In this document: in pieces, positions 1 through 64,000 of the stretch | How positions within the stretch are numbered: the first letter of the stretch is position 1 | Layout: the number at the start of each line of letters is the position of its first letter | NCBI RefSeq assembly: GCF_002909255.1 | Contig: NZ_PIOB01000002.1 | Span: 310,001 to 374,000, forward strand | Direction: 5' to 3' | Length of the DNA: 64,000 nucleotides | From: Arenibacter hampyeongensis | GTDB lineage: Bacteria > Bacteroidota > Bacteroidia > Flavobacteriales > Flavobacteriaceae | Notes under the pieces: generated by a model | What the model was told of the DNA's origin: nothing | Database searches by the model: none | What the model saw: the letters and a program-made list of their open reading frames with translations, nothing else | Position numbers and translations under genes: made by a program

Positions 1-641
1 AATATTTCAAATGGGTCAATATCCAAAAACATTCTCCCCGTACTCAGGGAATACTTTCCATAGGCAAAGGGGATTTTCATTTTGAACAAACTTCTATCGG
101 TTTTTAAATCTTCGACAGATAGATTCAATTTTTCCGCCATTAACTTTATGGTGTTGGTTTCTTTTCGAATAACTACAATTTCACCGTCCACAATTTCCAA
201 ACGGTCCAATGTAAAAACCTTCTCAGTTCCGGCCAATAAAATGCTATCTGAATTAATTTCCTTCGAAGAATTATTGCTATAATAACGTACCTTAGGGTTA
301 AGCAACTTTATTTTATTGGCCCCAATAGTGTTACCGAAAAAATAGTTGAAATATCCAAAGCCTTTCAACCTAATGGCTTCCATTTGCATTTCTGTAAGTA
401 TAACACCTGAATCCCTATTGCTTATACCTAAGGTAATATCCTGTAATTGAATAACGCCAGCAACAAGGTTTACTTCTATTTCCCCGTACACCAAATGCAT
501 ATGGTTCGGTATTTTTTTATCAAGGAAATTGACAATATATTTTTTGACTGCGAATTGAAAGATCACAATCATCATAAAAAATATTGCAATCGCAATAACA
601 CTTATTCTGAACAATCTATTTTTAAAAATTACGAATGCCAT
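1..641 (-). CDS. AsmA-like/inner-membrane-anchored protein, N-terminal part (runs off left edge)
   Basis: An open frame reads from ATG at 641 leftwards to the window edge without a stop, giving about 213 residues of the N-terminus. One hydrophobic segment (about residues 13-30) follows a short basic start. It is followed by soluble sequence with the alternating beta-rich pattern (LQDITLGI, KIKLLNPKVRYY) seen in AsmA/TamB-like proteins, which in Bacteroidetes are long periplasmic proteins tethered to the inner membrane and linked to outer-membrane lipid or protein transport. The family assignment rests on overall pattern only, because no diagnostic motif is in the visible part. No gene lies upstream on the same strand, so it probably has its own promoter in the 180 bp before the divergent barrel gene. 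Confidence 0.6.
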   Translation of the reverse strand, partial: MAFVIFKNRLFRISVIAIAIFFMMIVIFQFAVKKYIVNFLDKKIPNHMHLVYGEIEVNLVAGVIQLQDITLGISNRDSGVILTEMQMEAIRLKGFGYFNYFFGNTIGANKIKLLNPKVRYYSNNSSKEINSDSILLAGTEKVFTLDRLEIVDGEIVVIRKETNTIKLMAEKLNLSVEDLKTDRSLFKMKIPFAYGKYSLSTGRMFLDIDPFEI

Positions 642-820
642 GTTTGGTAGTAAAAGACCATTATTAACAAAATTGGGGACTTAATAACATATTTAATGGT
701 CCAACAAAATTTAAAATTAACTGAATTGAACAATAAGCTATTGCGTTATAATTTATTTTGATGGCATCCTTTTTGATCCCAATTTTTGACTAATCTTGCA
801 ATCAAATTAAAAATATAATA

Positions 821-1324
821 ATGAAAAAAATATTTAGTGTATTAGCAATTGTTGCAATAACAATGGTTACGGCCAATGCCCAATCCATTTCCAAAAATGC
901 CCTAGGATTGAGATTAGGTGACAATGACGGTTTTGGCGGTGAAATATCTTACCAAGCACGCTTAAGCACTACCCATAGGTTGGAATTGGACTTGGGTTGG
1001 AGAGATGGTAAAAATTATGATGGATTTAAACTTGCCGGCCTTCACCAATGGGTCTGGAATATTGAAAATGGTTTTAATTGGTATGTTGGACTTGGTGGTG
1101 GTATTGGATCCTATAGTTTTAATGACAACAAAAACTTTAATGATGGTAATGATTATACCGATACTTTTGTTTTTGGAGCAGGAGATATAGGAATTGAATA
1201 CAATTTTGATATCCCCTTGTTAATTTCTTTAGACTTTAGGCCCGAAATAGCTTTTGGTGACGAACGTTATAACAACAACGATTTGGGACTGGATATTGCC
1301 CTTGGTTTAAGGTATCAATTTTAA
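821..1324 (+). CDS. small outer-membrane beta-barrel protein
   Basis: The product has 167 residues. A Sec signal peptide (residues 1 to about 20, ending TANAQ) is followed by amphipathic beta-strands with many aromatic and Gly residues (for example YVGLGGGIGSYSF), and the chain ends in Phe (GLRYQF), the usual C-terminal signature of an outer-membrane barrel. Size and strand pattern fit an 8-stranded barrel of the kind annotated as outer membrane beta-barrel protein in flavobacteria. No enzymatic or binding motif is visible, so the role is unknown. It is monocistronic and ends at a strong hairpin terminator. The ATG at 821 gives a complete signal peptide. Confidence 0.7.
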   Translation: MKKIFSVLAIVAITMVTANAQSISKNALGLRLGDNDGFGGEISYQARLSTTHRLELDLGWRDGKNYDGFKLAGLHQWVWNIENGFNWYVGLGGGIGSYSFNDNKNFNDGNDYTDTFVFGAGDIGIEYNFDIPLLISLDFRPEIAFGDERYNNNDLGLDIALGLRYQF

Positions 1325-1330
1325 ATAAAT

Positions 1331-1375
1331 ATACCCTAGGAATCAATTGAACGAAACCTAGGGTATTCTTTTCTT
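1331..1375 (+). terminator. rho-independent terminator between convergent genes
   Basis: A perfect 10-bp inverted repeat (ATACCCTAGG at 1331-1340, its complement at 1357-1366) is followed by TCTTTTCTT. It lies 7 bp after the barrel gene stop and 23 bp before the end of the convergent TetR gene, so it may act in both directions. Confidence 0.85.
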
Positions 1376-1397
1376 ATTAAGATTTCAATAATAAAAT

Positions 1398-1976
1398 TTA
1401 CTGCTTGGAAATTCCAAGAAAAATAAAATCCATAAGCTGTTTCTCCATTTCAATCGGGTTAATTTTTTCATTTTCATTGATAACCATATTAAACAACCAT
1501 CTCATTGATGAAAATATCATAAAAGTAGAGAACGCAGTATTCATGTGCCTTAAATCCCCATTTTCTATACCCTCCGAAATTAAATGTTCAACTTTCTTCA
1601 TATAGCTTATCCTCATCTCCTCAAACTCCTTAAGCTTCGGTTGATTTAAGTTTCTCCACTCATTCACAAAAAGAGATATCACATAAGGTTTCATAGCGGT
1701 ATACTGCACATGTCTGGAAATAACTAGCTTCAATTTTTCCACTGGCGAATAGGAGGATGATACAATGTTATCCAAATATTCAGTGAAATCAACTAGGACA
1801 TCGAAAAGATAATTTTCTAGGAGCGAATCTTTGGATTCAATATAATTATAAATGTTGGCTACTTCAAAATCCATTCTCTCGGCAATATCCCGCATTGTAG
1901 TTGCCTTAAAACCTTTTTCACTTATTAACTTTAATGTCTCGTCAAAAAACTTCTCCTTTTTGGTAATAATTTTCAT
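1398..1976 (-). CDS. TetR/AcrR family transcriptional regulator
   Basis: The product has 192 residues. Residues about 5-50 form a TetR-type HTH: a first helix (FFDETLKLISEKGF), then KATTMRDIAERMDFEVANIYNYIESKDSLL, with the typical Y-x-Y-I-x-x-K-D/E recognition helix. The C-terminal part is the variable ligand/dimer domain. It would repress target genes until a small ligand binds. The gene is divergent from the giant adhesin gene, and the 700-bp spacer holds a TGAAC-type palindrome and repeated ACAAACGTTCAT elements that are candidate operators. Control of the adhesin locus is inferred from this arrangement. The start at 1976 gives a normal-length N-terminus. Confidence 0.85.
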   Translation of the reverse strand: MKIITKKEKFFDETLKLISEKGFKATTMRDIAERMDFEVANIYNYIESKDSLLENYLFDVLVDFTEYLDNIVSSSYSPVEKLKLVISRHVQYTAMKPYVISLFVNEWRNLNQPKLKEFEEMRISYMKKVEHLISEGIENGDLRHMNTAFSTFMIFSSMRWLFNMVINENEKINPIEMEKQLMDFIFLGISKQ

Positions 1977-2046
1977 GGTAGCTGAAATAATTTGGTAAAT
2001 AGATTGGTTGTTATCTATTGCATTAAGAATAGTTGCTAATATATTA

Positions 2047-2563
2047 ACAAACGTTCATACTGTGTTTTATTGTACCTTATATTTAAGATTTTTTTGTTCA
2101 TTAATCTCTAACCCATTTATTTTTAAATAGATGGCGTATCCAATATTCATCGTAATATCAGCTGAAGGCAATACAGTAAAACATTGGGGATTACATGTAT
2201 ATACCCAATAATTTCGGCCAACAATGGGCATGCTATCATAATTTTCCTACTATAATTTATTTCGGTTTATCAGGGTAGGTATTACATATACCTTTTATAT
2301 TATTCTGTCAATCCCCTATTAACAAGTCGTTATATATGTTCATATATAAGTGAACATCTATAATTATTATCATACATAACAATTCCAATTAACATTATTT
2401 TTGTAGTCTAATTTTATTATTGTGTAGGATTTTAACAATACAGGCTTATATTTTAGCAGAGTTTACATACAAATTTTTCCTGTTCACAACAAAAAGTATA
2501 TAATACTGGCTTCTTCCAGTATTTTTGGAATAATTGTTAATTGTTATATATACAAACGTTCAT
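2047..2563. promoter_or_regulatory. regulatory spacer with TetR-like palindrome and repeated ACAAACGTTCAT elements
   Basis: The roughly 700-bp AT-rich gap between the TetR gene and the adhesin start holds no gene. Three things stand out. (1) A perfect 7-bp inverted repeat ATGTTCA-N8-TGAACAT lies at 2336-2357. (2) ACAAACGTTCAT occurs twice, at 2047-2058 and 2552-2563, with further GTTCAC/AACAAAC half-site-like words at 2574-2590. (3) A Bacteroidetes -7 box TATTTTTG lies at 2396-2403, just downstream of the palindrome, without a clear -33 TTG. The placement suits binding by the neighbouring TetR protein. The operator role is inferred. Confidence 0.45.
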
Positions 2564-2682
2564 TTTATATTAGTTCACTTTTAACAAACTGGCGAATAGG
2601 ATTTTAATCAAATCCATTGCCGGTAATACTTAAAATCAATCAAAATAAAAGAAACAGTTTAATTAAGCTTGCCAACTTGGTT

Positions 2683-5600
2683 ATGAAATTTATCCCCACT
2701 TCCCTAGTACGAAAATTAAAAAATGCAACAATAGCCGACTTCAATAATTTATTTACCCTGCCGAATTACAGATTTTTGGTGCTTTTGGTCATTTATTCCT
2801 TTATTGGCCTGCAGACAATAAGCGCGCAAGGTCCAACCTGTCCTAAGGCAGAAATTCTTTGTACACCCAATGCCGCCTTTCCTGCAAGAACATCAGGACC
2901 TAATTTTGGAGCTGTGCCATCATGTGCAGGAAACCAAGCCGTAAATAATTGCACAAGTTGTACTGTAAATTCAACCGCTAATTCCGCTTTTTACACTTTA
3001 ACAATTGTAAAGTCAGGAAATCTATATCTTACATTATCCAACTCGGGTTTAAGGGACGTAGATTTTGCTATATGGGGCCCCTATACCAGTCCAGATGCCG
3101 TTGCCAACTGTTCTGGGGGCAATTTTCCTCCAGGCAATCCATTTGATTGTAGCTACAGTGGGGGTGCCACGGAGCAAATTGATATACCGAATGTTAAAAG
3201 AGGTGAATCATATATACTTCTAATAGCCAATTATTCAGGAAGATCAACCAACATAACCCTAGTACCCAATAATATTAACGGAACCAATACGGCTGGAATG
3301 GGAGGGCCTTTGGCATTTTCCGAATCTCAGCCACAGGAAATCTTGATAAACTCGGCTCCGGCCAACTTACAGACCAATCCGCCAATTGGAAATCCAAACC
3401 TTTCCAATGTGAATTTTAGTGGATCGGGAATTACAAATTCATCAACTGGAACTTTCGATCCAGCAATTGCGGGTTTAGGCTCCCATGCTATAACTGTTAC
3501 CGGTGATTCTTGGGGATGTCCGGTAACCACCACAATCGATATTTTGGTGGAGGAAGATACCGATGGAGATGGAATTTATAATTCAACAGACACTGATGAT
3601 GATAATGATGGGGTGCTTGACGGTTCGGACAACGCACCACTAAACCCTTCTAGTTGCCGAGATGTGGATGGTGATGGTTGTGACGATTGTTCTGCCACTG
3701 CCGCTAATGATTTTACGCCTGGAGCAAATTTTAATACCGCTAACGATGGCCTAGATTCTGATAATGATGGAATTTGTAATGATAGAGATCCAGATGACGA
3801 TAATGATGGTAATCCGGACGGCTCTGACCCCAATCCGTTGGTTGCTACTGCAGTTGATGATTTTTCAACAATGATTCAAGGAGTTTTAGGGAACGTCAAT
3901 ATAGTTTCGAATGATGATTTTTCCCCTGGCCTAAATACAACCTTGACTAGAGTTGGAGGTACCGCTAGCGGAATTGTTGGGCTGGATAATATTAGTGGTG
4001 AATTGGCCTATACGGCCACAGCTGGTGAAACAGGGACTACAGTAACTATAATCTATAGAATATGCAATACAGCAGTTTCCCCATCTGTTTGTTCAGATGC
4101 TACTGTAAATATTTTAATTGACATTGATACTGATGGAGATGGGGATCTAAATTCAGTAGATAGCGATGATGATAACGATGGGGTTGCTGACGGATCCGAT
4201 GCCGCACCACTAGATCCTTCCATATGTCAAGATGTGGACAGTGATGGTTGTGACGACTGTTCGGCAACATCCAATACAGACTTTACCGCCGGAAACAATA
4301 TCGACCCTGCCAATGACGGTACCGATACCGATGGGGATGGTATCTGTGATGATGGTGATACGGATAATGATAACGATGGGGTATTGGATGGTGATGACAC
4401 AGATCCTTTAGACCCTTCTATTTGCCAAGATCTGGATGGTGATGGTTGCGACGACTGTTCCGCAACATCAAATACAGACTTTACCGCCGGAAACAATTTT
4501 GACCCTGCCAATGACGGTACCGATACCGATGGGGATGGCATCTGTGATGCCAGCGATACCGATGACGATAACGATGGGGTGTTGGATGGCGTGGATACTG
4601 CGCCATTTGATCCTTCTATTTGCCAAGATCTGGACAGTGATGGTTGCGACGACTGTTCCGCAACATCAAATACAGACTTTACTGCCGGAAACAATTTCGA
4701 CCCTGCCAATGACGGTACCGATACCGATGGGGATGGTATCTGTGATGATGGTGATACGGATAATGATAACGATGGAGTATTGGATGGTGATGATTCCGAT
4801 CCTTTAGACCCTTCTATTTGCCAAGATCTGGATGGTGATGGTTGCGACGACTGTTCCGCAACATCCAATACAGACTTTACCGCCGGAAACAATTTCGACC
4901 CTGCCAATGACGGTACCGATACCGATGGGGATGGTATCTGTGATGCCAGCGATACCGACGATGATAACGATGGGGTTGCTGACGGATCCGATGCCGCACC
5001 TCTAGATCCCTCCATCTGCCAAGATGTGGATGCTGATGGTTGCGACGACTGTTCCGCAACATCCAATACCGACTTTACCGCCGGAAACAATTTCGACCCT
5101 GCCAATGACGGTACCGATACCGATGGGGATGGAATTTGTGATTCAAGCGATAGCGACGATGATAACGATGGGGTTGCTGACGGATCCGATGCCGCACCTC
5201 TAGATCCCTCCATCTGCCAAGATGTGGATGGTGATGGTTGCGACGACTGTTCCGCAACATCCAATACCGACTTTACCGCCGGAAACAATTTCGACCCTGC
5301 CAATGACGGTACCGATACCGATGGGGATGGAATTTGTGATTCAAGCGATACCGATGATGATAACGATGGGGTTGCTGACGGATCCGATGCCGCACCTCTA
5401 GATCCTTCCATCTGTCAAGATGTGGACAGTGATGGTTGCGACGACTGTTCGGCAACATCCAATACAGACTTTACGGCCGGAAACAATTTCGACCCTGCCA
5501 ATGACGGTACCGATACCGATGGGGATGGTATCTGTGATGCCAGCGATACCGACGATGATAACGATGGGGTGTTGGATGGTGTGGATACTGCGCCATTGGA

Positions 5601-8600
5601 TCCTTCCATTTGTCAAGATCTGGATGGTGATGGTTGTGATGATTGCTCGGCAACATCCAATACAGACTTTACCACCGGAAACAATTTTGACCCTGCCAAT
5701 GACGGTACCGATACCGATGGGGATGGTATCTGTGATGCCAGCGATAGCGACGATGATAACGATGGGGTTGCTGACGGATCCGATGCCGCACCTCTAGATC
5801 CTTCCATTTGTCAAGATCTGGATGGTGATGGTTGTGATGATTGCTCGGCAACATCCAATACAGACTTTACCACCGGAAACAATTTTGACCCTGCCAATGA
5901 CGGTACCGATACCGATGGGGATGGTATCTGTGATGCCAGCGATAGCGACGATGATAACGATGGGGTTGCTGACGGATCCGATGCCGCTCCTCTAGATCCT
6001 TCCATCTGTCAAGATGTGGACAGTGATGGTTGTGACGACTGTTCCGCAACATCCAATACCGACTTTACAGCCGGAAACAATTTTGACCCTGCCAATGACG
6101 GTACCGATACCGATGGGGATGGTATCTGTGATGCCAGCGATACCGATGATGATAACGATGGGGTTGCTGACGGATCCGATACAGCACCACTAGATCCTTC
6201 CATATGTCAAGATTTGGACAGTGATGGTTGCGACGACTGTTCGGCAACATCCAATACAGACTTCACCGCCGGAAACAATTTCGACCCTGCCAATGACGGT
6301 ACCGATACCGATGGGGATGGTATCTGTGATGATGGTGATACGGATAATGATAACGACGGGGTGTTGGATGGTGATGATACCGATCCTTTAGACCCTTCTA
6401 TTTGCCAAGATCTGGATGCTGATGGTTGTGACGACTGTTCCGCAACATCCAATACCGACTTTACCGCCGGAAACAATTTTGACCCTGCCAATGACGGTAC
6501 CGATACCGATGGGGATGGTATCTGTGATGCCAGTGATACCGACGATGATAACGATGGGGTTGCTGACGAATCCGATGCCGCACCTCTAGATCCTTCCATC
6601 TGTCAAGATGTGGATGGCGATGGTTGTGATGATTGCTCGGCAACATCGAATATAGACTTTACGGCCGGAAACAATTTCGACCCTGCCAACGACGGTACCG
6701 ATACCGATGGGGATGGAATTTGTGACGATAGTGATACGGATAATGATAACGACGGGGTGTTGGATGGTGATGATACCGATCCTTTAGATCCTTCTATTTG
6801 CCAAGATGTCGATGGTGATGGTTGCGACGACTGTTCTGCAACATCCAATACCGACTTTACCGCCGGAAACAATTTCGACCCTGCCAACGACGGTACCGAT
6901 ACCGATGGAGATGGTATCTGTGATGCCAGCGATACCGACGATGATAACGATGGGGTGTTGGATGGTGATGATACCGATCCTTTAGACCCTTCTATTTGCC
7001 AAGATCTGGATGCTGATGGTTGTGACGACTGTTCGGCAACATCAAATACCGACTTTGCCGCCGGAAACAATTTCGATCCTGCCAATGATGGCACCGATAC
7101 CGATGGGGATGGTCTTTGTAATAGTACAGATGAAGATGATGATAACGATGGAATAACCGACACCGTTGAAGGATCAACAGATTTTGATAATGATGGCATT
7201 CCTAATCATGAAGATTTAGATAGTGATAATGATGGTATTCCTGATGTAGTAGAAACAGGAAATGGTAGTTTCGACATAGATGGTAATGGATCTATTGATG
7301 CCGCAGAAAGCAGTGTTGGCACAAATGGTATTCCAGATGTAATAGAGGCTGGCAGTGTTGACGGCGCAGGGGTGACTGCAGTTCCTGTGAATAGTGACAA
7401 TTTAGGAGGCGCCAATTATTTGGATATTGATTCTGATAATGATGGTATAAAGGATTTAGTTGAATCTCAGACGGATGATGAATTGGTACAAGCATCTGGT
7501 AATGATTCCGATAATGATGGAATCGATGATGTTTTTGATATCGACAACGGTGGTAATTTTACAAATGTGCTCGAAAATTATGATTCGGATGCCCATCCTG
7601 ACTATTTGGATTTGGATTCTGATGCCGATGGGATAGTGGATAATATAGAATGGCAATCTACTTCTGGGTATCTTAGACCAAGTGCTGACACTGATGGAAA
7701 TGGACTAGCGGATAATTACGAAACAGCCCCAGGATCAGGGCAATCCATTTATCAACCTATAAATTTTGGTGGCCTAAGTAATCCTGATTTTAGGGATGAC
7801 AATTCGGATAATGATTTGTATAGTGATCTAATAGAAGCGTACGACCTTGATGGCGACAATATTTCCGAAATTACCCCATCAGGAAATGACATAGATAATG
7901 ATGGATTAGATGATGCTTTTGATCTAAGTATAAGTCCCACTAATGGAATAGCGGATGTAAATGGAGCTACCAATAACAACCAGGATGTCACCCTGTTTCC
8001 CAATGACCAAAATCCGGCTACAAGTGAAGTCGATTTTAGGGAAACCATAGGGTTTTCTGATGCTGTAGATACCGATGGAGATGGGATTAACAATGATATA
8101 GACATTGACGATGATAATGATGGTATTCTGGATTATGTTGGATCCTTAGGCTTTAAACCTACAGATACCCAAGGGGATGATTGTGGCATCCCCCCTGGTT
8201 CTTTTGTCGGAGGAACTTATGTTACAGGTACAGGCTCTGGACCGGGCACTATAAATGCTGAGTATCGGTTCTCAAGTGTTGTTACCTCAAGCCTAGGAGT
8301 ATTGGACGCCATTGTTGTAATTTCAGCAATGAATAATGCTACTTTGAACTCCATTGATGATACTTCCACCGGAAACAATGATGCTTGGCAACCGAGTTTT
8401 GATGTAGGAAGTGTAGCTAGTGTAGCTGGTGAGACAGGAAGTATAACCTTTAATGTAATTTTGGTAGCCGCTGGAACTAGTTTTCAAGTTACTCTTATTC
8501 GATTTGGTGGTGTAATTTATGATATTGACGGAGCAAACACCAAAGAAAGTGTTACCCTTGCACGTCCCGGGTTATATGCCGTAGATAACAACAGCCTGCT

Positions 8601-11600
8601 AAGCGTTACAGAAAATTTAGCTGCAGGTACAACATCCTTCGACGGACCTGCACAGACATGGCCAGGGGTTAATCTTGGCCCGAAACTAGCTGTATACTTT
8701 AATTATTATGATACAGCGGATTTAACCATCACATTTTCAGGAGAGCTGCAATCTGGTTTTACTTCAAATGATTATTTAGGTTCTGTTTTATTTCAAACAT
8801 GTGATATAAATGGGTTGTTCGATCCATCAAATACCACATCTTCAACTAATACTGCTGGTTCACCTGCTGGTGTAGCTTCAGGCCCTGGTTCTTTTCCAAT
8901 ATTTACAGTAAATGATGGAATAGATTCTGATGAAGATGGTATTTCAGATGCATTGGATATCGATGCCGACAATGATGGTATTCCGGATAATGTAGAATAT
9001 CAAACTACCCTATCTTATATCGCTCCAGGCACACTGGATACTGATAATGATGGTTTATTGGACGCCTACGAAGGCTCTGGAAATGAGGGTTTAACATTTA
9101 TTGACACAGATTCGGATGGTATTCCTGATTATGTGGATTTGGACTCCGATAATGATGGAATATCTGATACTAAGGAGGCGGGCTTTGCCCTAGCTACAAA
9201 CAATACGGATTTTGATCAAGATGGCTTACTTAACGCATATGACAACGTTGATACTACTGGGGGCCTATTCGATTCAAATGACGATCAGGACAATGGCACT
9301 TCAGACTTACCAAATATTGCAATCAGTTCAACTCCCGAAGTAGATTTTAGAGAAGTTGGTGTTGATGATAATGATTTGGATGGAATCCCTGATTCAGTCG
9401 ATTTAGATGATGATAATGATGGAATATTAGATACATTAGAGACTTCAGGAGGTATTGACCCAAGCGTTGATACAGATGCTGACGGAATACTGAATTATAG
9501 AGACCTTGATTTTGGGGTTGATGCAAATTCCGATGGAATTGTAGATATTTTTGATACTGATTCCGATGGGGTACCTAATCATTTTGATTTGGATGCTGAT
9601 AATGATGGAATTTATGATGTAGTCGAATCTGGTGGTGGACAACTTTTTTCCATTGGACGTTTAAATGGAGCTGTAGGAACCGACGGTATACCGAATTCAG
9701 TTCAAGCGGGCGGGCAACAGAATAGTGGAACGGTAAATTATACCCTTTTAGACTCTGAAACTTCTGCAGATGGTATTGCAGATTATTTAGAATTGGATGC
9801 TGATGGTGATTTATGCCCTGATGTTGTTGAAGCCGGTTATACTGATCTTGACACCGATGGAATTTTAGGGGATGCTCCAACCATAGTAGATGTTAACGGT
9901 CTTGTTACAGGTGCCAACGTTTCTGACGGTTATACCACACCTAATAATGCAGATAGTGCTTCTAATTCACAGTACGATTTTCAACAACCGGGCGTTGCAC
10001 CAACTATAGCAACAGGAACAGAGCAACCGCAAGATATTCTTACGAATGGTAGTGCACCTGAAACCTTTTCAGTAACCGCTACTGGTACAAGTTTAGCATA
10101 TCAATGGCAGGTAGATGATCAACAAGGATCTGGTTTTATAGATATTGATGCGGCAAATACTTCTGATATATATACCGGAAGTAATACCAGTGCATTAACA
10201 TTAACGGCCGTTACTAGTACCGAAAGTGGATATGAATTTAGGGTGATAATCACCGAAACTTCTTTCCTTTGTTCACCTATTAACTCCAATAATGCATTAT
10301 TAACCGTTGATGTAACTCCACCAGCAATACCAACTGTCGAAACTCTAATTACCAATGACACAACACCGGTACTCAGCGGTACGGCCGAGATTGGAAGTAC
10401 CGTTACCGTAGTGGTAGCGGGTGCAACCTATACGACTACGGCTGATGGTTCCGGAGACTGGAGCATTGATACGGAAACGGCAACACCAGTTAGTGGGGCT
10501 TTTAATCCCAATGTGAACGGTACCAATGAAGTAACGGTGACCAGTACGGATGCTGCCGGGAACAGTACTGTGGATACGTCTTCCATGGAGTTGACCATAG
10601 ATACTACGGATCCTGCAGAACCAACAGTTGTGAGTCAGACTACGAATGACACAACACCTGTACTCAGTGGTACGGCCGAGATTGGAAGTTCCCTTACCGT
10701 AGTGGTAGCGGGTGCAACCTATATTACTACCGCTGATGGTTCCGGAGACTGGAGCATTGATACGGAATCGGCTGTTCCTGATAGTGGAACTTTTAATCCA
10801 AATGTGAACGGTACCAATGAAGTAACGGCGACCAGTACGGATGCTGCCGGGAACAGTACTGTGGATACATCTACCTTGGAGTTGACCATAGATACTACGG
10901 ATCCTGCCGAACCCACAGTTGTGAGTCAAATTACCAACGACACAACACCGGTACTCAGTGGTACGGCCGAGATTGGAAGTATCCTTACCGTAGTGGTAGC
11001 GGGTGCAACCTATACGACTACGGCTGATGGTTCCGGAGACTGGAGTATTGATACGGAAACGGCAACACCGGATAGTGGTACTTTTGCACCAAATGTGAAC
11101 GGTACCAATGAAGTAGCGGTGACCAGCACGGATGCTGCTGGGAACAGTTCTGTGGATACGTCTACCTTGGAGTTGACCATGGATACCAACGATCCTGCCG
11201 AGCCAACAGTTGTGAGTCAAATTACCAACGACACAACACCGGTACTCAGCGGAACGGCCGAGATTGGAAGTACCCTTACCGTAGTGGTAGCGGGTGCAAC
11301 CTATACTACTACGGCTGATAGTTCCGGAGACTGGAGCGTTGATACAGAAACGGCAACACCGGATAGTGGGGCTTTTAATCCCAATGTGAACGGTACCAAT
11401 GAAGTAACGGTGACCAGTACGGATGCTGCTGGCAACAGTACTGTGGATACCTCTACCTTGGAGTTGACCATAGATACTACGGATCCTGCAGAACCAACAG
11501 TTGTGAGTCAGACTACGAATGACACAACACCGGTACTCAGCGGTACGGCCGAAATTGGAAGTACCGTTACCGTAGTGGTAGCCGGTGCAACCTATACGAC

Positions 11601-14600
11601 TATAGCAAATGGTCTAGGTAACTGGAGCGTTGATACGGAAACAACGACACCGGATAGTGGAGCTTTTGCACCAGATGTTAACGGTACCAATGAAGTAGTG
11701 GTGACCAGTATGGATGCTGCAGGGAACAGTTCTGCGGATACCTCTACCTTGGAGTTGACCATGGATACTATCGACCCTGCCGAACCAACCGTCGCAACTC
11801 AAATTACCAACGACACAACACCAGTAATTGAAGGTACTGCAGAAGCAAATTCTGGAATAACTATCATTGTAGCGGGTGCAAACTATACCACTACAACAGA
11901 TGGTTCGGGAGACTGGAGCATTGATACGGAAACAGCTACCCCAATTAGTGGAGCTTTTAATCCAAATGTGAACGGTACCAATGAAGTAGCGGTGACCAGT
12001 ACGGATCCTGCCGGGAACAGTACCGAGGATACGTCTACCTTGGAGTTGACCATAGATACCACCGATCCTGCCGAACCAACCGTCGAAACTCAAATTACAA
12101 ATGACACAACACCGGTACTCAGCGGTACGGCCGAAATTGGAAGTACCCTTACCGTAGTGGTAGCGGGTGCAACCTATACGATTACAGCGGATGGTTCCGG
12201 AGACTGGAGCGTTGATACAGAAACGGCAACACCAGTTAGTGGGGCTTTTAATCCCAATGTGAACGGTACCAATGAAGTAACGGTGACCAGTACGGATGCT
12301 GCCGGGAACAGTACTGTGGATACCTCTACCTTGGAGTTGACCATAGATACTACGGATCCTGCAGAACCAACAGTTGCAAATCAAATTACCAACGACACAA
12401 CACCGATACTCAGCGGTACGGCCGAGATTGGAAGTACCCTTACCGTAGTGGTAGCCGGTGCAACCTATACGATTACAGCGGATGGTTCCGGAGACTGGAA
12501 CATTGATACGGAAATAGCAACACCAGTTAGTGGAGCTTTTAATCCAAATGTGAATGGTACCAATGAAGTAGTAGTGACCAGTACGGATGCTGCAGGCAAT
12601 AGTACTGTAGATGCAACAACTTTAGAGTTGACCATCGATGCAACTCCACCAGCTGTACCAACAATAGTGAGTCAGATTACCAACGACACAACACCGGTAC
12701 TCAGCGGTACGGCCGAGATTGGAAGTACCCTTACCGTAGTGGTAGCCGGTGCAACCTATACGACTACGGCTGATGGTTCCGGAGACTGGAACATTGATAC
12801 GGAAATAGCAACACCAGTTAGTGGTACTTTTGCACCAAATGTGAACGGCACCAATGAAGTAGCGGTGACCAGCACGGATGCTGCTGGCAACAGTACTATG
12901 GATACCTCTACCTTGGAGTTGACCATGGATACCAACGATCCTGCCGAGCCAACAGTTGTGAGTCAAATTACCAACGACACAACACCGGTACTCAGCGGTA
13001 CGGCCGAGATTGGAAGTACCCTTACCGTAGTGGTCGCAGGTGCAACCTATACGACTACGGCTGATGGTTCCGGAGACTGGAGCATTGATACGGAATCGGC
13101 TGTTCCTGATAGTGGAACTTTTGCACCAGATGTGAACGGCACCAATGAGGTAACGGTGACCAGTACGGATGCTGCTGGCAATAGTACTGTGGACACTACT
13201 ACCTTGGAGTTGACCATGGATACCACCGATCCTGCCGAACCAACCGTCGAAACTCAAATAACCAACAACACAACACCAGTAATTGAAGGAACTGCCGAGA
13301 TTGGAAGTACCCTTACCGTAGTGGTAGCCGGTGCAACCTATACGACTACGGCTAATGGTTCCGGAGACTGGAGCGTTGATACAGAAACAACGACACCAGT
13401 TAGTGGGGCTTTTAATCCAAATGTGAACGGTACCAATGAAGTAGCGGTGACCAGTACGGATGCTGCCGGGAACAGTACTGTGGATACCTCTACCTTGGAG
13501 TTGACCATGGATACTACGGATCCTGCCGAACCTACTGTAGAATCTCAAATTACAAATGACACAACACCAGTACTCAGTGGTACGGCCGAGATTGGAAGTA
13601 CCGTAACCGTAGTGGTAGCCGGTGCAACCTATACGACTACGGCTGATGGTTCCGGAGACTGGAGCATTGATATAGAAACGGCAACACCAGTTAGTGGGGC
13701 TTTTAATCCAAATGTGAACGGTACCAATGAAGTAGCAGTGACCAGCACGGATGCTGCCGGGAACAGTTCTGTGGATACCTCTACCTTGGAGTTGACCATG
13801 GATACCACCGATCCTGCCGAACCAACCGTCGAAACTCAAATTACAAATGACACAACTCCGGTACTCAGCGGTACGGCCGAAATTGGAAGTAACCTTACCG
13901 TAGTGTTAGCGGGTGCAACCTATACGATTACAGCGGATGGTTCCGGAGACTGGACCATAGATACGGAAACGGCAACACCAGTTAGTGGAGCTTTTGCACC
14001 AGATGTGAACGGTACCAATGAGGTGGCGGTGACCAGTACGGATGCTGCAGGGAACAGTTCTGTGGATACGTCTACCTTGGAGTTGACCATAGATACTACG
14101 GATCCTGCCGAGCCAACCGTCGAAATTCAAATTACAAATGACACAACACCGATACTCAGCGGTACGGCCGAGATTGGAAGTACCCTTACCGTAGTGGTAG
14201 CCGGTGCAACCTATACGATTACAGCGGATGGTTCCGGAGACTGGAACATTGATACGGAAATAGCAACACCAGTTAGTGGAGCTTTTAATCCAAATGTGAA
14301 TGGTACCAATGAAGTAGTAGTGACCAGTACGGATGCTGCAGGCAATAGTACTGTAGATGCAACAACTTTAGAGTTGACCATCGATGCAACTCCACCAGCT
14401 GTACCAACAATAGTGAGTCAGATTACCAACGACACAACACCGGTACTCAGTGGTACGGCCGAGATTGGAAGTACCCTTACCGTAGTGGTTGCGGGTGCAA
14501 CCTATTCTACTACCGCTGATGGTTCCGGAAATTGGAGCATTGATACGGAATCGGCTGTTCCTGATAGTGGAACTTTTGCACCAAATGTGAACGGTACCAA

Positions 14601-17600
14601 TGAAGTAGCGGTGACCAGTACGGATGCTGCAGGGCACAGTACTGTAGATGTAACAACTTTAGAGTTGACCATAGACATTACAGATCCTTCCGAGCCAACA
14701 GTTGTGAGTCAGATTACGAATGACACAACACCGGTACTCAGTGGTACTGCCGAAATTGGAAGTACCCTTACCGTAGTGGTAGCGGGTGCAACCTATATTA
14801 CTACCGCCGATGGTTCCGGAGACTGGAGCATAGATACGGAAATAGCAAAACCTGATGATGGCGTCTTTGCACTAAATGTGAACGGTACCAATGAGGTAGA
14901 GGTGACCAGTACGGATGCTGCAGGCAACAGTACTGTGGATACCTCTACCTTGGAGTTGACCATAGATACTACGGATCCTGCCGAGCCAACAGTTGTGAGT
15001 CAGATTACGAATGACACAACACCGGTACTCAGCGGTACGGCCGAGATTGGAAGTACCGTAACCGTAGTGGTAGCCGGTGCAACCTATACGATTACAGCGG
15101 ATGGTTCGGGAGACTGGAATATTGATACGGAAATAGCAACACCAGTTAGTGGAGCTTTTAATCCAAATGTGAACGGTACCAATGAAGTAGCGGTGACCAG
15201 TACGGATGCTGCTGGCAATAGTACTGTGGACACTACTACCTTGGAGTTGACCTTGGATACCACCGATCCTGCCGAACCAACCGTCGAAATTCAAATTACA
15301 AATGACACAACACCGGTACTCAGTGGTACGGCCGAGATTGGAAGTACCCTTACCGTAGTGGTAGCCGGTGCAACCTATACGACTACGGCTGATGGTTCCG
15401 GAGACTGGAACATTGATACGGAAATAGCAACACCAGTTAGTGGTACTTTTGCACCAAATGTGAACGGCACCAATGAAGTAGCGGTGACCAGCACGGATGC
15501 TGCTGGCAACAGTACTATGGATACCTCTACCTTGGAGTTGACCATGGATACCAACGATCCTGCCGAGCCAACAGTTGTGAGTCAAATTACCAACGACACA
15601 ACACCGGTACTCAGCGGTACGGCCGAGATTGGAAGTACCCTTACCGTAGTGGTCGCAGGTGCAACCTATACGACTACGGCTGATGGTTCCGGAGACTGGA
15701 GCATTGATACGGAATCGGCTGTTCCTGATAGTGGAACTTTTGCACCAGATGTGAACGGCACCAATGAAGTAACGGTGACCAATACGGATGCTGCTGGGAA
15801 CAGTACTGTGGATACATCTACCTTGGAGTTGACCATAGATACCAACGATCCTGCCGAACCAACCGTCGCAATTCAAATTACAAATGACACAACACCAGTA
15901 CTCAACGGTACGGCCGAGATTGGAAGTACCGTAACCGTAGTGGTAGCCGGTGCAACCTATACGACTATGGCTAATGGTTCCGGAGACTGGAGCATTGATA
16001 CGGAAACAACGACACCAGTTAGTGGAGCTTTTGCACCAGATGTTAACGGTACCAATGAAGTAGCGGTGACCAGTACGGATGCTGCTGGGAACAGTACTGT
16101 GGATGCAACTACTTTAGAGTTGAGCATCGATACAACGCCACCAGCTGTACCAACAATTGCGAGTCAGATCACCAATGACATTACCCCAGTACTAAACGGC
16201 ACGGCCGAGACTGGTAGTACTGTAACCGTAGTTGTAGCGGGTGCAACCTATACGACTACGGCTGATGGTTCCGGAGACTGGAGCATTGATACAGAAACGG
16301 CAACACCAGTTAGTGGGGCTTTTAATCCAAATGTGAACGGTACCAATGAAGTAGCGGTGACCAGTACGGATACAGCTGGGAACAGTATGGATGACACAAC
16401 AACTTTAGAGCTGACCTTCGATACTACTGCTCCTGTTATTCCTGCTTTTACTGGCATTAGTGACGATTCTGGAGCAGATAATACAGATGGGGTCACCAAT
16501 GACAATACGCTGTCCTTCAATGGAACCGCAGAACCAAATTCTTCCGTGGAAGTGTTCGTGTTCGGTACTGGCATTGGAACCGTGACTGCCGATTCAACTG
16601 GCAACTGGCTCTTTGACTATACTGCTACCTCACTTGCCGATGGCAATTATGAAATTACCTCACAAGCAACCGATGCGGGTGGTAACACGAGTGAAATATC
16701 CAATGTACTTCAAATTGTAGTGGATACAAACTCACCAACTGTGGATAATACCGCTGCTATGGTCACAAGGCCTGTATTAACGGGACAGGGAGGGCCCAAT
16801 GAGGCCTTGGTCATCGAAATTGATACCGATGAAGATAATATTGCAGATGTTTCTTATATCGTAATTACAGATGTAAACGGTAATTGGAATCTAGATACTG
16901 GAGTTGTGACTCCGGATAACGGCACCCTTCCTACATTGGGCAACGAGGATGTTTTAAATATTTCGGTTATTGATACAGCTGGAAATACTGGTGTGGGAAC
17001 CATAACCATTTCATTGGATGATGATGGGGACGGTCTGGCCAACGAAGAAGAAACCGTTTTAGGCACCGATCCCAATAATCCTGACACTGACAACGATGGT
17101 ATAAGTGATGGCCTAGAAGTTATTGATAATACCAATCCTTTAGATGATTGCGATTCCCTTGGCGGTACTCCACAAGGCTCCAGCGATTGTGATTCTGATG
17201 GCCTTACCACCAATGAAGAAGACAACTTGGGCACAGATCCTGCAAATGAAGATACGGATGGTGATGGCATTTTGGATGGCCAGGAGGTCATAGATGGTAC
17301 GAGCCCTCTCGACGCATGTGATTCAATTGGAGGGAATCCACCGGCTGGAACGGCCTGTGACATTGCAATTGAAAGCGATTTGGTAACACCAAATTCCAAT
17401 GACGGTATATTCAAAATCAACTTTATAGAATTGTTCCCAGAAAATACAGTTGAAATTTATAATCGTTGGGGTGTAAAAGTATCTGAAATCAAGGGGTACA
17501 ACAACAATTCCAATGCCTTTAGGGGAACATCCAATGGCAGGGCCACTTTACGAGCTAATGAAGAGCTTCCCGTTGGAGTCTACTTCTACATTATTAAATA

Positions 17601-17655
17601 TGTCGCCAATGGGGACGGTAAGACCATGTCCGGTTATTTATACATCAACAGATAA
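2683..17655 (+). CDS. giant repeat-rich surface adhesin with T9SS type B sorting domain (SprB-like)
   Basis: The product has about 4990 residues. ATG 2683 is preferred; an in-frame TTG at 2617 would add 22 residues and a stop lies just upstream of it. A hydrophobic signal segment ends near residue 49 (TISAQ). Order: a Cys-rich N-terminal domain; a short Ig/cadherin-like stretch; 15 acidic thrombospondin type-3-like units (residues 515-1504) full of DxDxDG calcium-binding motifs; a mixed region with more DSDNDGI motifs and an embedded non-repeat domain (about 8150-8920 nt); 21 Ig-like units of 97 residues (2544-4580); two divergent Ig-like units; more DxDxDG repeats; and a final ~90-residue gliding-motility-type C-terminal domain (VEIYNRWGVKV, ending SGYLYINR), the type B T9SS signal. 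The protein should be exported by T9SS and displayed on the surface, stiffened by calcium. The adjacent PorP/SprF gene supports this. It could act in gliding, adhesion or biofilm formation. Confidence 0.9.
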   Translation: MKFIPTSLVRKLKNATIADFNNLFTLPNYRFLVLLVIYSFIGLQTISAQGPTCPKAEILCTPNAAFPARTSGPNFGAVPSCAGNQAVNNCTSCTVNSTANSAFYTLTIVKSGNLYLTLSNSGLRDVDFAIWGPYTSPDAVANCSGGNFPPGNPFDCSYSGGATEQIDIPNVKRGESYILLIANYSGRSTNITLVPNNINGTNTAGMGGPLAFSESQPQEILINSAPANLQTNPPIGNPNLSNVNFSGSGITNSSTGTFDPAIAGLGSHAITVTGDSWGCPVTTTIDILVEEDTDGDGIYNSTDTDDDNDGVLDGSDNAPLNPSSCRDVDGDGCDDCSATAANDFTPGANFNTANDGLDSDNDGICNDRDPDDDNDGNPDGSDPNPLVATAVDDFSTMIQGVLGNVNIVSNDDFSPGLNTTLTRVGGTASGIVGLDNISGELAYTATAGETGTTVTIIYRICNTAVSPSVCSDATVNILIDIDTDGDGDLNSVDSDDDNDGVADGSDAAPLDPSICQDVDSDGCDDCSATSNTDFTAGNNIDPANDGTDTDGDGICDDGDTDNDNDGVLDGDDTDPLDPSICQDLDGDGCDDCSATSNTDFTAGNNFDPANDGTDTDGDGICDASDTDDDNDGVLDGVDTAPFDPSICQDLDSDGCDDCSATSNTDFTAGNNFDPANDGTDTDGDGICDDGDTDNDNDGVLDGDDSDPLDPSICQDLDGDGCDDCSATSNTDFTAGNNFDPANDGTDTDGDGICDASDTDDDNDGVADGSDAAPLDPSICQDVDADGCDDCSATSNTDFTAGNNFDPANDGTDTDGDGICDSSDSDDDNDGVADGSDAAPLDPSICQDVDGDGCDDCSATSNTDFTAGNNFDPANDGTDTDGDGICDSSDTDDDNDGVADGSDAAPLDPSICQDVDSDGCDDCSATSNTDFTAGNNFDPANDGTDTDGDGICDASDTDDDNDGVLDGVDTAPLDPSICQDLDGDGCDDCSATSNTDFTTGNNFDPANDGTDTDGDGICDASDSDDDNDGVADGSDAAPLDPSICQDLDGDGCDDCSATSNTDFTTGNNFDPANDGTDTDGDGICDASDSDDDNDGVADGSDAAPLDPSICQDVDSDGCDDCSATSNTDFTAGNNFDPANDGTDTDGDGICDASDTDDDNDGVADGSDTAPLDPSICQDLDSDGCDDCSATSNTDFTAGNNFDPANDGTDTDGDGICDDGDTDNDNDGVLDGDDTDPLDPSICQDLDADGCDDCSATSNTDFTAGNNFDPANDGTDTDGDGICDASDTDDDNDGVADESDAAPLDPSICQDVDGDGCDDCSATSNIDFTAGNNFDPANDGTDTDGDGICDDSDTDNDNDGVLDGDDTDPLDPSICQDVDGDGCDDCSATSNTDFTAGNNFDPANDGTDTDGDGICDASDTDDDNDGVLDGDDTDPLDPSICQDLDADGCDDCSATSNTDFAAGNNFDPANDGTDTDGDGLCNSTDEDDDNDGITDTVEGSTDFDNDGIPNHEDLDSDNDGIPDVVETGNGSFDIDGNGSIDAAESSVGTNGIPDVIEAGSVDGAGVTAVPVNSDNLGGANYLDIDSDNDGIKDLVESQTDDELVQASGNDSDNDGIDDVFDIDNGGNFTNVLENYDSDAHPDYLDLDSDADGIVDNIEWQSTSGYLRPSADTDGNGLADNYETAPGSGQSIYQPINFGGLSNPDFRDDNSDNDLYSDLIEAYDLDGDNISEITPSGNDIDNDGLDDAFDLSISPTNGIADVNGATNNNQDVTLFPNDQNPATSEVDFRETIGFSDAVDTDGDGINNDIDIDDDNDGILDYVGSLGFKPTDTQGDDCGIPPGSFVGGTYVTGTGSGPGTINAEYRFSSVVTSSLGVLDAIVVISAMNNATLNSIDDTSTGNNDAWQPSFDVGSVASVAGETGSITFNVILVAAGTSFQVTLIRFGGVIYDIDGANTKESVTLARPGLYAVDNNSLLSVTENLAAGTTSFDGPAQTWPGVNLGPKLAVYFNYYDTADLTITFSGELQSGFTSNDYLGSVLFQTCDINGLFDPSNTTSSTNTAGSPAGVASGPGSFPIFTVNDGIDSDEDGISDALDIDADNDGIPDNVEYQTTLSYIAPGTLDTDNDGLLDAYEGSGNEGLTFIDTDSDGIPDYVDLDSDNDGISDTKEAGFALATNNTDFDQDGLLNAYDNVDTTGGLFDSNDDQDNGTSDLPNIAISSTPEVDFREVGVDDNDLDGIPDSVDLDDDNDGILDTLETSGGIDPSVDTDADGILNYRDLDFGVDANSDGIVDIFDTDSDGVPNHFDLDADNDGIYDVVESGGGQLFSIGRLNGAVGTDGIPNSVQAGGQQNSGTVNYTLLDSETSADGIADYLELDADGDLCPDVVEAGYTDLDTDGILGDAPTIVDVNGLVTGANVSDGYTTPNNADSASNSQYDFQQPGVAPTIATGTEQPQDILTNGSAPETFSVTATGTSLAYQWQVDDQQGSGFIDIDAANTSDIYTGSNTSALTLTAVTSTESGYEFRVIITETSFLCSPINSNNALLTVDVTPPAIPTVETLITNDTTPVLSGTAEIGSTVTVVVAGATYTTTADGSGDWSIDTETATPVSGAFNPNVNGTNEVTVTSTDAAGNSTVDTSSMELTIDTTDPAEPTVVSQTTNDTTPVLSGTAEIGSSLTVVVAGATYITTADGSGDWSIDTESAVPDSGTFNPNVNGTNEVTATSTDAAGNSTVDTSTLELTIDTTDPAEPTVVSQITNDTTPVLSGTAEIGSILTVVVAGATYTTTADGSGDWSIDTETATPDSGTFAPNVNGTNEVAVTSTDAAGNSSVDTSTLELTMDTNDPAEPTVVSQITNDTTPVLSGTAEIGSTLTVVVAGATYTTTADSSGDWSVDTETATPDSGAFNPNVNGTNEVTVTSTDAAGNSTVDTSTLELTIDTTDPAEPTVVSQTTNDTTPVLSGTAEIGSTVTVVVAGATYTTIANGLGNWSVDTETTTPDSGAFAPDVNGTNEVVVTSMDAAGNSSADTSTLELTMDTIDPAEPTVATQITNDTTPVIEGTAEANSGITIIVAGANYTTTTDGSGDWSIDTETATPISGAFNPNVNGTNEVAVTSTDPAGNSTEDTSTLELTIDTTDPAEPTVETQITNDTTPVLSGTAEIGSTLTVVVAGATYTITADGSGDWSVDTETATPVSGAFNPNVNGTNEVTVTSTDAAGNSTVDTSTLELTIDTTDPAEPTVANQITNDTTPILSGTAEIGSTLTVVVAGATYTITADGSGDWNIDTEIATPVSGAFNPNVNGTNEVVVTSTDAAGNSTVDATTLELTIDATPPAVPTIVSQITNDTTPVLSGTAEIGSTLTVVVAGATYTTTADGSGDWNIDTEIATPVSGTFAPNVNGTNEVAVTSTDAAGNSTMDTSTLELTMDTNDPAEPTVVSQITNDTTPVLSGTAEIGSTLTVVVAGATYTTTADGSGDWSIDTESAVPDSGTFAPDVNGTNEVTVTSTDAAGNSTVDTTTLELTMDTTDPAEPTVETQITNNTTPVIEGTAEIGSTLTVVVAGATYTTTANGSGDWSVDTETTTPVSGAFNPNVNGTNEVAVTSTDAAGNSTVDTSTLELTMDTTDPAEPTVESQITNDTTPVLSGTAEIGSTVTVVVAGATYTTTADGSGDWSIDIETATPVSGAFNPNVNGTNEVAVTSTDAAGNSSVDTSTLELTMDTTDPAEPTVETQITNDTTPVLSGTAEIGSNLTVVLAGATYTITADGSGDWTIDTETATPVSGAFAPDVNGTNEVAVTSTDAAGNSSVDTSTLELTIDTTDPAEPTVEIQITNDTTPILSGTAEIGSTLTVVVAGATYTITADGSGDWNIDTEIATPVSGAFNPNVNGTNEVVVTSTDAAGNSTVDATTLELTIDATPPAVPTIVSQITNDTTPVLSGTAEIGSTLTVVVAGATYSTTADGSGNWSIDTESAVPDSGTFAPNVNGTNEVAVTSTDAAGHSTVDVTTLELTIDITDPSEPTVVSQITNDTTPVLSGTAEIGSTLTVVVAGATYITTADGSGDWSIDTEIAKPDDGVFALNVNGTNEVEVTSTDAAGNSTVDTSTLELTIDTTDPAEPTVVSQITNDTTPVLSGTAEIGSTVTVVVAGATYTITADGSGDWNIDTEIATPVSGAFNPNVNGTNEVAVTSTDAAGNSTVDTTTLELTLDTTDPAEPTVEIQITNDTTPVLSGTAEIGSTLTVVVAGATYTTTADGSGDWNIDTEIATPVSGTFAPNVNGTNEVAVTSTDAAGNSTMDTSTLELTMDTNDPAEPTVVSQITNDTTPVLSGTAEIGSTLTVVVAGATYTTTADGSGDWSIDTESAVPDSGTFAPDVNGTNEVTVTNTDAAGNSTVDTSTLELTIDTNDPAEPTVAIQITNDTTPVLNGTAEIGSTVTVVVAGATYTTMANGSGDWSIDTETTTPVSGAFAPDVNGTNEVAVTSTDAAGNSTVDATTLELSIDTTPPAVPTIASQITNDITPVLNGTAETGSTVTVVVAGATYTTTADGSGDWSIDTETATPVSGAFNPNVNGTNEVAVTSTDTAGNSMDDTTTLELTFDTTAPVIPAFTGISDDSGADNTDGVTNDNTLSFNGTAEPNSSVEVFVFGTGIGTVTADSTGNWLFDYTATSLADGNYEITSQATDAGGNTSEISNVLQIVVDTNSPTVDNTAAMVTRPVLTGQGGPNEALVIEIDTDEDNIADVSYIVITDVNGNWNLDTGVVTPDNGTLPTLGNEDVLNISVIDTAGNTGVGTITISLDDDGDGLANEEETVLGTDPNNPDTDNDGISDGLEVIDNTNPLDDCDSLGGTPQGSSDCDSDGLTTNEEDNLGTDPANEDTDGDGILDGQEVIDGTSPLDACDSIGGNPPAGTACDIAIESDLVTPNSNDGIFKINFIELFPENTVEIYNRWGVKVSEIKGYNNNSNAFRGTSNGRATLRANEELPVGVYFYIIKYVANGDGKTMSGYLYINR
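4225..7194 (+). repeat. tandem array of 15 x 198-bp (66-residue) thrombospondin type-3-like units
   Basis: Fifteen units begin at CQD codons spaced exactly 198 bp apart from 4225 to 6997, with no indels. The last unit diverges in its second half. Each unit carries two conserved Cys pairs and several DxDxDG loops. Units differ mostly in a small set of interchangeable segments (VADGSDAAPLDPSI versus VLDGDDTDPLDPSI; DSDG, DGDG or DADG), suggesting recombination between units rather than slow divergence. Because DNA identity is high, copy number could vary between strains and short-read assemblies would collapse the array. Confidence 0.95.
10312..16422 (+). repeat. tandem array of 21 x 291-bp (97-residue) Ig-like units
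   Basis: The ACTCAGCGGT landmark recurs at 10371, 10662 and so on to 16191 in exact multiples of 291 bp, giving 21 units with no length change. Each unit has the order TDPAEPTV, ITNDTTPVLSGTAEIGS, TVVVAGATY, DGSGDW, NGTNEV and STDAAGNS, the pattern of bacterial Ig-like domains in large adhesins. Long stretches are copied within the array: 12394-12704 reads identical to 14140-14450, and 12706-13148 to 15325-15767. This indicates segmental duplication or gene conversion over several units. Confidence 0.95.
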
Positions 17656-17691
17656 ACTGCAAATTCATTATAATAAAATATTAAAGAGACC

Positions 17692-18627
17692 ATGAAAAAA
17701 TTAATTTTAACAATTGTACTTACTATAGGCTTTGTGGTAGCAGCCACCGCCCAGCAGGATGCCCAATATACGCAGTACATGTACAATACCATAGGTATCA
17801 ACCCTGCCTATGCCGGTTCACGTGGAGTGTTGAGCATTGCCGCCTTACACCGTTCCCAATGGGTGGGCCTCGATGGAGCCCCCAATACCCAGACACTAAA
17901 CCTGCATACCCCTATAACACAAAGGGTTGGATTAGGGTTTTCCATCGTAAATGATGAAATTGGCAATGGCACAAATCAAGATACTTATTTTGATGCTGCC
18001 TTCTCGTATACCATACCGCTATCTGAATCGGAGAGACTATCATTTGGGCTAAAGGCCGGTGGACATCTTCTTAATTTGGATTTCAATAAGCTTAGAAATT
18101 ACAATGGGGAGGAAGTGTCCGGAACCAATGGAATAGATAAACGTTTCTCTCCCAATTTTGGAGCCGGAATCTATTATCATACAGACCGTTTCTATGCTGG
18201 ACTTTCTGTACCCAATTTCCTGGAGACCGAACATTTCGATGGTTCCGGAGAAAATAGCTCCTATTTGGCCAAGGAGCGCATGAACTGGTACCTGATAGTA
18301 GGGAATATATTTGATTTGAATCCCAATCTAAAATTAAAGCCAGCCGCTCTTTTAAAGGTAGTTACCGGTGCACCCCTTCAAATAGACCTATCCGCCACAT
18401 TCCTTTTGAACGAAAAATTTTCTCTCGGTGCCGCTTATCGTTGGGATGCCGCACTAAGTGTTTTATTTGGTTTTCAAATGAACGATAAGATCATGTTAGG
18501 GCTCGCTTATGATAAGGAGACAACAGAATTGGGCGCTACACAGTTCAACGATGGGTCCTTCGAGATATTTCTCCGATACGAGTTTCTCACAAGGCATAGA
18601 AGAGTAGTGGCGCCAAGATTCTTTTAA
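17692..18627 (+). CDS. PorP/SprF family type IX secretion system membrane protein
   Basis: The product has 311 residues. A signal peptide (residues 1-20, ending ATAQQ) is followed by the PorP/SprF start DAQYTQYMYNTIGINPAYAGSRG, a region highly conserved in this family, and then a beta-strand-rich outer-membrane barrel. In Flavobacterium johnsoniae, SprF is needed for surface delivery of the type B substrate SprB, and genes for type B substrates often sit next to their own SprF-like protein. Here the gene starts 36 bp after the adhesin stop and is followed 9 bp later by the OmpA-family gene, so the three likely form one operon. It is the probable dedicated export or attachment partner of the adhesin. 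Confidence 0.92.
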   Translation: MKKLILTIVLTIGFVVAATAQQDAQYTQYMYNTIGINPAYAGSRGVLSIAALHRSQWVGLDGAPNTQTLNLHTPITQRVGLGFSIVNDEIGNGTNQDTYFDAAFSYTIPLSESERLSFGLKAGGHLLNLDFNKLRNYNGEEVSGTNGIDKRFSPNFGAGIYYHTDRFYAGLSVPNFLETEHFDGSGENSSYLAKERMNWYLIVGNIFDLNPNLKLKPAALLKVVTGAPLQIDLSATFLLNEKFSLGAAYRWDAALSVLFGFQMNDKIMLGLAYDKETTELGATQFNDGSFEIFLRYEFLTRHRRVVAPRFF

Positions 18628-18636
18628 AATAAAAAA

Positions 18637-20580
18637 ATGTGCAAAAAGTTATCATACATTCTATGTGTCTCGGCTTTGGTCTGTTTCCCTTCCGGTGCAC
18701 AAGAAAAAAAAGTGGACAAAGCCAATTCGGACTTTAGCCAATATGCCTATTCTAATGCTATAGGCTCTTATGAAGACCTAGTGAAAAAAGGGATGTCCTC
18801 TAGAGAAATCTATAAAAGACTCGGGGATGCCAACTTTTACAACGCCCGGTATACAGAGGCCGCTCTTTGGTACGAAAAATTATATATCCTTGATAAGGAA
18901 AAGATGGAAAGCGATTTCTACCACCGCTATGCACTCACTTTAAAATCCCTTGAAAAATACAGAGAATCAGACCTTGTAATGGAAAGGTTGCGGGGTTTGG
19001 ACAATTATGACAGTCGCGTGCAACAGTTTAACAAGAATCCAGATTACAGGGAAAGCATAGGTAAGAATTCAGGTAGATACACCATAAATAATATTTCCAT
19101 CAACTCCGATAAATCCGATTATGCCCCAGCAATTTATCTTGACCAACTGGTTTTCTCAACTGCCCGGGACACAGGTATTGTATCCAGGAACATAAATGAA
19201 TGGGACGGTAATCCTTTCAACAATCTCTATTCTGCAACTGTAAGTGAAAACGGGGAACTTGTCGGCACCGCAAAGTTCTCTCCCAATTTGAATACTAGGA
19301 CCCATGAGGCATCGGCAATATTTACCAAAGATGGCAGCACTATTTATTTTACTAGGAACAACTCCAGGAATGGGAAATTTGCAAGGGATGGAGACGGAGT
19401 CAGCCGACTCAAAATATATAAAGCAGAACTACGCAATGGTGATTGGACAGACATTACCGAACTCCCCTTCAATAGCGATGGCCATTCCGTGGCACATCCC
19501 TGTCTAAGCGCGGACGAAAAAACATTGTACTTCGCCTCCGATATGCCTGGTACCAAAGGTGCCTCCGATATCTTTTCCGTAACCATCAATGCGGATGGAT
19601 CTTACGGCCCTCCTACAAACCTGGAAAGCCCGATCAATACCGAATCAAGGGAAACCTTTCCCTTTGTTTCAAGCGATAACATTTTGTACTTCGCATCAGA
19701 CGGTCACCCTGGTCTAGGCGGGCTCGACGTATTTGCCACCCCATTGAAGAGCACATCGGAAATACAGGTGCTTAACCTGGGCAAGCCCATAAACAGCACA
19801 ATGGATGATTTCTCGTACATTATTGACATGGACACCAACAAGGGATACTTCGCATCAAACAGGAAAGGTGGAGTTGGAAGTGATGACATATACAGCTTTG
19901 TCCAACTCAGTTCAATTCCGTTTTCATGTTCAAACTTAATTACCGGAACCGTCAGGGATAGTAGAACCGGTGAGTTCCTTGCAGGCACTGAATTGGTCCT
20001 AACGAAAAGAGAAGGAGAATCAATTGTCAAAAATATCACTTCCAAAAACGGCACATTTACTTTGGAAGCAGGCTGTAGCATAGGGAATCATAACATAATA
20101 GCAACCAAGACCGGATATGAAACAGAGAACACACCTGTAACCCTTAGAAATACTACTAAAAATAAGGAGTTGGAAATACTCCTTTCCGCCAATATTGAAG
20201 AGGTAAAAATAGGTACCGACCTGGCCATAAGCCTAGACTTGGAGCCTGTCTATTTCGATCTTGACAGATCTGTAATCACGAAAGACGCTAAAATTGGTCT
20301 GAACGAAGTAGTGGCCTATATGAAACAATACCCACACTCCTCCATACAGATTCGTTCACACACCGATGCCCTAGGGGATGCAGCATACAATTTGCAACTT
20401 TCCAAAAAAAGGGCGCACGCCACAATGGCGTACTTGATTGAAAAAGGGATAGAACCAACTAGATTATCGTCCGAAGGCTTTGGGGAAACAAGACCAACGA
20501 ACCATTGCCACTCCGGTGTAAAATGTTCAGAAGATGAATACCTCAAAAACCGAAGATCCGAATTTATTGTCACGGAATAA
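18637..20580 (+). CDS. OmpA-family protein with TPR-like, WD40-like (PD40), carboxypeptidase-regulatory-like and OmpA domains
   Basis: The product has 647 residues. A signal peptide (PSGAQ, about residue 21) is followed by TPR-like helices (about 30-140), a beta-propeller of PD40 blades (about 150-420; LSADEKTLYFASDMPG, SDNILYFASDGHPGLGGLDVF), a carboxypeptidase-regulatory-like beta-sandwich (about 430-515), and a C-terminal OmpA peptidoglycan-binding domain (about 530-647; QIRSHTDALGD, SKKRAHATMAYL). This architecture is common beside PorP/SprF genes in Bacteroidetes. It is thought to link outer-membrane T9SS components to the cell wall. It closes the adhesin operon. Which T9SS structural protein, if any, it corresponds to cannot be told from sequence alone. 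Confidence 0.88.
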   Translation: MCKKLSYILCVSALVCFPSGAQEKKVDKANSDFSQYAYSNAIGSYEDLVKKGMSSREIYKRLGDANFYNARYTEAALWYEKLYILDKEKMESDFYHRYALTLKSLEKYRESDLVMERLRGLDNYDSRVQQFNKNPDYRESIGKNSGRYTINNISINSDKSDYAPAIYLDQLVFSTARDTGIVSRNINEWDGNPFNNLYSATVSENGELVGTAKFSPNLNTRTHEASAIFTKDGSTIYFTRNNSRNGKFARDGDGVSRLKIYKAELRNGDWTDITELPFNSDGHSVAHPCLSADEKTLYFASDMPGTKGASDIFSVTINADGSYGPPTNLESPINTESRETFPFVSSDNILYFASDGHPGLGGLDVFATPLKSTSEIQVLNLGKPINSTMDDFSYIIDMDTNKGYFASNRKGGVGSDDIYSFVQLSSIPFSCSNLITGTVRDSRTGEFLAGTELVLTKREGESIVKNITSKNGTFTLEAGCSIGNHNIIATKTGYETENTPVTLRNTTKNKELEILLSANIEEVKIGTDLAISLDLEPVYFDLDRSVITKDAKIGLNEVVAYMKQYPHSSIQIRSHTDALGDAAYNLQLSKKRAHATMAYLIEKGIEPTRLSSEGFGETRPTNHCHSGVKCSEDEYLKNRRSEFIVTE

Positions 20581-20634
20581 AAATCTGAGCAAATATTAAT
20601 AGTAATGAACATTCAAATTAACTATTAAAAAGAA

Positions 20635-21030
20635 ATGAAAGTCTACATCTTATCCAAGGATAATATTTTCCTCTATCTGACCAAAAGGTCAATAGAAAAA
20701 ATCCCTAACCTTCATTATGACAATAATTTCTTCGCGACACAGGACCTTATCATTTACATCACTCAAAATCATTCGGACATGACCTCTGTACCGATTATCA
20801 TATTGGTGGATTTCGACAATTTAGCCAACGAAAGTTGTAGCTTTCTTAATGAAATAAGCAAAATAAAACCAGATTTTAAAGATAGGATTCATCTCTATGC
20901 CTGTACTTCTTTTATTCCTTCAAATGACATATTAGAGGCTTTAGAAAATAATATAATATTAGATTATTTTACTAAACCACTTAATCACTTAAAATGGCAA
21001 AAAATTGTTGACCGATCATATGCTAGATGA
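20635..21030 (+). CDS. degenerate response-regulator receiver-like protein
   Basis: The product has 131 residues and looks like a CheY-type fold: a first strand MKVYILSKDN, a central strand VPIIILVDFDN with candidate phospho-acceptor Asp59 (or Asp61), and an ILDYFTKPL segment whose Lys114-Pro115 matches the conserved KP near the end of receiver domains. The usual acidic pair after strand 1 is weak (KDN), so phosphorylation is doubtful. There is no output domain. It lies 54 bp after the OmpA-family gene on the same strand, so it may be the last gene of the adhesin operon. Similar receiver-like proteins near gliding genes suggest a control role, but that is inference. Confidence 0.6.
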   Translation: MKVYILSKDNIFLYLTKRSIEKIPNLHYDNNFFATQDLIIYITQNHSDMTSVPIIILVDFDNLANESCSFLNEISKIKPDFKDRIHLYACTSFIPSNDILEALENNIILDYFTKPLNHLKWQKIVDRSYAR

Positions 21031-21314
21031 ATAATCCCTACCTATTGTAGAGCAAAAAAATAAGTCGTGTAAATGATTTACTTTATATACTTCAATTTCA
21101 AATCCAATTTTCGTCCTTGGCACATCTGAACAAAATGTTTCCAATTTTGTAGGAATAAATCAATTTACATTCAATAATTATTCTCCTAGACTATTTCCGA
21201 TCGTATAAAAGGTAAAGGTTAAGGCTTTCAGACCATAATACTTGTTCCTTCATTAGAGTTTGTCTTCAAAGTTTTTTAAATTACTGAATTAAAATCGGTC
21301 AAACTTTAATAAAA

Positions 21315-22058
21315 ATGAAAAAACTGGAGGGACAGCTCGTCATCGTTACAGGTGGGGCAAGAGGAATTGGTGAAGGAATCTGCAAGGTATTTTGTAATGA
21401 AGGCGCAACTGTAGCCCTTTGGGATGTTTTGCAGGATGGCCAACAAACTGCCGACAAAATTACTAAGGCTGGAGGCAAAATATTCTTTCAAAAGGTAGAT
21501 GTTGGCAACCAGGAATCCGTTGACAATGCCGTTGCCAAGATCATATCAGATCATGGCAAAATAGATGTCCTGATCAACAATGCAGGAATTATTCGCGACC
21601 GCTCCATCTTAAAAATGAGTCGTGAGGAATGGGACCAAGTAATGCGGGTGAATGTCGATTCCTTATACATCACTGCCAAGGCGGTAGTACCACATATGAA
21701 GGCAGCCAATTATGGGAGGATAATTTCGGCATCCTCAATAAATGCCTTCCAGGGAGCATTTGGACAAACTAATTACAGTGCCAGTAAGGCGGCCATAGTG
21801 GGCTTTACACATGCCCTCTGCAGGGAAGTTGGCAAATACAATATTACCGTAAACGCAGTTGCCCCAGGATTTATAAAAACCGAAATGACAGATTCCATGC
21901 CCGACGATGTAATTCAGGCTGGGATTTCTACGATACCGGTGGGCCGAATAGGCACCCCTGAAGATATGGGACATGCCTATCTGTTCCTAGCCTCAAAAGA
22001 AGCCGGTTTTATAAGTGGTCATACATTGCATGCCAATGGTGGTGCCATGCCGGTGTAA
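21315..22058 (+). CDS. SDR family 3-oxoacyl reductase/3-hydroxyacyl-CoA dehydrogenase (FabG-like)
   Basis: The product has 247 residues and is a classical short-chain dehydrogenase: the Rossmann motif TGGARGIG (12-19), NNAG (88-91), and catalytic Ser141, Tyr154 and Lys158 (YSASK). The sequence resembles FabG/PhaB-type enzymes that interconvert 3-oxoacyl and 3-hydroxyacyl thioesters with NAD(P)H. It is the first gene of a six-gene co-directional run (21.3-28.2 kb) containing a hydratase/isomerase fusion, an acyl-CoA dehydrogenase and an APH-like kinase. This context suggests it works on CoA esters in catabolism rather than in fatty acid synthesis. A 284-bp spacer upstream separates it from the adhesin locus and probably carries the promoter. 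Confidence 0.85.
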   Translation: MKKLEGQLVIVTGGARGIGEGICKVFCNEGATVALWDVLQDGQQTADKITKAGGKIFFQKVDVGNQESVDNAVAKIISDHGKIDVLINNAGIIRDRSILKMSREEWDQVMRVNVDSLYITAKAVVPHMKAANYGRIISASSINAFQGAFGQTNYSASKAAIVGFTHALCREVGKYNITVNAVAPGFIKTEMTDSMPDDVIQAGISTIPVGRIGTPEDMGHAYLFLASKEAGFISGHTLHANGGAMPV

Positions 22059-22143
22059 TAGAAATAATTAATGCTTTGTAAAAAGGCAATTTTAGGTGCC
22101 ATAACAAATTCAACACTCATAACGCCTTGCAATTAAAACCATC

Positions 22144-22932
22144 ATGACAACAAGAATAAAACAAAAATTCGATTTAAAGGACAAAGTGGCCATAATTACA
22201 GGGGCTAGTAAAGGCATTGGTGAATCAATTGCCAGAGGTCTGGCCGAATATGGTGCCAAAGTCGTCATAAGCTCCAGAAGCCAGGAGGCCGTTGACCTAG
22301 TGGCCCACAATTTAAAAACAGATGGACTGGAAGCAATGGGGATAGCATGCCATGTTGGAGATGAAAAACAAATCCACAATTTGTTGGAACAAACCCTTAA
22401 TGCCTACGGAGGCGTGGATATATTAGTGAACAACGCCGCGACCAATCCATTTTATGGCACATTGGATACTATGGATTATGCCCTTTTCGATAAAATAATG
22501 GATATAAATGTTAAGGCGCCCTTCCTTTTGGCCAATCATTGTTATCCGATCATGAAAAAAAGGGGAGGCGGTAGTATAATCAATATTGCCTCGGTAGAAG
22601 GAATGAAACCTACTGCTGGATTGGGATTATACAGTGTAAGCAAGGCTGCGGTCATAATGTTGACCAAATCACAAGCAGTGGAATGGGGCAAATTTGGCAT
22701 CCGTGCCAATGCCATTTGTCCGGGTCTAATAAAGACCAAATTTAGTTCCGCCCTTTGGCAAAATGAAAAAATATTGGCCAGGGCAACAAGTGATTTACCT
22801 TCAGGGAGAATGGCCTTACCCGATGAAATGGCAGGCCTGGCCTGTTTTTTGGCGTCCGAAGCTTCAAGTTATTGTACCGGATCGGTATTTACGGCTGATG
22901 GGGGCCATATGATTGCGGGTGGATTTAATTAA
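22144..22932 (+). CDS. SDR family oxidoreductase
   Basis: The product has 262 residues, with TGASKGIG (19-26), NNAA (96-99) and a catalytic triad Ser150, Tyr163, Lys167 (YSVSK). The overall sequence resembles the DHRS4-like/glucose-dehydrogenase-like group of SDRs found with acyl-CoA dehydrogenase and APH-kinase genes. In the levulinate (Lva) pathway an SDR reduces 4-ketoacyl-CoA to 4-hydroxyacyl-CoA; either this gene or the preceding SDR could fill such a role. It follows the first SDR by 85 bp and precedes the fusion gene by 67 bp. The substrate is unknown. Confidence 0.82.
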   Translation: MTTRIKQKFDLKDKVAIITGASKGIGESIARGLAEYGAKVVISSRSQEAVDLVAHNLKTDGLEAMGIACHVGDEKQIHNLLEQTLNAYGGVDILVNNAATNPFYGTLDTMDYALFDKIMDINVKAPFLLANHCYPIMKKRGGGSIINIASVEGMKPTAGLGLYSVSKAAVIMLTKSQAVEWGKFGIRANAICPGLIKTKFSSALWQNEKILARATSDLPSGRMALPDEMAGLACFLASEASSYCTGSVFTADGGHMIAGGFN

Positions 22933-22999
22933 AAATTACATATAACCGAGCATTCCAAGTTACATAAAAGAAAATATTTTTAGATATAATACTTACAAT

Positions 23000-24334
23000 A
23001 TGGCAGAAGAGAAAGTAATAGACAAGGCGTATTCCACTAAAATTCCAAATCTATCAGACTTGACCCATTATCAAGGTAAAGAGCTGGGATTATCCAATTG
23101 GATGACCATAACCCAAGAAATGATCGACACTTTTGCCAGAACCACGGACGACAACCAATGGATTCATGTCAATCCTGAAAAATCCGCCAAATACTCCCCC
23201 TACAAAAAAACGGTGGCACATGGTTTTTTGGTCTTATCGTTGGCCTCCAAATTCTGTTATGAAACCTTCAAAATATTGGACGTAGCCATGGGAGTAAATT
23301 ACGGGTTGGACAAGGTTCGTTTTATGAATGCCACCCCGGTAGGCGCCTTTTTAAGGGCGAGAGTGTCTTTAATGGAATTCAGCCCTATTGAAGGCGGGGC
23401 CAAATACAAATTAAAGATTGTATTTGAGCTAAAAGGGGAAGAGAAACCAGCCTGTGTTGCAGAATTTATTGCACAGGTATACTCCGATCCCAATAAGAAA
23501 CAAGAAAATTCTGCAACCAACAAGGAAACTTCCAAGACCATCCAAAAAAATGACAACAATACCGTTCTTTTTGAAAAAGAAGGTGACATCGGAATTATAA
23601 CCCTTAATAGGCCAGAAAGATATAATGCGGTTACCGATGATGTTGTAAACGGGATTACAAATGCCATAAACTTAATTCGCAAGGATGATGATATACGTGC
23701 CGTAGTAATAACTGGTGCAGGCAAAGGGTTTTGTGCCGGCGCCGATATGGCGGTCTTCGGTCAAATTACACCTGAAGAAGGCCGTGCTTATATTACCAAA
23801 ACCTACCTACCCTTAATGCGCACTTTTTTTACACTTCGCAAGCCTATTATCGGGGCAATAAACGGAACGGCTGCCGGTGTAGGTGCCTCGATTGCCCTCG
23901 CCTGTGATTTTAGGGTAATGTCCAAAAGCAGTTCCCTATTATATGCCTTTGTAAATATAGGTTTGGGCCCAGACGGTGGGGGAAGCTGGCTTTTGGCAAG
24001 ACAAGTGGGCTATAGCAAAGCCCTACAGATAGCTGTGGAAGGAAAAAAAGTAACAGCGCAGGAGTGTTTAAGCCTTGGTTTAACCAATAAATTGGTTGAG
24101 GATGATGCCGAATTGCTTTCGAGCACTAAAACCTGGGCCCATGAATTGGCCAAGCGCCCAACACTGGCAGTAGGCATTACAAAGGAAGATATGTCCTATG
24201 CCATGGGCCATGATTTATATGAAACCATTGCTTTTGAGGCCGAAAAACAAGTAACCACTTTCGGAAGTCACGATTTTGCAGAAGGTGTAAGTGCCTTTTT
24301 AGAAAAACGTCCAGCCAAATTTATTGGTAAATAA
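23000..24334 (+). CDS. MaoC-like hydratase / crotonase fusion protein
   Basis: The product has 444 residues with two CoA-ester domains. Residues about 15-165 are a MaoC (hot-dog) R-specific enoyl-CoA hydratase with the Asp51/His56 pair in DDNQWIHVNPE and the AHGFL motif. A charged linker (about 166-190) follows. Residues about 190-444 are a crotonase fold with the oxyanion-hole motif FCAGADM. The crotonase half lacks both hydratase glutamates: the first sits in GVGASIALACD and the second is Asn in FVNIGLGPDGGG. It has instead Asp325 in PDGGG, the position used by PaaG-type isomerases. So one half may hydrate and the other isomerise double bonds. The two are usually separate proteins. It sits in the middle of the operon. 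Confidence 0.88.
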   Translation: MAEEKVIDKAYSTKIPNLSDLTHYQGKELGLSNWMTITQEMIDTFARTTDDNQWIHVNPEKSAKYSPYKKTVAHGFLVLSLASKFCYETFKILDVAMGVNYGLDKVRFMNATPVGAFLRARVSLMEFSPIEGGAKYKLKIVFELKGEEKPACVAEFIAQVYSDPNKKQENSATNKETSKTIQKNDNNTVLFEKEGDIGIITLNRPERYNAVTDDVVNGITNAINLIRKDDDIRAVVITGAGKGFCAGADMAVFGQITPEEGRAYITKTYLPLMRTFFTLRKPIIGAINGTAAGVGASIALACDFRVMSKSSSLLYAFVNIGLGPDGGGSWLLARQVGYSKALQIAVEGKKVTAQECLSLGLTNKLVEDDAELLSSTKTWAHELAKRPTLAVGITKEDMSYAMGHDLYETIAFEAEKQVTTFGSHDFAEGVSAFLEKRPAKFIGK

Positions 24335-24425
24335 CCATAAATTAAAAGGCAGCAACCAACCACTTATAAAAGATACCCTAAGCCGATTTTACTTATTAAT
24401 TGGAGTTTCCAAAAAATAAAAAAAA

Positions 24426-25604
24426 ATGAATTTCGAAGAGATAAAGAGTAATATTCGTGCCTTTGTACGAGAGGAATTATTTCCCTTGGAACCATGGATT
24501 TTAAATTGTAGTTGGGAGGAAAAATTACCAAAACTGAATGAACTTCGCAAAAAAGTAAAAACGCTGGGCCTTTGGCTGCCACAGATTCCTCAAGAATACG
24601 GTGGCTTAGGACTTACAAATTCCGAGCACGGGGAAATTAGTGAAATCCTAGGGGCTAGTCCCTATGGACATTACACCTTTAATTGCCAAGCTCCTGACGC
24701 TGGCAACATGGAAATATTGATCGAATTTGGAACCAAGGAACAAAAAGAAAAATACCTATACCCTCTATTGGCCGGGGATATTAGGAGTTGTTTTGCAATG
24801 ACAGAGCCAGATTATGCCGGCTCCAATCCTGTAGATATGGGGACAATGGCATTTAAAAAAGAAGGCAATTATGTAATAAATGGCCATAAATGGTTTACCA
24901 CTGGCTTTGATGGTGCTGCCTTTGCCATTGTGATGTTGGTAACTAATCCCGATGCTTCGGATGCGCATAAAAAAGCTAGTCAAGTTATTGTACCAACCGA
25001 TGGCGAAGGTGTAAAATTGATTAGGAACATACCCCTTATGGGACATCCCGGTAGTGGCTGGGAAAGTCATTCCGAAATAAAATTTCAGGATGTAACAGTA
25101 CCACAGCGCAATATACTGGGTGCCGAAGGCGAGGGCTTTACCATTGCCCAAAACCGATTGGGGCCAGGGCGTATTCACCATTGCATGCGATGGATGGGTA
25201 TTTGCGAGCGTTCTTTTGATCTAATGTGCAAACGTGCAGTTGCAAGGGAATTGGCACATGGCAAAACATTGGCAGATAAACAGACCGTTCAAAACTGGAT
25301 TGCCGAATCCAGAGCCGAAATTAATGCTGCCCGCTTGTTGATTCAGGATGCCGCAAAAAAAATTGATACACAAGGAGCCTACAAAACAAGAAAGGAGATA
25401 TCGATAATAAAATTTTATTGCGCCAACGTACTCCAAAGAGTAGTAGACAAGGCCATTCAGGTCCATGGTGCCTTAGGCCTTACTGACGATACCATTTTGG
25501 CTTTCTATTATAGGCATGAACGCGCTGCCCGAATTTATGACGGTGCGGACGAAGTACACAAAAGCAGTTTGGCCAGACAGATTTTGAAAGAATATAGAAC
25601 ATAA
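24426..25604 (+). CDS. acyl-CoA dehydrogenase, ACAD10/11-like
   Basis: The product has 392 residues with the full acyl-CoA dehydrogenase fold: an N-terminal helical domain, the flavin-binding middle region (CFAMTEPDYAGSNP, INGHKWFTTG), and a C-terminal helical domain ending IYDGADEVHKSSLARQIL. Most acyl-CoA dehydrogenases have Glu as catalytic base in IYEG; here it is Asp372, as commonly seen in the ACAD11/LvaC-like group. Members of that group work with an APH-like kinase, removing phosphate from 4-phosphoacyl-CoA to give an enoyl-CoA. The kinase gene follows 48 bp downstream. Ordinary alpha,beta-dehydrogenation remains possible. Confidence 0.87.
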   Translation: MNFEEIKSNIRAFVREELFPLEPWILNCSWEEKLPKLNELRKKVKTLGLWLPQIPQEYGGLGLTNSEHGEISEILGASPYGHYTFNCQAPDAGNMEILIEFGTKEQKEKYLYPLLAGDIRSCFAMTEPDYAGSNPVDMGTMAFKKEGNYVINGHKWFTTGFDGAAFAIVMLVTNPDASDAHKKASQVIVPTDGEGVKLIRNIPLMGHPGSGWESHSEIKFQDVTVPQRNILGAEGEGFTIAQNRLGPGRIHHCMRWMGICERSFDLMCKRAVARELAHGKTLADKQTVQNWIAESRAEINAARLLIQDAAKKIDTQGAYKTRKEISIIKFYCANVLQRVVDKAIQVHGALGLTDDTILAFYYRHERAARIYDGADEVHKSSLARQILKEYRT

Positions 25605-25652
25605 TAACCAAATGGTTTTAATAACCTCCTTGGTCCAGAAAAAGCAACAAAC

Positions 25653-26735
25653 ATGTTAAACACTTGGAACGATACATCGGCGACGGTCCGCCAAGGGGAA
25701 GAATTACCAATGGATAAATTGCAATCCTATTTAAAGCAATTCTTTACCATCGACGGAGATTTTAGACTAAGCCAATTTCCAAGTGGCTATTCCAACCTAA
25801 CTTATCTCCTGCACATAGGAAAAAGGGAATACGTGTTGAGAAGACCGCCTATAGGTGCCAATATTAAATCCGGTCACGATATGAAGCGTGAGTACGAAAT
25901 TTTAACGGCCTTAAAACCAAATTACAGTAAAGTACCCACTCCTATACTTTACTGTGAAGATGAAACTATTTTAGGCTGTCCCTTCTACCTGATGGAGCGA
26001 ATGGAAGGTGTCATTTTAAGGGCAAAAATGCCATTGGAAATGATTCCCGATCCAGAGCTAATGCTACGCATATCAAATAGTTATGTAGATACCTTGGTAG
26101 ACCTACACAAACTGGACGTAAGGAAAATTGGATTGAATGATTTTGGCAAGCCAGAAGGGTATATGCAACGTCAGATTGAAGGTTGGACCAGGCGTTACTA
26201 CAAATCCAAAACAGACGAAATACCAAGAATTGAATCAGCAGCAAAATGGTTGAACGAGAATATGCCGAAGGAACCAAAACACTTTTCTTTGATTCATAAC
26301 GATTTTAAATACGATAATTTAGTGTTGGATACCCAGGATTGGACCAAAATCAATGCCGTACTGGATTGGGAAATGGCCACAATTGGAAACCCATTAATGG
26401 ACTTGGGTACCTCCCTTGGTTATTGGATAAACCCTAAAGATCCAGATTTTATGAAGGTCTTGAACCTAACACCTACAAATCTTCCGGGAAACCTATCCCG
26501 GGAAGAAGTGGTACAGCAATACGCTCTAAAAAGTGGACGGGAGGTAAACAATATTGTCTTTTACTACGTTTATGGATTATTCAAAATAGCGGTGATTATT
26601 CAACAAATATACTACCGATACAAAAAGGGAATTACTCAGGACCAACGTTTTGCAAAACTAATTGATGGGGTAAACCTGCTTGGTGAAATAGCCCATATGG
26701 CCATAGCAAAAAAAAGATTGGACAATCTTTTTTAA
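25653..26735 (+). CDS. APH-like phosphotransferase (acyl-CoA-associated kinase, LvaA/ACAD10-11 kinase-like)
   Basis: The product has 360 residues with an aminoglycoside-phosphotransferase/choline-kinase fold: the N-lobe lysine region EYVLRRPP, the catalytic loop HNDFKYDN (His215-Asn222, with Asp217) and the metal-binding DWE (Asp238-Glu240, the DFG equivalent). This subfamily is found next to or fused to acyl-CoA dehydrogenases. In animal ACAD10/11 and bacterial LvaA it phosphorylates the 4-hydroxyl of hydroxyacyl-CoA. The adjacent dehydrogenase makes that role likely here. Antibiotic resistance is unlikely given the context. The LvaB partner protein of the Pseudomonas system is not seen. Confidence 0.85.
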   Translation: MLNTWNDTSATVRQGEELPMDKLQSYLKQFFTIDGDFRLSQFPSGYSNLTYLLHIGKREYVLRRPPIGANIKSGHDMKREYEILTALKPNYSKVPTPILYCEDETILGCPFYLMERMEGVILRAKMPLEMIPDPELMLRISNSYVDTLVDLHKLDVRKIGLNDFGKPEGYMQRQIEGWTRRYYKSKTDEIPRIESAAKWLNENMPKEPKHFSLIHNDFKYDNLVLDTQDWTKINAVLDWEMATIGNPLMDLGTSLGYWINPKDPDFMKVLNLTPTNLPGNLSREEVVQQYALKSGREVNNIVFYYVYGLFKIAVIIQQIYYRYKKGITQDQRFAKLIDGVNLLGEIAHMAIAKKRLDNLF

Positions 26736-26807
26736 ACTGAGGTAGTTATCTAATTTACCTAAAATCTTTTTTTTATCTTCCAACCTAAATAAACTAGAGA
26801 CAGTTCC

Positions 26808-28229
26808 ATGATAAAACCCAAGCACGCCGCAGATCAAATTCCTAAAATTCTAATGACCCTTTTGTTCATTGCCGCATTATACAGCAATGGCTACAGCCAA
26901 GAAAACTTGGGAAAAACTCCTAATTTCATTATCATCTTTGCGGATGATTTGGGGTATGGTGACATAGGCGCTTATGGTCACCCTACCATCAAAACCCCAC
27001 ATCTTGATCAAATGGCGGCGGAAGGGCAAAAATGGACCAATTTTTACGTAGGGGCCAGTGTCTGTACCCCTAGCAGGGCAGCCTTATTAACCGGAAGATT
27101 ACCAGTTAGAAGCGGTATGGCCAGCGATACAAAAAGGGTATTGTTCCCAAACTCCAAATATGGATTACCAAGCTCGGAGATAACCTTGGCAGAACAATTG
27201 AAGAAAGCCGGATATAATTCCGCCTGTATAGGTAAGTGGCACTTAGGACATAAAGAGGAATACCTACCTACAAACAACGGTTTTGATTACTATTTTGGCA
27301 TCCCCTACTCCAATGATATGGATTTTGTTGGCGATTATAAGGCCTTTAAGGAATCAAAAGGAAATTTACCCACCGAAAATTTTAATGTTCCTTTGATGAG
27401 GAATACCGAAATCATTGAAAGGCCTGCCAATCAAAATACAATAACCAAAAGATACGCTGAAGAGGCCATAGCCTACATTAAAAAAAACAAGGATAACCCC
27501 TTCTTTATTTACTTGGCCCACAATCTGCCCCATATACCACTATTTGCCTCCAAAGATTTTTTGGGCAAAAGTAAAAGGGGTATTTATGGCGATGTTTTAG
27601 AGGAAATTGATCATGGTATTGGCCAAATAATTGCTGCCTTAAAGGAGGAAGGATTGGACAAGAATACCATTGTTGTCTTTACCTCGGACAACGGCCCATG
27701 GCTTTCCTATGGGGTTAATGGTGGAAGTGCAGGATTGCTGAAAGCTGGAAAGGGTATGACCTGGGAAGGCGGTATGAGGGAACCTTGCATTTTTTGGTCC
27801 CCAAACAATATTAAACCAGCTGTTATATCCGAATTGGGTACCACTATGGACCTTTTCTCTACATTTAGTGCCTTGGCCGGTGTACCAATGCCCAAGGACA
27901 GGATCATGGATGGTTATGACCTAAGTGGTACGTTATTTAAGGGCGATCCAACTCCAAGAAAGGGTGTTTTCTACTATAGGGGAACACAGTTGTATGCCGC
28001 CCGACTTGGAGATTACAAGGCACATTATATTACGGAGGGTTCCTATGGGCAGTTTGGCGAAAGGGAGGTACACGATCCACCTATCCTATACAATTTAAGT
28101 GTGGACCCATCTGAAAAATTTGATTTAGGCGCAGGTCACCCAGAAATTCTTGCCGAAATTGATCTTATGGTCAAGGAGCACCAATCCAAATTGGTAAAAG
28201 GAAAAGACCAACTGGCAGATATAGAATAA
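26808..28229 (+). CDS. secreted arylsulfatase (S1 family, Cys-type)
   Basis: The product has 473 residues. An N-terminal signal sequence (hydrophobic about residues 14-28) is followed by the sulfatase fold: metal-binding Asp pair ADDLGYGD (45-52), the formylglycine signature CTPSR (Cys86-Arg90, then AALLTGR), GKWHLG, and a second metal site FTSDNGPW. It hydrolyses sulfate esters in the periplasm or outside the cell after Cys86 is oxidised. The maturation enzyme (radical-SAM anSME or FGE) is not in the window. It follows the APH-like kinase by 72 bp and may share the operon, which would imply a sulfated substrate, or it may have its own promoter in that gap. Marine flavobacteria usually have many such genes. 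Confidence 0.9.
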
Positions 28230-28308
28230 ATTATGGTAGGGAAACAGCCCTAAAGTTCAATGGAAATTTAGTCTATTAAGCTTTGGGCTATTCTTTTACT
28301 ATAGATTA

Positions 28309-29277
28309 CTACTCATCCAGCCTAGTGGCCCGCTTTCCAGCAATTAAACTTAAGATCAAAATCTGCGTAGCATGGAATATCATAAGGGGCAGTAAAATGA
28401 TCCCTATGGAAGCCATATTGCCAAACAGAATTTTTGAAAAAACGGTCCCGTGCACCAAGGATTTTTTTGTGCCGCAAAATTGGGCGGTAATCTGGTCCTC
28501 CATATTAAATTTCAATTTTTTAGCTACAAAACCTGTTAAAAAAAATGCTACATAAAACAATGCCAATACCGCTACAAAAAGTATCAACAATTCCAAAAAA
28601 GACACAGTACTAAATATGTCATTTCCGAACGATTGAGCAAAACTTTTATAAATAATGAGCAAAATAATCGACTTGTCAAAGAGCGACAATTGACCGCTAT
28701 ATTTTTGTGCAATAAACCCTAAAAAGCGTTGTAATAATAAACCCATGAAAACGGGAAACAAAATTTGCAGTATTAGCTTTGTGTATATTTCCATAAAGTC
28801 GAAATCCGTATGGGTTTTCTGCACAAAAAGTCCCATCCATAATGGGGTGAGGACTATCCCTATGACACCGGAAATACTGGCATTAAAAATTGCAGCCGGG
28901 ATGTTACCTTTGGCCATGGAGACCATGACCACCGAGGAAGATACCGTGGATGGTAAGGCAGCCAAAAAGAAGAACGCCAACCAAAGGGTCTGTTGCCCTA
29001 CACTATGTATGAGGGGATAAAATGCCAAAACAATTAAGGGAAAAATCAAAAAAGTGGATGCCTGTACCAATAAGTGCAACTTCCAGTTCTTAAGTCCGGC
29101 CTTTAATTTATGTGGACTCAATTTTAATCCGTAAAAAAAGAAGATAAATGAAATTCCTATCACACTAATTGTATCGATCGGAACGCCACTATCTGCCATA
29201 CCCCAATGTGGAAAAAAATAAGCTATCCCTATGACAGCTATTATGGATAGGACAAACCCATCGATCTTAATTTTCAT
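28309..29277 (-). CDS. bile acid:sodium symporter-like (SBF-like) transporter
   Basis: The product has 322 residues with about 9-10 hydrophobic segments throughout and few soluble loops. Features such as LPSTVSSSVVMVSMAKGNIPAA and FCGTKKSLVHG match the SBF-like/CPA family (DUF4137 type), a relative of bile acid:sodium symporters. It sits in the inner membrane, probably moving an organic anion with sodium. It is convergent with the sulfatase gene, with 79 bp between them, and a modest TAGGG/CCCTA stem near 28237-28252 may separate them. No regulatory clue or substrate is visible. Confidence 0.82.
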   Translation of the reverse strand: MKIKIDGFVLSIIAVIGIAYFFPHWGMADSGVPIDTISVIGISFIFFFYGLKLSPHKLKAGLKNWKLHLLVQASTFLIFPLIVLAFYPLIHSVGQQTLWLAFFFLAALPSTVSSSVVMVSMAKGNIPAAIFNASISGVIGIVLTPLWMGLFVQKTHTDFDFMEIYTKLILQILFPVFMGLLLQRFLGFIAQKYSGQLSLFDKSIILLIIYKSFAQSFGNDIFSTVSFLELLILFVAVLALFYVAFFLTGFVAKKLKFNMEDQITAQFCGTKKSLVHGTVFSKILFGNMASIGIILLPLMIFHATQILILSLIAGKRATRLDE

Positions 29278-29495
29278 ATTAGATTTCTATTTTATGATTG
29301 GTCTGGTTTAAAATATGAAGTAATCCCATTTTGGATAAATTTATAACACCAGAACCTAAGGCCAATAAAAATTCGAATCCTTACCATTTTGACTTCAAAC
29401 AAGCGGGCATTGCGGCATCAAAAATAGAATATTATTTTGTAAGTTGGTAACTGTTTCTACTTCCAATACATCATTCAAAAAATAATCTATAAATT

Positions 29496-30578
29496 CTAAT
29501 CGGAAACATTGTATTCGATATTCATAACCTTGAATTTCCCATAAACAAATTCCCCCTTAGAATAGTGCCATATCGCCTCGCCATAGGTAGGTAATTTATA
29601 ACCATTAACATCCTTATAATTGCTTGCAGGAGTGCTAAAAGGGAAAGCCTTCATTTCTGGTATGGAATAACGGTCATGGGATATGAAGTTTACCAATTGA
29701 CCTGCTTCATTAAAGTATAAAATGGCAGTTATTATGGTTCCATGGTTATTAAAGGTTGCTTTTGCGCTCAAGGCATCCAAGCTTTCCCAGCTAATACTAT
29801 CAGCAATAAGGGCTGCCGGGGCAAATAAACACAGTTCGTTGAAGTAGGTAACGGTTTCCGTAGGATACATTTCAGAATCGTGAATATCCACAACCGAAAA
29901 TAAGGATAGGAGTTTGATATTCATACCGGCTCCTTCCCTATTGTATTTATGGTAACCATTTGTAGGAAGTCCATTTACCTTGGCCTTCATAAAGAACAAT
30001 CTCGCGGGCGAACCAAAAAAATTATATTGTTCTGAAGTAAATTTAAACCAAGCCTTTCCCCTTTCCCTCATTTCTCCCTCAAAGATAATTTTCATATTAT
30101 AAATTTTTGGCTTTCCTACTGCCCCCACATAACGCAGATAGTTCTGGACGCATTCTGGCAAATGTTCCAAATCTTTTTCATTTAAAGTTTCATGAATTGG
30201 GGCCACTGCCTTAAGTGCAGTATCAACATCCCGGGTATAACTCCCCTCAAATGTCAAATTGGATTGGCCTATTATGGCCGCTCCCAAAATAATGACATTG
30301 ACAATAGTCCCATATTTGGCATCTGCCCAGGTTATAAAAATCAAGCATTGGGAAAGAATCACTATAACAATGCCAAGTAATGGCCACCAGTCCTTTCTTA
30401 AAAAGAATCCAATTGCCGTCACTATAGAGAGTAAGGCCGCTAAAATCCAAAGTAAGCCCATTGGCCTTGAAATTTCTCTGGCAAATTGTGACATCTCCCC
30501 AAATTGGAAAGCTTTGGCAAAACCCAGCAAATGTATAAGGCCGTGTAAGATCATTAATAACACCAACGCAATGCGCAT
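29496..30578 (-). CDS. membrane protein of the DUF6544-like type
   Basis: The product has 360 residues from ATG 30578, which is chosen because AAAGGAG lies 6 bp before it, a rare clear Shine-Dalgarno site here; an upstream start at 30602 is less likely. Three to four transmembrane segments occupy residues 1-110, including a LHGLIHLLGFAKAF segment. The rest is a soluble domain (LPECVQNYLRYVGAVGKPKI, GEMRERGKAWFKFTSEQYNF, and SYKLPTYGEAIWHY-type sequence near the end) that matches my recollection of the DUF6544 family. Function is unknown. It is followed on the same strand by nothing close, and it is 70 bp downstream of the coiled-coil gene, so the two could be cotranscribed. Confidence 0.6.
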   Translation of the reverse strand: MRIALVLLMILHGLIHLLGFAKAFQFGEMSQFAREISRPMGLLWILAALLSIVTAIGFFLRKDWWPLLGIVIVILSQCLIFITWADAKYGTIVNVIILGAAIIGQSNLTFEGSYTRDVDTALKAVAPIHETLNEKDLEHLPECVQNYLRYVGAVGKPKIYNMKIIFEGEMRERGKAWFKFTSEQYNFFGSPARLFFMKAKVNGLPTNGYHKYNREGAGMNIKLLSLFSVVDIHDSEMYPTETVTYFNELCLFAPAALIADSISWESLDALSAKATFNNHGTIITAILYFNEAGQLVNFISHDRYSIPEMKAFPFSTPASNYKDVNGYKLPTYGEAIWHYSKGEFVYGKFKVMNIEYNVSD

Positions 30579-30648
30579 ATTCCACTCCTTTAAAATTAAC
30601 AATAAACAAATCTAAAAATAGCCACTTGTGTCAGCGATGTTGTTTAAT

Positions 30649-31098
30649 TCAATGGTCCAGTAAATTGGCGAGGGACTCACTATCGATTATAAATTCTGTT
30701 ATGGCAAAGGCCCCTTTCCTATTAGTACGAAACAGTTTCACGAAATTCTCCACCTCCTCTTCAAGATGTTCATGCTCTGTCCTAATTATGCCAGCATCGA
30801 CTTTATTATGATTTGCAACCATTTGTCCTAATGTATTCTTATGTCTTCCAACTTTCTCAAGTAAATCCCTATTTTTTTTCTTTAAGTCATACAATCCAGC
30901 TTTTAGTTTTTTCACCATATCCAAATTCTCAGGCCTGGTAATCCACATAAAATATTTATCTATTAAATGATGTATAAAGCGAAGATCATCCCTGTAGAAC
31001 TCCAGATCCGATTTCCAGTGCTCGGTCAGTACATACAGCTCGGACCATGGCCCGTCCTTAACAAATTGAGCTTCCCTATTGTTTTCCATGTTTTGCAT
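30649..31098 (-). CDS. hypothetical charged coiled-coil protein
   Basis: The product has 149 residues and is soluble and strongly helical, with heptad-like runs (about residues 55-85 and 105-125; KKKNRDLLEKVGRHKNTLGQ and HEHLEEEVENFVKLF). No catalytic or metal motif is seen and I do not recognise a named family. Two starts, 31098 and 31089, are possible. It is divergent from a universal stress protein with 157 bp between, so both may share control under stress. A stress-related role is inferred only from that neighbour. Confidence 0.6.
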   Translation of the reverse strand: MQNMENNREAQFVKDGPWSELYVLTEHWKSDLEFYRDDLRFIHHLIDKYFMWITRPENLDMVKKLKAGLYDLKKKNRDLLEKVGRHKNTLGQMVANHNKVDAGIIRTEHEHLEEEVENFVKLFRTNRKGAFAITEFIIDSESLANLLDH

Positions 31099-31255
31099 GA
31101 CGATAATTTTTAAGGATTATAGCATTAAAATTAGACCGTATAGAGGTCTTTGAAAATGATATAAATCATATGGCCTTTTAATACGTATGACAAAGGTCAT
31201 TGGTAAATTGGGAATATTGATTTAGTTTCAAGAACGCAACTCAAAGCATTATGAA

Positions 31256-32098
31256 ATGAAAACCATTCTTTACGCTACAGACTTTTCCCGGCAGGCGGTC
31301 GCCGCATTAAGGTTGGCCTACCTAATGTCTGAAAATTTCAACTGCAAATTAATTGTAATGCACGTATTTAGTATTCCAATAACCCTTAGTACCGTCTCCG
31401 TAAGCCACATTAATAAAGAAAAAAGATTATTGTCCGAAAATCACAGCAAATTGAGAGACTATTGTACCCGTTACCTTGGGGAAATTCGGGAAAGTAGCAA
31501 TATTGATTTTGTAGTCGAGGAAAACGTTTCGATCACAGACGGAATCATAGGGAAAGCGATAGAATTTGATGCTGACCTCATCACTGTAGGAACCAAAGGT
31601 GCAAGTGCCATTAAGGAATTTCTATTGGGAAGTACAACCAAGGGTTTGATCAAAAAAGCGTCTTGTACAGTTTTGTCGGTTCCCGAAATGTCTAGAACCG
31701 ATTCCTTCAAAACCATGGTCTATGCCACCGACTTTGAACAGGCCGATATTTTTGCCATTAAAAAACTTGAGATAATCGCCAGTATCTTCGACGCCCAAAT
31801 AAGGATAGTTCATATTTCTTCCAAAGAAGAATATGCGGGAGATCAACAAATGGAATGGTTTAAAGGTATGTTACAGCAAAATGTACGGTATGGAAAAATA
31901 ACTTTCGATTTAATATTCTCCGATCAAATTTTTGAGGAATTAAATGGTTACTTGGATAAATCCGAAGCCAACTTGTTAGCCATGCTGGAACGAAAGGACA
32001 ACTCATTTCTACAGAGATACTTGCGTAAAGATCTGGTACAAAAAATGGTATCCAATATTGCCATTCCCCTCTTAAGTTTTAACACTGCCGGATTATAA
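31256..32098 (+). CDS. universal stress protein, two UspA domains
   Basis: The product has 280 residues. The first UspA domain (1 to about 145) keeps the ATP-binding pattern G-x2-G-x9-G-S/T (GTKGASAIKEFLLGST) and the start ILYATDFSRQA. The second domain (about 150-280) begins MVYATDFEQAD but has lost the glycine motif, as is usual for tandem Usp proteins. It is a cytoplasmic stress-response protein with nucleotide-binding capacity. It is divergent from the coiled-coil gene. It is monocistronic as far as can be seen: the next gene on either side is on the opposite strand. Confidence 0.88.
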   Translation: MKTILYATDFSRQAVAALRLAYLMSENFNCKLIVMHVFSIPITLSTVSVSHINKEKRLLSENHSKLRDYCTRYLGEIRESSNIDFVVEENVSITDGIIGKAIEFDADLITVGTKGASAIKEFLLGSTTKGLIKKASCTVLSVPEMSRTDSFKTMVYATDFEQADIFAIKKLEIIASIFDAQIRIVHISSKEEYAGDQQMEWFKGMLQQNVRYGKITFDLIFSDQIFEELNGYLDKSEANLLAMLERKDNSFLQRYLRKDLVQKMVSNIAIPLLSFNTAGL

Positions 32099-32371
32099 AC
32101 TGTAATGTAAACCCCTTTGCTCCAAGCAATAGTTAAGTCTAAAAGTCATATTATCCTTCCTGTGAAGAAAAATGATGTTTATACGATTACAAAAACCAAA
32201 ACTTCCAGGTTCTCACCCGTAATAACCGATAAGCCTGTACTGGACAGGGATAGTACAATAATCCTTATTTGGATCAACAAACTGAAAAAATTAAATCAAA
32301 AAAGCTACTACCGGCATTGGCTAAAGAACTATTTCTAAACTTTCAGCACTTTTAAGATAAGGCAAGGGCCA

Positions 32372-33679
32372 TTAACGGCCCTCTTCCCTTCCGCCTGCAT
32401 ATCTCAGTACCAGATATCCTACCAAACCGGAAACAACCGAGCCGATCAAGATACCCACCTTAGCAGAGTCTATGAGTAATACGTTATCTGAAAATGCCAG
32501 GTTAGCAATAAAAATAGACATAGTAAAGCCCACCCCCGCCAAAATAGCTATTCCGGAAACCTGTATAAAATTCATGTCATCGGGCAATAGGGCTAACTTG
32601 AATTTAACACCCAACCAAGACATCAATGTAATACCTACCAATTTACCGAAAAACAAGGCCAAAGCGATATTTATCATCAAAGAGGTATCAAACTCTACAT
32701 TGGTACTGAAAACCACTCCTGCATTGGCCAAGGCAAAAACCGGCATAATAAAATAAGCCACCCAACCATGAAGTCGATGCTCCAACCTTTGAAGTGGCGA
32801 TGTAAATTTATCGGTCAAGTCTTCCAAGTCGTCCATATGTTCTATTTGTTCTTTGGATAAGACTGGAACCTTTTCGTTATTCGATCTGGAAATACCTTCA
32901 ATTATTTTGGATAGGTTCTCATTAAAATAATTCATATCGATCTTTTGCCGTATGGGCACTGTAAAGGCCACTAGCACACCTGCTATTGTAGGATGTATAC
33001 CCGATTTCAAAAATAACAACCAAATAATAAATCCAAGAATTACAGTCAAATATTTGGAATAAATACCTTTAAAACCGAGATAAGAAAGCACTAGAAAGGG
33101 AATCAAAGAATATAAAATTAGAAGCCAATCAACCCCACCGCTATAAAAAATAGCAATTACCAAGACAGCACCTAAATCGTCCACTATGGCAAAAGCCGTA
33201 AGGAATATCTTTAAACTTAAGGGCACTCTTTTGCCTAGGAGCTGAAGAATTGCTAATGAAAAAGCAATATCGGTTGCCATTGGAATCCCCCATCCCGGAG
33301 CCGTTTGGGGCTGATTATTCAATAAAAGAAATAAAGCCAGTGGAAAGAGCATTCCCCCCATTGCTGCAAACAACGGAAATATAGCTTTACGGAGTTCGTT
33401 AAGTTCTCCAATCAGCAATTCTCTTTTTATTTCCAAACCGATTAAAAAGAAAAATAAGGCCATGAGCCCATCGTTGATCCAAAGAGAAAGCGGTTTTGTA
33501 AGCTTAAAAGCGTCTGAACTGATACCTATATTATATTGCCATAAGGAATTGTAAGATTCACTAAACCCAGAATTTGCCCAAATCATGGCTATGAGTGTGG
33601 CACTAAACAAGAGAATACCACTTAAACTCTCGATTTTTACAAATTTTTGAAACGGTGTAAGAATAATTCTTTTAATCAT
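32372..33679 (-). CDS. nhaA: Na+/H+ antiporter NhaA
   Basis: The product has 435 residues from ATG 33679; a longer frame to 33754 adds an unlikely leader. It is a typical NhaA with 12 hydrophobic segments and the conserved Asp pair Asp167-Asp168 in AIVDDLGAV, equivalent to D163/D164 of E. coli NhaA, plus the unwound-helix region MATDIAFSLAIL. An extended cytoplasmic loop (about residues 260-310, charged) between helices is typical of Bacteroidetes NhaA. It exports Na+ in exchange for protons and supports salt and alkaline tolerance, in keeping with a marine habitat. It is monocistronic between the Usp gene and the FUSC gene. Confidence 0.93.
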   Translation of the reverse strand: MIKRIILTPFQKFVKIESLSGILLFSATLIAMIWANSGFSESYNSLWQYNIGISSDAFKLTKPLSLWINDGLMALFFFLIGLEIKRELLIGELNELRKAIFPLFAAMGGMLFPLALFLLLNNQPQTAPGWGIPMATDIAFSLAILQLLGKRVPLSLKIFLTAFAIVDDLGAVLVIAIFYSGGVDWLLILYSLIPFLVLSYLGFKGIYSKYLTVILGFIIWLLFLKSGIHPTIAGVLVAFTVPIRQKIDMNYFNENLSKIIEGISRSNNEKVPVLSKEQIEHMDDLEDLTDKFTSPLQRLEHRLHGWVAYFIMPVFALANAGVVFSTNVEFDTSLMINIALALFFGKLVGITLMSWLGVKFKLALLPDDMNFIQVSGIAILAGVGFTMSIFIANLAFSDNVLLIDSAKVGILIGSVVSGLVGYLVLRYAGGREEGR

Positions 33680-33922
33680 ATAATTTAAAAGTGTGTGAAC
33701 GGAAATGCCATGAGTGTATAAAAATACATAAATGCCACCAATAGCAAAGGACAAGTCTTTATTCCTATATCGGAATTCTCCACCAAGTCATAGGGATAAC
33801 AATCAAAAAATCATTAAGATCCGGTTTAAATCAAATTATTTCCAAGGCACTTAAAAGCATTAGGCTTGCCATAGTTTCCCTTCTTTTCCCTTTGGTCATA
33901 AACCTTATGTCTGGACGGGTTA

Positions 33923-36157
33923 TTAATCAAACTCGATTTTTGATATCAACCTTAGCATTTTCCCGCTTAGGGCAAATAGCCACTGCATTTGCTCCGTAAC
34001 TAGATGGGCTTCTTGAAGATCTCGATCCAATCGAATATCCAAATTGGGGGAAAGCTCTATATTCTGTGGAACAAAGGTTGGAAGCTGTTCCTTAGAAAAT
34101 TCATCCAAGTGCTGGTCGTTGGGCGCATCGTTTGATTCCGAATCTTTCAAGGCCATTAGTACTTGCCCCAGGTTTTGATCAATTTTAGAAATAAAGTCTT
34201 TGAATTTTACAGAGGCCTCTGTGGTAGGATTGTTCTGGATATAGGTACTAAACGATGCCAATGATGATAGAAAGGTATGGTTCAGCACTACCAATTCGTA
34301 AATTTTATCCAAATATTTTTGTTTGGACACGGGTTCTTGTGCCATTCGTTGAAATGCAGAACTAAGGTTGGAAGTTTCTACGAATGCTTTCTTGCGTGAC
34401 ACCTTGTAGGTGGTAGTCACTTTTCCCTTGAGTTCATAATAAAGGGCTATTTGGACCAGGAACTCCCTATTGGCTCTAACGCTATTTTCCAATTGCTGCC
34501 TTATTTCCATGAATCCCCAAGCCGGCCAAATCCATAACATGGCCACAAGGGAAAGTCCCGCACCGATTAATGTATCCAGTACTCGGAATTGGATAACTGT
34601 TAGCACATCCGGGCGGATAATGGCGTATATAAAAACTACACTCAAGGTTATAAAGGTTGCCCCTGCCCTATAATTCTTCTGAACCATAGAAAATGCAATA
34701 ACCAATGATATCACTCCCAGAACTCCAAATACATAGGGATTCTGAGTTAGAAAAACAAAGCCTGTTGCAATGGCACCGCCTATAAGAGTTCCAATAATTC
34801 TATCCTTTGAACGCGATTTGGTAAGACCGTAACTGGGCCGCATAATTACGATAATGGTCAAGAGAATCCAATAAGGATTCTGAAAATCGAAGTAAGAACC
34901 AAGAGCGTACCCAATCATAACAGTAACGGCTAACCTCAATGAATGTTTAAATATGGTGGACTTAAAACTGAAGTTCCTTATCAATAGTTTGTGATCATAA
35001 TCTTGGTGAACTATAAAACGCCTGGAAGCAGTCTGATCCACTAAATCGACCGAACCCATATCTGGATTCCCTAGAAGCCATTTTATCTTTTTAAGTTTTT
35101 CAAATTGCTTTTCCTGATATTCCAAAAGGTTTTGCAGCATTAAGAAACCCTCGTAATCCGAAGCTTCCCTCTCCTTCCTTAATAAAGCTACTTCCTGCTT
35201 TACCTTGGCAAAACATTCGGACAGTTTGGAGTTATTCGGAAACTTACTTTGGTCGGTTCCCACTTCGGCCATTATCCTTAATTGGCGGGACATTTCAAAA
35301 ATTAGGTTTTGAAAACTCCTAATATACTCCGGATGGTCGTTAAAAAGAGCATCCATTTTGTCATAATTCACAGGGTTGGCGATTGCCGTTTCTAGCATAT
35401 CTACCAATTCAACAAATACCAATAATCGTTTGGCCTGATAGTTAGATCGGCCTGAGCTTCTTCGTGACAGAAGCAAAATTTCCCTTAGGGTTTCGTGATG
35501 TTCAATTAATTTACTTTGTACCTCATATAATTTGGACTGCAATTCCTTTCGAACGGCATGTGGTCCTACTAAATTACCTCTAGTTTCCAGAAATTGAGCA
35601 GTAAGAACAAAGGTTTCTCCAAAAAGTTCCTCGGTCTGCGCTTTTGGGTTTATACGGTACCAAAGGACTGCCAATAATAAATACCAAAGTCCACCAACAC
35701 CAACCAACAACGCATATTGATAGATTTCCAATTCCTGGGAATCATGGGCGAAACTCAACACCAGGGCCAATAATCCCGAAAAACTAATTAGCGAAGCCCT
35801 AAACCCATAAATAGAGATAAATGCAATTGCAAATGTTAAAATTCCTAAAATTGGCAGCATCAACCATGTCTCGAACTTCAAATATCCGCCAATGAAACTC
35901 ACTACCATGACCAATGCAGCAGAAAACAGGATTCCGAACTTTTTGTGGCGGTAGCTTCCACTTACATCACTGGGGGAACTCCAAAAAGCTCCCAAGCTAA
36001 GAGCCAATCCAATTTCTAAATGTCCGAACAAAATACCCCCTAAAATAGGCACGGTAACTGCAATGGCGATGAGTATGGCCTTGGAGAAACTAGTACTTTT
36101 CAAGAACTGCAACAGCTCCTTACTATAAGAGGTAATGATTTGGGAAATTGATTTCAA
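33923..36157 (-). CDS. FUSC family inner-membrane protein (YccS/YhfK-like)
   Basis: The product has 744 residues arranged as two copies of a membrane module: about 6 transmembrane segments (residues 20-165), a long soluble helical region (about 180-400), a second set of transmembrane segments (about 400-540) and a soluble C-terminus. The second membrane set contains LLTIIVIMRPSYGLTKSRSKDRIIGTLIG-type sequence, diagnostic of the FUSC (fusaric acid resistance-like) superfamily. These proteins are proposed to export aromatic or other organic acids, but YccS-like members are poorly characterised. No membrane-fusion partner lies beside it. It is divergent from the MerR regulator gene with about 200 bp between. 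Confidence 0.85.
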   Translation of the reverse strand: MKSISQIITSYSKELLQFLKSTSFSKAILIAIAVTVPILGGILFGHLEIGLALSLGAFWSSPSDVSGSYRHKKFGILFSAALVMVVSFIGGYLKFETWLMLPILGILTFAIAFISIYGFRASLISFSGLLALVLSFAHDSQELEIYQYALLVGVGGLWYLLLAVLWYRINPKAQTEELFGETFVLTAQFLETRGNLVGPHAVRKELQSKLYEVQSKLIEHHETLREILLLSRRSSGRSNYQAKRLLVFVELVDMLETAIANPVNYDKMDALFNDHPEYIRSFQNLIFEMSRQLRIMAEVGTDQSKFPNNSKLSECFAKVKQEVALLRKEREASDYEGFLMLQNLLEYQEKQFEKLKKIKWLLGNPDMGSVDLVDQTASRRFIVHQDYDHKLLIRNFSFKSTIFKHSLRLAVTVMIGYALGSYFDFQNPYWILLTIIVIMRPSYGLTKSRSKDRIIGTLIGGAIATGFVFLTQNPYVFGVLGVISLVIAFSMVQKNYRAGATFITLSVVFIYAIIRPDVLTVIQFRVLDTLIGAGLSLVAMLWIWPAWGFMEIRQQLENSVRANREFLVQIALYYELKGKVTTTYKVSRKKAFVETSNLSSAFQRMAQEPVSKQKYLDKIYELVVLNHTFLSSLASFSTYIQNNPTTEASVKFKDFISKIDQNLGQVLMALKDSESNDAPNDQHLDEFSKEQLPTFVPQNIELSPNLDIRLDRDLQEAHLVTEQMQWLFALSGKMLRLISKIEFD

Positions 36158-36310
36158 AATGTATTATTTCAGCTTTAAAGATACAATTTGCCCAAGTGCA
36201 CAACAAATATTAAAACCTAGTATTTGTTGGGTTTCCAAGTTTTAAGCTAACAAAGCAGCCTAAAAAAACCAAAGGGCTGAGCTACATTGAAATTAGCTTA
36301 GGCCCCAACT

Positions 36311-36346
36311 TTGAAATAAGTCATAAAAACTATATTTTTGTTTAAC
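36311..36346 (+). promoter_or_regulatory. Bacteroidetes promoter with overlapping GTTTAAC element before the MerR gene
   Basis: A -33 TTG (36311-36313), a 19-bp spacer and the -7 box TATTTTTG (36333-36340) lie 22 bp before ATG 36362. GTTTAAC (36340-36346) overlaps the end of the -7 box and matches the half-site found at two downstream promoters, which suggests autoregulation by the encoded MerR protein. Confidence 0.65.
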
Positions 36347-36361
36347 CTTTTTTTAGAAAAA

Positions 36362-37261
36362 ATGAACAACGTTAAAAGTAACTTTAGCATCAAGGACCTT
36401 GAAAATCTCTCTGGCATAAAGGCCCATACTATTAGAATATGGGAAAAGCGTTACAATCTTTTTCAACCGAACAGAACGGATACCAACATAAGGTGTTACA
36501 ATATAGAGAACCTTCAAAAACTGCTTAACGTTACGTTTCTCTATAATAACGGTTATAAAATTTCCAAGATATCGCAACTTGGAGGGGATAAAATTCCGAA
36601 GGTTGTGAGAGATTTGGTTTCAGAACAAAGTAACAACGGACATGTTTTAAATTCCTTTAAAATGTCCATGATGAATTTTGACCAAGCCCTGTTCTTCAAA
36701 ACTTATAACGAGCTATTAAAAGAAAAATCTTTTAGGAATATTTTCTATGAAGATTTTATCCCCTTTTTACATGAATTGGGCCTACTTTGGCAGACAGATA
36801 CCATAACGCCCTCCCACGAACATTTTATATGCGCCTTGATAAAGCAAAAGATTTTGGTGAATACTGAAAAATTGCAAATTAATACGCACACCAAAACCTG
36901 CAAAACCTTTGTACTGTATCTTCCTGATAACGAAATTCATGAGTTGGGCCTAATGTTTCTCAATCATGAAATCCTATCAAAAGGATATCAGGCTATTTTT
37001 CTTGGACAAAGTATCCCAATATATAGTTTAAAGGATTTAAAGCCTCTATATGACAATATTGTATTCGTTTCCTATTTTACAGTTCAACCGGGCAAAGATA
37101 ATATAATGTCATATCTCAAAGATTTTCATGATTTGCTATTGGCAGACAATACCTCAGAGCTATGGCTATTGGGCAAAATGCTTAAGGAAATAAACCAAGG
37201 AGATTTGCCCAAGTCTATAGTTCCTTTTTCCAAAATTGAAGAATTGGTAAAAAAGCTTTAG
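36362..37261 (+). CDS. MerR-family regulator with cobalamin-binding domain (CarH/LitR-like photoreceptor type)
   Basis: The product has 299 residues from ATG 36362, which gives the usual short leader before the HTH. A MerR HTH (about residues 8-75; KAHTIRIWEKRYNLFQPNRT) is followed by a helical B12-binding 2 domain with the W-x9-E-H motif (W, QTDTITPSH, EH) and a B12-binding Rossmann domain with E-x-H-x-x-G (NEIHELG), a slight variant of D-x-H-x-x-G. In CarH/LitR these residues hold adenosylcobalamin, and light breaks the cofactor and releases DNA. The sequence therefore suggests a functional light or B12 sensor. Two following operons share a dyad that could be its operator. Binding of B12 is inferred from motifs. 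Confidence 0.85.
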   Translation: MNNVKSNFSIKDLENLSGIKAHTIRIWEKRYNLFQPNRTDTNIRCYNIENLQKLLNVTFLYNNGYKISKISQLGGDKIPKVVRDLVSEQSNNGHVLNSFKMSMMNFDQALFFKTYNELLKEKSFRNIFYEDFIPFLHELGLLWQTDTITPSHEHFICALIKQKILVNTEKLQINTHTKTCKTFVLYLPDNEIHELGLMFLNHEILSKGYQAIFLGQSIPIYSLKDLKPLYDNIVFVSYFTVQPGKDNIMSYLKDFHDLLLADNTSELWLLGKMLKEINQGDLPKSIVPFSKIEELVKKL

Positions 37262-37485
37262 TCCACATTATATTGATGTAAAATTACATACATATCCAAC
37301 ATTGCTTTCCAAAAATTATTAGCGTTATAAGCGGTTATTCTTACATTAAGAACACTCCAGATTTAAATCAAGGGGTTAAAACCTGATTTCGGCCAATACT
37401 TGAGCCTGTATACATTTATGGGGAATCGCTTTTGGTCTAAAAAGCCCACAATAAACCACCAAATTCCAAAATCACGTTAAATTTT

Positions 37486-37527
37486 GTTTAATATTTAAAA
37501 CAAAAGGTTAAACATTTTGTATCTTGT
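37486..37527 (+). promoter_or_regulatory. operator-like dyad GTTTAA-N16-TTAAAC and -7 box before TetR operon
   Basis: GTTTAA at 37486-37491, 16 bp, and TTAAAC at 37508-37513 are reverse complements. ATTTTG and a -7-like box TATCTTGT (37520-37527) follow, 19 bp before ATG 37546. An extra GTTAAA lies at 37476-37481. No -33 TTG is at the usual distance, so activation or a weak core promoter is possible. The same dyad with the same spacing occurs at 41045. Confidence 0.65.
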
Positions 37528-37545
37528 GCTATACAATCCAAAGTC

Positions 37546-38202
37546 ATGGCAAAAAAGAAAACAATTTCAGAAAACGACATCATTTCAACATACATGGATT
37601 TTGTTCTTGAACATAATGAAAACCCAAAATCGGTCTACGCCTTTGCAAAAGCCTACAACTTTGAAGAATCTAAATTTTATCAATTTTTTGGTTCTTTTGA
37701 AGCTATTGAGAAACATGTTTTTAAAGCTTTTTTCGACAATACACTTTCTGTTATGGAGAAAAGCGATGATTACAAATCTTTCGATGCCCGAAATAAACTA
37801 TTGAGTTTCTACTTCACTTTTTTTGAAAATTTGACTGCCAATAGAAGTTATGTAGTTTATGCACTGGATAGGCATAAAAACGGTCTAAAAAGATTAACCA
37901 TATTGTCGGAACTAAAAAAGAGTTTTACCGCCTACATTGAAGGTCTGGACATAAAAACTCTTGAAATTAAACAAGAGCAAATAGATAAAATTCAGCGGCG
38001 AGCGCTTCAAGAATCGGCTTGGCTGCAATTACTCTTGACCATGAAATTCTGGATAGACGACACCTCCTCCTCTTTTGAAAAGACCGATATTTTTATAGAG
38101 AAATCGGTCAACACTAGTTTTGATATTTTAAATATAGCTCCTCTTAAAAGTGTGATCGACTTTGGAAAATTCATTTTCAAGGAAAGGATGCACACGAATT
38201 AA
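37546..38202 (+). CDS. TetR-family regulator
   Basis: The product has 218 residues. The N-terminal region (about 8-60; ISENDIISTYMDFVLEHNENPKSV, then FAKAYNFEESKFYQFFGSFEAIE) has the length and helix pattern of a TetR HTH, with Phe residues in the recognition helix as in flavobacterial relatives. The rest is a helical ligand/dimer domain. It is the first gene of a unit with an ABC1 kinase gene (8 bp gap) and an NAD(P)-binding gene. Its promoter carries the GTTTAA/TTAAAC dyad, placing it under the putative MerR regulator. What it controls is not evident. Confidence 0.75.
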   Translation: MAKKKTISENDIISTYMDFVLEHNENPKSVYAFAKAYNFEESKFYQFFGSFEAIEKHVFKAFFDNTLSVMEKSDDYKSFDARNKLLSFYFTFFENLTANRSYVVYALDRHKNGLKRLTILSELKKSFTAYIEGLDIKTLEIKQEQIDKIQRRALQESAWLQLLLTMKFWIDDTSSSFEKTDIFIEKSVNTSFDILNIAPLKSVIDFGKFIFKERMHTN

Positions 38203-38210
38203 AATCCAAA

Positions 38211-39524
38211 ATGAAATCAATAGACAATATACCTGTTTCAAAAATTCATCGTGCCTCAAAATTAGTGTCCACCGGCGCTCGTGTTGGGGTTAATTATCTC
38301 AAGTACTACGGCGATAAAATTACCAAAACCGAAATTGAGGCTAGGACACGACTCAATGAAAACAATGCCGAGGATATTTATGACAGCCTTAAACTACTTA
38401 AAGGAAGTGCCCTTAAAGTGGCTCAAATGTTAAGTATGGAAAAAAGCATAATGCCCCAAGCGTATGTAGAAAAATTTTCCTTGGCTCAGTTTTCCGTACC
38501 ACCCTTGTCGCCCCCTTTGGTACTTAAAACCTTTAAAAAATATTTTGGCAAATTGCCAAATGAATTATTTGATTCCTTCAACACAACTTCAGTAAACGCC
38601 GCTAGCATTGGACAAGTCCATGAGGCAGTAAAAGATGGGAAAAAACTCGCTGTGAAAATCCAATATCCTGGAGTTGCCGAGAGTATAGCATCCGATTTAG
38701 CCTTGGTTAAACCCATTGCTATTAAAATGTTTAACATAAAAGGTAAAGACTCCGACAAGTACTTTAAGGAAGTTGAAGGAAAACTATTTGAGGAAACAAA
38801 TTATGTTTTGGAAATGAAACAGAGCAAGGAAATTGTGAAGTCCTGCTCCTTTATTCCCAATCTTTTGTTTCCTCAATATTATGAAGAACTATCCTCTGAT
38901 CGTTTTATTACTATGGACTATATGAAAGGAGAACACCTTTCTGAATTTACGGCCTACAATACCGATCAATCAAAAGCAAATAAATTAGGGCAAGCACTTT
39001 GGGATTTTTATATGTTCCAAATACATAATTTAAGAAAAGTACATGCAGATCCACATCCAGGAAATTTCTTGGTGTCCGAGGAAGGTGAATTGATCGCATT
39101 GGATTTTGGCTGCATAAAGACTATTCCCAATGAATTCTATATCCCCTACTTTGAACTGGCCAAACCAGAAAGTATAAGTGATCATAATTTTTTTGTATCT
39201 AAATTATACGAACTGGAAATTTTGCGTGAGGACGATTCTAAGGAAGAAACCGAATTTTTTACAAGTATGTTCCATGAATTGTTGAGCCTTTTCACCCAAC
39301 CGTTTCATGTAGAAACCTTTGACTTTTCGGATGGGGAATTCTTCGGAAAAATCACCGAACTTGGACAACGTTATTCTAAAAGTACCGAATTGCGAAAAAT
39401 GAATGGCAATAGAGGTTCCAAGCATTTTATTTATATCAACAGGACGTTTTTTGGATTATATAACCTCATGTTCGATTTAAAAGCCAACAATATCAAGATC
39501 AATAATTTTATTGACTTGCAATAA
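38211..39524 (+). CDS. AarF/ABC1/UbiB-family atypical kinase
   Basis: The product has 437 residues. It has the ABC1 (UbiB-like) signature regions: K-V-A-Q at 69-72 (the family's KxGQ motif, here with Ala), KIQYPGVAESI, catalytic loop HADPHPGNFLV, and metal-binding LDFGCIKTI. Family members are atypical kinases or ATPases that support ubiquinone or other isoprenoid lipid metabolism and stress tolerance. Flavobacteria use menaquinone, so the target is not obvious. The gene starts 8 bp after the TetR gene and shares its promoter. In a light-stress setting it might protect membrane quinones or lipids; this is inference. Confidence 0.88.
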   Translation: MKSIDNIPVSKIHRASKLVSTGARVGVNYLKYYGDKITKTEIEARTRLNENNAEDIYDSLKLLKGSALKVAQMLSMEKSIMPQAYVEKFSLAQFSVPPLSPPLVLKTFKKYFGKLPNELFDSFNTTSVNAASIGQVHEAVKDGKKLAVKIQYPGVAESIASDLALVKPIAIKMFNIKGKDSDKYFKEVEGKLFEETNYVLEMKQSKEIVKSCSFIPNLLFPQYYEELSSDRFITMDYMKGEHLSEFTAYNTDQSKANKLGQALWDFYMFQIHNLRKVHADPHPGNFLVSEEGELIALDFGCIKTIPNEFYIPYFELAKPESISDHNFFVSKLYELEILREDDSKEETEFFTSMFHELLSLFTQPFHVETFDFSDGEFFGKITELGQRYSKSTELRKMNGNRGSKHFIYINRTFFGLYNLMFDLKANNIKINNFIDLQ

Positions 39525-39564
39525 TAAGTTGTTCTTAAACAATATATCTAATTTAATGTAATAG

Positions 39565-40989
39565 ATGAAAATTCTCGTAACTGGTGCAACAGGGTATATC
39601 GGAAAACGATTGATCCCCATTTTAATCAACGAAGGTCATCATGTGGTCTGTGCCGTAAGAGATAAATTAAGAGCTGACAAAAATTATCTTGAAGATGAAC
39701 ACATCACTATAGTTGAGGCAGATTTTTTAAAGCAAGACACGCTAAATAATATTCCTAAAGATATTGATGTAGCCTATTATTTAATCCACTCAATGTCTAA
39801 CTCTTCCAACAACTTTGAACGCTTGGAAGCAGTTTGTGCGGCTAATTTCAAGTCCTATTTTTCATCTACCCAATTAAAACAGGTGATTTATTTAAGTGGC
39901 ATAACCAACGATGAGCAACTTTCCAAACATTTACAATCCAGGAAAAATGTAGAAGATATTTTGGCTTCGGATTCATATGGCCTTACCATCTTAAAGGCAG
40001 GTATCATCGTGGGATCAGGAAGTTCATCCTTTGAGATTATTAGGGACTTAGTAGAAAAATTACCTGTCATGGTAGCGCCAAAATGGCTCAATACCAAAAC
40101 ACAACCATTGGCGGTAAGGGATGTCTTGGCGTTTTTATCACGAGCAAAGGGTAAAAAAGAGTTTTTCAACACTTCATATGATATTTTTGGTCCCGAAATT
40201 TTGACCTATAAGCAAATGCTCTTGGAGTTTGCAAAGATAAGGGACCTAAAGCGCTATATCTTAACGGTGCCGGTTATGACTCCAAAACTTTCTTCGTATT
40301 GGCTGTATTTTGTTACCTCCACCTCCTACAAATTGGCAACAGCACTAGTAGATAGTATGGGAGTCCAAATTGTTGGGAAACCAAGCAATATAAATCAACT
40401 TCTGGAGGTGAAACCAATAACCTACAAAGAAGCTGTGGAATTGGCTTTTGAGAAAATTGAACAAAACAGCATTGTATCAAGTTGGAAAGATTCCATGGTA
40501 AGTAGTGGCCGCTTAAAGAATAGTCTGCACAAATATATTAATGTACCCAAATACGGATGCTTTAAAGACTATAAAGAACGTAAAGTCCAAAATGAGAAAG
40601 ATACCATCAAAAAAATCTGGTCCATTGGAGGCACGACAGGTTGGTATTACGGAAACTTTCTATGGAAAATAAGGGGTTACCTAGACAAACTAGTAGGCGG
40701 TATTGGATTACGTCGTGGTAGAACCCATAATTCCGAATTGGATGCGGGAGACGCCCTTGATTTTTGGCGCGTGATTTTCAGTGATAAAAAAGAAAAAAAA
40801 CTATTGCTCTATGCCGAAATGAAGCTGCCGGGAGAGGCTTGGCTGGAATTCAAAATTGATGAAGGTCTACTTAAACAAACTGCAACCTTTAGGCCGCGTG
40901 GACTTGCTGGCCGTTTGTATTGGTACAGCGTATATCCTTTCCACGGTTTTATCTTCACTGGATTGATCAATAAACTCGTTTCCAAATAG
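39565..40989 (+). CDS. NAD(P)-binding SDR-like protein with C-terminal DUF2867
   Basis: The product has 474 residues. Residues 1 to about 300 form an atypical, extended Rossmann domain starting KILVTGATGYIG (2-13), of the NAD(P)H-binding YbjT-like type. The C-terminal part (about 320-474; GGTTGWYYG, RGRTHNSELDAGDALDFWRV, MKLPGEAWLEF) matches DUF2867, and this two-domain form is a known family of unknown function. It follows the ABC1 kinase by 40 bp and ends the operon. Redox or quinone chemistry is plausible from the company it keeps, but no substrate is known. Confidence 0.82.
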   Translation: MKILVTGATGYIGKRLIPILINEGHHVVCAVRDKLRADKNYLEDEHITIVEADFLKQDTLNNIPKDIDVAYYLIHSMSNSSNNFERLEAVCAANFKSYFSSTQLKQVIYLSGITNDEQLSKHLQSRKNVEDILASDSYGLTILKAGIIVGSGSSSFEIIRDLVEKLPVMVAPKWLNTKTQPLAVRDVLAFLSRAKGKKEFFNTSYDIFGPEILTYKQMLLEFAKIRDLKRYILTVPVMTPKLSSYWLYFVTSTSYKLATALVDSMGVQIVGKPSNINQLLEVKPITYKEAVELAFEKIEQNSIVSSWKDSMVSSGRLKNSLHKYINVPKYGCFKDYKERKVQNEKDTIKKIWSIGGTTGWYYGNFLWKIRGYLDKLVGGIGLRRGRTHNSELDAGDALDFWRVIFSDKKEKKLLLYAEMKLPGEAWLEFKIDEGLLKQTATFRPRGLAGRLYWYSVYPFHGFIFTGLINKLVSK

Positions 40990-41044
40990 AACATTTTTAT
41001 ATAGTAATAGCCTATACTGTCATAAGCAAATAATATCCAATTCT

Positions 41045-41086
41045 GTTTAACAAATTTTTACATTTCTTAAACGTTTTGTAACTTTG
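41045..41086 (+). promoter_or_regulatory. operator-like dyad GTTTAA-N16-TTAAAC and -7 box before second stress unit
   Basis: GTTTAA (41045-41050), 16 bp, TTAAAC (41067-41072), then GTTTTG and a perfect -7 box TAACTTTG (41079-41086), 19 bp before ATG 41106. Spacing to the -7 box equals that at 37486-37527 exactly. As there, a -33 TTG is missing. Confidence 0.7.
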
Positions 41087-41105
41087 ATAACAGGGTTAAA
41101 TCAAG

Positions 41106-41537
41106 ATGATTTTAGAAACTTCACATAAAAACAAAGGCATTTCCTTACTTATCAATGATGTTGTAGGGAAGCCTTTCAGTTTTATAAAAATCATAAAAAT
41201 GAAAGGGTGCAGTTCTAAAAGAATGATTATCGAAGATTCCAGTCCCAATTTGAAAGCCTACCAAAACCGGGCCAATGACCCTACCTATGCAAATATAGAA
41301 TTACGCCCCTTGGGAATCCTAATAAGAATTATAAAAGGCCTGAGCAATTTTACTTGGGTAATTCCCTATTATCAATTGGTTATTTACAAAAGTAACAACA
41401 GCCATATATATTCTCAAGGACGTTTTATTCGATTTAGGGCAGACAAGAACTTCGAAGGGAACAAGGACTTCTTTCAGAAGCTTATGGATCAAAAAGAAAA
41501 GTATGAGGCCAAATTTGGTTATCTAAATTTTAAATGA
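41106..41537 (+). CDS. hypothetical small protein
   Basis: The product has 143 residues. It is basic and mixed alpha/beta, with a conserved-looking centre LRPLGILIRIIKGLSNFTWVIPYYQLVIYK and a charged C-terminus. No transmembrane segment, signal peptide or catalytic motif is clear, and I do not recognise the family. It is the first gene after the second GTTTAA/TTAAAC dyad, so it is likely part of the same stress regulon as the SDR and glutathione peroxidase genes downstream. A 271-bp gap separates it from the next small gene, so that gene may have its own promoter. Confidence 0.65.
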   Translation: MILETSHKNKGISLLINDVVGKPFSFIKIIKMKGCSSKRMIIEDSSPNLKAYQNRANDPTYANIELRPLGILIRIIKGLSNFTWVIPYYQLVIYKSNNSHIYSQGRFIRFRADKNFEGNKDFFQKLMDQKEKYEAKFGYLNFK

Positions 41538-41808
41538 TCAATAACGAAAGGGTATTGATTATACTATTGAAATGGCCTCGGAATATAGAATGCCCTTTGA
41601 AACCATTGAAAATTAGTTTTCAATTTCTAAACTGGAGGAAATATAACTGATGCATTGGGAAATACGGCCAAGTAGTTTTAAAAGGTGGAGTTCACGTATT
41701 AATGGTCGGACTACCAAACACCAATAATTAAGAACGTTTGGCAAAGTGCGCTTTAAACGCACAATACAAAAATATCGGAATTACAGAACAATCTTAAAAA
41801 TTAATAAT

Positions 41809-42039
41809 ATGGATCTCATAAACGAAGCATTGGAATTTGAACAAAGAAAACTAAAATCGCTTTCAACTAGTGACAGGATTGAAATTTCACGAAAAGCAAA
41901 AGCATTAATTTTGGGCTTGAACGAAATCTATAAGAGCAAAAAAGACGATAAGATCATGGAGATCATGAAACGCCTTACCGCCATTAAACGGAAAGTAGAA
42001 AAAAGATTAAAGGGCAGGCCCTTGATTTCCAATACATAA
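41809..42039 (+). CDS. hypothetical small helical protein
   Basis: The product has 76 residues from ATG 41809; a longer frame from 41746 is less likely because its extra residues are unlike a protein start. It is highly charged and fully helical by pattern (EALEFEQRKLKSLSTSDRIE, KIMEIMKRLTAIKRKVEKRL). Similar short proteins occur beside SDR and photolyase-type genes in flavobacteria, as I recall. It lies 12 bp before the SDR gene, so cotranslation is likely. No function can be assigned. Confidence 0.6.
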   Translation: MDLINEALEFEQRKLKSLSTSDRIEISRKAKALILGLNEIYKSKKDDKIMEIMKRLTAIKRKVEKRLKGRPLISNT

Positions 42040-42051
42040 GACATCCTTAAA

Positions 42052-42735
42052 ATGAGAACAGTAGTTATCATTGGAGGCAGCAAAGGGATAGGTAATGCTA
42101 TTCTTGAAACTTTGGTTGATTCCCATAATATAGTCAACATTAGTAGGTCCGTTCCTAAACAGACCCACTCCAATTTAACACATTTCAATTGTGATATACT
42201 TAAGGACGAATTACCAGAAATTACGGCTATGGATGCCTTGGTATACTGTCCAGGAAGTATCAATTTAAAACCTATTGGCCGATTAAGCTTGGAAGACTTT
42301 AGGGAAGACTTTGAAATAAATGTTATTGGGGCAGTAAAGGTTATTCAAAAGTATTTGAACGTATTAAAAAAAGGCGAACGGCCCTCGGTTTTACTCTTTA
42401 GCACGGTAGCTTCCAAATTAGGTATGCCTTACCACGCCAGTATTGCCACGGCCAAATCCGGTGTGGAAGGACTGGTAAAATCCTTGGGTGCGGAATTGGC
42501 ACCAACCTTACGCATAAATGCCATTGCACCTACGGTTACAGATACGCAATTGGCTTCAAAGCTTCTGCGCAACGATAAGATGATCGAAAATATTAAGGAC
42601 CGACATCCGTTAAAAAAATTCCTAAATCCTAAGGAGGTAGCAGATACGGCAGAATTTTTATTATCGGACAAAGCCTCCTCTTTCTCGGGACAAATCTTTG
42701 AAATGGACTGCGGAATAGTAACTTTTAAAATTTAA
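42052..42735 (+). CDS. SDR family protein lacking the catalytic Tyr
   Basis: The product has 227 residues. The nucleotide-binding motif GGSKGIG (8-14) is intact and Lys135 is present, but the position of the catalytic Tyr, four residues before that Lys, is Ile131 (HASIATAKSG). Ser117/Thr118 is at the normal distance. The reaction may use another residue such as Tyr127, or the protein may bind NAD(P) without classical activity. It follows the small helical gene by 12 bp and precedes glutathione peroxidase by 3 bp, so all three are coupled. A role in redox protection is inferred from the operon. Confidence 0.8.
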   Translation: MRTVVIIGGSKGIGNAILETLVDSHNIVNISRSVPKQTHSNLTHFNCDILKDELPEITAMDALVYCPGSINLKPIGRLSLEDFREDFEINVIGAVKVIQKYLNVLKKGERPSVLLFSTVASKLGMPYHASIATAKSGVEGLVKSLGAELAPTLRINAIAPTVTDTQLASKLLRNDKMIENIKDRHPLKKFLNPKEVADTAEFLLSDKASSFSGQIFEMDCGIVTFKI

Positions 42736-42738
42736 TGT

Positions 42739-43278
42739 ATGAATCCGTTCAAAATATTTGCGGCAACTCTATTCTCGGGTCCAAAACCTGCAGAAAAGCT
42801 AGATTTGCAAACCCTACATCACATCAATTTAAATGACTTAAGCAGTAGGCCTATACACCTCAAGGACTTTGAAGGAAAGCATGTTTTATTTGTAAACGTA
42901 GCATCAAAATGCGGCTTTACTCCCCAATACAAGGAACTACAAGAACTTCATGAAGCCTATAAAAACAAATTGGTGGTCATAGGATTGCCATGCAATCAGT
43001 TTGGGGGCCAGGAACCTGGCAAGGCTAAAGACATTGAGGTGTTTTGTGAAGTGAACTACGGGGTAAAATTCCTCATAACTGAAAAGCTTGATGTGAAAGG
43101 CAAAAACCAGCATCCCGTGTATCGATGGCTTACGAACAAAGCTTTAAACGGTGTTAAAAATTCGACGGTAAAATGGAATTTTCAAAAATATCTTGTGGAC
43201 GACAAAGGAATTTTAATCGATTATTTTTTCTCAAATATCAGTCCCATGAGTACTAAGATTACAAAATATTTAAAATAA
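42739..43278 (+). CDS. glutathione peroxidase family (thiol peroxidase)
   Basis: The product has 179 residues. Catalytic Cys58 lies in NVASKCGFTPQY, with Gln87 in LPCNQFGGQEPG and Trp in VKWNFQKYLVD completing the tetrad; Cys85 may be the resolving residue. It is a Cys form, not a selenoprotein. Enzymes of this type in bacteria usually use thioredoxin to reduce lipid and hydrogen peroxides. The first ~20 residues are weakly hydrophobic without a clear signal peptide, so it is probably cytoplasmic or loosely membrane-linked. It sits at the end of the dyad-controlled unit and fits a photo-oxidative stress role. Confidence 0.9.
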   Translation: MNPFKIFAATLFSGPKPAEKLDLQTLHHINLNDLSSRPIHLKDFEGKHVLFVNVASKCGFTPQYKELQELHEAYKNKLVVIGLPCNQFGGQEPGKAKDIEVFCEVNYGVKFLITEKLDVKGKNQHPVYRWLTNKALNGVKNSTVKWNFQKYLVDDKGILIDYFFSNISPMSTKITKYLK

Positions 43279-43433
43279 TGGTCATGTTCGGAATATTCAA
43301 AAATAAATCCAAATAAGAAAAGTATAACGGCCTTATGAAGGAATGGCATACACTTTCTAGTATCCATAAAGCGGAAAGCCACAAAAAATATGTAGAAGCG
43401 CAGGAAGTTTTGGAAGAACTCGTGGCCATGTAA
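43278..43433 (+). pseudogene. broken small gene resembling Lacal_2735-family proteins
   Basis: ATG at 43284 (or 43278, overlapping the peroxidase stop) reads MFGIFKNKSK, then an in-frame TAA at 43314-43316. The same frame continues EKYNGLMKEWHTLSSIHKAE and on to TAA at 43431-43433. As recalled, intact flavobacterial Lacal_2735-family proteins begin MFGxFKKKS and continue EKL..YKKLL.EAH.LS, so the two pieces line up as one ~50-residue gene with a short deletion plus a nonsense codon. The position right after the peroxidase gene fits a former last gene of the operon. A sequencing error is the main alternative. Confidence 0.6.
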
Positions 43434-43631
43434 ATTAATTGAACCCAACAGTCTATTTTCCTTGAACAAAACAATTTCAAAGCATCACATAATAATTTGG
43501 CCAAGCATCTGCTACAACCGCTTCCTAAAACTCTTCTCGCCCAATATCTTTAAATCGCCAATTATTGCCCTTTCCATTTCCCTTTCATTGATTTTTTCCC
43601 TAGGTTACAAAAGAATCGTGTTTTATACCCC

Positions 43632-43760
43632 ATGACCAATTCTGATTTTTTAATGTATTTTAAATTCACAATGGCCTTGGCCACAATTTTCCTTTCCATT
43701 ATTTCTTTAAGTAAATCCAAAGGTCAGATGGACAGCGACTCCAATAAAAAATTACCGTAA
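43632..43760 (+). CDS. possible 42-residue single-span peptide
   Basis: The gap 43434-43810 holds no long gene. A short frame from ATG 43632 to TAA 43760 would encode a peptide with one hydrophobic segment (FTMALATIFLSIISL, about residues 12-26) and a polar tail. There is no Shine-Dalgarno site, promoter or homology recalled. It could be a chance frame. Confidence 0.2.
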   Translation: MTNSDFLMYFKFTMALATIFLSIISLSKSKGQMDSDSNKKLP

Positions 43761-43810
43761 ATATTATATCTTTAGAACTGATAGTATTCAAACTAATTAA
43801 TTCAGAATAG

Positions 43811-46072
43811 ATGAAGTTATCAGTACTTTTGGCCTTTCTTTTATTATACTCAGTGGGATATGCCCAAAACATTCCTGGAACAAAATTAAATATCAAAAAA
43901 TTCAATGGGGAAATTGTATTGGATGGAGTCTTGGATGAAGTTGCTTGGAAGGAGGCCGATGTTGCCGACAATTGGTATCAAAACTTTCCCGTAGATAGTT
44001 TGCCTTCCCCCTTTCAAACAGAGGCACGAATGACCTTTAATGATGAATTTCTGTATGTCTCGTTTGTCTGTTATGATGATGATACCCCAGATGTTGTAAG
44101 TACGCTTCGTAGGGATTTCAAGTATGCCATCAACGATAATGTTTCCTTCATATTCGGACCCTACAATGACCGTTTGAACGGTTATTTTTTTAATGTCACG
44201 GCCATCGGGGCGCAAAGGGAAGGTACCGTCTCCAGTGGTGGCAATGGTGAAAATGCCTTCAATATATATTGGGACAACAAGTGGTACTCCAAGGTTGTTA
44301 GGTACAAGGATAAATGGATTGCCGAATTAGCAATCCCATTCAAAAGTTTTAAGTATAAGAGTGATGTAAACCAATGGAACGTCACCTTTGATAGGCTGGA
44401 TAAAAAACGAAATATTAAGTCGGCATGGGTACGCACCCCTAGACAATTCTATACAGGCACATTTGCCTATGCAGGCCAGCTGGTATGGGAAGATCCCATT
44501 CCTGCTGCCAGTACCAATATTTCACTTATACCCTATGTTTCGGGAGGGGCGTTCCAAGATCGAGAGCTAGACCCTATTGAATCCTCTACAGAAATACAGA
44601 CCGGTTTCGATGCCAAAATAGGCATTACACCTTCTATGAATTTAGACCTCACCGTAAACCCCGATTTCTCCCAAATCGAAGTAGATGAACAAATTCTCAA
44701 TTTATCCAGATTCGAATTTCGGTTTCCCGAGCGAAGACAATTCTTCTTGGAAAATAGCGACCTTTTTGACAACGCCGGTTTTGATTCGGCCAGACCATTT
44801 TTCTCAAGACGTATAGGCATAATTCAGGATACATCCGGAATAGCGCAAAAAGTACCTATAATGTACGGCGCTAGACTCAGTGGTACCATAAATCAAAAAT
44901 GGCGCTTGGGCCTTATGAATATGCAAACCAAGAAAATGTTGGAATTGGGACTACCTGGCCAAAACTATACTGTGGCAACCGTGCAAAGGATGTTCTATGA
45001 ACAATCCAGTTTTTCCATGACCTTTGTGAACAAACAAAGTCTAGGGGTTTCGGAAAGTGATTCCTTGAAATATTTCCATCCCAGTATTTTTGGCCGGCCT
45101 ACTATGGCCGAGCGTGTTCGGCCAAACACTTACAATAGGGTCATTGATGCCGATCTAGTGTTGAGAAGTAAAGATAATAGGTGGTACCATAGTTCTTTTT
45201 TAGCCCAATCTTTTGACGATAGAAATAAGGCAAAGACCATGTCCGGTTCGGCCTTTTTCCAGTATTCCGACCGTAGTCTCCTGGCCAATTTAGGAACCTT
45301 TTTTGTTAATAAAAACTTTAATGCCGAAGTTGGCTATGTACCGGGAAGCATGGTATACCCCGGGCAAATGGGCTATTATTCTGAATTGGCCTATAAAATC
45401 TACCCTGAGAATAATAGTTTGCTTTATTCTGGGCCTCAGGCTAGAATAAATGATACCTATTTACCAAACGGTACCTTGGTAGATAGAGAATATGCCATAG
45501 GATATGCATTTGAATTTAAAAACTCTTCTAACCTTAGCTTGGATTTAGAACGTGTTTTTCAACAACTGACCTTTGATTTCAATCCCGTGAACGACGCGGA
45601 GTCCAGAAAATTTTTGGAAGGGGAAGAATATAGCTGGAATACTATTTCTGCTACATATCAAAGTAACACTACAAAGAAAATGAATTTCTTGTTGAATTCC
45701 ACTTATGGCGGATTTTACAACGGCACCAATCTTAATATAGCCGGACAGCTCGATATGAGATTTCAACCCTATGTAAATATTGCTATGCGTTTCGACTATA
45801 ATAATCTAAAATTGGATGAAGACTATGGAAGCGCAGAGTTAATACTTTTAGGACCAAAGTTGGATGTTACCTTTACGGACAAACTTTTCTTTACAGGTTA
45901 TTACCAGTACAATAATTTAACGGACAATATGAATTTGAACGCAAGGTTTCAATGGAGATATAAGCCCGCTTCGGATTTCTACATAGTTTATACGGAAAAT
46001 TATTTCCCCTCTAATTTTACAAGCAAGAATAGGGCATTGGTTTTTAAACTTACCTATTGGATCAATCTCTAA
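43811..46072 (+). CDS. DUF5916 outer-membrane protein with CBM9-like N-terminal domain
   Basis: The product has 753 residues. A signal peptide (1-19, VGYAQ) is followed by a carbohydrate-binding-module-9-like beta-sandwich (about 28-215; GEIVLDGVLDEVAWKEAD, WIAELAIPFKSFKY) and a long region that ends in alternating beta-strands and a final ...KLTYWINL, typical of an outer-membrane barrel. DUF5916 proteins are widespread in Bacteroidetes; the CBM9-like part suggests sugar binding, but function is not established. The FPERRQFFLENSDLF motif is a hallmark of the family. It stands alone, with its own promoter presumably in the 43434-43810 gap. Confidence 0.87.
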   Translation: MKLSVLLAFLLLYSVGYAQNIPGTKLNIKKFNGEIVLDGVLDEVAWKEADVADNWYQNFPVDSLPSPFQTEARMTFNDEFLYVSFVCYDDDTPDVVSTLRRDFKYAINDNVSFIFGPYNDRLNGYFFNVTAIGAQREGTVSSGGNGENAFNIYWDNKWYSKVVRYKDKWIAELAIPFKSFKYKSDVNQWNVTFDRLDKKRNIKSAWVRTPRQFYTGTFAYAGQLVWEDPIPAASTNISLIPYVSGGAFQDRELDPIESSTEIQTGFDAKIGITPSMNLDLTVNPDFSQIEVDEQILNLSRFEFRFPERRQFFLENSDLFDNAGFDSARPFFSRRIGIIQDTSGIAQKVPIMYGARLSGTINQKWRLGLMNMQTKKMLELGLPGQNYTVATVQRMFYEQSSFSMTFVNKQSLGVSESDSLKYFHPSIFGRPTMAERVRPNTYNRVIDADLVLRSKDNRWYHSSFLAQSFDDRNKAKTMSGSAFFQYSDRSLLANLGTFFVNKNFNAEVGYVPGSMVYPGQMGYYSELAYKIYPENNSLLYSGPQARINDTYLPNGTLVDREYAIGYAFEFKNSSNLSLDLERVFQQLTFDFNPVNDAESRKFLEGEEYSWNTISATYQSNTTKKMNFLLNSTYGGFYNGTNLNIAGQLDMRFQPYVNIAMRFDYNNLKLDEDYGSAELILLGPKLDVTFTDKLFFTGYYQYNNLTDNMNLNARFQWRYKPASDFYIVYTENYFPSNFTSKNRALVFKLTYWINL

Positions 46073-46271
46073 CCAACTTTTTGTATATAAAGGGCAACCA
46101 AACAACCTTACCCTTTTTAAAGAGGATTGAGTAGGCCGTACTGCAATTCTGACCTATCGTTGATAACGATGTTTTTTATAAAGTGCACCTATACCCTTTT
46201 TACTTATTTTATAGTCAATTACCACAGGGTAAGCCAACGAGGCATCGGATGGACGCTACCGATAACATTTC

Positions 46272-46305
46272 GACGCCCGCCCGAACGGAACGGGGGGCAA
46301 GCGTC
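46272..46305. other. GC-rich hairpin island in AT-rich spacer
   Basis: Within the 250-bp gap after the DUF5916 gene, 46240-46310 is far richer in G+C than its surroundings. GACGC (46272-46276) and GCGTC (46301-46305) enclose C-rich and G-rich runs that can pair into a strong stem. A smaller ATCGG/CCGAT pair lies just upstream near 46245-46262. It is not followed by a T-run, so a terminator is less likely. It may be a dispersed repeat element. Confidence 0.5.
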
Positions 46306-46323
46306 GGGGCATTCAAATCTCAC

Positions 46324-47340
46324 CTAGTGAGTAAAAATATGATGCTGTGTCGCAGTGAAATAATCACAAAAAATTTGGTTTAACGGATGGTTTTTTCTAC
46401 TTGCTTTTACTCCTAAATAAGGGAAGATTTCTATAATTTCCCTAGAAATATTTTTCACGGAATTTGCTGCTTCTGTATGTATTAGTTCCATATAATCCTT
46501 TTTAAAAAACATTCCATCATCTAATCCTTTCTCTATTTCCGCAGCGTAATAAGTTACCTTTTGCCCTGAAACCTCAACAATACCTTCCAAATCTGTCATT
46601 TTCCCATTTGTCCCGCAAATTGCAGCTTCTTCCAATAAATGTTCTGCCATTCCAATATAATTAACCCAAAGCGTTAAATCCGCAAAAAGGCCAAATGGAA
46701 TTTTAAAAATGGGGTGAGGCAAATAATTCTCGTTATACCGAAAACTACAGTCATTGTGGACCATAAGATCCTTAACTTCAAAAGAATGGGTAGCCGAAGC
46801 CTTCAAGCCCATGGCATTCCAGTCTTCAATAATCTGTACCCCATCTTTGGGAATAACAAATGATAGCACTTTTGGTGAACCATCATCATTTATAAATTTA
46901 TTTCCGTTTTCAAAAATTTCGGCATTTAAGGTAAAATGTGTAAGATAAGGAGCTCCCGTAGCATAGCGCCATTTTCCTGATATGCTATAATGATCGTCAC
47001 ATATCACAGCTGTTCCAGAAACACCCCCACTTCCTCCCAAACAAACAGGTACCTTGGAATTTAGAAAAATATCACGGGCTTTAAATTCCTTTAAGTTTCC
47101 AATAAAATAGTTGGCACCGCTGCAAAGTGTAACCGTCCATCCAAGGCTTGCATCGATCCTGGCCAATTCCTTCAGTTTATCCAGTCCTTCAGTTAGGGAC
47201 AGCTCCAATCCTCCATATGTTCTAGGGACCCATAAACTCCATAGGTTTTCCTCCCCTATCCAATCCAAAACTTTTTTAGGAAAAATTTCTATTCCCAAAC
47301 AAAGTTCCCTAAGCTCTTGCAGTTTGTCTACCTGTATCAT
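46324..47340 (-). CDS. acyl-CoA dehydrogenase-fold flavoprotein in TPP-riboswitch operon
   Basis: The product has 338 residues. It has the acyl-CoA dehydrogenase fold: N-terminal helices, a middle beta region (SGKWRYATGAPYLTHF, AMGLKASATHSFEVKDL) and C-terminal helices ending HPLNQIFCDYFTATQHHIFT. That ending resembles the type-2 C-terminal domain of DszC/HsaA-like flavin monooxygenases more than true dehydrogenases, and no Glu/Asp base motif of the IYEG type is seen. It overlaps the PnuT-like gene by 32 bp, so it is translationally coupled and under the same TPP riboswitch. A role in handling a thiamine-related compound is inferred. It is somewhat short for the family (about 380-400). Confidence 0.7.
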   Translation of the reverse strand: MIQVDKLQELRELCLGIEIFPKKVLDWIGEENLWSLWVPRTYGGLELSLTEGLDKLKELARIDASLGWTVTLCSGANYFIGNLKEFKARDIFLNSKVPVCLGGSGGVSGTAVICDDHYSISGKWRYATGAPYLTHFTLNAEIFENGNKFINDDGSPKVLSFVIPKDGVQIIEDWNAMGLKASATHSFEVKDLMVHNDCSFRYNENYLPHPIFKIPFGLFADLTLWVNYIGMAEHLLEEAAICGTNGKMTDLEGIVEVSGQKVTYYAAEIEKGLDDGMFFKKDYMELIHTEAANSVKNISREIIEIFPYLGVKASRKNHPLNQIFCDYFTATQHHIFTH

Positions 47341-47911
47341 GCATAATTATTTTTCTCCATTTAAAATATCCCGAGGTTCCCACTATGAATAAGAAAATGG
47401 TAAGTGCGGCGTATATGTAAAGTTCTTTATAAAAGAGAAGGGGGATAGCCACAATATTGCTAATATTTAGATAGATCCAGTTTTCCATCTTTCTTTTGGC
47501 CATGAGCCACATCCCGGCCCATGCAAAGGCACTTACAGCTGCATCCCAAATGGGAACATCCGTATTGGTGTAAAATACCAGCCAAAAACACATAAGTGCG
47601 AAACAAATCAGTACAATGCCCATTGCAGTTATACGTTCCGTGGTGTTGGCATAAGAAATTGGAGTTTCTTCTTTTTGTATACCGAATTTCCAATAAAACC
47701 AACCATAGAAACTCATAACCAGATAATAAAGGTGGAGTATAATGTCTCCATACAGCTTTGATTGATAAAGCACCCAGATACCGATCAAAATAGAAGCAAT
47801 CCCAAATAAATAATTATGAATATTGTTATTCCGCGCCAAGAGCACTTGTGTTACGCCAAAAGCAGTACCCAAGGATTGTAACAAGGTAATATGCGTGAAA
47901 AAATTGTCCAT
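47309..47911 (-). CDS. pnuT: PnuC-family transporter, probably thiamine-specific (PnuT)
   Basis: The product has 200 residues with about 7 hydrophobic segments and the PnuC pattern of WYQSK-like and ENWIYLNISN motifs. PnuC proteins move vitamins (nicotinamide riboside, riboflavin, thiamine) by facilitated diffusion, with trapping by later phosphorylation. The TPP riboswitch directly upstream points to thiamine, hence the PnuT reading. In many Bacteroidetes PnuT is linked with a TonB receptor and a thiamine kinase; here the linked gene is instead an acyl-CoA-dehydrogenase-fold protein, overlapping by 32 bp. Confidence 0.85.
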   Translation of the reverse strand: MDNFFTHITLLQSLGTAFGVTQVLLARNNNIHNYLFGIASILIGIWVLYQSKLYGDIILHLYYLVMSFYGWFYWKFGIQKEETPISYANTTERITAMGIVLICFALMCFWLVFYTNTDVPIWDAAVSAFAWAGMWLMAKRKMENWIYLNISNIVAIPLLFYKELYIYAALTIFLFIVGTSGYFKWRKIIMHDTGRQTARA

Positions 47912-47987
47912 CGATTCCCATTCTTAAATTAATGAAATGGAAAGATGAAGAAAGTATGGATGTGCAAAAGTGCTACATCACACTAAA

Positions 47988-48074
47988 ATCCCTACGCCGG
48001 CATTATCCGGATCAGGTTCAGAGTAAAAACTCCTGGGTATCATCTCAGCCTGCGGTTTATGGCAAGCACCCCAT
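47988..48074 (-). ncRNA. TPP riboswitch (THI element)
   Basis: On the minus strand the sequence has the conserved blocks in order: GGGGTGC (48074 downwards), CTGAGATGATACCC, GAACCTGATCCGGATAATGCC and GCGTAGGGA. These are the P1/P2 and P4/P5 elements of the thiamine pyrophosphate aptamer. The aptamer lies 77 bp before the PnuT-like start, in the leader. When TPP is bound it would reduce expression of the transporter and the overlapping flavoprotein gene. Confidence 0.96.
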
Positions 48075-48082
48075 TTCAAAAA

Positions 48083-48090
48083 CAAATCTA
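48083..48090 (-). promoter_or_regulatory. -7 box for the TPP-riboswitch leader
   Basis: Minus-strand TAGATTTG matches the Bacteroidetes -7 consensus TAnnTTTG and lies about 10 bp before the aptamer start. A -33 TTG at the usual 17-20 bp is not evident, so support is partial. Confidence 0.5.
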
Positions 48091-48228
48091 AAACTATTTT
48101 TATGATTTGTTATTCATTTTAGAACAATTATAAAAAAAAGAAGATCTCTTAGAAAAATTTCGATATTTATAAAAACAGCTGTAGAAGTTGATAGATGAAG
48201 CATCCACCAAAGTTAGAATACTTCGGTT

Positions 48229-49098
48229 TTAATCTTTTTTCACCAAAGTATTCAAGATCAAGGCCGAGATAATCATAAACAGCCCTATAAAGCTATAGAT
48301 GGAGTAGGCTTCATTGAACCAAAAAACACCAATTGAAATGGTAAAAATCACTTCAATGTATTTTAGCGGAGCTACAAGATTGGTCTTTGCAATTTGAAAT
48401 GCCTTGGTCATATATATTTGTCCCATAAAACCAAAAATACCTAGGAGAAATAAAAATGCCCATTCATAACCAATGGGTTGTACCCATACGGTAATAGCCA
48501 AAAGTCCGCCAATTGCAGTTCCTACGAACATAAAATAATTTACTACAACTGCAGGATGGTCCGACACCCCTATTTTTCTAATAACTACATATACCATTCC
48601 ACTAAAAACAGATGCAGTAAGGATTAAAGTTAGCCCTGTAGTATTAATATTGCCATCAAATCCTTTTAAAACCAGCACCCCGGCAAAAGCCGTAATAAAG
48701 AAAAGCCATTGAATATTTTTTAATTTTTCCTTTAGCAAGAAAACGGCAAAAATAGCCGCAAAAATAGGAGCAATATAGCGCAATGAAACTGCTGTGCCTA
48801 CGTGTAGGTGTTTTAAGGAAAGGAAGAACAAACTCATAGCCGTTAAGCCGAGGATAGCTCTTAACAGCATTAGTCTACGCTTGTTACCAAATATTGGAAT
48901 CCCTTTTATCAAAATAAAAGTAGTTGCCAGTACAAAGGAACCAAAACATCTAAAAAATACAATTTGGAATGTTGGGATACGGGCCAAATATTTTACGGAA
49001 ACATTCATCAAAGCAAATGAAAAGGTGCTGATGACCATAAAAAGCAATGCTTTTTTTAAATCCAATCCGGAAGGTTTACTCCATTTAATATTTAACAA
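48229..49098 (-). CDS. DMT-superfamily transporter (EamA-type)
   Basis: The product has 289 residues with ten hydrophobic segments arranged as two EamA halves (about residues 14-140 and 155-285); the first has SFALMNVSVKYLARIP and the second KIGVSDHPAVVVNYFMF. This family exports amino acids, metabolites or nucleotide sugars; the substrate cannot be read from sequence. The gene is upstream of the thiamine operon on the same strand but ends 150 bp before the riboswitch promoter, so it is likely a separate unit. Confidence 0.85.
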   Translation of the reverse strand: MLNIKWSKPSGLDLKKALLFMVISTFSFALMNVSVKYLARIPTFQIVFFRCFGSFVLATTFILIKGIPIFGNKRRLMLLRAILGLTAMSLFFLSLKHLHVGTAVSLRYIAPIFAAIFAVFLLKEKLKNIQWLFFITAFAGVLVLKGFDGNINTTGLTLILTASVFSGMVYVVIRKIGVSDHPAVVVNYFMFVGTAIGGLLAITVWVQPIGYEWAFLFLLGIFGFMGQIYMTKAFQIAKTNLVAPLKYIEVIFTISIGVFWFNEAYSIYSFIGLFMIISALILNTLVKKD

Positions 49099-49352
49099 AA
49101 TAGGGCTATTATTTAGCCAAAAGTAAGGTCCATTGGCTTAAAAACGCTAAGGTATGAATACCTCACCTTTACTAACGCCTATAGCCGAATAAATTCCAAG
49201 ATTCAATATTATTAGGTTTTGGCGCTGTCTGTGGTTTTCAAGCTTAATGAAGGTGACGAAATAACCTCAAAGTGTTAAGAGAAGTTGGTTTCGGATTTAC
49301 TTAAGTCGAGGGTTAATCAACTTCCAACTCACTTCTGACAAAACAAAATTAA

Positions 49353-49411
49353 TGTTGTCCGTTTTTGACATATTGTTGTCCATATCATGCGTAAAATCTT
49401 AGATACATTTG
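49353..49411 (+). promoter_or_regulatory. 21-bp-spaced direct repeat and -7 box before metal operon
   Basis: The gap 49099-49429 holds no gene. TGTTGTCC occurs at 49353-49360 and 49374-49381, exactly two helical turns apart, the usual layout of AraC-type operators. The -7 box TACATTTG (49404-49411) follows 22 bp later and ATG 49430 another 18 bp on. An AraC-family gene is in the operon, so autoregulation is plausible. Confidence 0.55.
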
Positions 49412-49429
49412 TATTATAAAACAAAAATT

Positions 49430-50092
49430 ATGGAAAAGAATATAGCTATTCTAATGGCAGATTTATCAGGGTATACCGCGCTTACGGAAACCCATGGCGC
49501 TACCTCTGCCGCTGATTTAATTGATAAATATATCAGTATTGCAGAAAATTGCCTAGTTGGCGACAGTAAACTGCATCAACGAACAGGGGATGAATTAATG
49601 TTCGTCTCGGACTATCCAGACTTTTTACTTGCTACTGCACTTAATTTAGAGGCCAAAACAACAAAAGAAGAAAATTTTCTTCAAATCCATGGCGGATTAC
49701 ATTTTGGTAAAGTTTTGAACAGGGCGAATAGTTATTTTGGATCTACTGTTAATCTGGCGTCAAGAATTGCCGCTAAAGCCTTGGCAGGTACCTTTTGGTG
49801 TTCTGATGACTTTGTAAGATCATTAACGAATAAATCTATTTGTGCATTTAAATCGAAAGGCAGTCATCTTTTTAAAAATATTAATGGACAAAAAGAAATA
49901 TTTGAAGTGAATATAGAAAAAGCAAGGACCACCTATATCGATCCCATTTGCCGTATGTTGATCGTCAACCCTCAAAATGCAATCCATCATCCAAATGAAA
50001 TCGAGCTTTATTTTTGCTCCGCACAATGTCGCGAAGAATATAATAAAAGCCATAGTATAGTTCAATGTATAGAAATGCAAGAGCATTCTTAA
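49430..50092 (+). CDS. class III nucleotidyl cyclase-like domain fused to YHS metal-binding domain
   Basis: The product has 220 residues from ATG 49430; an upstream TTG start is unlikely because it overlaps the -7 box. Residues 1 to about 165 are a class III adenylate/guanylate cyclase homology domain with both metal-binding aspartates (Asp11 in MADLSGYT, Asp54 in RTGDELMF) and the transition-state pair Asn108/Arg112 in STVNLASR. The usual purine-specifying Lys is not clear. Residues about 170-205 are a YHS domain (DPICRMLI, YFCSAQC; Cys174, Cys196, Cys200), found in copper and other heavy-metal proteins. This fusion suggests metal-controlled signalling. It begins a metal-themed operon. Confidence 0.8.
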   Translation: MEKNIAILMADLSGYTALTETHGATSAADLIDKYISIAENCLVGDSKLHQRTGDELMFVSDYPDFLLATALNLEAKTTKEENFLQIHGGLHFGKVLNRANSYFGSTVNLASRIAAKALAGTFWCSDDFVRSLTNKSICAFKSKGSHLFKNINGQKEIFEVNIEKARTTYIDPICRMLIVNPQNAIHHPNEIELYFCSAQCREEYNKSHSIVQCIEMQEHS

Positions 50093-50136
50093 AACCAGTT
50101 AATTTCTAATAAAGTCTATCTAAAAAACAAAATACT

Positions 50137-50535
50137 ATGATACCAATCACTATCGGAATATCCTCTGGACTACTGATTATATTAGTGTTTAGCATATTAA
50201 AACAATTGGATAAAATGACAGTCTATGGGCTTATTCTATCCGGAATCGGATTCCTCTATGTAGGTTTTGTCTGGACAGATTTACAAACATTGGTGGTAAA
50301 TTCCACCCAAGCAGTTTTGTTCCTATTATTAGCCTATTACGGTATAAAAAAAGGAGTTCATATACTAGCTCTTGGCTATTTTCTGCATGGATGTTGGGAT
50401 GTTGCCTATAATTTTTTTTCGGACCCAGGATTGATTCCTCCAAGCTACGATATGTTTTGCTCCTCACTTGATTTTACTGTAGGTGCCTATATTTTAGTCT
50501 TCAACAACCAGTTCAAAGTGAATATTAATAAATAG
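50137..50535 (+). CDS. small membrane protein, DUF6010-like
   Basis: The product has 132 residues with four hydrophobic segments and almost no soluble part. HGCWDVAYNFF in the third-fourth helix region and SSLDFTVGAYIL near the end match my recollection of the DUF6010 family, whose function is unknown. Conserved His and Asp residues within the membrane could bind metal. It lies 44 bp after the cyclase-YHS gene and 5 bp before the HMA-AraC gene, so it is part of the operon. Confidence 0.65.
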   Translation: MIPITIGISSGLLIILVFSILKQLDKMTVYGLILSGIGFLYVGFVWTDLQTLVVNSTQAVLFLLLAYYGIKKGVHILALGYFLHGCWDVAYNFFSDPGLIPPSYDMFCSSLDFTVGAYILVFNNQFKVNINK

Positions 50536-50540
50536 GTATA

Positions 50541-51116
50541 ATGACTACAACCACCCTACTCGTCAAAAATATGGTGTGCCACCGCTGTATACTTGCAGTG
50601 GAAAATATTTTAAAAAATATTTTAATCCCTTATCAAAAAGTCAATATTGGGGAAATTAGGTTAATGGTAGTGCCTTCAAGAAATGAAAAAGAACGGCTTA
50701 ATAAAGAACTCAATGCAGTAGGATTCGAAATTATTGATAATAATACCGGGCGACTTATTGAAAAAATTAAAAACTTGGTAATAAAAATGGCACGCAATGA
50801 AGTGGATGAAGAAGTAAACAGGATAAATTTGTCCACTTACCTCTCTTCCAACGTTCATCATGAGTATACTTACTTGAGCAGTTTATTCTCATTTATTGAA
50901 GGAAGAACAATTGAGAATTATTTTATTGAACAGCGCATTGAAAAGGCGAAAGAGTTGTTGACCTATGACCAGATGACATTATCTCAAATTGCCTGTGAAC
51001 TAAATTATTGTGGTGTTTCCCATCTATCAAAACAGTTTAAAAATATTACTGGATTAACTCCCTCTTTATTTAAGAGCCAGGGTATTGCCCAACGTTTCCC
51101 AATTGACAAGATTTAA
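50541..51116 (+). CDS. AraC-family regulator with N-terminal heavy-metal-associated (HMA) domain
   Basis: The product has 191 residues. Residues about 3-70 look like an HMA ferredoxin-like fold with the metal-binding CxxC in NMVCHRC (Cys13, Cys16). Residues about 95-185 are an AraC-type DNA-binding domain (ENYFIEQRIEKAKELL, LSQIACELNYCGVSHLSKQFK, TGLTPSLF). It would sense copper or a similar ion and control transcription. The upstream operon promoter has a 21-bp-spaced direct repeat suitable for an AraC protein. It starts 5 bp after the DUF6010-like gene and is followed by a Cys-rich peptide gene. The metal is not known. Confidence 0.85.
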   Translation: MTTTTLLVKNMVCHRCILAVENILKNILIPYQKVNIGEIRLMVVPSRNEKERLNKELNAVGFEIIDNNTGRLIEKIKNLVIKMARNEVDEEVNRINLSTYLSSNVHHEYTYLSSLFSFIEGRTIENYFIEQRIEKAKELLTYDQMTLSQIACELNYCGVSHLSKQFKNITGLTPSLFKSQGIAQRFPIDKI

Positions 51117-51211
51117 CCCAAAACTATACAATCAATTCCCAAAGAAGTATAACAAATACATCCTTGCATAAGCTAATTTTACTTTATTAAAAAACAATAA
51201 AAAAACATATT

Positions 51212-51334
51212 ATGAAAACAACAACAGTAAACAAAGGTGCTCAAAAAACAAGCAATGTAAAATGTGGAAATCCAAATTGTAAATGTGTCAATTGCAATTG
51301 CGATTCAACATGTACCTGTGTAAATTGCATTTAA
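51212..51334 (+). CDS. 40-residue metallothionein-like Cys-rich peptide
   Basis: The product has 40 residues with eight Cys in the last 23: Cys18, 23, 25, 28, 30, 34, 36 and 39 (CGNPNCKCVNC, then NCDSTCTCVNCI). Repeated CxC and CxxC motifs, no aromatics or His, and small size are as in metallothioneins that bind Cu(I), Zn or Cd. It is too short for common gene finders. It lies 95 bp after the HMA-AraC gene and ends 20 bp before a clear terminator, so it is the last gene of the operon or has its own promoter just upstream. Metal storage or detoxification is a firm inference from composition; no homolog is recalled. Confidence 0.8.
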   Translation: MKTTTVNKGAQKTSNVKCGNPNCKCVNCNCDSTCTCVNCI

Positions 51335-51354
51335 ACAATTTTTGGTTAAATTTT

Positions 51355-51385
51355 AAAGGCCGTTCATTAGTGGACGGCTTTTCTT
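51355..51385 (+). terminator. terminator after metallothionein-like gene
   Basis: AAAGGCCGT (51355-51363) pairs with ACGGCTTTT (51374-51382) around a 10-nt loop, with the T-run TTTTCTT following. It closes the metal operon and separates it from the GlxA-type gene. Confidence 0.85.
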
Positions 51386-51524
51386 GTCTATTTAGATCCA
51401 CTACATCTTTTGGAATTATCAAATTCCGGTCAACGATCAGGGATTGGCTGAAATTGACGCTTTAATGTCTGATATTAGAATTAGACTTGGCTTATCTTTA
51501 TTAAATAGATTTAAAAACAAGAAT

Positions 51525-52439
51525 ATGCACAAGGTCGCTTTTATTATTCCGCCAACTGTTGAATTACTCGACCTTGCCGGGCCAGTACAAGTTTTTACCG
51601 AAGCTAGGTTTTACGGCCTTCAATTGGATATTGAATTTTATCAATTCAAGGATAAACCGGTAAGTACGGCAGGATTAGGGTTTGAAAAAATCAAGAACTA
51701 TAGCGAAGCAAAATTAAATGATGGGAATTTTGTCTTTGTTCCAGGAATGAATTTTGATTATGTTAGCAGTATTGCTTTTAAGGCAGAAAGAGAATTTTTT
51801 AAATGGCTCCAAGATTGTTCAGAGAAAGGGATAACGGTGTGTTCCATTTGTAACGGAGCTTTTGCTTTGGGGTATGCAGGTTTATTAAAGGATACAGAAT
51901 GTACTACACATTGGCGAAGAATAAATGAGCTGCAACTCCAATTTCCAACGGCAAAGGTTGTAGCCGATATTTTATATATTAAGAGTAATAATGTATATAC
52001 CAGTGCCGGCATTAGTGCAGGAATCGATCTAGCCTTGGCCATTATCGAAGATTTAAAAGGTCCTCTATTTACGCATAAGGTAGCAAGAGGGCTTGTTGTA
52101 TACCATAGGAGGAGTGGTAAACACAAACAGCAAAGTATTTACCTCGATTATAGAAACCATATCAATCCACATGTACATCAAGTTCAAGACTTCCTTATTG
52201 AGAATCTTTCGAAAGAGAATGACATAGAATCCCTAGCGTCACTTGTTGGGATGAGTTCTCGAAATCTTAGTAGGGTATTTAAAGACAGGACAGGGTTAAC
52301 GGTATTGGAATACCTAACGCTATTGCGAAAAGAATATGCCAATACCATGCTTAATAATCCCGACTATACTATTGAATATATAGCCTCTAAATGTGGATTT
52401 AAAAGTGCAAGGCAATTACAAAGAATTTTAAAAAAGTAA
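51525..52439 (+). CDS. GlxA-type regulator (DJ-1/PfpI domain plus AraC HTH)
   Basis: The product has 304 residues from ATG 51525; an upstream TTG at 51444 would add 27 doubtful residues. Residues about 1-190 are a DJ-1/PfpI (class I glutamine-amidotransferase-like) domain starting MHKVAFIIPPTVELLDLAGPV, with the nucleophile-elbow CSICNGAFAL. Residues about 205-304 hold two AraC HTH motifs (IESLASLVGMSSRNLSRVFK, IEYIASKCGFKSARQLQRIL). It is a cytoplasmic transcription factor of unknown ligand. It starts 140 bp after the metal operon terminator. It could also bind the direct repeat at 49353, as an alternative to the HMA-AraC protein. Confidence 0.87.
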   Translation: MHKVAFIIPPTVELLDLAGPVQVFTEARFYGLQLDIEFYQFKDKPVSTAGLGFEKIKNYSEAKLNDGNFVFVPGMNFDYVSSIAFKAEREFFKWLQDCSEKGITVCSICNGAFALGYAGLLKDTECTTHWRRINELQLQFPTAKVVADILYIKSNNVYTSAGISAGIDLALAIIEDLKGPLFTHKVARGLVVYHRRSGKHKQQSIYLDYRNHINPHVHQVQDFLIENLSKENDIESLASLVGMSSRNLSRVFKDRTGLTVLEYLTLLRKEYANTMLNNPDYTIEYIASKCGFKSARQLQRILKK

Positions 52440-53431
52440 ACTATTACATACGCACCAGATGTTGGCAAGGACAATGAAATCGAAATATATTAATAATTTT
52501 GAGAAAAGCCTATTGGATCAATCCTAAAAGTTGTGTGTGAATTAGAAAAAGATAGGATAGACTTGCCCAGAGTTTGTGTTCTGTTCATTTTTTGCATCGC
52601 CCAAAAAACGAACCAAAAAACGCTAGGCCGATTTTCCGTAAACCTACATAATGTAGATAAATCATTATCATTAATTTAATGTCATTGAACATTGTCTTCA
52701 AAGCCTATGGTCTGGTTGGTCTTCTTCCGTAGTGGAGATGTCATGGCCGTTAAGAATTATTGAAGCCTTGGAGATAATTTAGGCCATGGCAGCGGTCCAT
52801 AAAATCCCGAGATTTTAGGGGCCACCTAGTGAAGAAGGGTCTTTTCTTTTGTTTAGCTCATGGCCGGTTATTTTCTTAAATATGAATTCGTGAACCAGCG
52901 GTTTCGTTTTATTCATTGCCCGTTTATTTTGGAATAAGGTATTCATAAACCTCCTGCGTCGGTTTCTTTGGACAGCAAAGAAATCGAAGATTCAGGAAAT
53001 CCAATTAAAAACAATAAAAACCACTTGAGTAAAATGAAAGAATAATTCTAACAATAATTTCATTCGATTTTGACCAATAAACAAAGCTAAAATCAAAAAA
53101 CACGAAATATTATGTTCATCCTAATTTTTGAAGAAACACAACAAATAAGTATGATCCAGCCTATTAGAGGAAAAAAATTGCAAGGCCAAGCTGCGGTCTT
53201 AGAACCCAGTCCCCACTTACAGGACTCGATATGAACCTAGTCTGGGCGCTTTTAGCACCTAGTGTTACCAACTATAAATATAATAGTTCATTTCGTTCCA
53301 GGATTACCTCACTGCGCTCGGTGAACCTGTTTAAGGGGCGGTGCTCATGAAAATCCAGCACAGGCTGGCGCCTGTACGTCTTTTTTGTTTTACACCGCTT
53401 AAGCACCTAGCGGTGCTACGCAGTGGAAAAC
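52440..53431. other. 1-kb stretch without a gene
   Basis: No frame longer than 60 residues and no RNA gene was recognised. The first half is AT-rich. The second half (about 53180-53420) is less so and has small stems such as AGCACC/GGTGCT (53402-53417). It borders tRNA-Pro, a class of site often used by integrating elements, but I found no copy of the tRNA 3' end, integrase fragment or transposase remnant. It may be decayed sequence or hold an unrecognised small RNA. Confidence 0.5.
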
Positions 53432-53465
53432 AAAAAATCCGATCACATATGTGATCGGATTTTCT
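53432..53465 (-). terminator. terminator of the tRNA-Ser/tRNA-Pro transcript
   Basis: A perfect palindrome ATCCGATCACAT/ATGTGATCGGAT (53437-53460) is flanked by A- and T-runs. On the minus strand it is followed by TTTTTTG. It lies 4 bp beyond tRNA-Pro. Confidence 0.9.
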
Positions 53466-53468
53466 TAG

Positions 53469-53543
53469 TCGGGGTGGCAGGATTCGAACCTGCGACCTCC
53501 GCGTCCCAAACGCGGCGCGATAACCGGGCTACGCTACACCCCG
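53469..53543 (-). tRNA. tRNA-Pro (UGG)
   Basis: 75 nt without encoded CCA. The acceptor stem CGGGGTG pairs with CACCCCG, discriminator A. The anticodon stem CCGCG/CGCGG encloses the loop TTTGGGA with anticodon TGG. The T-arm is GCAGG-TTCGAAT-CCTGC. It lies 148 bp downstream of tRNA-Ser on the same strand. Confidence 0.97.
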
Positions 53544-53691
53544 AATTTTAATAGAACTGAATGTTTTAATTGGGAAATTCAATCCTATTTTTTTATTTAC
53601 AACTGTTTGAGCATAGTTTATGTCATACATTACACGGTACTACACCCGGAAATGGCAAAACCATCTCAACAATACTTCTTTAAAAAAAAAG

Positions 53692-53775
53692 CGGAGAGAC
53701 AGGGATTCGAACCCTGGCGACAGTTACCCGTCGACAGATTAGCAATCTGCTCCGTTACCACTCCGGCACCTCTCC
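53692..53775 (-). tRNA. tRNA-Ser (GCU)
   Basis: 84 nt without encoded CCA. The acceptor stem GGAGAGG pairs with TCTCTCC (one G-T), discriminator G. The anticodon loop TTGCTAA has anticodon GCT. A long variable arm (GTCGACGGGTAACTGTCGC region) marks a class II tRNA. The T-arm has GGTTCGAATCC. Its promoter is at 53812-53842. Confidence 0.97.
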
Positions 53776-53811
53776 AATAATTTTAAAGATCACGCATTAA
53801 AAATGCGGTTG

Positions 53812-53842
53812 CAAATGTACTTTTTCATTCATAAGAACGCAA
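53812..53842 (-). promoter_or_regulatory. promoter of the tRNA transcript
   Basis: Minus-strand TTG (53842-53840), a 20-bp spacer and the -7 box TACATTTG (53819-53812) lie about 37 bp before tRNA-Ser. The match to the Bacteroidetes consensus TTG/TAnnTTTG is exact. Confidence 0.75.
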
Positions 53843-53931
53843 CATTTTTTTAATATTTTTTTCACTTCTTATATCTTATTGGGCATTTCTTGGACCTATC
53901 TTATTAACCCTCAAACAATTCATAAAATCAA

Positions 53932-55980
53932 CTAGTCAGGATATTCCACTCTTAAATGGTAAATATTGACCAATTTCTGCTTTAATATCTTCTTGATCGC
54001 CTCAATTTCCTTAAAAGTAATATTGGCATTTAAAAATTGATCTGCCTTTATCTGGCCCTCAATAATCCTTTCCACAAATTCATCGATTATCAAAAAAGTT
54101 GGATTCTTTAAACTCTTGGAAGCTGCCTCCACAGAGTCTGCCATCATTAATATGGCAGTTTCCTTGGAAAACGGAATTGGTCCCGGATATCTAAAATCCT
54201 CTTCATTGACCTCTCCGTCCAATGCCTCTTGTTTCTTGTAAAAATAAAAAACCAGAGAAGTGCCATGGTGGGTCCTAATAAAGTCTATTACACGGTCCGG
54301 CACCTTATTTTTACGCGCAATTTCTATACCTTCAATGACGTGGTTGATAATAATGGCAGCAGCATCCATAGGCTCCAAATCGTCATGTGGGTTTACATTG
54401 GTAATTTGGTTTTCCGTAAAATAGGTTGGATTGTTCATTTTACCAATATCGTGATAAAGCGCTCCTACCCTAACCAACATAGCATTAGCCCCAATTTCAT
54501 TGGCGGCCGCTTCCGCCAAATTGGCCACCTGTAGGGAATGGTGAAAGGTTCCTGGAGCCTTATTGGACAATTCCTTTAATAATTTTGAATTGGTATCGGA
54601 CAATTCCAAGAGAGATACATCGGAAACCAATCCAAATATTTTTTCATGAATATAAATCAATGGCTGAACAAACAATGTTATCATGCCATTAAGAAAAAAA
54701 TATCCAAAAGCCATCCATTGAATATCGTCCAAGTTGCCTTCGTGAATCATATGAAATGCAAAATATCCAACAATATAAATCAGGGTGATCTGACCTACGG
54801 ATATAAATAAATTAGCCCTTTTATACAGTTCCGATACCGACAAGATGGTTACAATTCCCGCCAGGGTCTGTAGAAATATATATTCAAAACTGTTGGGCAC
54901 CACAAAACCCAGAATTAAAACGGTAAGAACATGGACAAAAAGCCCCAATCTAGCATCAAAAAAAGTCTTGAGTACCAATGGCAGGATACACAAAGGAACC
55001 ACAAAAACATACTCTACATTGTATTTAACCACCATTGTGGTCATAAATACCATTATTAGAATATTGACTATAATAAAGGTAACTCTAGTATTATCCTTAA
55101 AGATTTCCGGGCGATATTTTTTTAGAAATAAAAAAAACATCATTAATACCATTGCCACCAACAAGGTGTACCCGAAAAGTATTAAATACTGGTTATTTTC
55201 TTCCCATAATTCGGACTCGAACTCACTTTTCAGCGAATCCAATACCCTAAGGTCCCCTTCCTCCACTACCTCACCTTTGGCAATAATAAGTTTGCCCTCG
55301 TCCACATTACCTAAACTATAAGAAATCTTGGAATATTCCGATTCCAACTCCTTGTTCGACAAATCATTATCGAAACTAACATTGGGTTTAATAAAATTAA
55401 AGAATAGCTCCTGAAATGAAGGTTCATAAACAGACAATCTACTTTGTGCCAATTTTCTTCTTACAACTCCTTCTACATCCGATAGGCTATATACTTCATC
55501 AAACTTTAGCTTTACAGCTTCATTGTTCCTAACCAGGTAAAGGTTATTCTTGTTACTTCGCCGCTCAATTTTGGACAGGATACCATTTGCATAGAGATCG
55601 ACCAAAACATCTTTGGCCACACTCTTTATCCCATCCAGTTCGTTCCTATCAAAATCGGATGAATTAAAGACCTTGGTCAATTCCCTTTGTATGGTGCTAT
55701 CTACTTCCGCTGGAATATTGGCATCATAGCTATAGTAGTCAATGTGATCACTTTCAATTTCCTCTCTCTCTTTTGTAATTTCCTCTTCGCTCTTGTTTAC
55801 CGAAAAATCGAACGGGGCATAAAAGTTATTGTATTGCCAAGGTTTGCCTTTTTGGTATTCATATTTAAATTTTCCTCCTCTGGGGAAAAAAAATACAATA
55901 AAGAATACAGCCAAGAAATATAAAAGATACTTATAAACCAGTGAATGATTTTTATAAAGGCTGTCCAAAAAAGTGCGCAT
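53932..55980 (-). CDS. 7TM-HD (HDIG) metal-dependent phosphodiesterase, PgpH-like
   Basis: The product has 682 residues from ATG 55980; a TTG at 56001 is the alternative. One transmembrane segment (about 17-35), a periplasmic 7TMR-HDED-like domain (about 50-255), seven membrane segments (about 265-450) and a cytoplasmic HD domain (about 470-650) are seen, with HHSLQVANLAEAA, LYHDIGKMNNP and NHVIEGIEIA giving the H...HD...H...D metal ligands. PgpH proteins of this architecture hydrolyse the second messenger c-di-AMP. It acts at the inner membrane. It ends 160 bp from the tRNA-Ser gene and is divergent from thiolase. Confidence 0.9.
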   Translation of the reverse strand: MRTFLDSLYKNHSLVYKYLLYFLAVFFIVFFFPRGGKFKYEYQKGKPWQYNNFYAPFDFSVNKSEEEITKEREEIESDHIDYYSYDANIPAEVDSTIQRELTKVFNSSDFDRNELDGIKSVAKDVLVDLYANGILSKIERRSNKNNLYLVRNNEAVKLKFDEVYSLSDVEGVVRRKLAQSRLSVYEPSFQELFFNFIKPNVSFDNDLSNKELESEYSKISYSLGNVDEGKLIIAKGEVVEEGDLRVLDSLKSEFESELWEENNQYLILFGYTLLVAMVLMMFFLFLKKYRPEIFKDNTRVTFIIVNILIMVFMTTMVVKYNVEYVFVVPLCILPLVLKTFFDARLGLFVHVLTVLILGFVVPNSFEYIFLQTLAGIVTILSVSELYKRANLFISVGQITLIYIVGYFAFHMIHEGNLDDIQWMAFGYFFLNGMITLFVQPLIYIHEKIFGLVSDVSLLELSDTNSKLLKELSNKAPGTFHHSLQVANLAEAAANEIGANAMLVRVGALYHDIGKMNNPTYFTENQITNVNPHDDLEPMDAAAIIINHVIEGIEIARKNKVPDRVIDFIRTHHGTSLVFYFYKKQEALDGEVNEEDFRYPGPIPFSKETAILMMADSVEAASKSLKNPTFLIIDEFVERIIEGQIKADQFLNANITFKEIEAIKKILKQKLVNIYHLRVEYPD

Positions 55981-56218
55981 ACGGAAAGTATATATGGTCA
56001 AAAATAGAAAAATATAAACTTAAAATGACACTTTACATAAATAACACAGTTTTTGAAAAGCGACATATAATATTTTACACGGGGCAAGAGGATATGTTTC
56101 CCAAATTACACCTACTATAATTACTCCCGTATATTCATAAAAAACTTGGAATATTCCTCCGTTGCACACCTCATTGCACATTAATTTATTAAATTCGCAA
56201 ATAATAAATTTGAACTCG

Positions 56219-57394
56219 ATGAAAGATGTTGTAATCGTTTCTGCCGCAAGGACACCCATAGGAAGCTTTATGGGCTCATTGTCCACTATTACGGCACCTG
56301 AACTTGGTGCAATTGCAATTAAAGGGGCATTGAATAAAATAAAATTGGACCCCTCCATGGTGGAGGAAGTCCTTATGGGGAATGTTGTTCAAGCAGGGAC
56401 TGGTCAGGCTCCGGCCAGACAAGCTGCCATTTACGCTGGAATACCAAATACTGTACCCTGCACCACTGTTAATAAAGTTTGTGCTTCCGGAATGAAGTCG
56501 GTTATGATGGCCGCCCAGTCCATAGCCTTGGGAGACAATGACATTGTTGTTGCGGGAGGTATGGAAAACATGAGTCTAATACCCCATTATATTCATTTGA
56601 GGAACGGTCAAAAATTTGGACCTGCCACTTTAATAGATGGCTTGCAAAAAGATGGGTTGGTAGACGCCTATGATCAGCAAGCCATGGGAACTTGTGCAGA
56701 TGCCTGTGCCAAAGAATACCAATTTAGTAGGGAAGATCAAGATAATTTTGCCATACAATCTTACCAAAGATCAACAGAAGCTTGGGCGAATGGAAAATTT
56801 GCCAATGAAGTAGTTCCTGTAGAAGTTCCTCAGAGAAGGGGTGAGCCCATACTGGTAAGTGAGGATGAAGAATTTAAAAATGTAAAACTGGACAAAATTC
56901 CTGGATTGCGCCCAGCATTTTCAAAGGATGGCACTGTAACGGCAGCCAACGCCTCAACTATTAATGATGGGGCCGCAGCCTTGGTATTAATGAGTAGTGA
57001 AAAAGCAAAGGAACTAGGATTAAAGCCTTTGGCCACTATAAAAAGCTATGCAGATGCAGCGCAGGAACCAAAATGGTTTACTACGGCGCCAGCAAAGGCA
57101 CTTCCAAAAGCCTTGAACAAAGCGGGCATTGGTATTAAGGACGTGGATTATTTTGAGTTTAACGAAGCCTTTTCTGTAGTTGGCCTTGCCAATATGAAAA
57201 TACTTGGCCTTAATGACAAAAACGTAAATGTTAATGGTGGAGCCGTTTCCTTGGGCCACCCCTTAGGTTGTTCTGGAGCCAGAATCATAATTACATTGCT
57301 CAACGTACTTGAACAAAACAATGCCAAAATTGGAGCAGCGGCCATTTGTAACGGTGGTGGTGGAGCTTCCGCCATAATTATAGAAAAAAATTAA
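56219..57394 (+). CDS. acetyl-CoA C-acyltransferase (thiolase)
   Basis: The product has 391 residues from ATG 56219; a 19-residue longer frame from 56162 lacks the usual thiolase start [15 protein letters not shown]. The nucleophile Cys88 lies in [10 protein letters not shown], His in [16 protein letters not shown] and the second Cys in [12 protein letters not shown]. The enzyme joins or cleaves 3-ketoacyl-CoA and free CoA. It could finish beta-oxidation begun by the 21-26 kb operon or make acetoacetyl-CoA. It is cotranscribed with the NlpC-like gene 22 bp downstream. Confidence 0.94.
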
Positions 57395-57416
57395 TAAGTT
57401 CTTGTAAAGCAAACCC

Positions 57417-58169
57417 ATGCAATACGGTATTTGCCACCTTAGTATTGTCCCAGTGCGTTCCATTGCAGATGACACTAGCGAAATGGTATCCCAACTTTTG
57501 TACGGTGAACATTTTAAGGTTTTGGAACAAAGAAAAAAATGGAGCAAGATTCGAAATGCCTTCGACAATTTCGAGGGCTGGATAAGCAACCAGCAATTTA
57601 CGATAATTGAAGAGGACCTTTATACGGAATTGGAAAGTTCGGATTGTAAAAAGGTATCGTCTGAGCTTATTTCATTTATAGAAACCGATCACAATATACT
57701 GCTCCCGATTGTACTTGGCTCGAACGTACAACATAATTGCTTTTTAAATCACAAGTTCGATGGCTCATTGGCCTCAGGACAGCAAGATAAAGACCAACTA
57801 GTACATAAGGCGCTTCTCTATTTAAATGCCCCTTACCTATGGGGTGGAAAAACTGCATTTGGAATTGATGGCCCTGGTTTTACCCAAATGGTCTACAAAA
57901 TAAATGGACATCGTCTCCTTAGAGGCGCCCAACAGCAATCTACCCAAGGGGAAGCTTTAAGTTTCATTGAAGAAAGTGAGCCTGGTGATTTAGCCTTTTT
58001 TGACAACAACGATGGCATTATAGATCATGTGGGAATCATAATGGAGAACAACTATGTTATCCATGCCTTTGGCAAGGTCAGGATAGACCGTATAGACCAT
58101 ACAGGCATCTTCAATACCGAAACCAACACCTACACCCATAAACTAAGGGTAATTAAAAAGATCATATAA
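57417..58169 (+). CDS. NlpC/P60-like protein without the catalytic Cys (SH3 + C40-like)
   Basis: The product has 250 residues. An SH3-like domain pair (about 5-110; VPVRSIADDTSEMVSQLLYGE, WSKIRNAFDNFEGWI) precedes an NlpC/P60 fold (about 125-250; YLWGGKTAFGID, FTQMVYKINGHRLLRGAQQQ, GDLAFFDNN, DHVGIIMENNYVIHA). Related peptidoglycan hydrolases have FGIDCSGF, where Cys is the nucleophile; here the sequence is GIDGPGF, so the nucleophile is Gly. The His of DHVGI is kept. It likely binds rather than cuts peptidoglycan, or is newly inactivated. There is no signal peptide. It follows thiolase by 22 bp and ends at a bidirectional terminator. Confidence 0.82.
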   Translation: MQYGICHLSIVPVRSIADDTSEMVSQLLYGEHFKVLEQRKKWSKIRNAFDNFEGWISNQQFTIIEEDLYTELESSDCKKVSSELISFIETDHNILLPIVLGSNVQHNCFLNHKFDGSLASGQQDKDQLVHKALLYLNAPYLWGGKTAFGIDGPGFTQMVYKINGHRLLRGAQQQSTQGEALSFIEESEPGDLAFFDNNDGIIDHVGIIMENNYVIHAFGKVRIDRIDHTGIFNTETNTYTHKLRVIKKII

Positions 58170-58171
58170 AA

Positions 58172-58208
58172 AAAGGGCCTTCGTAATGCGATGGCCCTTT
58201 ATCATTTT
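58172..58208. terminator. bidirectional terminator
   Basis: AAAGGGCC (58172-58179) and GGCCCTTT (58193-58200) form a stem with a 13-nt loop, with A-rich and T-rich flanks. It separates the NlpC-like gene from the convergent TPR gene. Confidence 0.88.
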
Positions 58209-58222
58209 TATAAATATTTCAT

Positions 58223-59485
58223 TTACTCCCCAGCAAGTTTTTTAAGACGCAGGAAGTTTTCGTTGTCGCCTAATGCACCGTAAATATTCTTAAGTTGGGA
58301 AAGAATACTTTGGTTATCAGGATTCAATTTTAGTGCATCTTCCAAGATTATGGCACCATCGCGGAACAAACTATCTTTTTGCTCTTTTAGCTCGTCATAT
58401 CTAGCGATATCCTTTTTGGAATTTCCAAGAGAATTCATTTCATCTATCAAACCATTGCCTTCATTAACATAGGTGGTAGAAAGATTTAATTGCGCATTTA
58501 CATACCCTGGGTTAATTTCGATCGCCCTTCTATAAGCCTTTCTTGCCTCTTCTATGTTGTCTTGTTCCATGTTGATAACACCAACATTATAGAATAAATC
58601 TGGATTATCCGGAGCTACTTCTGAAGCTTCAGCCATTAAAGCTTTAAATTTATCCTTATCACCCAATTTGTAATAAAGGTTCGCTTCGTTCAAAATTAGG
58701 TTTACATCCTTGGGATCTTTTGCCCTGGCATCCTTGTAAGCATCCAATGCCTTGTCATCTTGACCCAATTGCGTATATATCAAAGCAATATTCTTAACTA
58801 TTTCTGTAGTTTTAGAAGGTGTTTTTTCATCCTCTGGATCTTTATATGCCCCAGATTTAACCATTAACTCTCTTTGAGTTTTCTCCATTTCCTCGACCTC
58901 ACCGGTAGAAACATTGGTAGCCTTGTAGACAATTCCTCCACCATCATAACCTAAATCCTTTAACTCATTGTAGTATTTAAGCGCTTTTTCATAGTGACCT
59001 CCATTAACTGCACTACTGGCAGCGTAATATAGATAAACGGTATCCATTGGACTTAGCTGGTAACCCATATAAAGTTTGCCAGCCGCTTCCTCATAATTTT
59101 TGTTATTGTTGTCTTCTACAGCAGAATTAATTAGATCGGCAGTCATACTGGAAAGCTTTTGCTTGGCTTCAGATCCGTATTTGGCCTTTCCACTTTTCTC
59201 CTCCACTTCACTAACTTTTTTTAGGGAAGTAATAGCCTCATCAAAAGCACCCTCGGTACCTTTTTTTGCCAATTCGGCATAAGCACTCCCCCTTAGGAAG
59301 TAATATTGAGCCTGCATTTTTTCATCCGCACCGTTAATTAGTGAAGATGCTCCGTCCAAAGCTGTTTTAGCAGCCATGGCGTCACCAGACTTTAATGCCT
59401 TATCAGCTGTTTTGATCTCATCCTTTTGAGCAATTCCGACTACTGAACAAAACATAGCCGCGATTATTAAAATATTTGTTTTCAT
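58223..59485 (-). CDS. secreted TPR-repeat protein
   Basis: The product has 420 residues. A signal peptide (1 to about 20, VVGIAQ) is followed by helical tetratricopeptide repeats, clearest at about 210-370 (LIYTQLGQDDKALDAYKDAR, LFYNVGVINMEQDNIEEARKAYRRAIEINP). It is periplasmic or outer-membrane-linked and probably a protein-protein scaffold. Similar proteins are widespread in flavobacteria, without a set role. It lies 34 bp after gyrA on the same strand, so it may be cotranscribed with gyrA. Confidence 0.85.
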   Translation of the reverse strand: MKTNILIIAAMFCSVVGIAQKDEIKTADKALKSGDAMAAKTALDGASSLINGADEKMQAQYYFLRGSAYAELAKKGTEGAFDEAITSLKKVSEVEEKSGKAKYGSEAKQKLSSMTADLINSAVEDNNNKNYEEAAGKLYMGYQLSPMDTVYLYYAASSAVNGGHYEKALKYYNELKDLGYDGGGIVYKATNVSTGEVEEMEKTQRELMVKSGAYKDPEDEKTPSKTTEIVKNIALIYTQLGQDDKALDAYKDARAKDPKDVNLILNEANLYYKLGDKDKFKALMAEASEVAPDNPDLFYNVGVINMEQDNIEEARKAYRRAIEINPGYVNAQLNLSTTYVNEGNGLIDEMNSLGNSKKDIARYDELKEQKDSLFRDGAIILEDALKLNPDNQSILSQLKNIYGALGDNENFLRLKKLAGE

Positions 59486-59519
59486 TTCAATAAAATATTT
59501 ATGTATTAGTGTTTAATTG

Positions 59520-62051
59520 TTATTCTTTGGTTTCCGCACTATCATTATCAAGAGCCGTGCCATCTTCTTCGCTGGCATCTACCTCCAAGGTGGTAATATC
59601 ATCTATTTCATCTTCATCCTTCATTACTTTGGCCACTGCAGCAATGGAATCGTTGCCTTTAATATTAATGAGTCGAACACCCTGTGTTGCCCTTCCCATT
59701 ACCCTTAAATCTTCGACACTCATCCTAATTGCGATTCCCGATTTGTTGATAATCATTAAATCATCGGAGTCAGAGACATTTTTAATGGCTACCAAACCAC
59801 CTGTTTTATCGGTAATGGAAATGGTCTTCACCCCTTTACCCCCTCTATTGGTAATCCTGTAATCTTCGATACTGGAACGTTTTCCGTAACCATTCTCCGA
59901 CACCACCAATATTTCTTCCTCAAAATTGTGTACGGCCACCATTCCTATTACCTCATCCTTATCATTCGCCAAAGTTATACCGCGAACACCAGAGGCATTT
60001 CTACCCATTGGCCTGGTCTTTACCTCTTCGAACCTAATGGCCTTGCCCGACTTAAGCCCCAAGAATATCTGGCTGGCCCCAGTAGTAAGTTTTGCTTCCA
60101 AAAGTTCATCATCCTCACGAATACTTATGGCATTAATTCCATTCTGTCTTGGCCTTGAATATTGTTCCAAAGATGTCTTTTTAACAATACCCTTTTTAGT
60201 GGCCATTATAACATAATGACTGTTTACGTATTCCTCATCCTTTAAATCCTGAGTACAGATAAAAGCCTTCACCATATCGTCATTCTCAATGTTGATCAAG
60301 TTTTGGATGGCTCTACCTTTGGACGTTTTTGTACCTTCCGGTATTTCATAGACCCGCATCCAGAAACATTTTCCCTTTTGGGTAAAGAACAACATATATT
60401 GGTGGTTGGTACCTACAAATAGGTGTTCCAAGAAATCTTCAGTCCTCGTGGAGGTTGCCTTTTGGCCAACACCACCTCTATTTTGTGTCTTGTATTCGGA
60501 AAGCGGTGTTCTTTTAATATAACCGGCATGCGAAATGGTAATAACCACTTGCTCATCTGGAATCATATCTTCCATACTAAGATCCCCGCCCGCAAAATTA
60601 ATTTCGGAACGTCTGTTATCCCCGTACTTATCCTTAACTTCCAGCAACTCATCTTTGATTATCTGCATCCTGCGCTCCTTTTTAGCAAGGATATCCTTCA
60701 AATCGGCTATGGTCAAGATTATTTCGTCGTACTCCGTTCTTAATTTATCCTGCTCCAGACCTGTCAATTGACGTAAACGCATTTCAACAATGGCCTTGGC
60801 TTGAATTTCACTAAGCTTGAAACGCTCCATAAGATTTTCCCTGGCCTCATCGGCATTGGAAGAAGCTCTAATAATAGCAATAACCTCGTCTATATTATCC
60901 GAGGCTATGATAAGACCCTCTAGGATATGCGCCCTGTCTTCAGCCTTTTTCAATTCAAACTCTGTACGCCTAACTACCACTTCATGACGATGCTCCACAA
61001 AATAATGGATCATCTCCTTAACGTTCAATAATTGCGGTCTTCCCTTGACCAAAGCAATATTATTGACACTAAAAGAGGTCTGCAACGATGTGTATTTGTA
61101 CAGGGTATTTAGAACGATGTTTGGAATAGCATCCCTTTTCAAGATATAAACGATTCGCATACCGTTCCTATCCGATTCATCCCTTATGGTGGAAATCCCC
61201 TCTATCTTTTTTTCATTGACCAGATCGGCAGTCTTCTTGATCATGTCCGCCTTGTTGACCTGATATGGAATTTCGGTAACAATAATGCTCTCCCTTCCCT
61301 GTACTTCCTCAAAACTGGCCTTTGCCCTCATAACAACACGACCACGTCCGGTATGAAAAGCCTCCTTAACCCCATCATAGCCATAAATAATTCCGCCGGT
61401 TGGAAAATCCGGTGCTTTTATATGGGTAATTAGCTCATCGATTTCAATATCGTTGTTCTCAATATAGGCCACAGTGCCGTCCACTACTTCGGAAAGGTTA
61501 TGTGGCGGCATATTGGTCGCCATACCTACAGCAATACCTGAGGCACCATTTATCAACAAATTTGGTATCCTTGTGGGCAGTACCGTTGGCTCCTGCAAAG
61601 AATCATCAAAATTAAGTTGATGATCAACAGTATCCTTGTCTATATCGGCCAACATATCATCCGCAATCTTGCGCATACGGGCCTCCGTATATCGCATTGC
61701 CGCCGGACTGTCGCCATCAATGGAACCAAAGTTACCTTGACCATCGACCAACATATACCTTAAACTCCATTCCTGGGCCATACGTACCATGGAATCATAA
61801 ACTGAGGTATCACCATGTGGATGATACTTACCCAGAACCTCCCCGACGATACGGGCAGATTTTTTATGGGCACTATTTGACCTAACACCTAACTCGTGCA
61901 TTCCGAACAAAACCCTTCTATGCACTGGCTTTAAACCATCCCTAACATCTGGCAGGGCACGTGACACAATGACCGACATTGAATAATCAATGTAAGCAGA
62001 TTTCATTTCATCTTCAATGTTAATCGGAATTAATTTTTCTCCTTCTGCCAT
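59520..62051 (-). CDS. gyrA: DNA gyrase subunit A
   Basis: The product has 843 residues. The breakage-reunion domain has catalytic Tyr121 ([10 protein letters not shown]) and the quinolone-determining region [17 protein letters not shown] with Thr82 and Asp86 at the positions of E. coli Ser83 and Asp87; Thr is the recalled wild type in Flavobacterium. The C-terminal beta-pinwheel contains the GyrA-box-like [10 protein letters not shown] and several further repeats ([11 protein letters not shown]), and the protein ends in an acidic tail. With GyrB it introduces negative supercoils. It is divergent from clpC and has a candidate promoter at 62089-62117. Confidence 0.97.
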
Positions 62052-62088
62052 TTAAAATCTTCTATTTATTTTATGTTAAAAAAGCACG

Positions 62089-62117
62089 ACAATATACGTA
62101 AAATCGATACTATACAA
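62089..62117 (-). promoter_or_regulatory. probable gyrA promoter
   Basis: Minus-strand TTG (62117-62115), an 18-bp spacer and TATATTGT (62096-62089) approximate the Bacteroidetes consensus, the -7 box being one base off. It lies about 38 bp before the gyrA start. Confidence 0.4.
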
Positions 62118-62308
62118 GTATTTAGGGCATACTTTTGTAAAGAATTTATCAACACTTTCAATATCGGCCATGGTTAACAAATTGATTGTTAATTTTTTTG
62201 TAATTCATGGATTTTTTCGTCACTTAGACCGTCTTTAACGAATATTAGGTATAGTATTTGCCATAGATTGGTATAGATTTACTATTTTTAAAGTTGAAAG
62301 GATATTTT

Positions 62309-64000
62309 ATGGACGACAATTTTTCCCCTAGAGTAAAAGATGTAATTGCTTACAGCAAGGAAGAGGCCTTAAGATTGGGCCACGACTTCATTGGTACTGA
62401 GCACTTAATGCTTGGATTACTGCGTGATGGCAATGGAAAAGCAATAAGCATTTTAGACGCATTGGATGTGGACTTGGATCACCTGAGAAGAAAAGTGGAG
62501 ATATTAAGTCCTGCCAATCCAAACGCTGGTAGTGCACAAAAGGACAAAAAGAACCTGCATTTGACCAGACAGGCGGAGCGTGCTCTGAAAACAACATTTC
62601 TGGAAGCTAAATTATTTCAAAGCTCCTCTATCAATACAGCCCATTTATTACTGTGTATTCTGCGCAATGAGAACGACCCTACCACCAAATTATTGCATAA
62701 ATTAAAAGTGGATTACGATGGGGTAAAGGACCAATTTAAATCAATGATAACCAGTGATGACGATTATATAGACTCTCCAACTTCCGAATCCTTTCCCAGT
62801 GATTCAGACGAACCCAATGAGGAAAAAGAAGGAAGTTTCGGCACCTCAGGAACAGGACAAAAAGGAAGTAAAAAATCCAAAACCCCCGTTTTGGACAATT
62901 TTGGGCGCGACCTTACCAAAATGGCCGAGGAAAACAAGTTGGACCCAGTCGTGGGCCGTGAAAAAGAGATAGAAAGGGTTTCGCAAATCCTTAGTAGAAG
63001 AAAAAAGAACAATCCCCTATTAATTGGAGAACCTGGTGTTGGTAAAAGTGCCATTGCCGAAGGTCTTGCCCTGAGAATTATTAACAAGAAAGTCTCAAGA
63101 ATTCTTTACAATAAGAGAGTTGTAACCTTGGACTTGGCATCCTTGGTGGCCGGCACCAAATATCGCGGCCAATTTGAAGAAAGAATGAAGGCGGTCATGA
63201 ACGAATTGGAAAAAAACGATGACGTTATTTTATTCATTGATGAGATCCATACCATTGTAGGAGCAGGCGGAGCAACTGGTAGTTTGGATGCCTCCAATAT
63301 GTTTAAGCCAGCTTTGGCAAGGGGAGAAATTCAATGTATAGGAGCCACTACTCTTGACGAGTACAGACAATACATAGAAAAAGATGGTGCATTGGAAAGG
63401 CGCTTTCAAAAAGTAATTGTTGAACCTACAACCGTCACGGAAACCATTGAAATATTAAAAAACATTAAAGGCAAATACGAGGACCACCATAATGTAATTT
63501 ATACTGACGAAGCTATAATTGCCTGTGTAAAACTTACAAACAGGTATATGACCGATAGATTTCTTCCAGACAAGGCCATTGATGCCCTGGACGAAGCCGG
63601 ATCTCGTGTCCACATCGTAAACATGGATGTTCCAAAACAAATCTTGGAATTGGAAAAACAGTTGGAAGACGTTCGTGAATTAAAGAATACGGTCGTTAAA
63701 AAACAGAAATACGAGGAAGCTGCAAAGCTGAGGGACGATGAAAAAAGGATAGAAAAAGATTTGGCCATTGCCCAGGAAAGATGGGAAGAGGACAGTAAAC
63801 TTCACAAGGAAACCGTTACTGAGGATAATGTTGCGGACGTGGTATCCATGATGAGCGGTATTCCCGTGAACAGGATTGCACAAACAGAAAGCAACAAATT
63901 GGCAGAATTGCCAAAGCTTATCAAGAGCAATGTAATAGGGCAGGATGATGCAGTTGCCAAGGTAGCCAAGGCTATTCAACGTAACCGTGCCGGTCTTAAA
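62309..64000 (+). CDS. clpC: ATP-dependent Clp protease ATP-binding subunit ClpC (runs off right edge)
   Basis: The visible 564 residues start at ATG 62309, preceded by AAAGGA. The N-terminal double Clp repeat (about 5-145; FSPRVKDVIAYSKEEALRLG, LHLTRQAERAL), a flexible acidic/Ser-rich linker (about 150-190), the first AAA+ domain (Walker A GEPGVGKSAIAEG, Walker B LFIDEIHTIVGAG), and the UVR/M-domain (about 450-490; LRDDEKRIEKDL) identify ClpC rather than ClpB or ClpA. The second AAA+ domain begins near the edge (VIGQDDAVAKVAKAI). It unfolds proteins for ClpP. It is divergent from gyrA. Confidence 0.95.
   Translation, partial: MDDNFSPRVKDVIAYSKEEALRLGHDFIGTEHLMLGLLRDGNGKAISILDALDVDLDHLRRKVEILSPANPNAGSAQKDKKNLHLTRQAERALKTTFLEAKLFQSSSINTAHLLLCILRNENDPTTKLLHKLKVDYDGVKDQFKSMITSDDDYIDSPTSESFPSDSDEPNEEKEGSFGTSGTGQKGSKKSKTPVLDNFGRDLTKMAEENKLDPVVGREKEIERVSQILSRRKKNNPLLIGEPGVGKSAIAEGLALRIINKKVSRILYNKRVVTLDLASLVAGTKYRGQFEERMKAVMNELEKNDDVILFIDEIHTIVGAGGATGSLDASNMFKPALARGEIQCIGATTLDEYRQYIEKDGALERRFQKVIVEPTTVTETIEILKNIKGKYEDHHNVIYTDEAIIACVKLTNRYMTDRFLPDKAIDALDEAGSRVHIVNMDVPKQILELEKQLEDVRELKNTVVKKQKYEEAAKLRDDEKRIEKDLAIAQERWEEDSKLHKETVTEDNVADVVSMMSGIPVNRIAQTESNKLAELPKLIKSNVIGQDDAVAKVAKAIQRNRAGLK

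Follow-up and report, generated by a model that had tools for sequence, protein, structure and literature searches.

Genes and Promoter Elements at the Locus

The window analyzed here, a stretch of 64,000 nucleotides from an Arenibacter hampyeongensis contig, contains a merR gene followed by two gene units, each headed by the same inverted repeat (Table 1). The gene identities that had been predicted from the bare sequence are borne out by the profile matches (TetR_C_23, ABC1, NAD(P)-binding with DUF2867, SDR and glutathione-peroxidase family). Unit 2 further holds the decayed copy of a DUF2805/TIGR03643 gene that is present in 19 of the 20 relatives whose regions were fetched. Of 397 family genomes, 264 have a match to sm143, with paralogues perhaps behind the weaker matches (two occur in G000 itself). 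As predicted, the window is devoid of photolyase and carotenoid genes: the sole PF00875 match of the genome sits on another contig, as does its only crtI-family match to exceed the cut-off of that family. No LOV-type family was found among the nine window proteins scanned (36362–46072).

Table 1. Features of the merR locus and the two dyad-headed units (positions in the window)
Feature	Position	Strand	Remarks
merR promoter	36333–36346	+	−7 box TATTTTTG 36333–36340; half-site GTTTAAC 36340–36346
MerR/CarH-like regulator, class A (Ile26)	36362–37261	+	ATG start at 36362; MerR DNA-binding domain, B12-binding_2 four-helix bundle, C-terminal region alignable to CarH
Third half-site GTTAA	37476–37480	+	10 bp 5′ of dyad 1
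Dyad 1, GTTTAA-N16-TTAAAC	37486–37513	+	across −33 region; proposed operator of the TetR-ABC1-DUF2867 unit
−7-like box TATCTTGT, unit 1	37520–37527	+	relatives' consensus TATCTTT[A/G]
TetR-family protein (TetR_C_23), first gene of unit 1	37546–38202	+	family profile match
ABC1/UbiB-type atypical kinase	38211–39524	+	family profile match
NAD(P)-binding protein with DUF2867	39565–40989	+	family profile match
Dyad 2, GTTTAA-N16-TTAAAC	41045–41072	+	proposed operator of the sm143-sm76-SDR-GPX unit
−7 box TAACTTTG, unit 2	41079–41086	+	
sm143, 143-aa conserved protein without named family, first gene of unit 2	41106–41537	+	
DUF2805/TIGR03643 gene, decayed remnant with in-frame stops	41548–41799	+	tblastn 46% over 84 aa, E 3e-17
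sm76, small conserved protein	41809–42039	+	conservation in relatives
Short-chain dehydrogenase (SDR)	42052–42735	+	family profile match
Glutathione-peroxidase family protein (GPX)	42739–43278	+	family profile match

Both dyads lie exactly where the original prediction had placed them, and its description of the promoters proved accurate: the TAnnTTTG-like −7 box follows either dyad at an identical spacing of 6 bp, neither promoter has a TTG at −33, and the −7 box of merR is overlapped by GTTTAAC. A −33 TTG is also missing from the position-wise consensus of 42 aligned dyad sites. With their outer bases the half-sites read TGTTTAA and TTAAACA and form an inverted TnnACA pair 22 bp, or two helical turns, apart, TnnACA being described as the core half-site of CarH (PMC9304148). 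The T, A and C of this core were fixed by our search pattern and its outer base was not used in finding the sites; this base fits the published core at both half-sites, with T at −1 in 42/42 and A at +28 in 41/42 aligned sites. A third half-site, GTTAA at −10, accompanies 25 of the 42 aligned promoters and was not found at dyad 2 of the window, the plus strand of which additionally reads TTAACA, TTTACA and TAAACG in steps of 10 and 11 bp, that is, as near-tandem repeats.

The merR promoter differs in layout. Upstream of merR, TTTGTTYA is present at 108 of 117 loci of class A, the class of the window protein, and in these promoters the TA of the −7 box (99% and 96%) and an A at +5 (86%), all of which lie outside the TTTGTTYA anchor, are conserved. 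A partner half-site was sought at any fixed spacing and the best spacing accounted for just 12 of the 108 promoters, so that the element looks like a single half-site. From this arrangement, merR is probably autoregulated through the GTTTAAC on its own −7 box.

Conservation of the Dyad

The original prediction considered the coincidence of spacing hard to obtain by chance, a claim that the window by itself does not bear out: with matches counted at up to one mismatch, 11 of 100 window shuffles gave at least two. The genome as a whole has six exact dyads, against three for the reversed pattern. Two of the four exact sites elsewhere lie inside ORFs (L001 and L002), and the other two (L005 and L006), in no ORF of 100 aa, are left as chance matches. 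Since these window-only statistics were unconvincing we turned to conservation, lack of which in relatives had been named as grounds for dropping the claim. In the regions fetched from 20 relatives, chosen by protein similarity and not by motif, the dyad precedes the TetR gene in 20/20 (18 exact, two with one mismatch) and is exact before sm143 in 20/20. The claim is thus not refuted, and conservation at two promoters supports the shared dyad as a regulatory element. Extended by the −7 box, the pattern is present in 225 of the 397 genomes of the family and its reversed control, the rows of which were counted by eye, in 14. That the dyad is a chance repeat, or a general promoter element without a dedicated regulator, would agree with the weak window statistics; position-specific conservation in the 20 relatives, the excess over the reversed control and the dependence of the dyad on MerR class (see below) reduce this to a negligible probability and refute it as far as sequence can.

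The Adjacent MerR Protein

The window MerR matches PF13411 (E 4e-12) and PF02607 (B12-binding_2, E 2e-7), and its best PDB matches are CarH chains (E 7e-11, residues 8–226); the Rossmann B12-binding Pfam family, which we take to be PF02310, gave no match at E ≤ 0.001. Both cobalamin motifs that had been predicted are present, namely W-x9-EH (W143, E153-H154) and ExHxxG (E191-x-H193-x-x-G196). Thus, the protein combines an N-terminal MerR domain with a C-terminal B12-binding region and both motifs, as expected of the CarH/LitR family, and with 63.4 bits falls below the cut-off of 400 of the CarH equivalog NF052513 (NCBIfam). Among 37 class-A proteins, W and E of the motif that caps the Ado group are invariant and its H is kept in 33, with Arg in four, while the lower axial His motif (E/D)xHxxG retains E191 and H193 in 37/37 and G196 in 35/37. 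In a tree the window MerR, the own place of which is not resolved, does not cluster with the protein of G373, a genome that keeps merR at crtI. MliR of Bizionia was considered as an orthologue and rejected because it is reported to have no effector domain.

One departure from Thermus thermophilus CarH (TtCarH) bears on the nature of the signal. The position of TtCarH His132, next to the motif Trp, is Gln144 in the window MerR, and is occupied by Q in 34, H in two and L in one of the 37 class-A proteins; in class B, the diverged Lys26 class, it is Gly in nine of the 11 proteins. In TtCarH, His132 is described as taking over the cobalt as upper ligand after illumination (PMC8156234), and its removal as stopping monomer formation (PMC10442372). 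This loss of the second histidine is what speaks for a MerR that binds the dyads in response to a signal other than light, such as AdoCbl supply, redox state or another ligand. Against it, the light-sensitive cobalamin proteins CtMerR and SasPcob are described as having Arg and Gln there, respectively (PMC11796333), the W, E and H are retained together with the lower-ligand H, and in relatives photolyases occur in the dyad units and carotenoid genes behind merR. We consider a signal other than light unlikely, if not remote.

Candidate Binders of the Dyad

The dyad stands before a gene for a DNA-binding protein of another family, and we therefore compared the two neighbors as its reader. A TetR protein regulating its own gene and unit 2 would fit the position of that gene at the head of unit 1, with the dyad 58–62 bp before its ATG in all 21 loci including the window, the joint occurrence of dyad and TetR gene (63/76 genomes with the gene against 8/44 without, in a set of 120), and the presence of the dyad in 7 of 13 TetR-positive genomes in which no MerR was found, although most of these are incomplete. 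One of them, G383, is complete; it has the dyad by pattern scan and no MerR match at E 1e-6. The distribution over MerR classes points the other way. The extended dyad was found in 215 of 293 genomes with class A, in 1 of 27 with only class B and in 9 of 77 that gave no MerR match. Among TetR-positive genomes the numbers are 188/234 with class A against 1/14 with only class B (Fisher 3e-8), and among those with no TetR match 27/59 with class A against 2/77 without it; all these counts, the Fisher test included, ignore the relatedness of the genomes. By pattern scan alone, 78 of the 293 class-A genomes are without the extended pattern, 46 of them among the 234 that are TetR-positive. Moreover, the operator switches to GTCTAA..TTAGAC before TetR genes that are 59–65% identical to that of the window, tracking MerR class, and half-sites of the matching type also occur at merR promoters, mostly at crt loci. 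On the class dependence and this switch we rejected the TetR protein, to which we assign a very small probability, and the neighboring CarH-like MerR, as originally predicted, appears from these comparisons to be the best-supported binder of the dyad.

Operator Letter and MerR Residue 26

Of 12 TetR promoters inspected in class-B genomes, four (G038, G261, G262 and G345) carry GTCTAA-N16-TTAGAC exactly and at the same place; those of G066, G230 and G253 are mixed, and those of G014, G007 and G168 show none of the patterns. The operator letter follows MerR residue 26, C going with Lys and T with Ile, and does so at the regulators' own promoters as well. Own promoters of 23 Lys26 genes hold the GTCTAA pattern in six cases exactly and in 14 at no more than one mismatch (shuffle means 0.00 and 0.02) and have no GTTTAA dyad at N16; those of five Ile26 genes hold GTTTAA exactly in three cases, all from one genus. 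By eye, about 11 Lys26 promoters contain a GTTTAACTTTG-like stretch with a −7 box inside that can likewise be paired with TTAGAC or CTAGAC at a spacing of N17. Genome-wide, exact GTCTAA-N16-TTAGAC is not enriched (27 of 120 genomes, against 29 for the reversed control, counted by eye), and the pattern is hence informative only through where it sits at individual promoters.

Regulon Content and Proposed Mechanism

Dyad-headed units of the relatives hold, besides the genes seen here, GTP cyclohydrolase I, a DPRP-type protein, TspO and photolyases, the last of which are missing from the units of the window genome; the 20 fetched regions contain a photolyase in 19, TspO in 17, FolE in 15, DPRP in 13 and a second photolyase in 10. 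In most relatives examined merR heads crtI-crtB-crtZ, with crtI directly 3′ of merR at 115 of 121 loci. In the window genome and its congener G212 merR adjoins the dyad cluster instead, and from the crt operon of the window genome it is gone. The original prediction spoke of a stress regulon; a single regulon comprising both units is supported, and photoprotection describes it better than the general label of stress in view of these gene contents and of the MerR that heads the carotenoid operon.

We propose, as the likely reading, that both dyads are operators of the adjacent class-A MerR, which would act as an AdoCbl-bound repressor in the dark and be released by light. In the dark, an AdoCbl-bound MerR oligomer would sit on the dyads over the −33 region and block RNA polymerase; light would break the Co–C bond, MerR would leave the dyads, and the freed units 1 and 2 would be expressed and limit photo-oxidative damage. 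The same MerR would control its own gene through the half-site on the merR −7 box, and in relatives with merR at crtI-crtB-crtZ it would act in trans on the dyad cluster. Physical binding, repression rather than activation, and AdoCbl and light as signal are what we infer from operator conservation, co-occurrence with the MerR class, the operator change with paralogue and residue 26, and the match to the CarH core, all of them comparisons of sequence.

Activation deserves consideration here, as the missing −33 TTG in both window promoters and in the 42-site consensus is what one would see if MerR recruited or realigned RNA polymerase, a mode of action common among MerR proteins. Classical MerR activators have their operator in the −33/−7 spacer, but the dyad is centered about 31 bp before the estimated start site, over the −33 region and outside that spacer. 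The operator of CarA/CarH, moreover, is described as overlapping the −35 element and repressing (PMC8156234). Activation therefore seems improbable to us, and repression the likelier mode.

Relation to Known Systems

The system resembles CarH of Thermus thermophilus, Bacillus megaterium and Myxococcus xanthus in its MerR DNA-binding domain and cobalamin-binding region with both motifs, its operator over the −35/−33 element, its TnnACA core and, in relatives, its carotenoid gene linkage. It differs in the Gln at the His132 position, in its targets, which are the TetR/ABC1/DUF2867 and SDR/GPX units, and in operator geometry: the Thermus/Bacillus type has three or four tandem 11-bp direct repeats, compared with the inverted TnnACA pair 22 bp apart and an optional third site at 10 bp found here. 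The class II LitR regulons of PplR (Pseudomonas putida) and PmlR2 (P. mendocina) share photolyase, a cryptochrome-like protein, SDR and GTP cyclohydrolase I, and their site T(G/A)TACA-N12-TGTA(C/T)A, as described, fits TnnACA and in one case overlaps −35 (PMC9758184). PplR and PmlR2, however, have an incomplete B12-binding region and work together with a short LOV protein, whereas the window MerR keeps the B12 motifs, and the spacer is 12 there and 16 here, with different half-site letters. In Vibrio cholerae a MerR-type gene, VCA0056, is described as sharing a predicted operon with a photolyase gene and as belonging to the blue-light response (PMC5241685); the description compared here gives no operator and proposes ROS as the signal. 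A merR gene first in, or within, crt clusters is listed for Nonlabens spongiae and Echinicola marina (PMC11855829, PMC8683446), in those descriptions without an operator or a link to photolyases. Taken together, the comparisons suggest a photoprotection regulon of the CarH/LitR type, the operator of which is unusual and the gating of which is putatively by light and B12.

For the Flavobacteriaceae at large, we give an even chance to a family-wide light/B12 photoprotection regulon under CarH-type regulators with a two-letter DNA code, in which Ile26 paralogues would read TGTTTAA-N16-TTAAACA and Lys26 paralogues TGTCTAA-N16-TTAGACA, the same photolyase-type cluster would have passed between paralogues through single-base changes of the operator, and where both paralogues share a genome, as they do here, two insulated light regulons would be run. 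CarH-type regulators, in the literature compared here, come mainly from Thermus, Bacillus and myxobacteria, and they are used as optogenetic parts. The inverted TnnACA geometry with its 22-bp step was not found in the descriptions of CarH/LitR systems compared here, and the paired change of residue 26 and operator base, if true, would supply a specificity rule for orthogonal light switches as well as a clear example of how a regulon can change hands between paralogous regulators. A large bacterial family, many members of which come from sunlit waters, would then couple carotenoid synthesis with photolyases and with lipid and peroxide protection.

Recurrence of the Dyad in the Window and in the Family

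As the original prediction had it, the same dyad stands at two promoters of the window (genome G000, 5.43 Mb, C12:310001–374000) with identical −7 spacing: both copies are exact, each is followed six bases on by a Bacteroidota-type −7 box and then a gene, and GTTTAAC overlaps the −7 box of merR itself. The accompanying argument that such a coincidence is hard to get by chance does not hold for the window alone, where the dyad is statistically unremarkable since 11 of 100 window shuffles contain at least two matches with at most one mismatch.

Coordinates of features in the window and contents of fetched loci
Feature	Position or locus	Description
merR	36362–37261	just 5′ of the dyad units
Dyad 1	37486–37513	exact GTTTAA-N16-TTAAAC
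Unit behind dyad 1		TetR-ABC1-DUF2867
Dyad 2	41045–41072	exact GTTTAA-N16-TTAAAC
Unit behind dyad 2		143-aa protein, 76-aa protein, SDR, glutathione-peroxidase-family protein
143-aa gene	41106–41537	no named family
DUF2805/TIGR03643 remnant	41548–41799 (+)	in-frame stops; between 143-aa and 76-aa genes
Locus of the second CarH-like gene of G000	L038 (G000:C6:14000–30000), 2600–8158	Lys26
crtI-crtB-crtZ of G000	L252 (G000:C7:10000–29900), about 8934–9535	usual neighborhood (PRTase, aroK), no merR ahead
Other TetR genes of same family behind dyad	L299, L302, L303, L306, L308, L312, L314	seven sites
Photolyase-containing units behind dyad	L297, L298, L305, L309, L311, L313	six sites
76-aa protein unit behind dyad	L307
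DUF2805 behind dyad	L300, L304
FAD-binding oxidase-like gene behind dyad	L315, L316	named by eye; two congeneric genomes
Fasciclin-like gene behind dyad	L310	named by eye

Conservation in relatives, a check set beforehand, bore the dyad out. Twenty regions in which the TetR gene and the 143-aa gene lie close together were fetched on high protein similarity and linkage, ignoring the motif; they cover 17 genera, the window's own among them, and three genera are represented twice. The dyad lies 5′ of the TetR gene in all 20 (18 exact, two with one mismatch) and, always exact, 5′ of the 143-aa gene in all 20. Alignment of 42 sites, the window's two included, gives the consensus TGTTTAA-N16-TTAAACATTTTGTAnnTTTR, with an additional GTTAA ten bases upstream of the dyad in 25. 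The extended pattern (dyad plus −7 box, at most one mismatch) occurs in 225 of 397 Flavobacteriaceae genomes versus 14 for the reversed pattern, control rows being counted by eye. A match to the 143-aa protein is present in 264 of the 397.

Twenty further sites picked among the extended-pattern matches were fetched and inspected (see table); at one, L301, no recognized gene was seen behind the dyad. The FAD-binding oxidase-like gene is a possible further regulon member. The fasciclin-like gene is of the same kind as that facing the class-B merR in L038.

Which Protein Binds the Dyad

MerR class, TetR and dyad were tallied over the 397 genomes (MerR threshold E 1e-25), class A being the window's CarH/LitR-type group and class B a diverged group 29–36% identical to it. 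The dyad is found in 215/293 genomes with class A, 1/27 with class B only and 9/77 with no MerR found, six of these nine being at most 91% complete. For TetR-positive genomes the counts are 188/234, 1/14 and 7/13; among TetR-negative ones, 27/59 with and 2/77 without class A carry it. The corresponding Fisher values (3e-8 and 4e-10) overstate the significance, as genome relatedness is uncorrected. One complete genome, G383, has a TetR gene and an extended-dyad match with no MerR match at E 1e-6, an exception to explain.

Following the same promoter across a change of MerR is a more telling test than co-occurrence. In 21 class-A loci GTTTAA-N16-TTAAAC (two with one mismatch) lies 58–62 bp 5′ of the TetR start; of the 14 TetR-positive class-B genomes, 12 had their TetR promoters inspected, and G038, G261, G262 and G345 carry exact GTCTAA-N16-TTAGAC at 56–62 bp. 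G040 shows the GTCTAA form, spaced N17 (by eye), G066, G230 and G253 are mixed, G025 is the sole class-B genome with the A type, and no dyad of either type was seen at the TetR promoters of G007, G014 and G168. The GTCTAA type also stands at many class-B merR promoters. In G168 the class-B merR (L365) has an internal stop; an exact GTCTAA-type dyad is still present at the gene's own promoter, the TetR promoter of this genome shows none, and decay may be under way.

The operator letters vary with residue 26, which directly precedes the conserved Trp27 and, on our own assignment from the CarH alignment, would lie close to where the recognition helix ends. Among the proteins first compared it is Ile in 36/37 of class A and Lys in 9/11 of class B; the full class-B set of 29 proteins, drawn from the 27 class-B-only genomes together with G000 and its congener G212, has 23 Lys, 5 Ile and 1 Val. 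Within 215 bp around the start, the 23 Lys26 genes have the GTCTAA dyad exactly in 6 and with at most one mismatch in 14 (shuffle means 0.00 and 0.02) and the GTTTAA type at N16 in none; the five Ile26 genes have the exact GTTTAA type in three, all one genus, and the GTCTAA type in none. A search of these promoters for N16 dyads of any 6-mer ranks GTCTAA top for Lys26 and GTTTAA for Ile26. What speaks against so neat a rule is that in about 11 Lys26 promoters there is also, close to the start, a GTTTAACTTTG-like stretch that contains a −7 box and pairs with TTAGAC or CTAGAC at N17. G025, with its A-type dyad, is Ile26; its congener G253 is Ile26 too but has a mixed site.

In L038 the Lys26 gene of G000 is transcribed away from a fasciclin-like gene (named by eye) and from crtB and crtZ homologues, with a photolyase nearby; of the GTCTAA-type dyads between the divergent genes, one is at N17 and one has one mismatch. 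This locus is likely a second, separate light regulon.

Fit to CarH and Possible Light Control

The CarH half-site core, TnnACA according to PMC9304148 and PMC8156234, is present in both TTAAACA and TTAGACA, which differ only at its free positions, and also in the PplR half-site TGTACA. The outer base completing it, which lay outside the search pattern, is correct in 42/42 and 41/42 sites, window dyad 2 being the exception. By an estimated start site the operator would span roughly −55 to −18, close in promoter position to the M. xanthus CarA/CarH operator, given in PMC8156234 as −70 to −19 and overlapping the −35; unlike CarH/CarA operators, it is an inverted pair 22 bp apart.

As predicted, the window MerR keeps both cobalamin motifs, W-x9-EH with its W, E and H, and ExHxxG with the lower ligand. 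It has Gln where TtCarH has His132, which PMC10442372 describes as required for monomer formation; according to PMC11796333, light-sensitive CtMerR has Arg there and SasPcob, like the window MerR, Gln. With the motifs kept and light-sensitive proteins also lacking this His, light control is plausible and would involve photochemistry of a non-bis-His type. We consider it very probable that the window MerR binds the dyads; the full mechanism of dark repression with AdoCbl and light seems fairly likely.

Content of the Proposed Regulon and the Carotenoid Operon

The 20 fetched regions contain a photolyase in 19 (a second in 10), TspO in 17, flavin reductase in 16, GTP cyclohydrolase I in 15, a DPRP protein in 13 and, on the TetR-gene strand, TIGR03643/DUF2805 in 19. 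This content is close to the light-induced, LitR-controlled Pseudomonas set of phrB, cryB, folE and SDR, as PMC9758184 describes it. Both window units are without the relatives' photolyases, TspO, flavin reductase, GTP cyclohydrolase I and DPRP. A DUF2805 remnant persists; G212 keeps DUF2805 and, behind it, the folE missing at the window locus, and its cluster too is without photolyases.

Of the 121 loci whose sequence reaches far enough past orthologous merR, 115 have crtI immediately behind it. These loci are drawn from 80 named contigs plus 42 unnamed regions, with one dropped for being too short; three stretches are common to both sets. The six others include L227, from G212, and L063, L064 and L068, which keep crtB beside or near merR. 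Three flavobacterial merR contigs (L119, L146, L164) belong to metagenome-assembled genomes that bear the names Rhizobium sp., Klebsiella pneumoniae and Bifidobacterium breve; these are probably mislabeled or mixed bins. The crt operon of G000 has no merR in front, where congener G373 has one (L250); in G212, as in the window, merR precedes the TetR gene, so that the regulator adjoins the cluster it would elsewhere reach in trans.

No description of the flavobacterial operator or residue-26 rule was found in the open-access papers covered by the search. Of the original prediction, a putative B12/light-controlled stress regulon of the adjacent MerR, the shared dyad stands, with a meaning stronger than the window could reveal, and the window-only chance argument falls. 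The dyad is the predicted operator of a CarH/LitR-type regulator widespread in Flavobacteriaceae, its G000 units being without the photolyase part, and the 143-aa protein would be well suited to functional assays under light stress.
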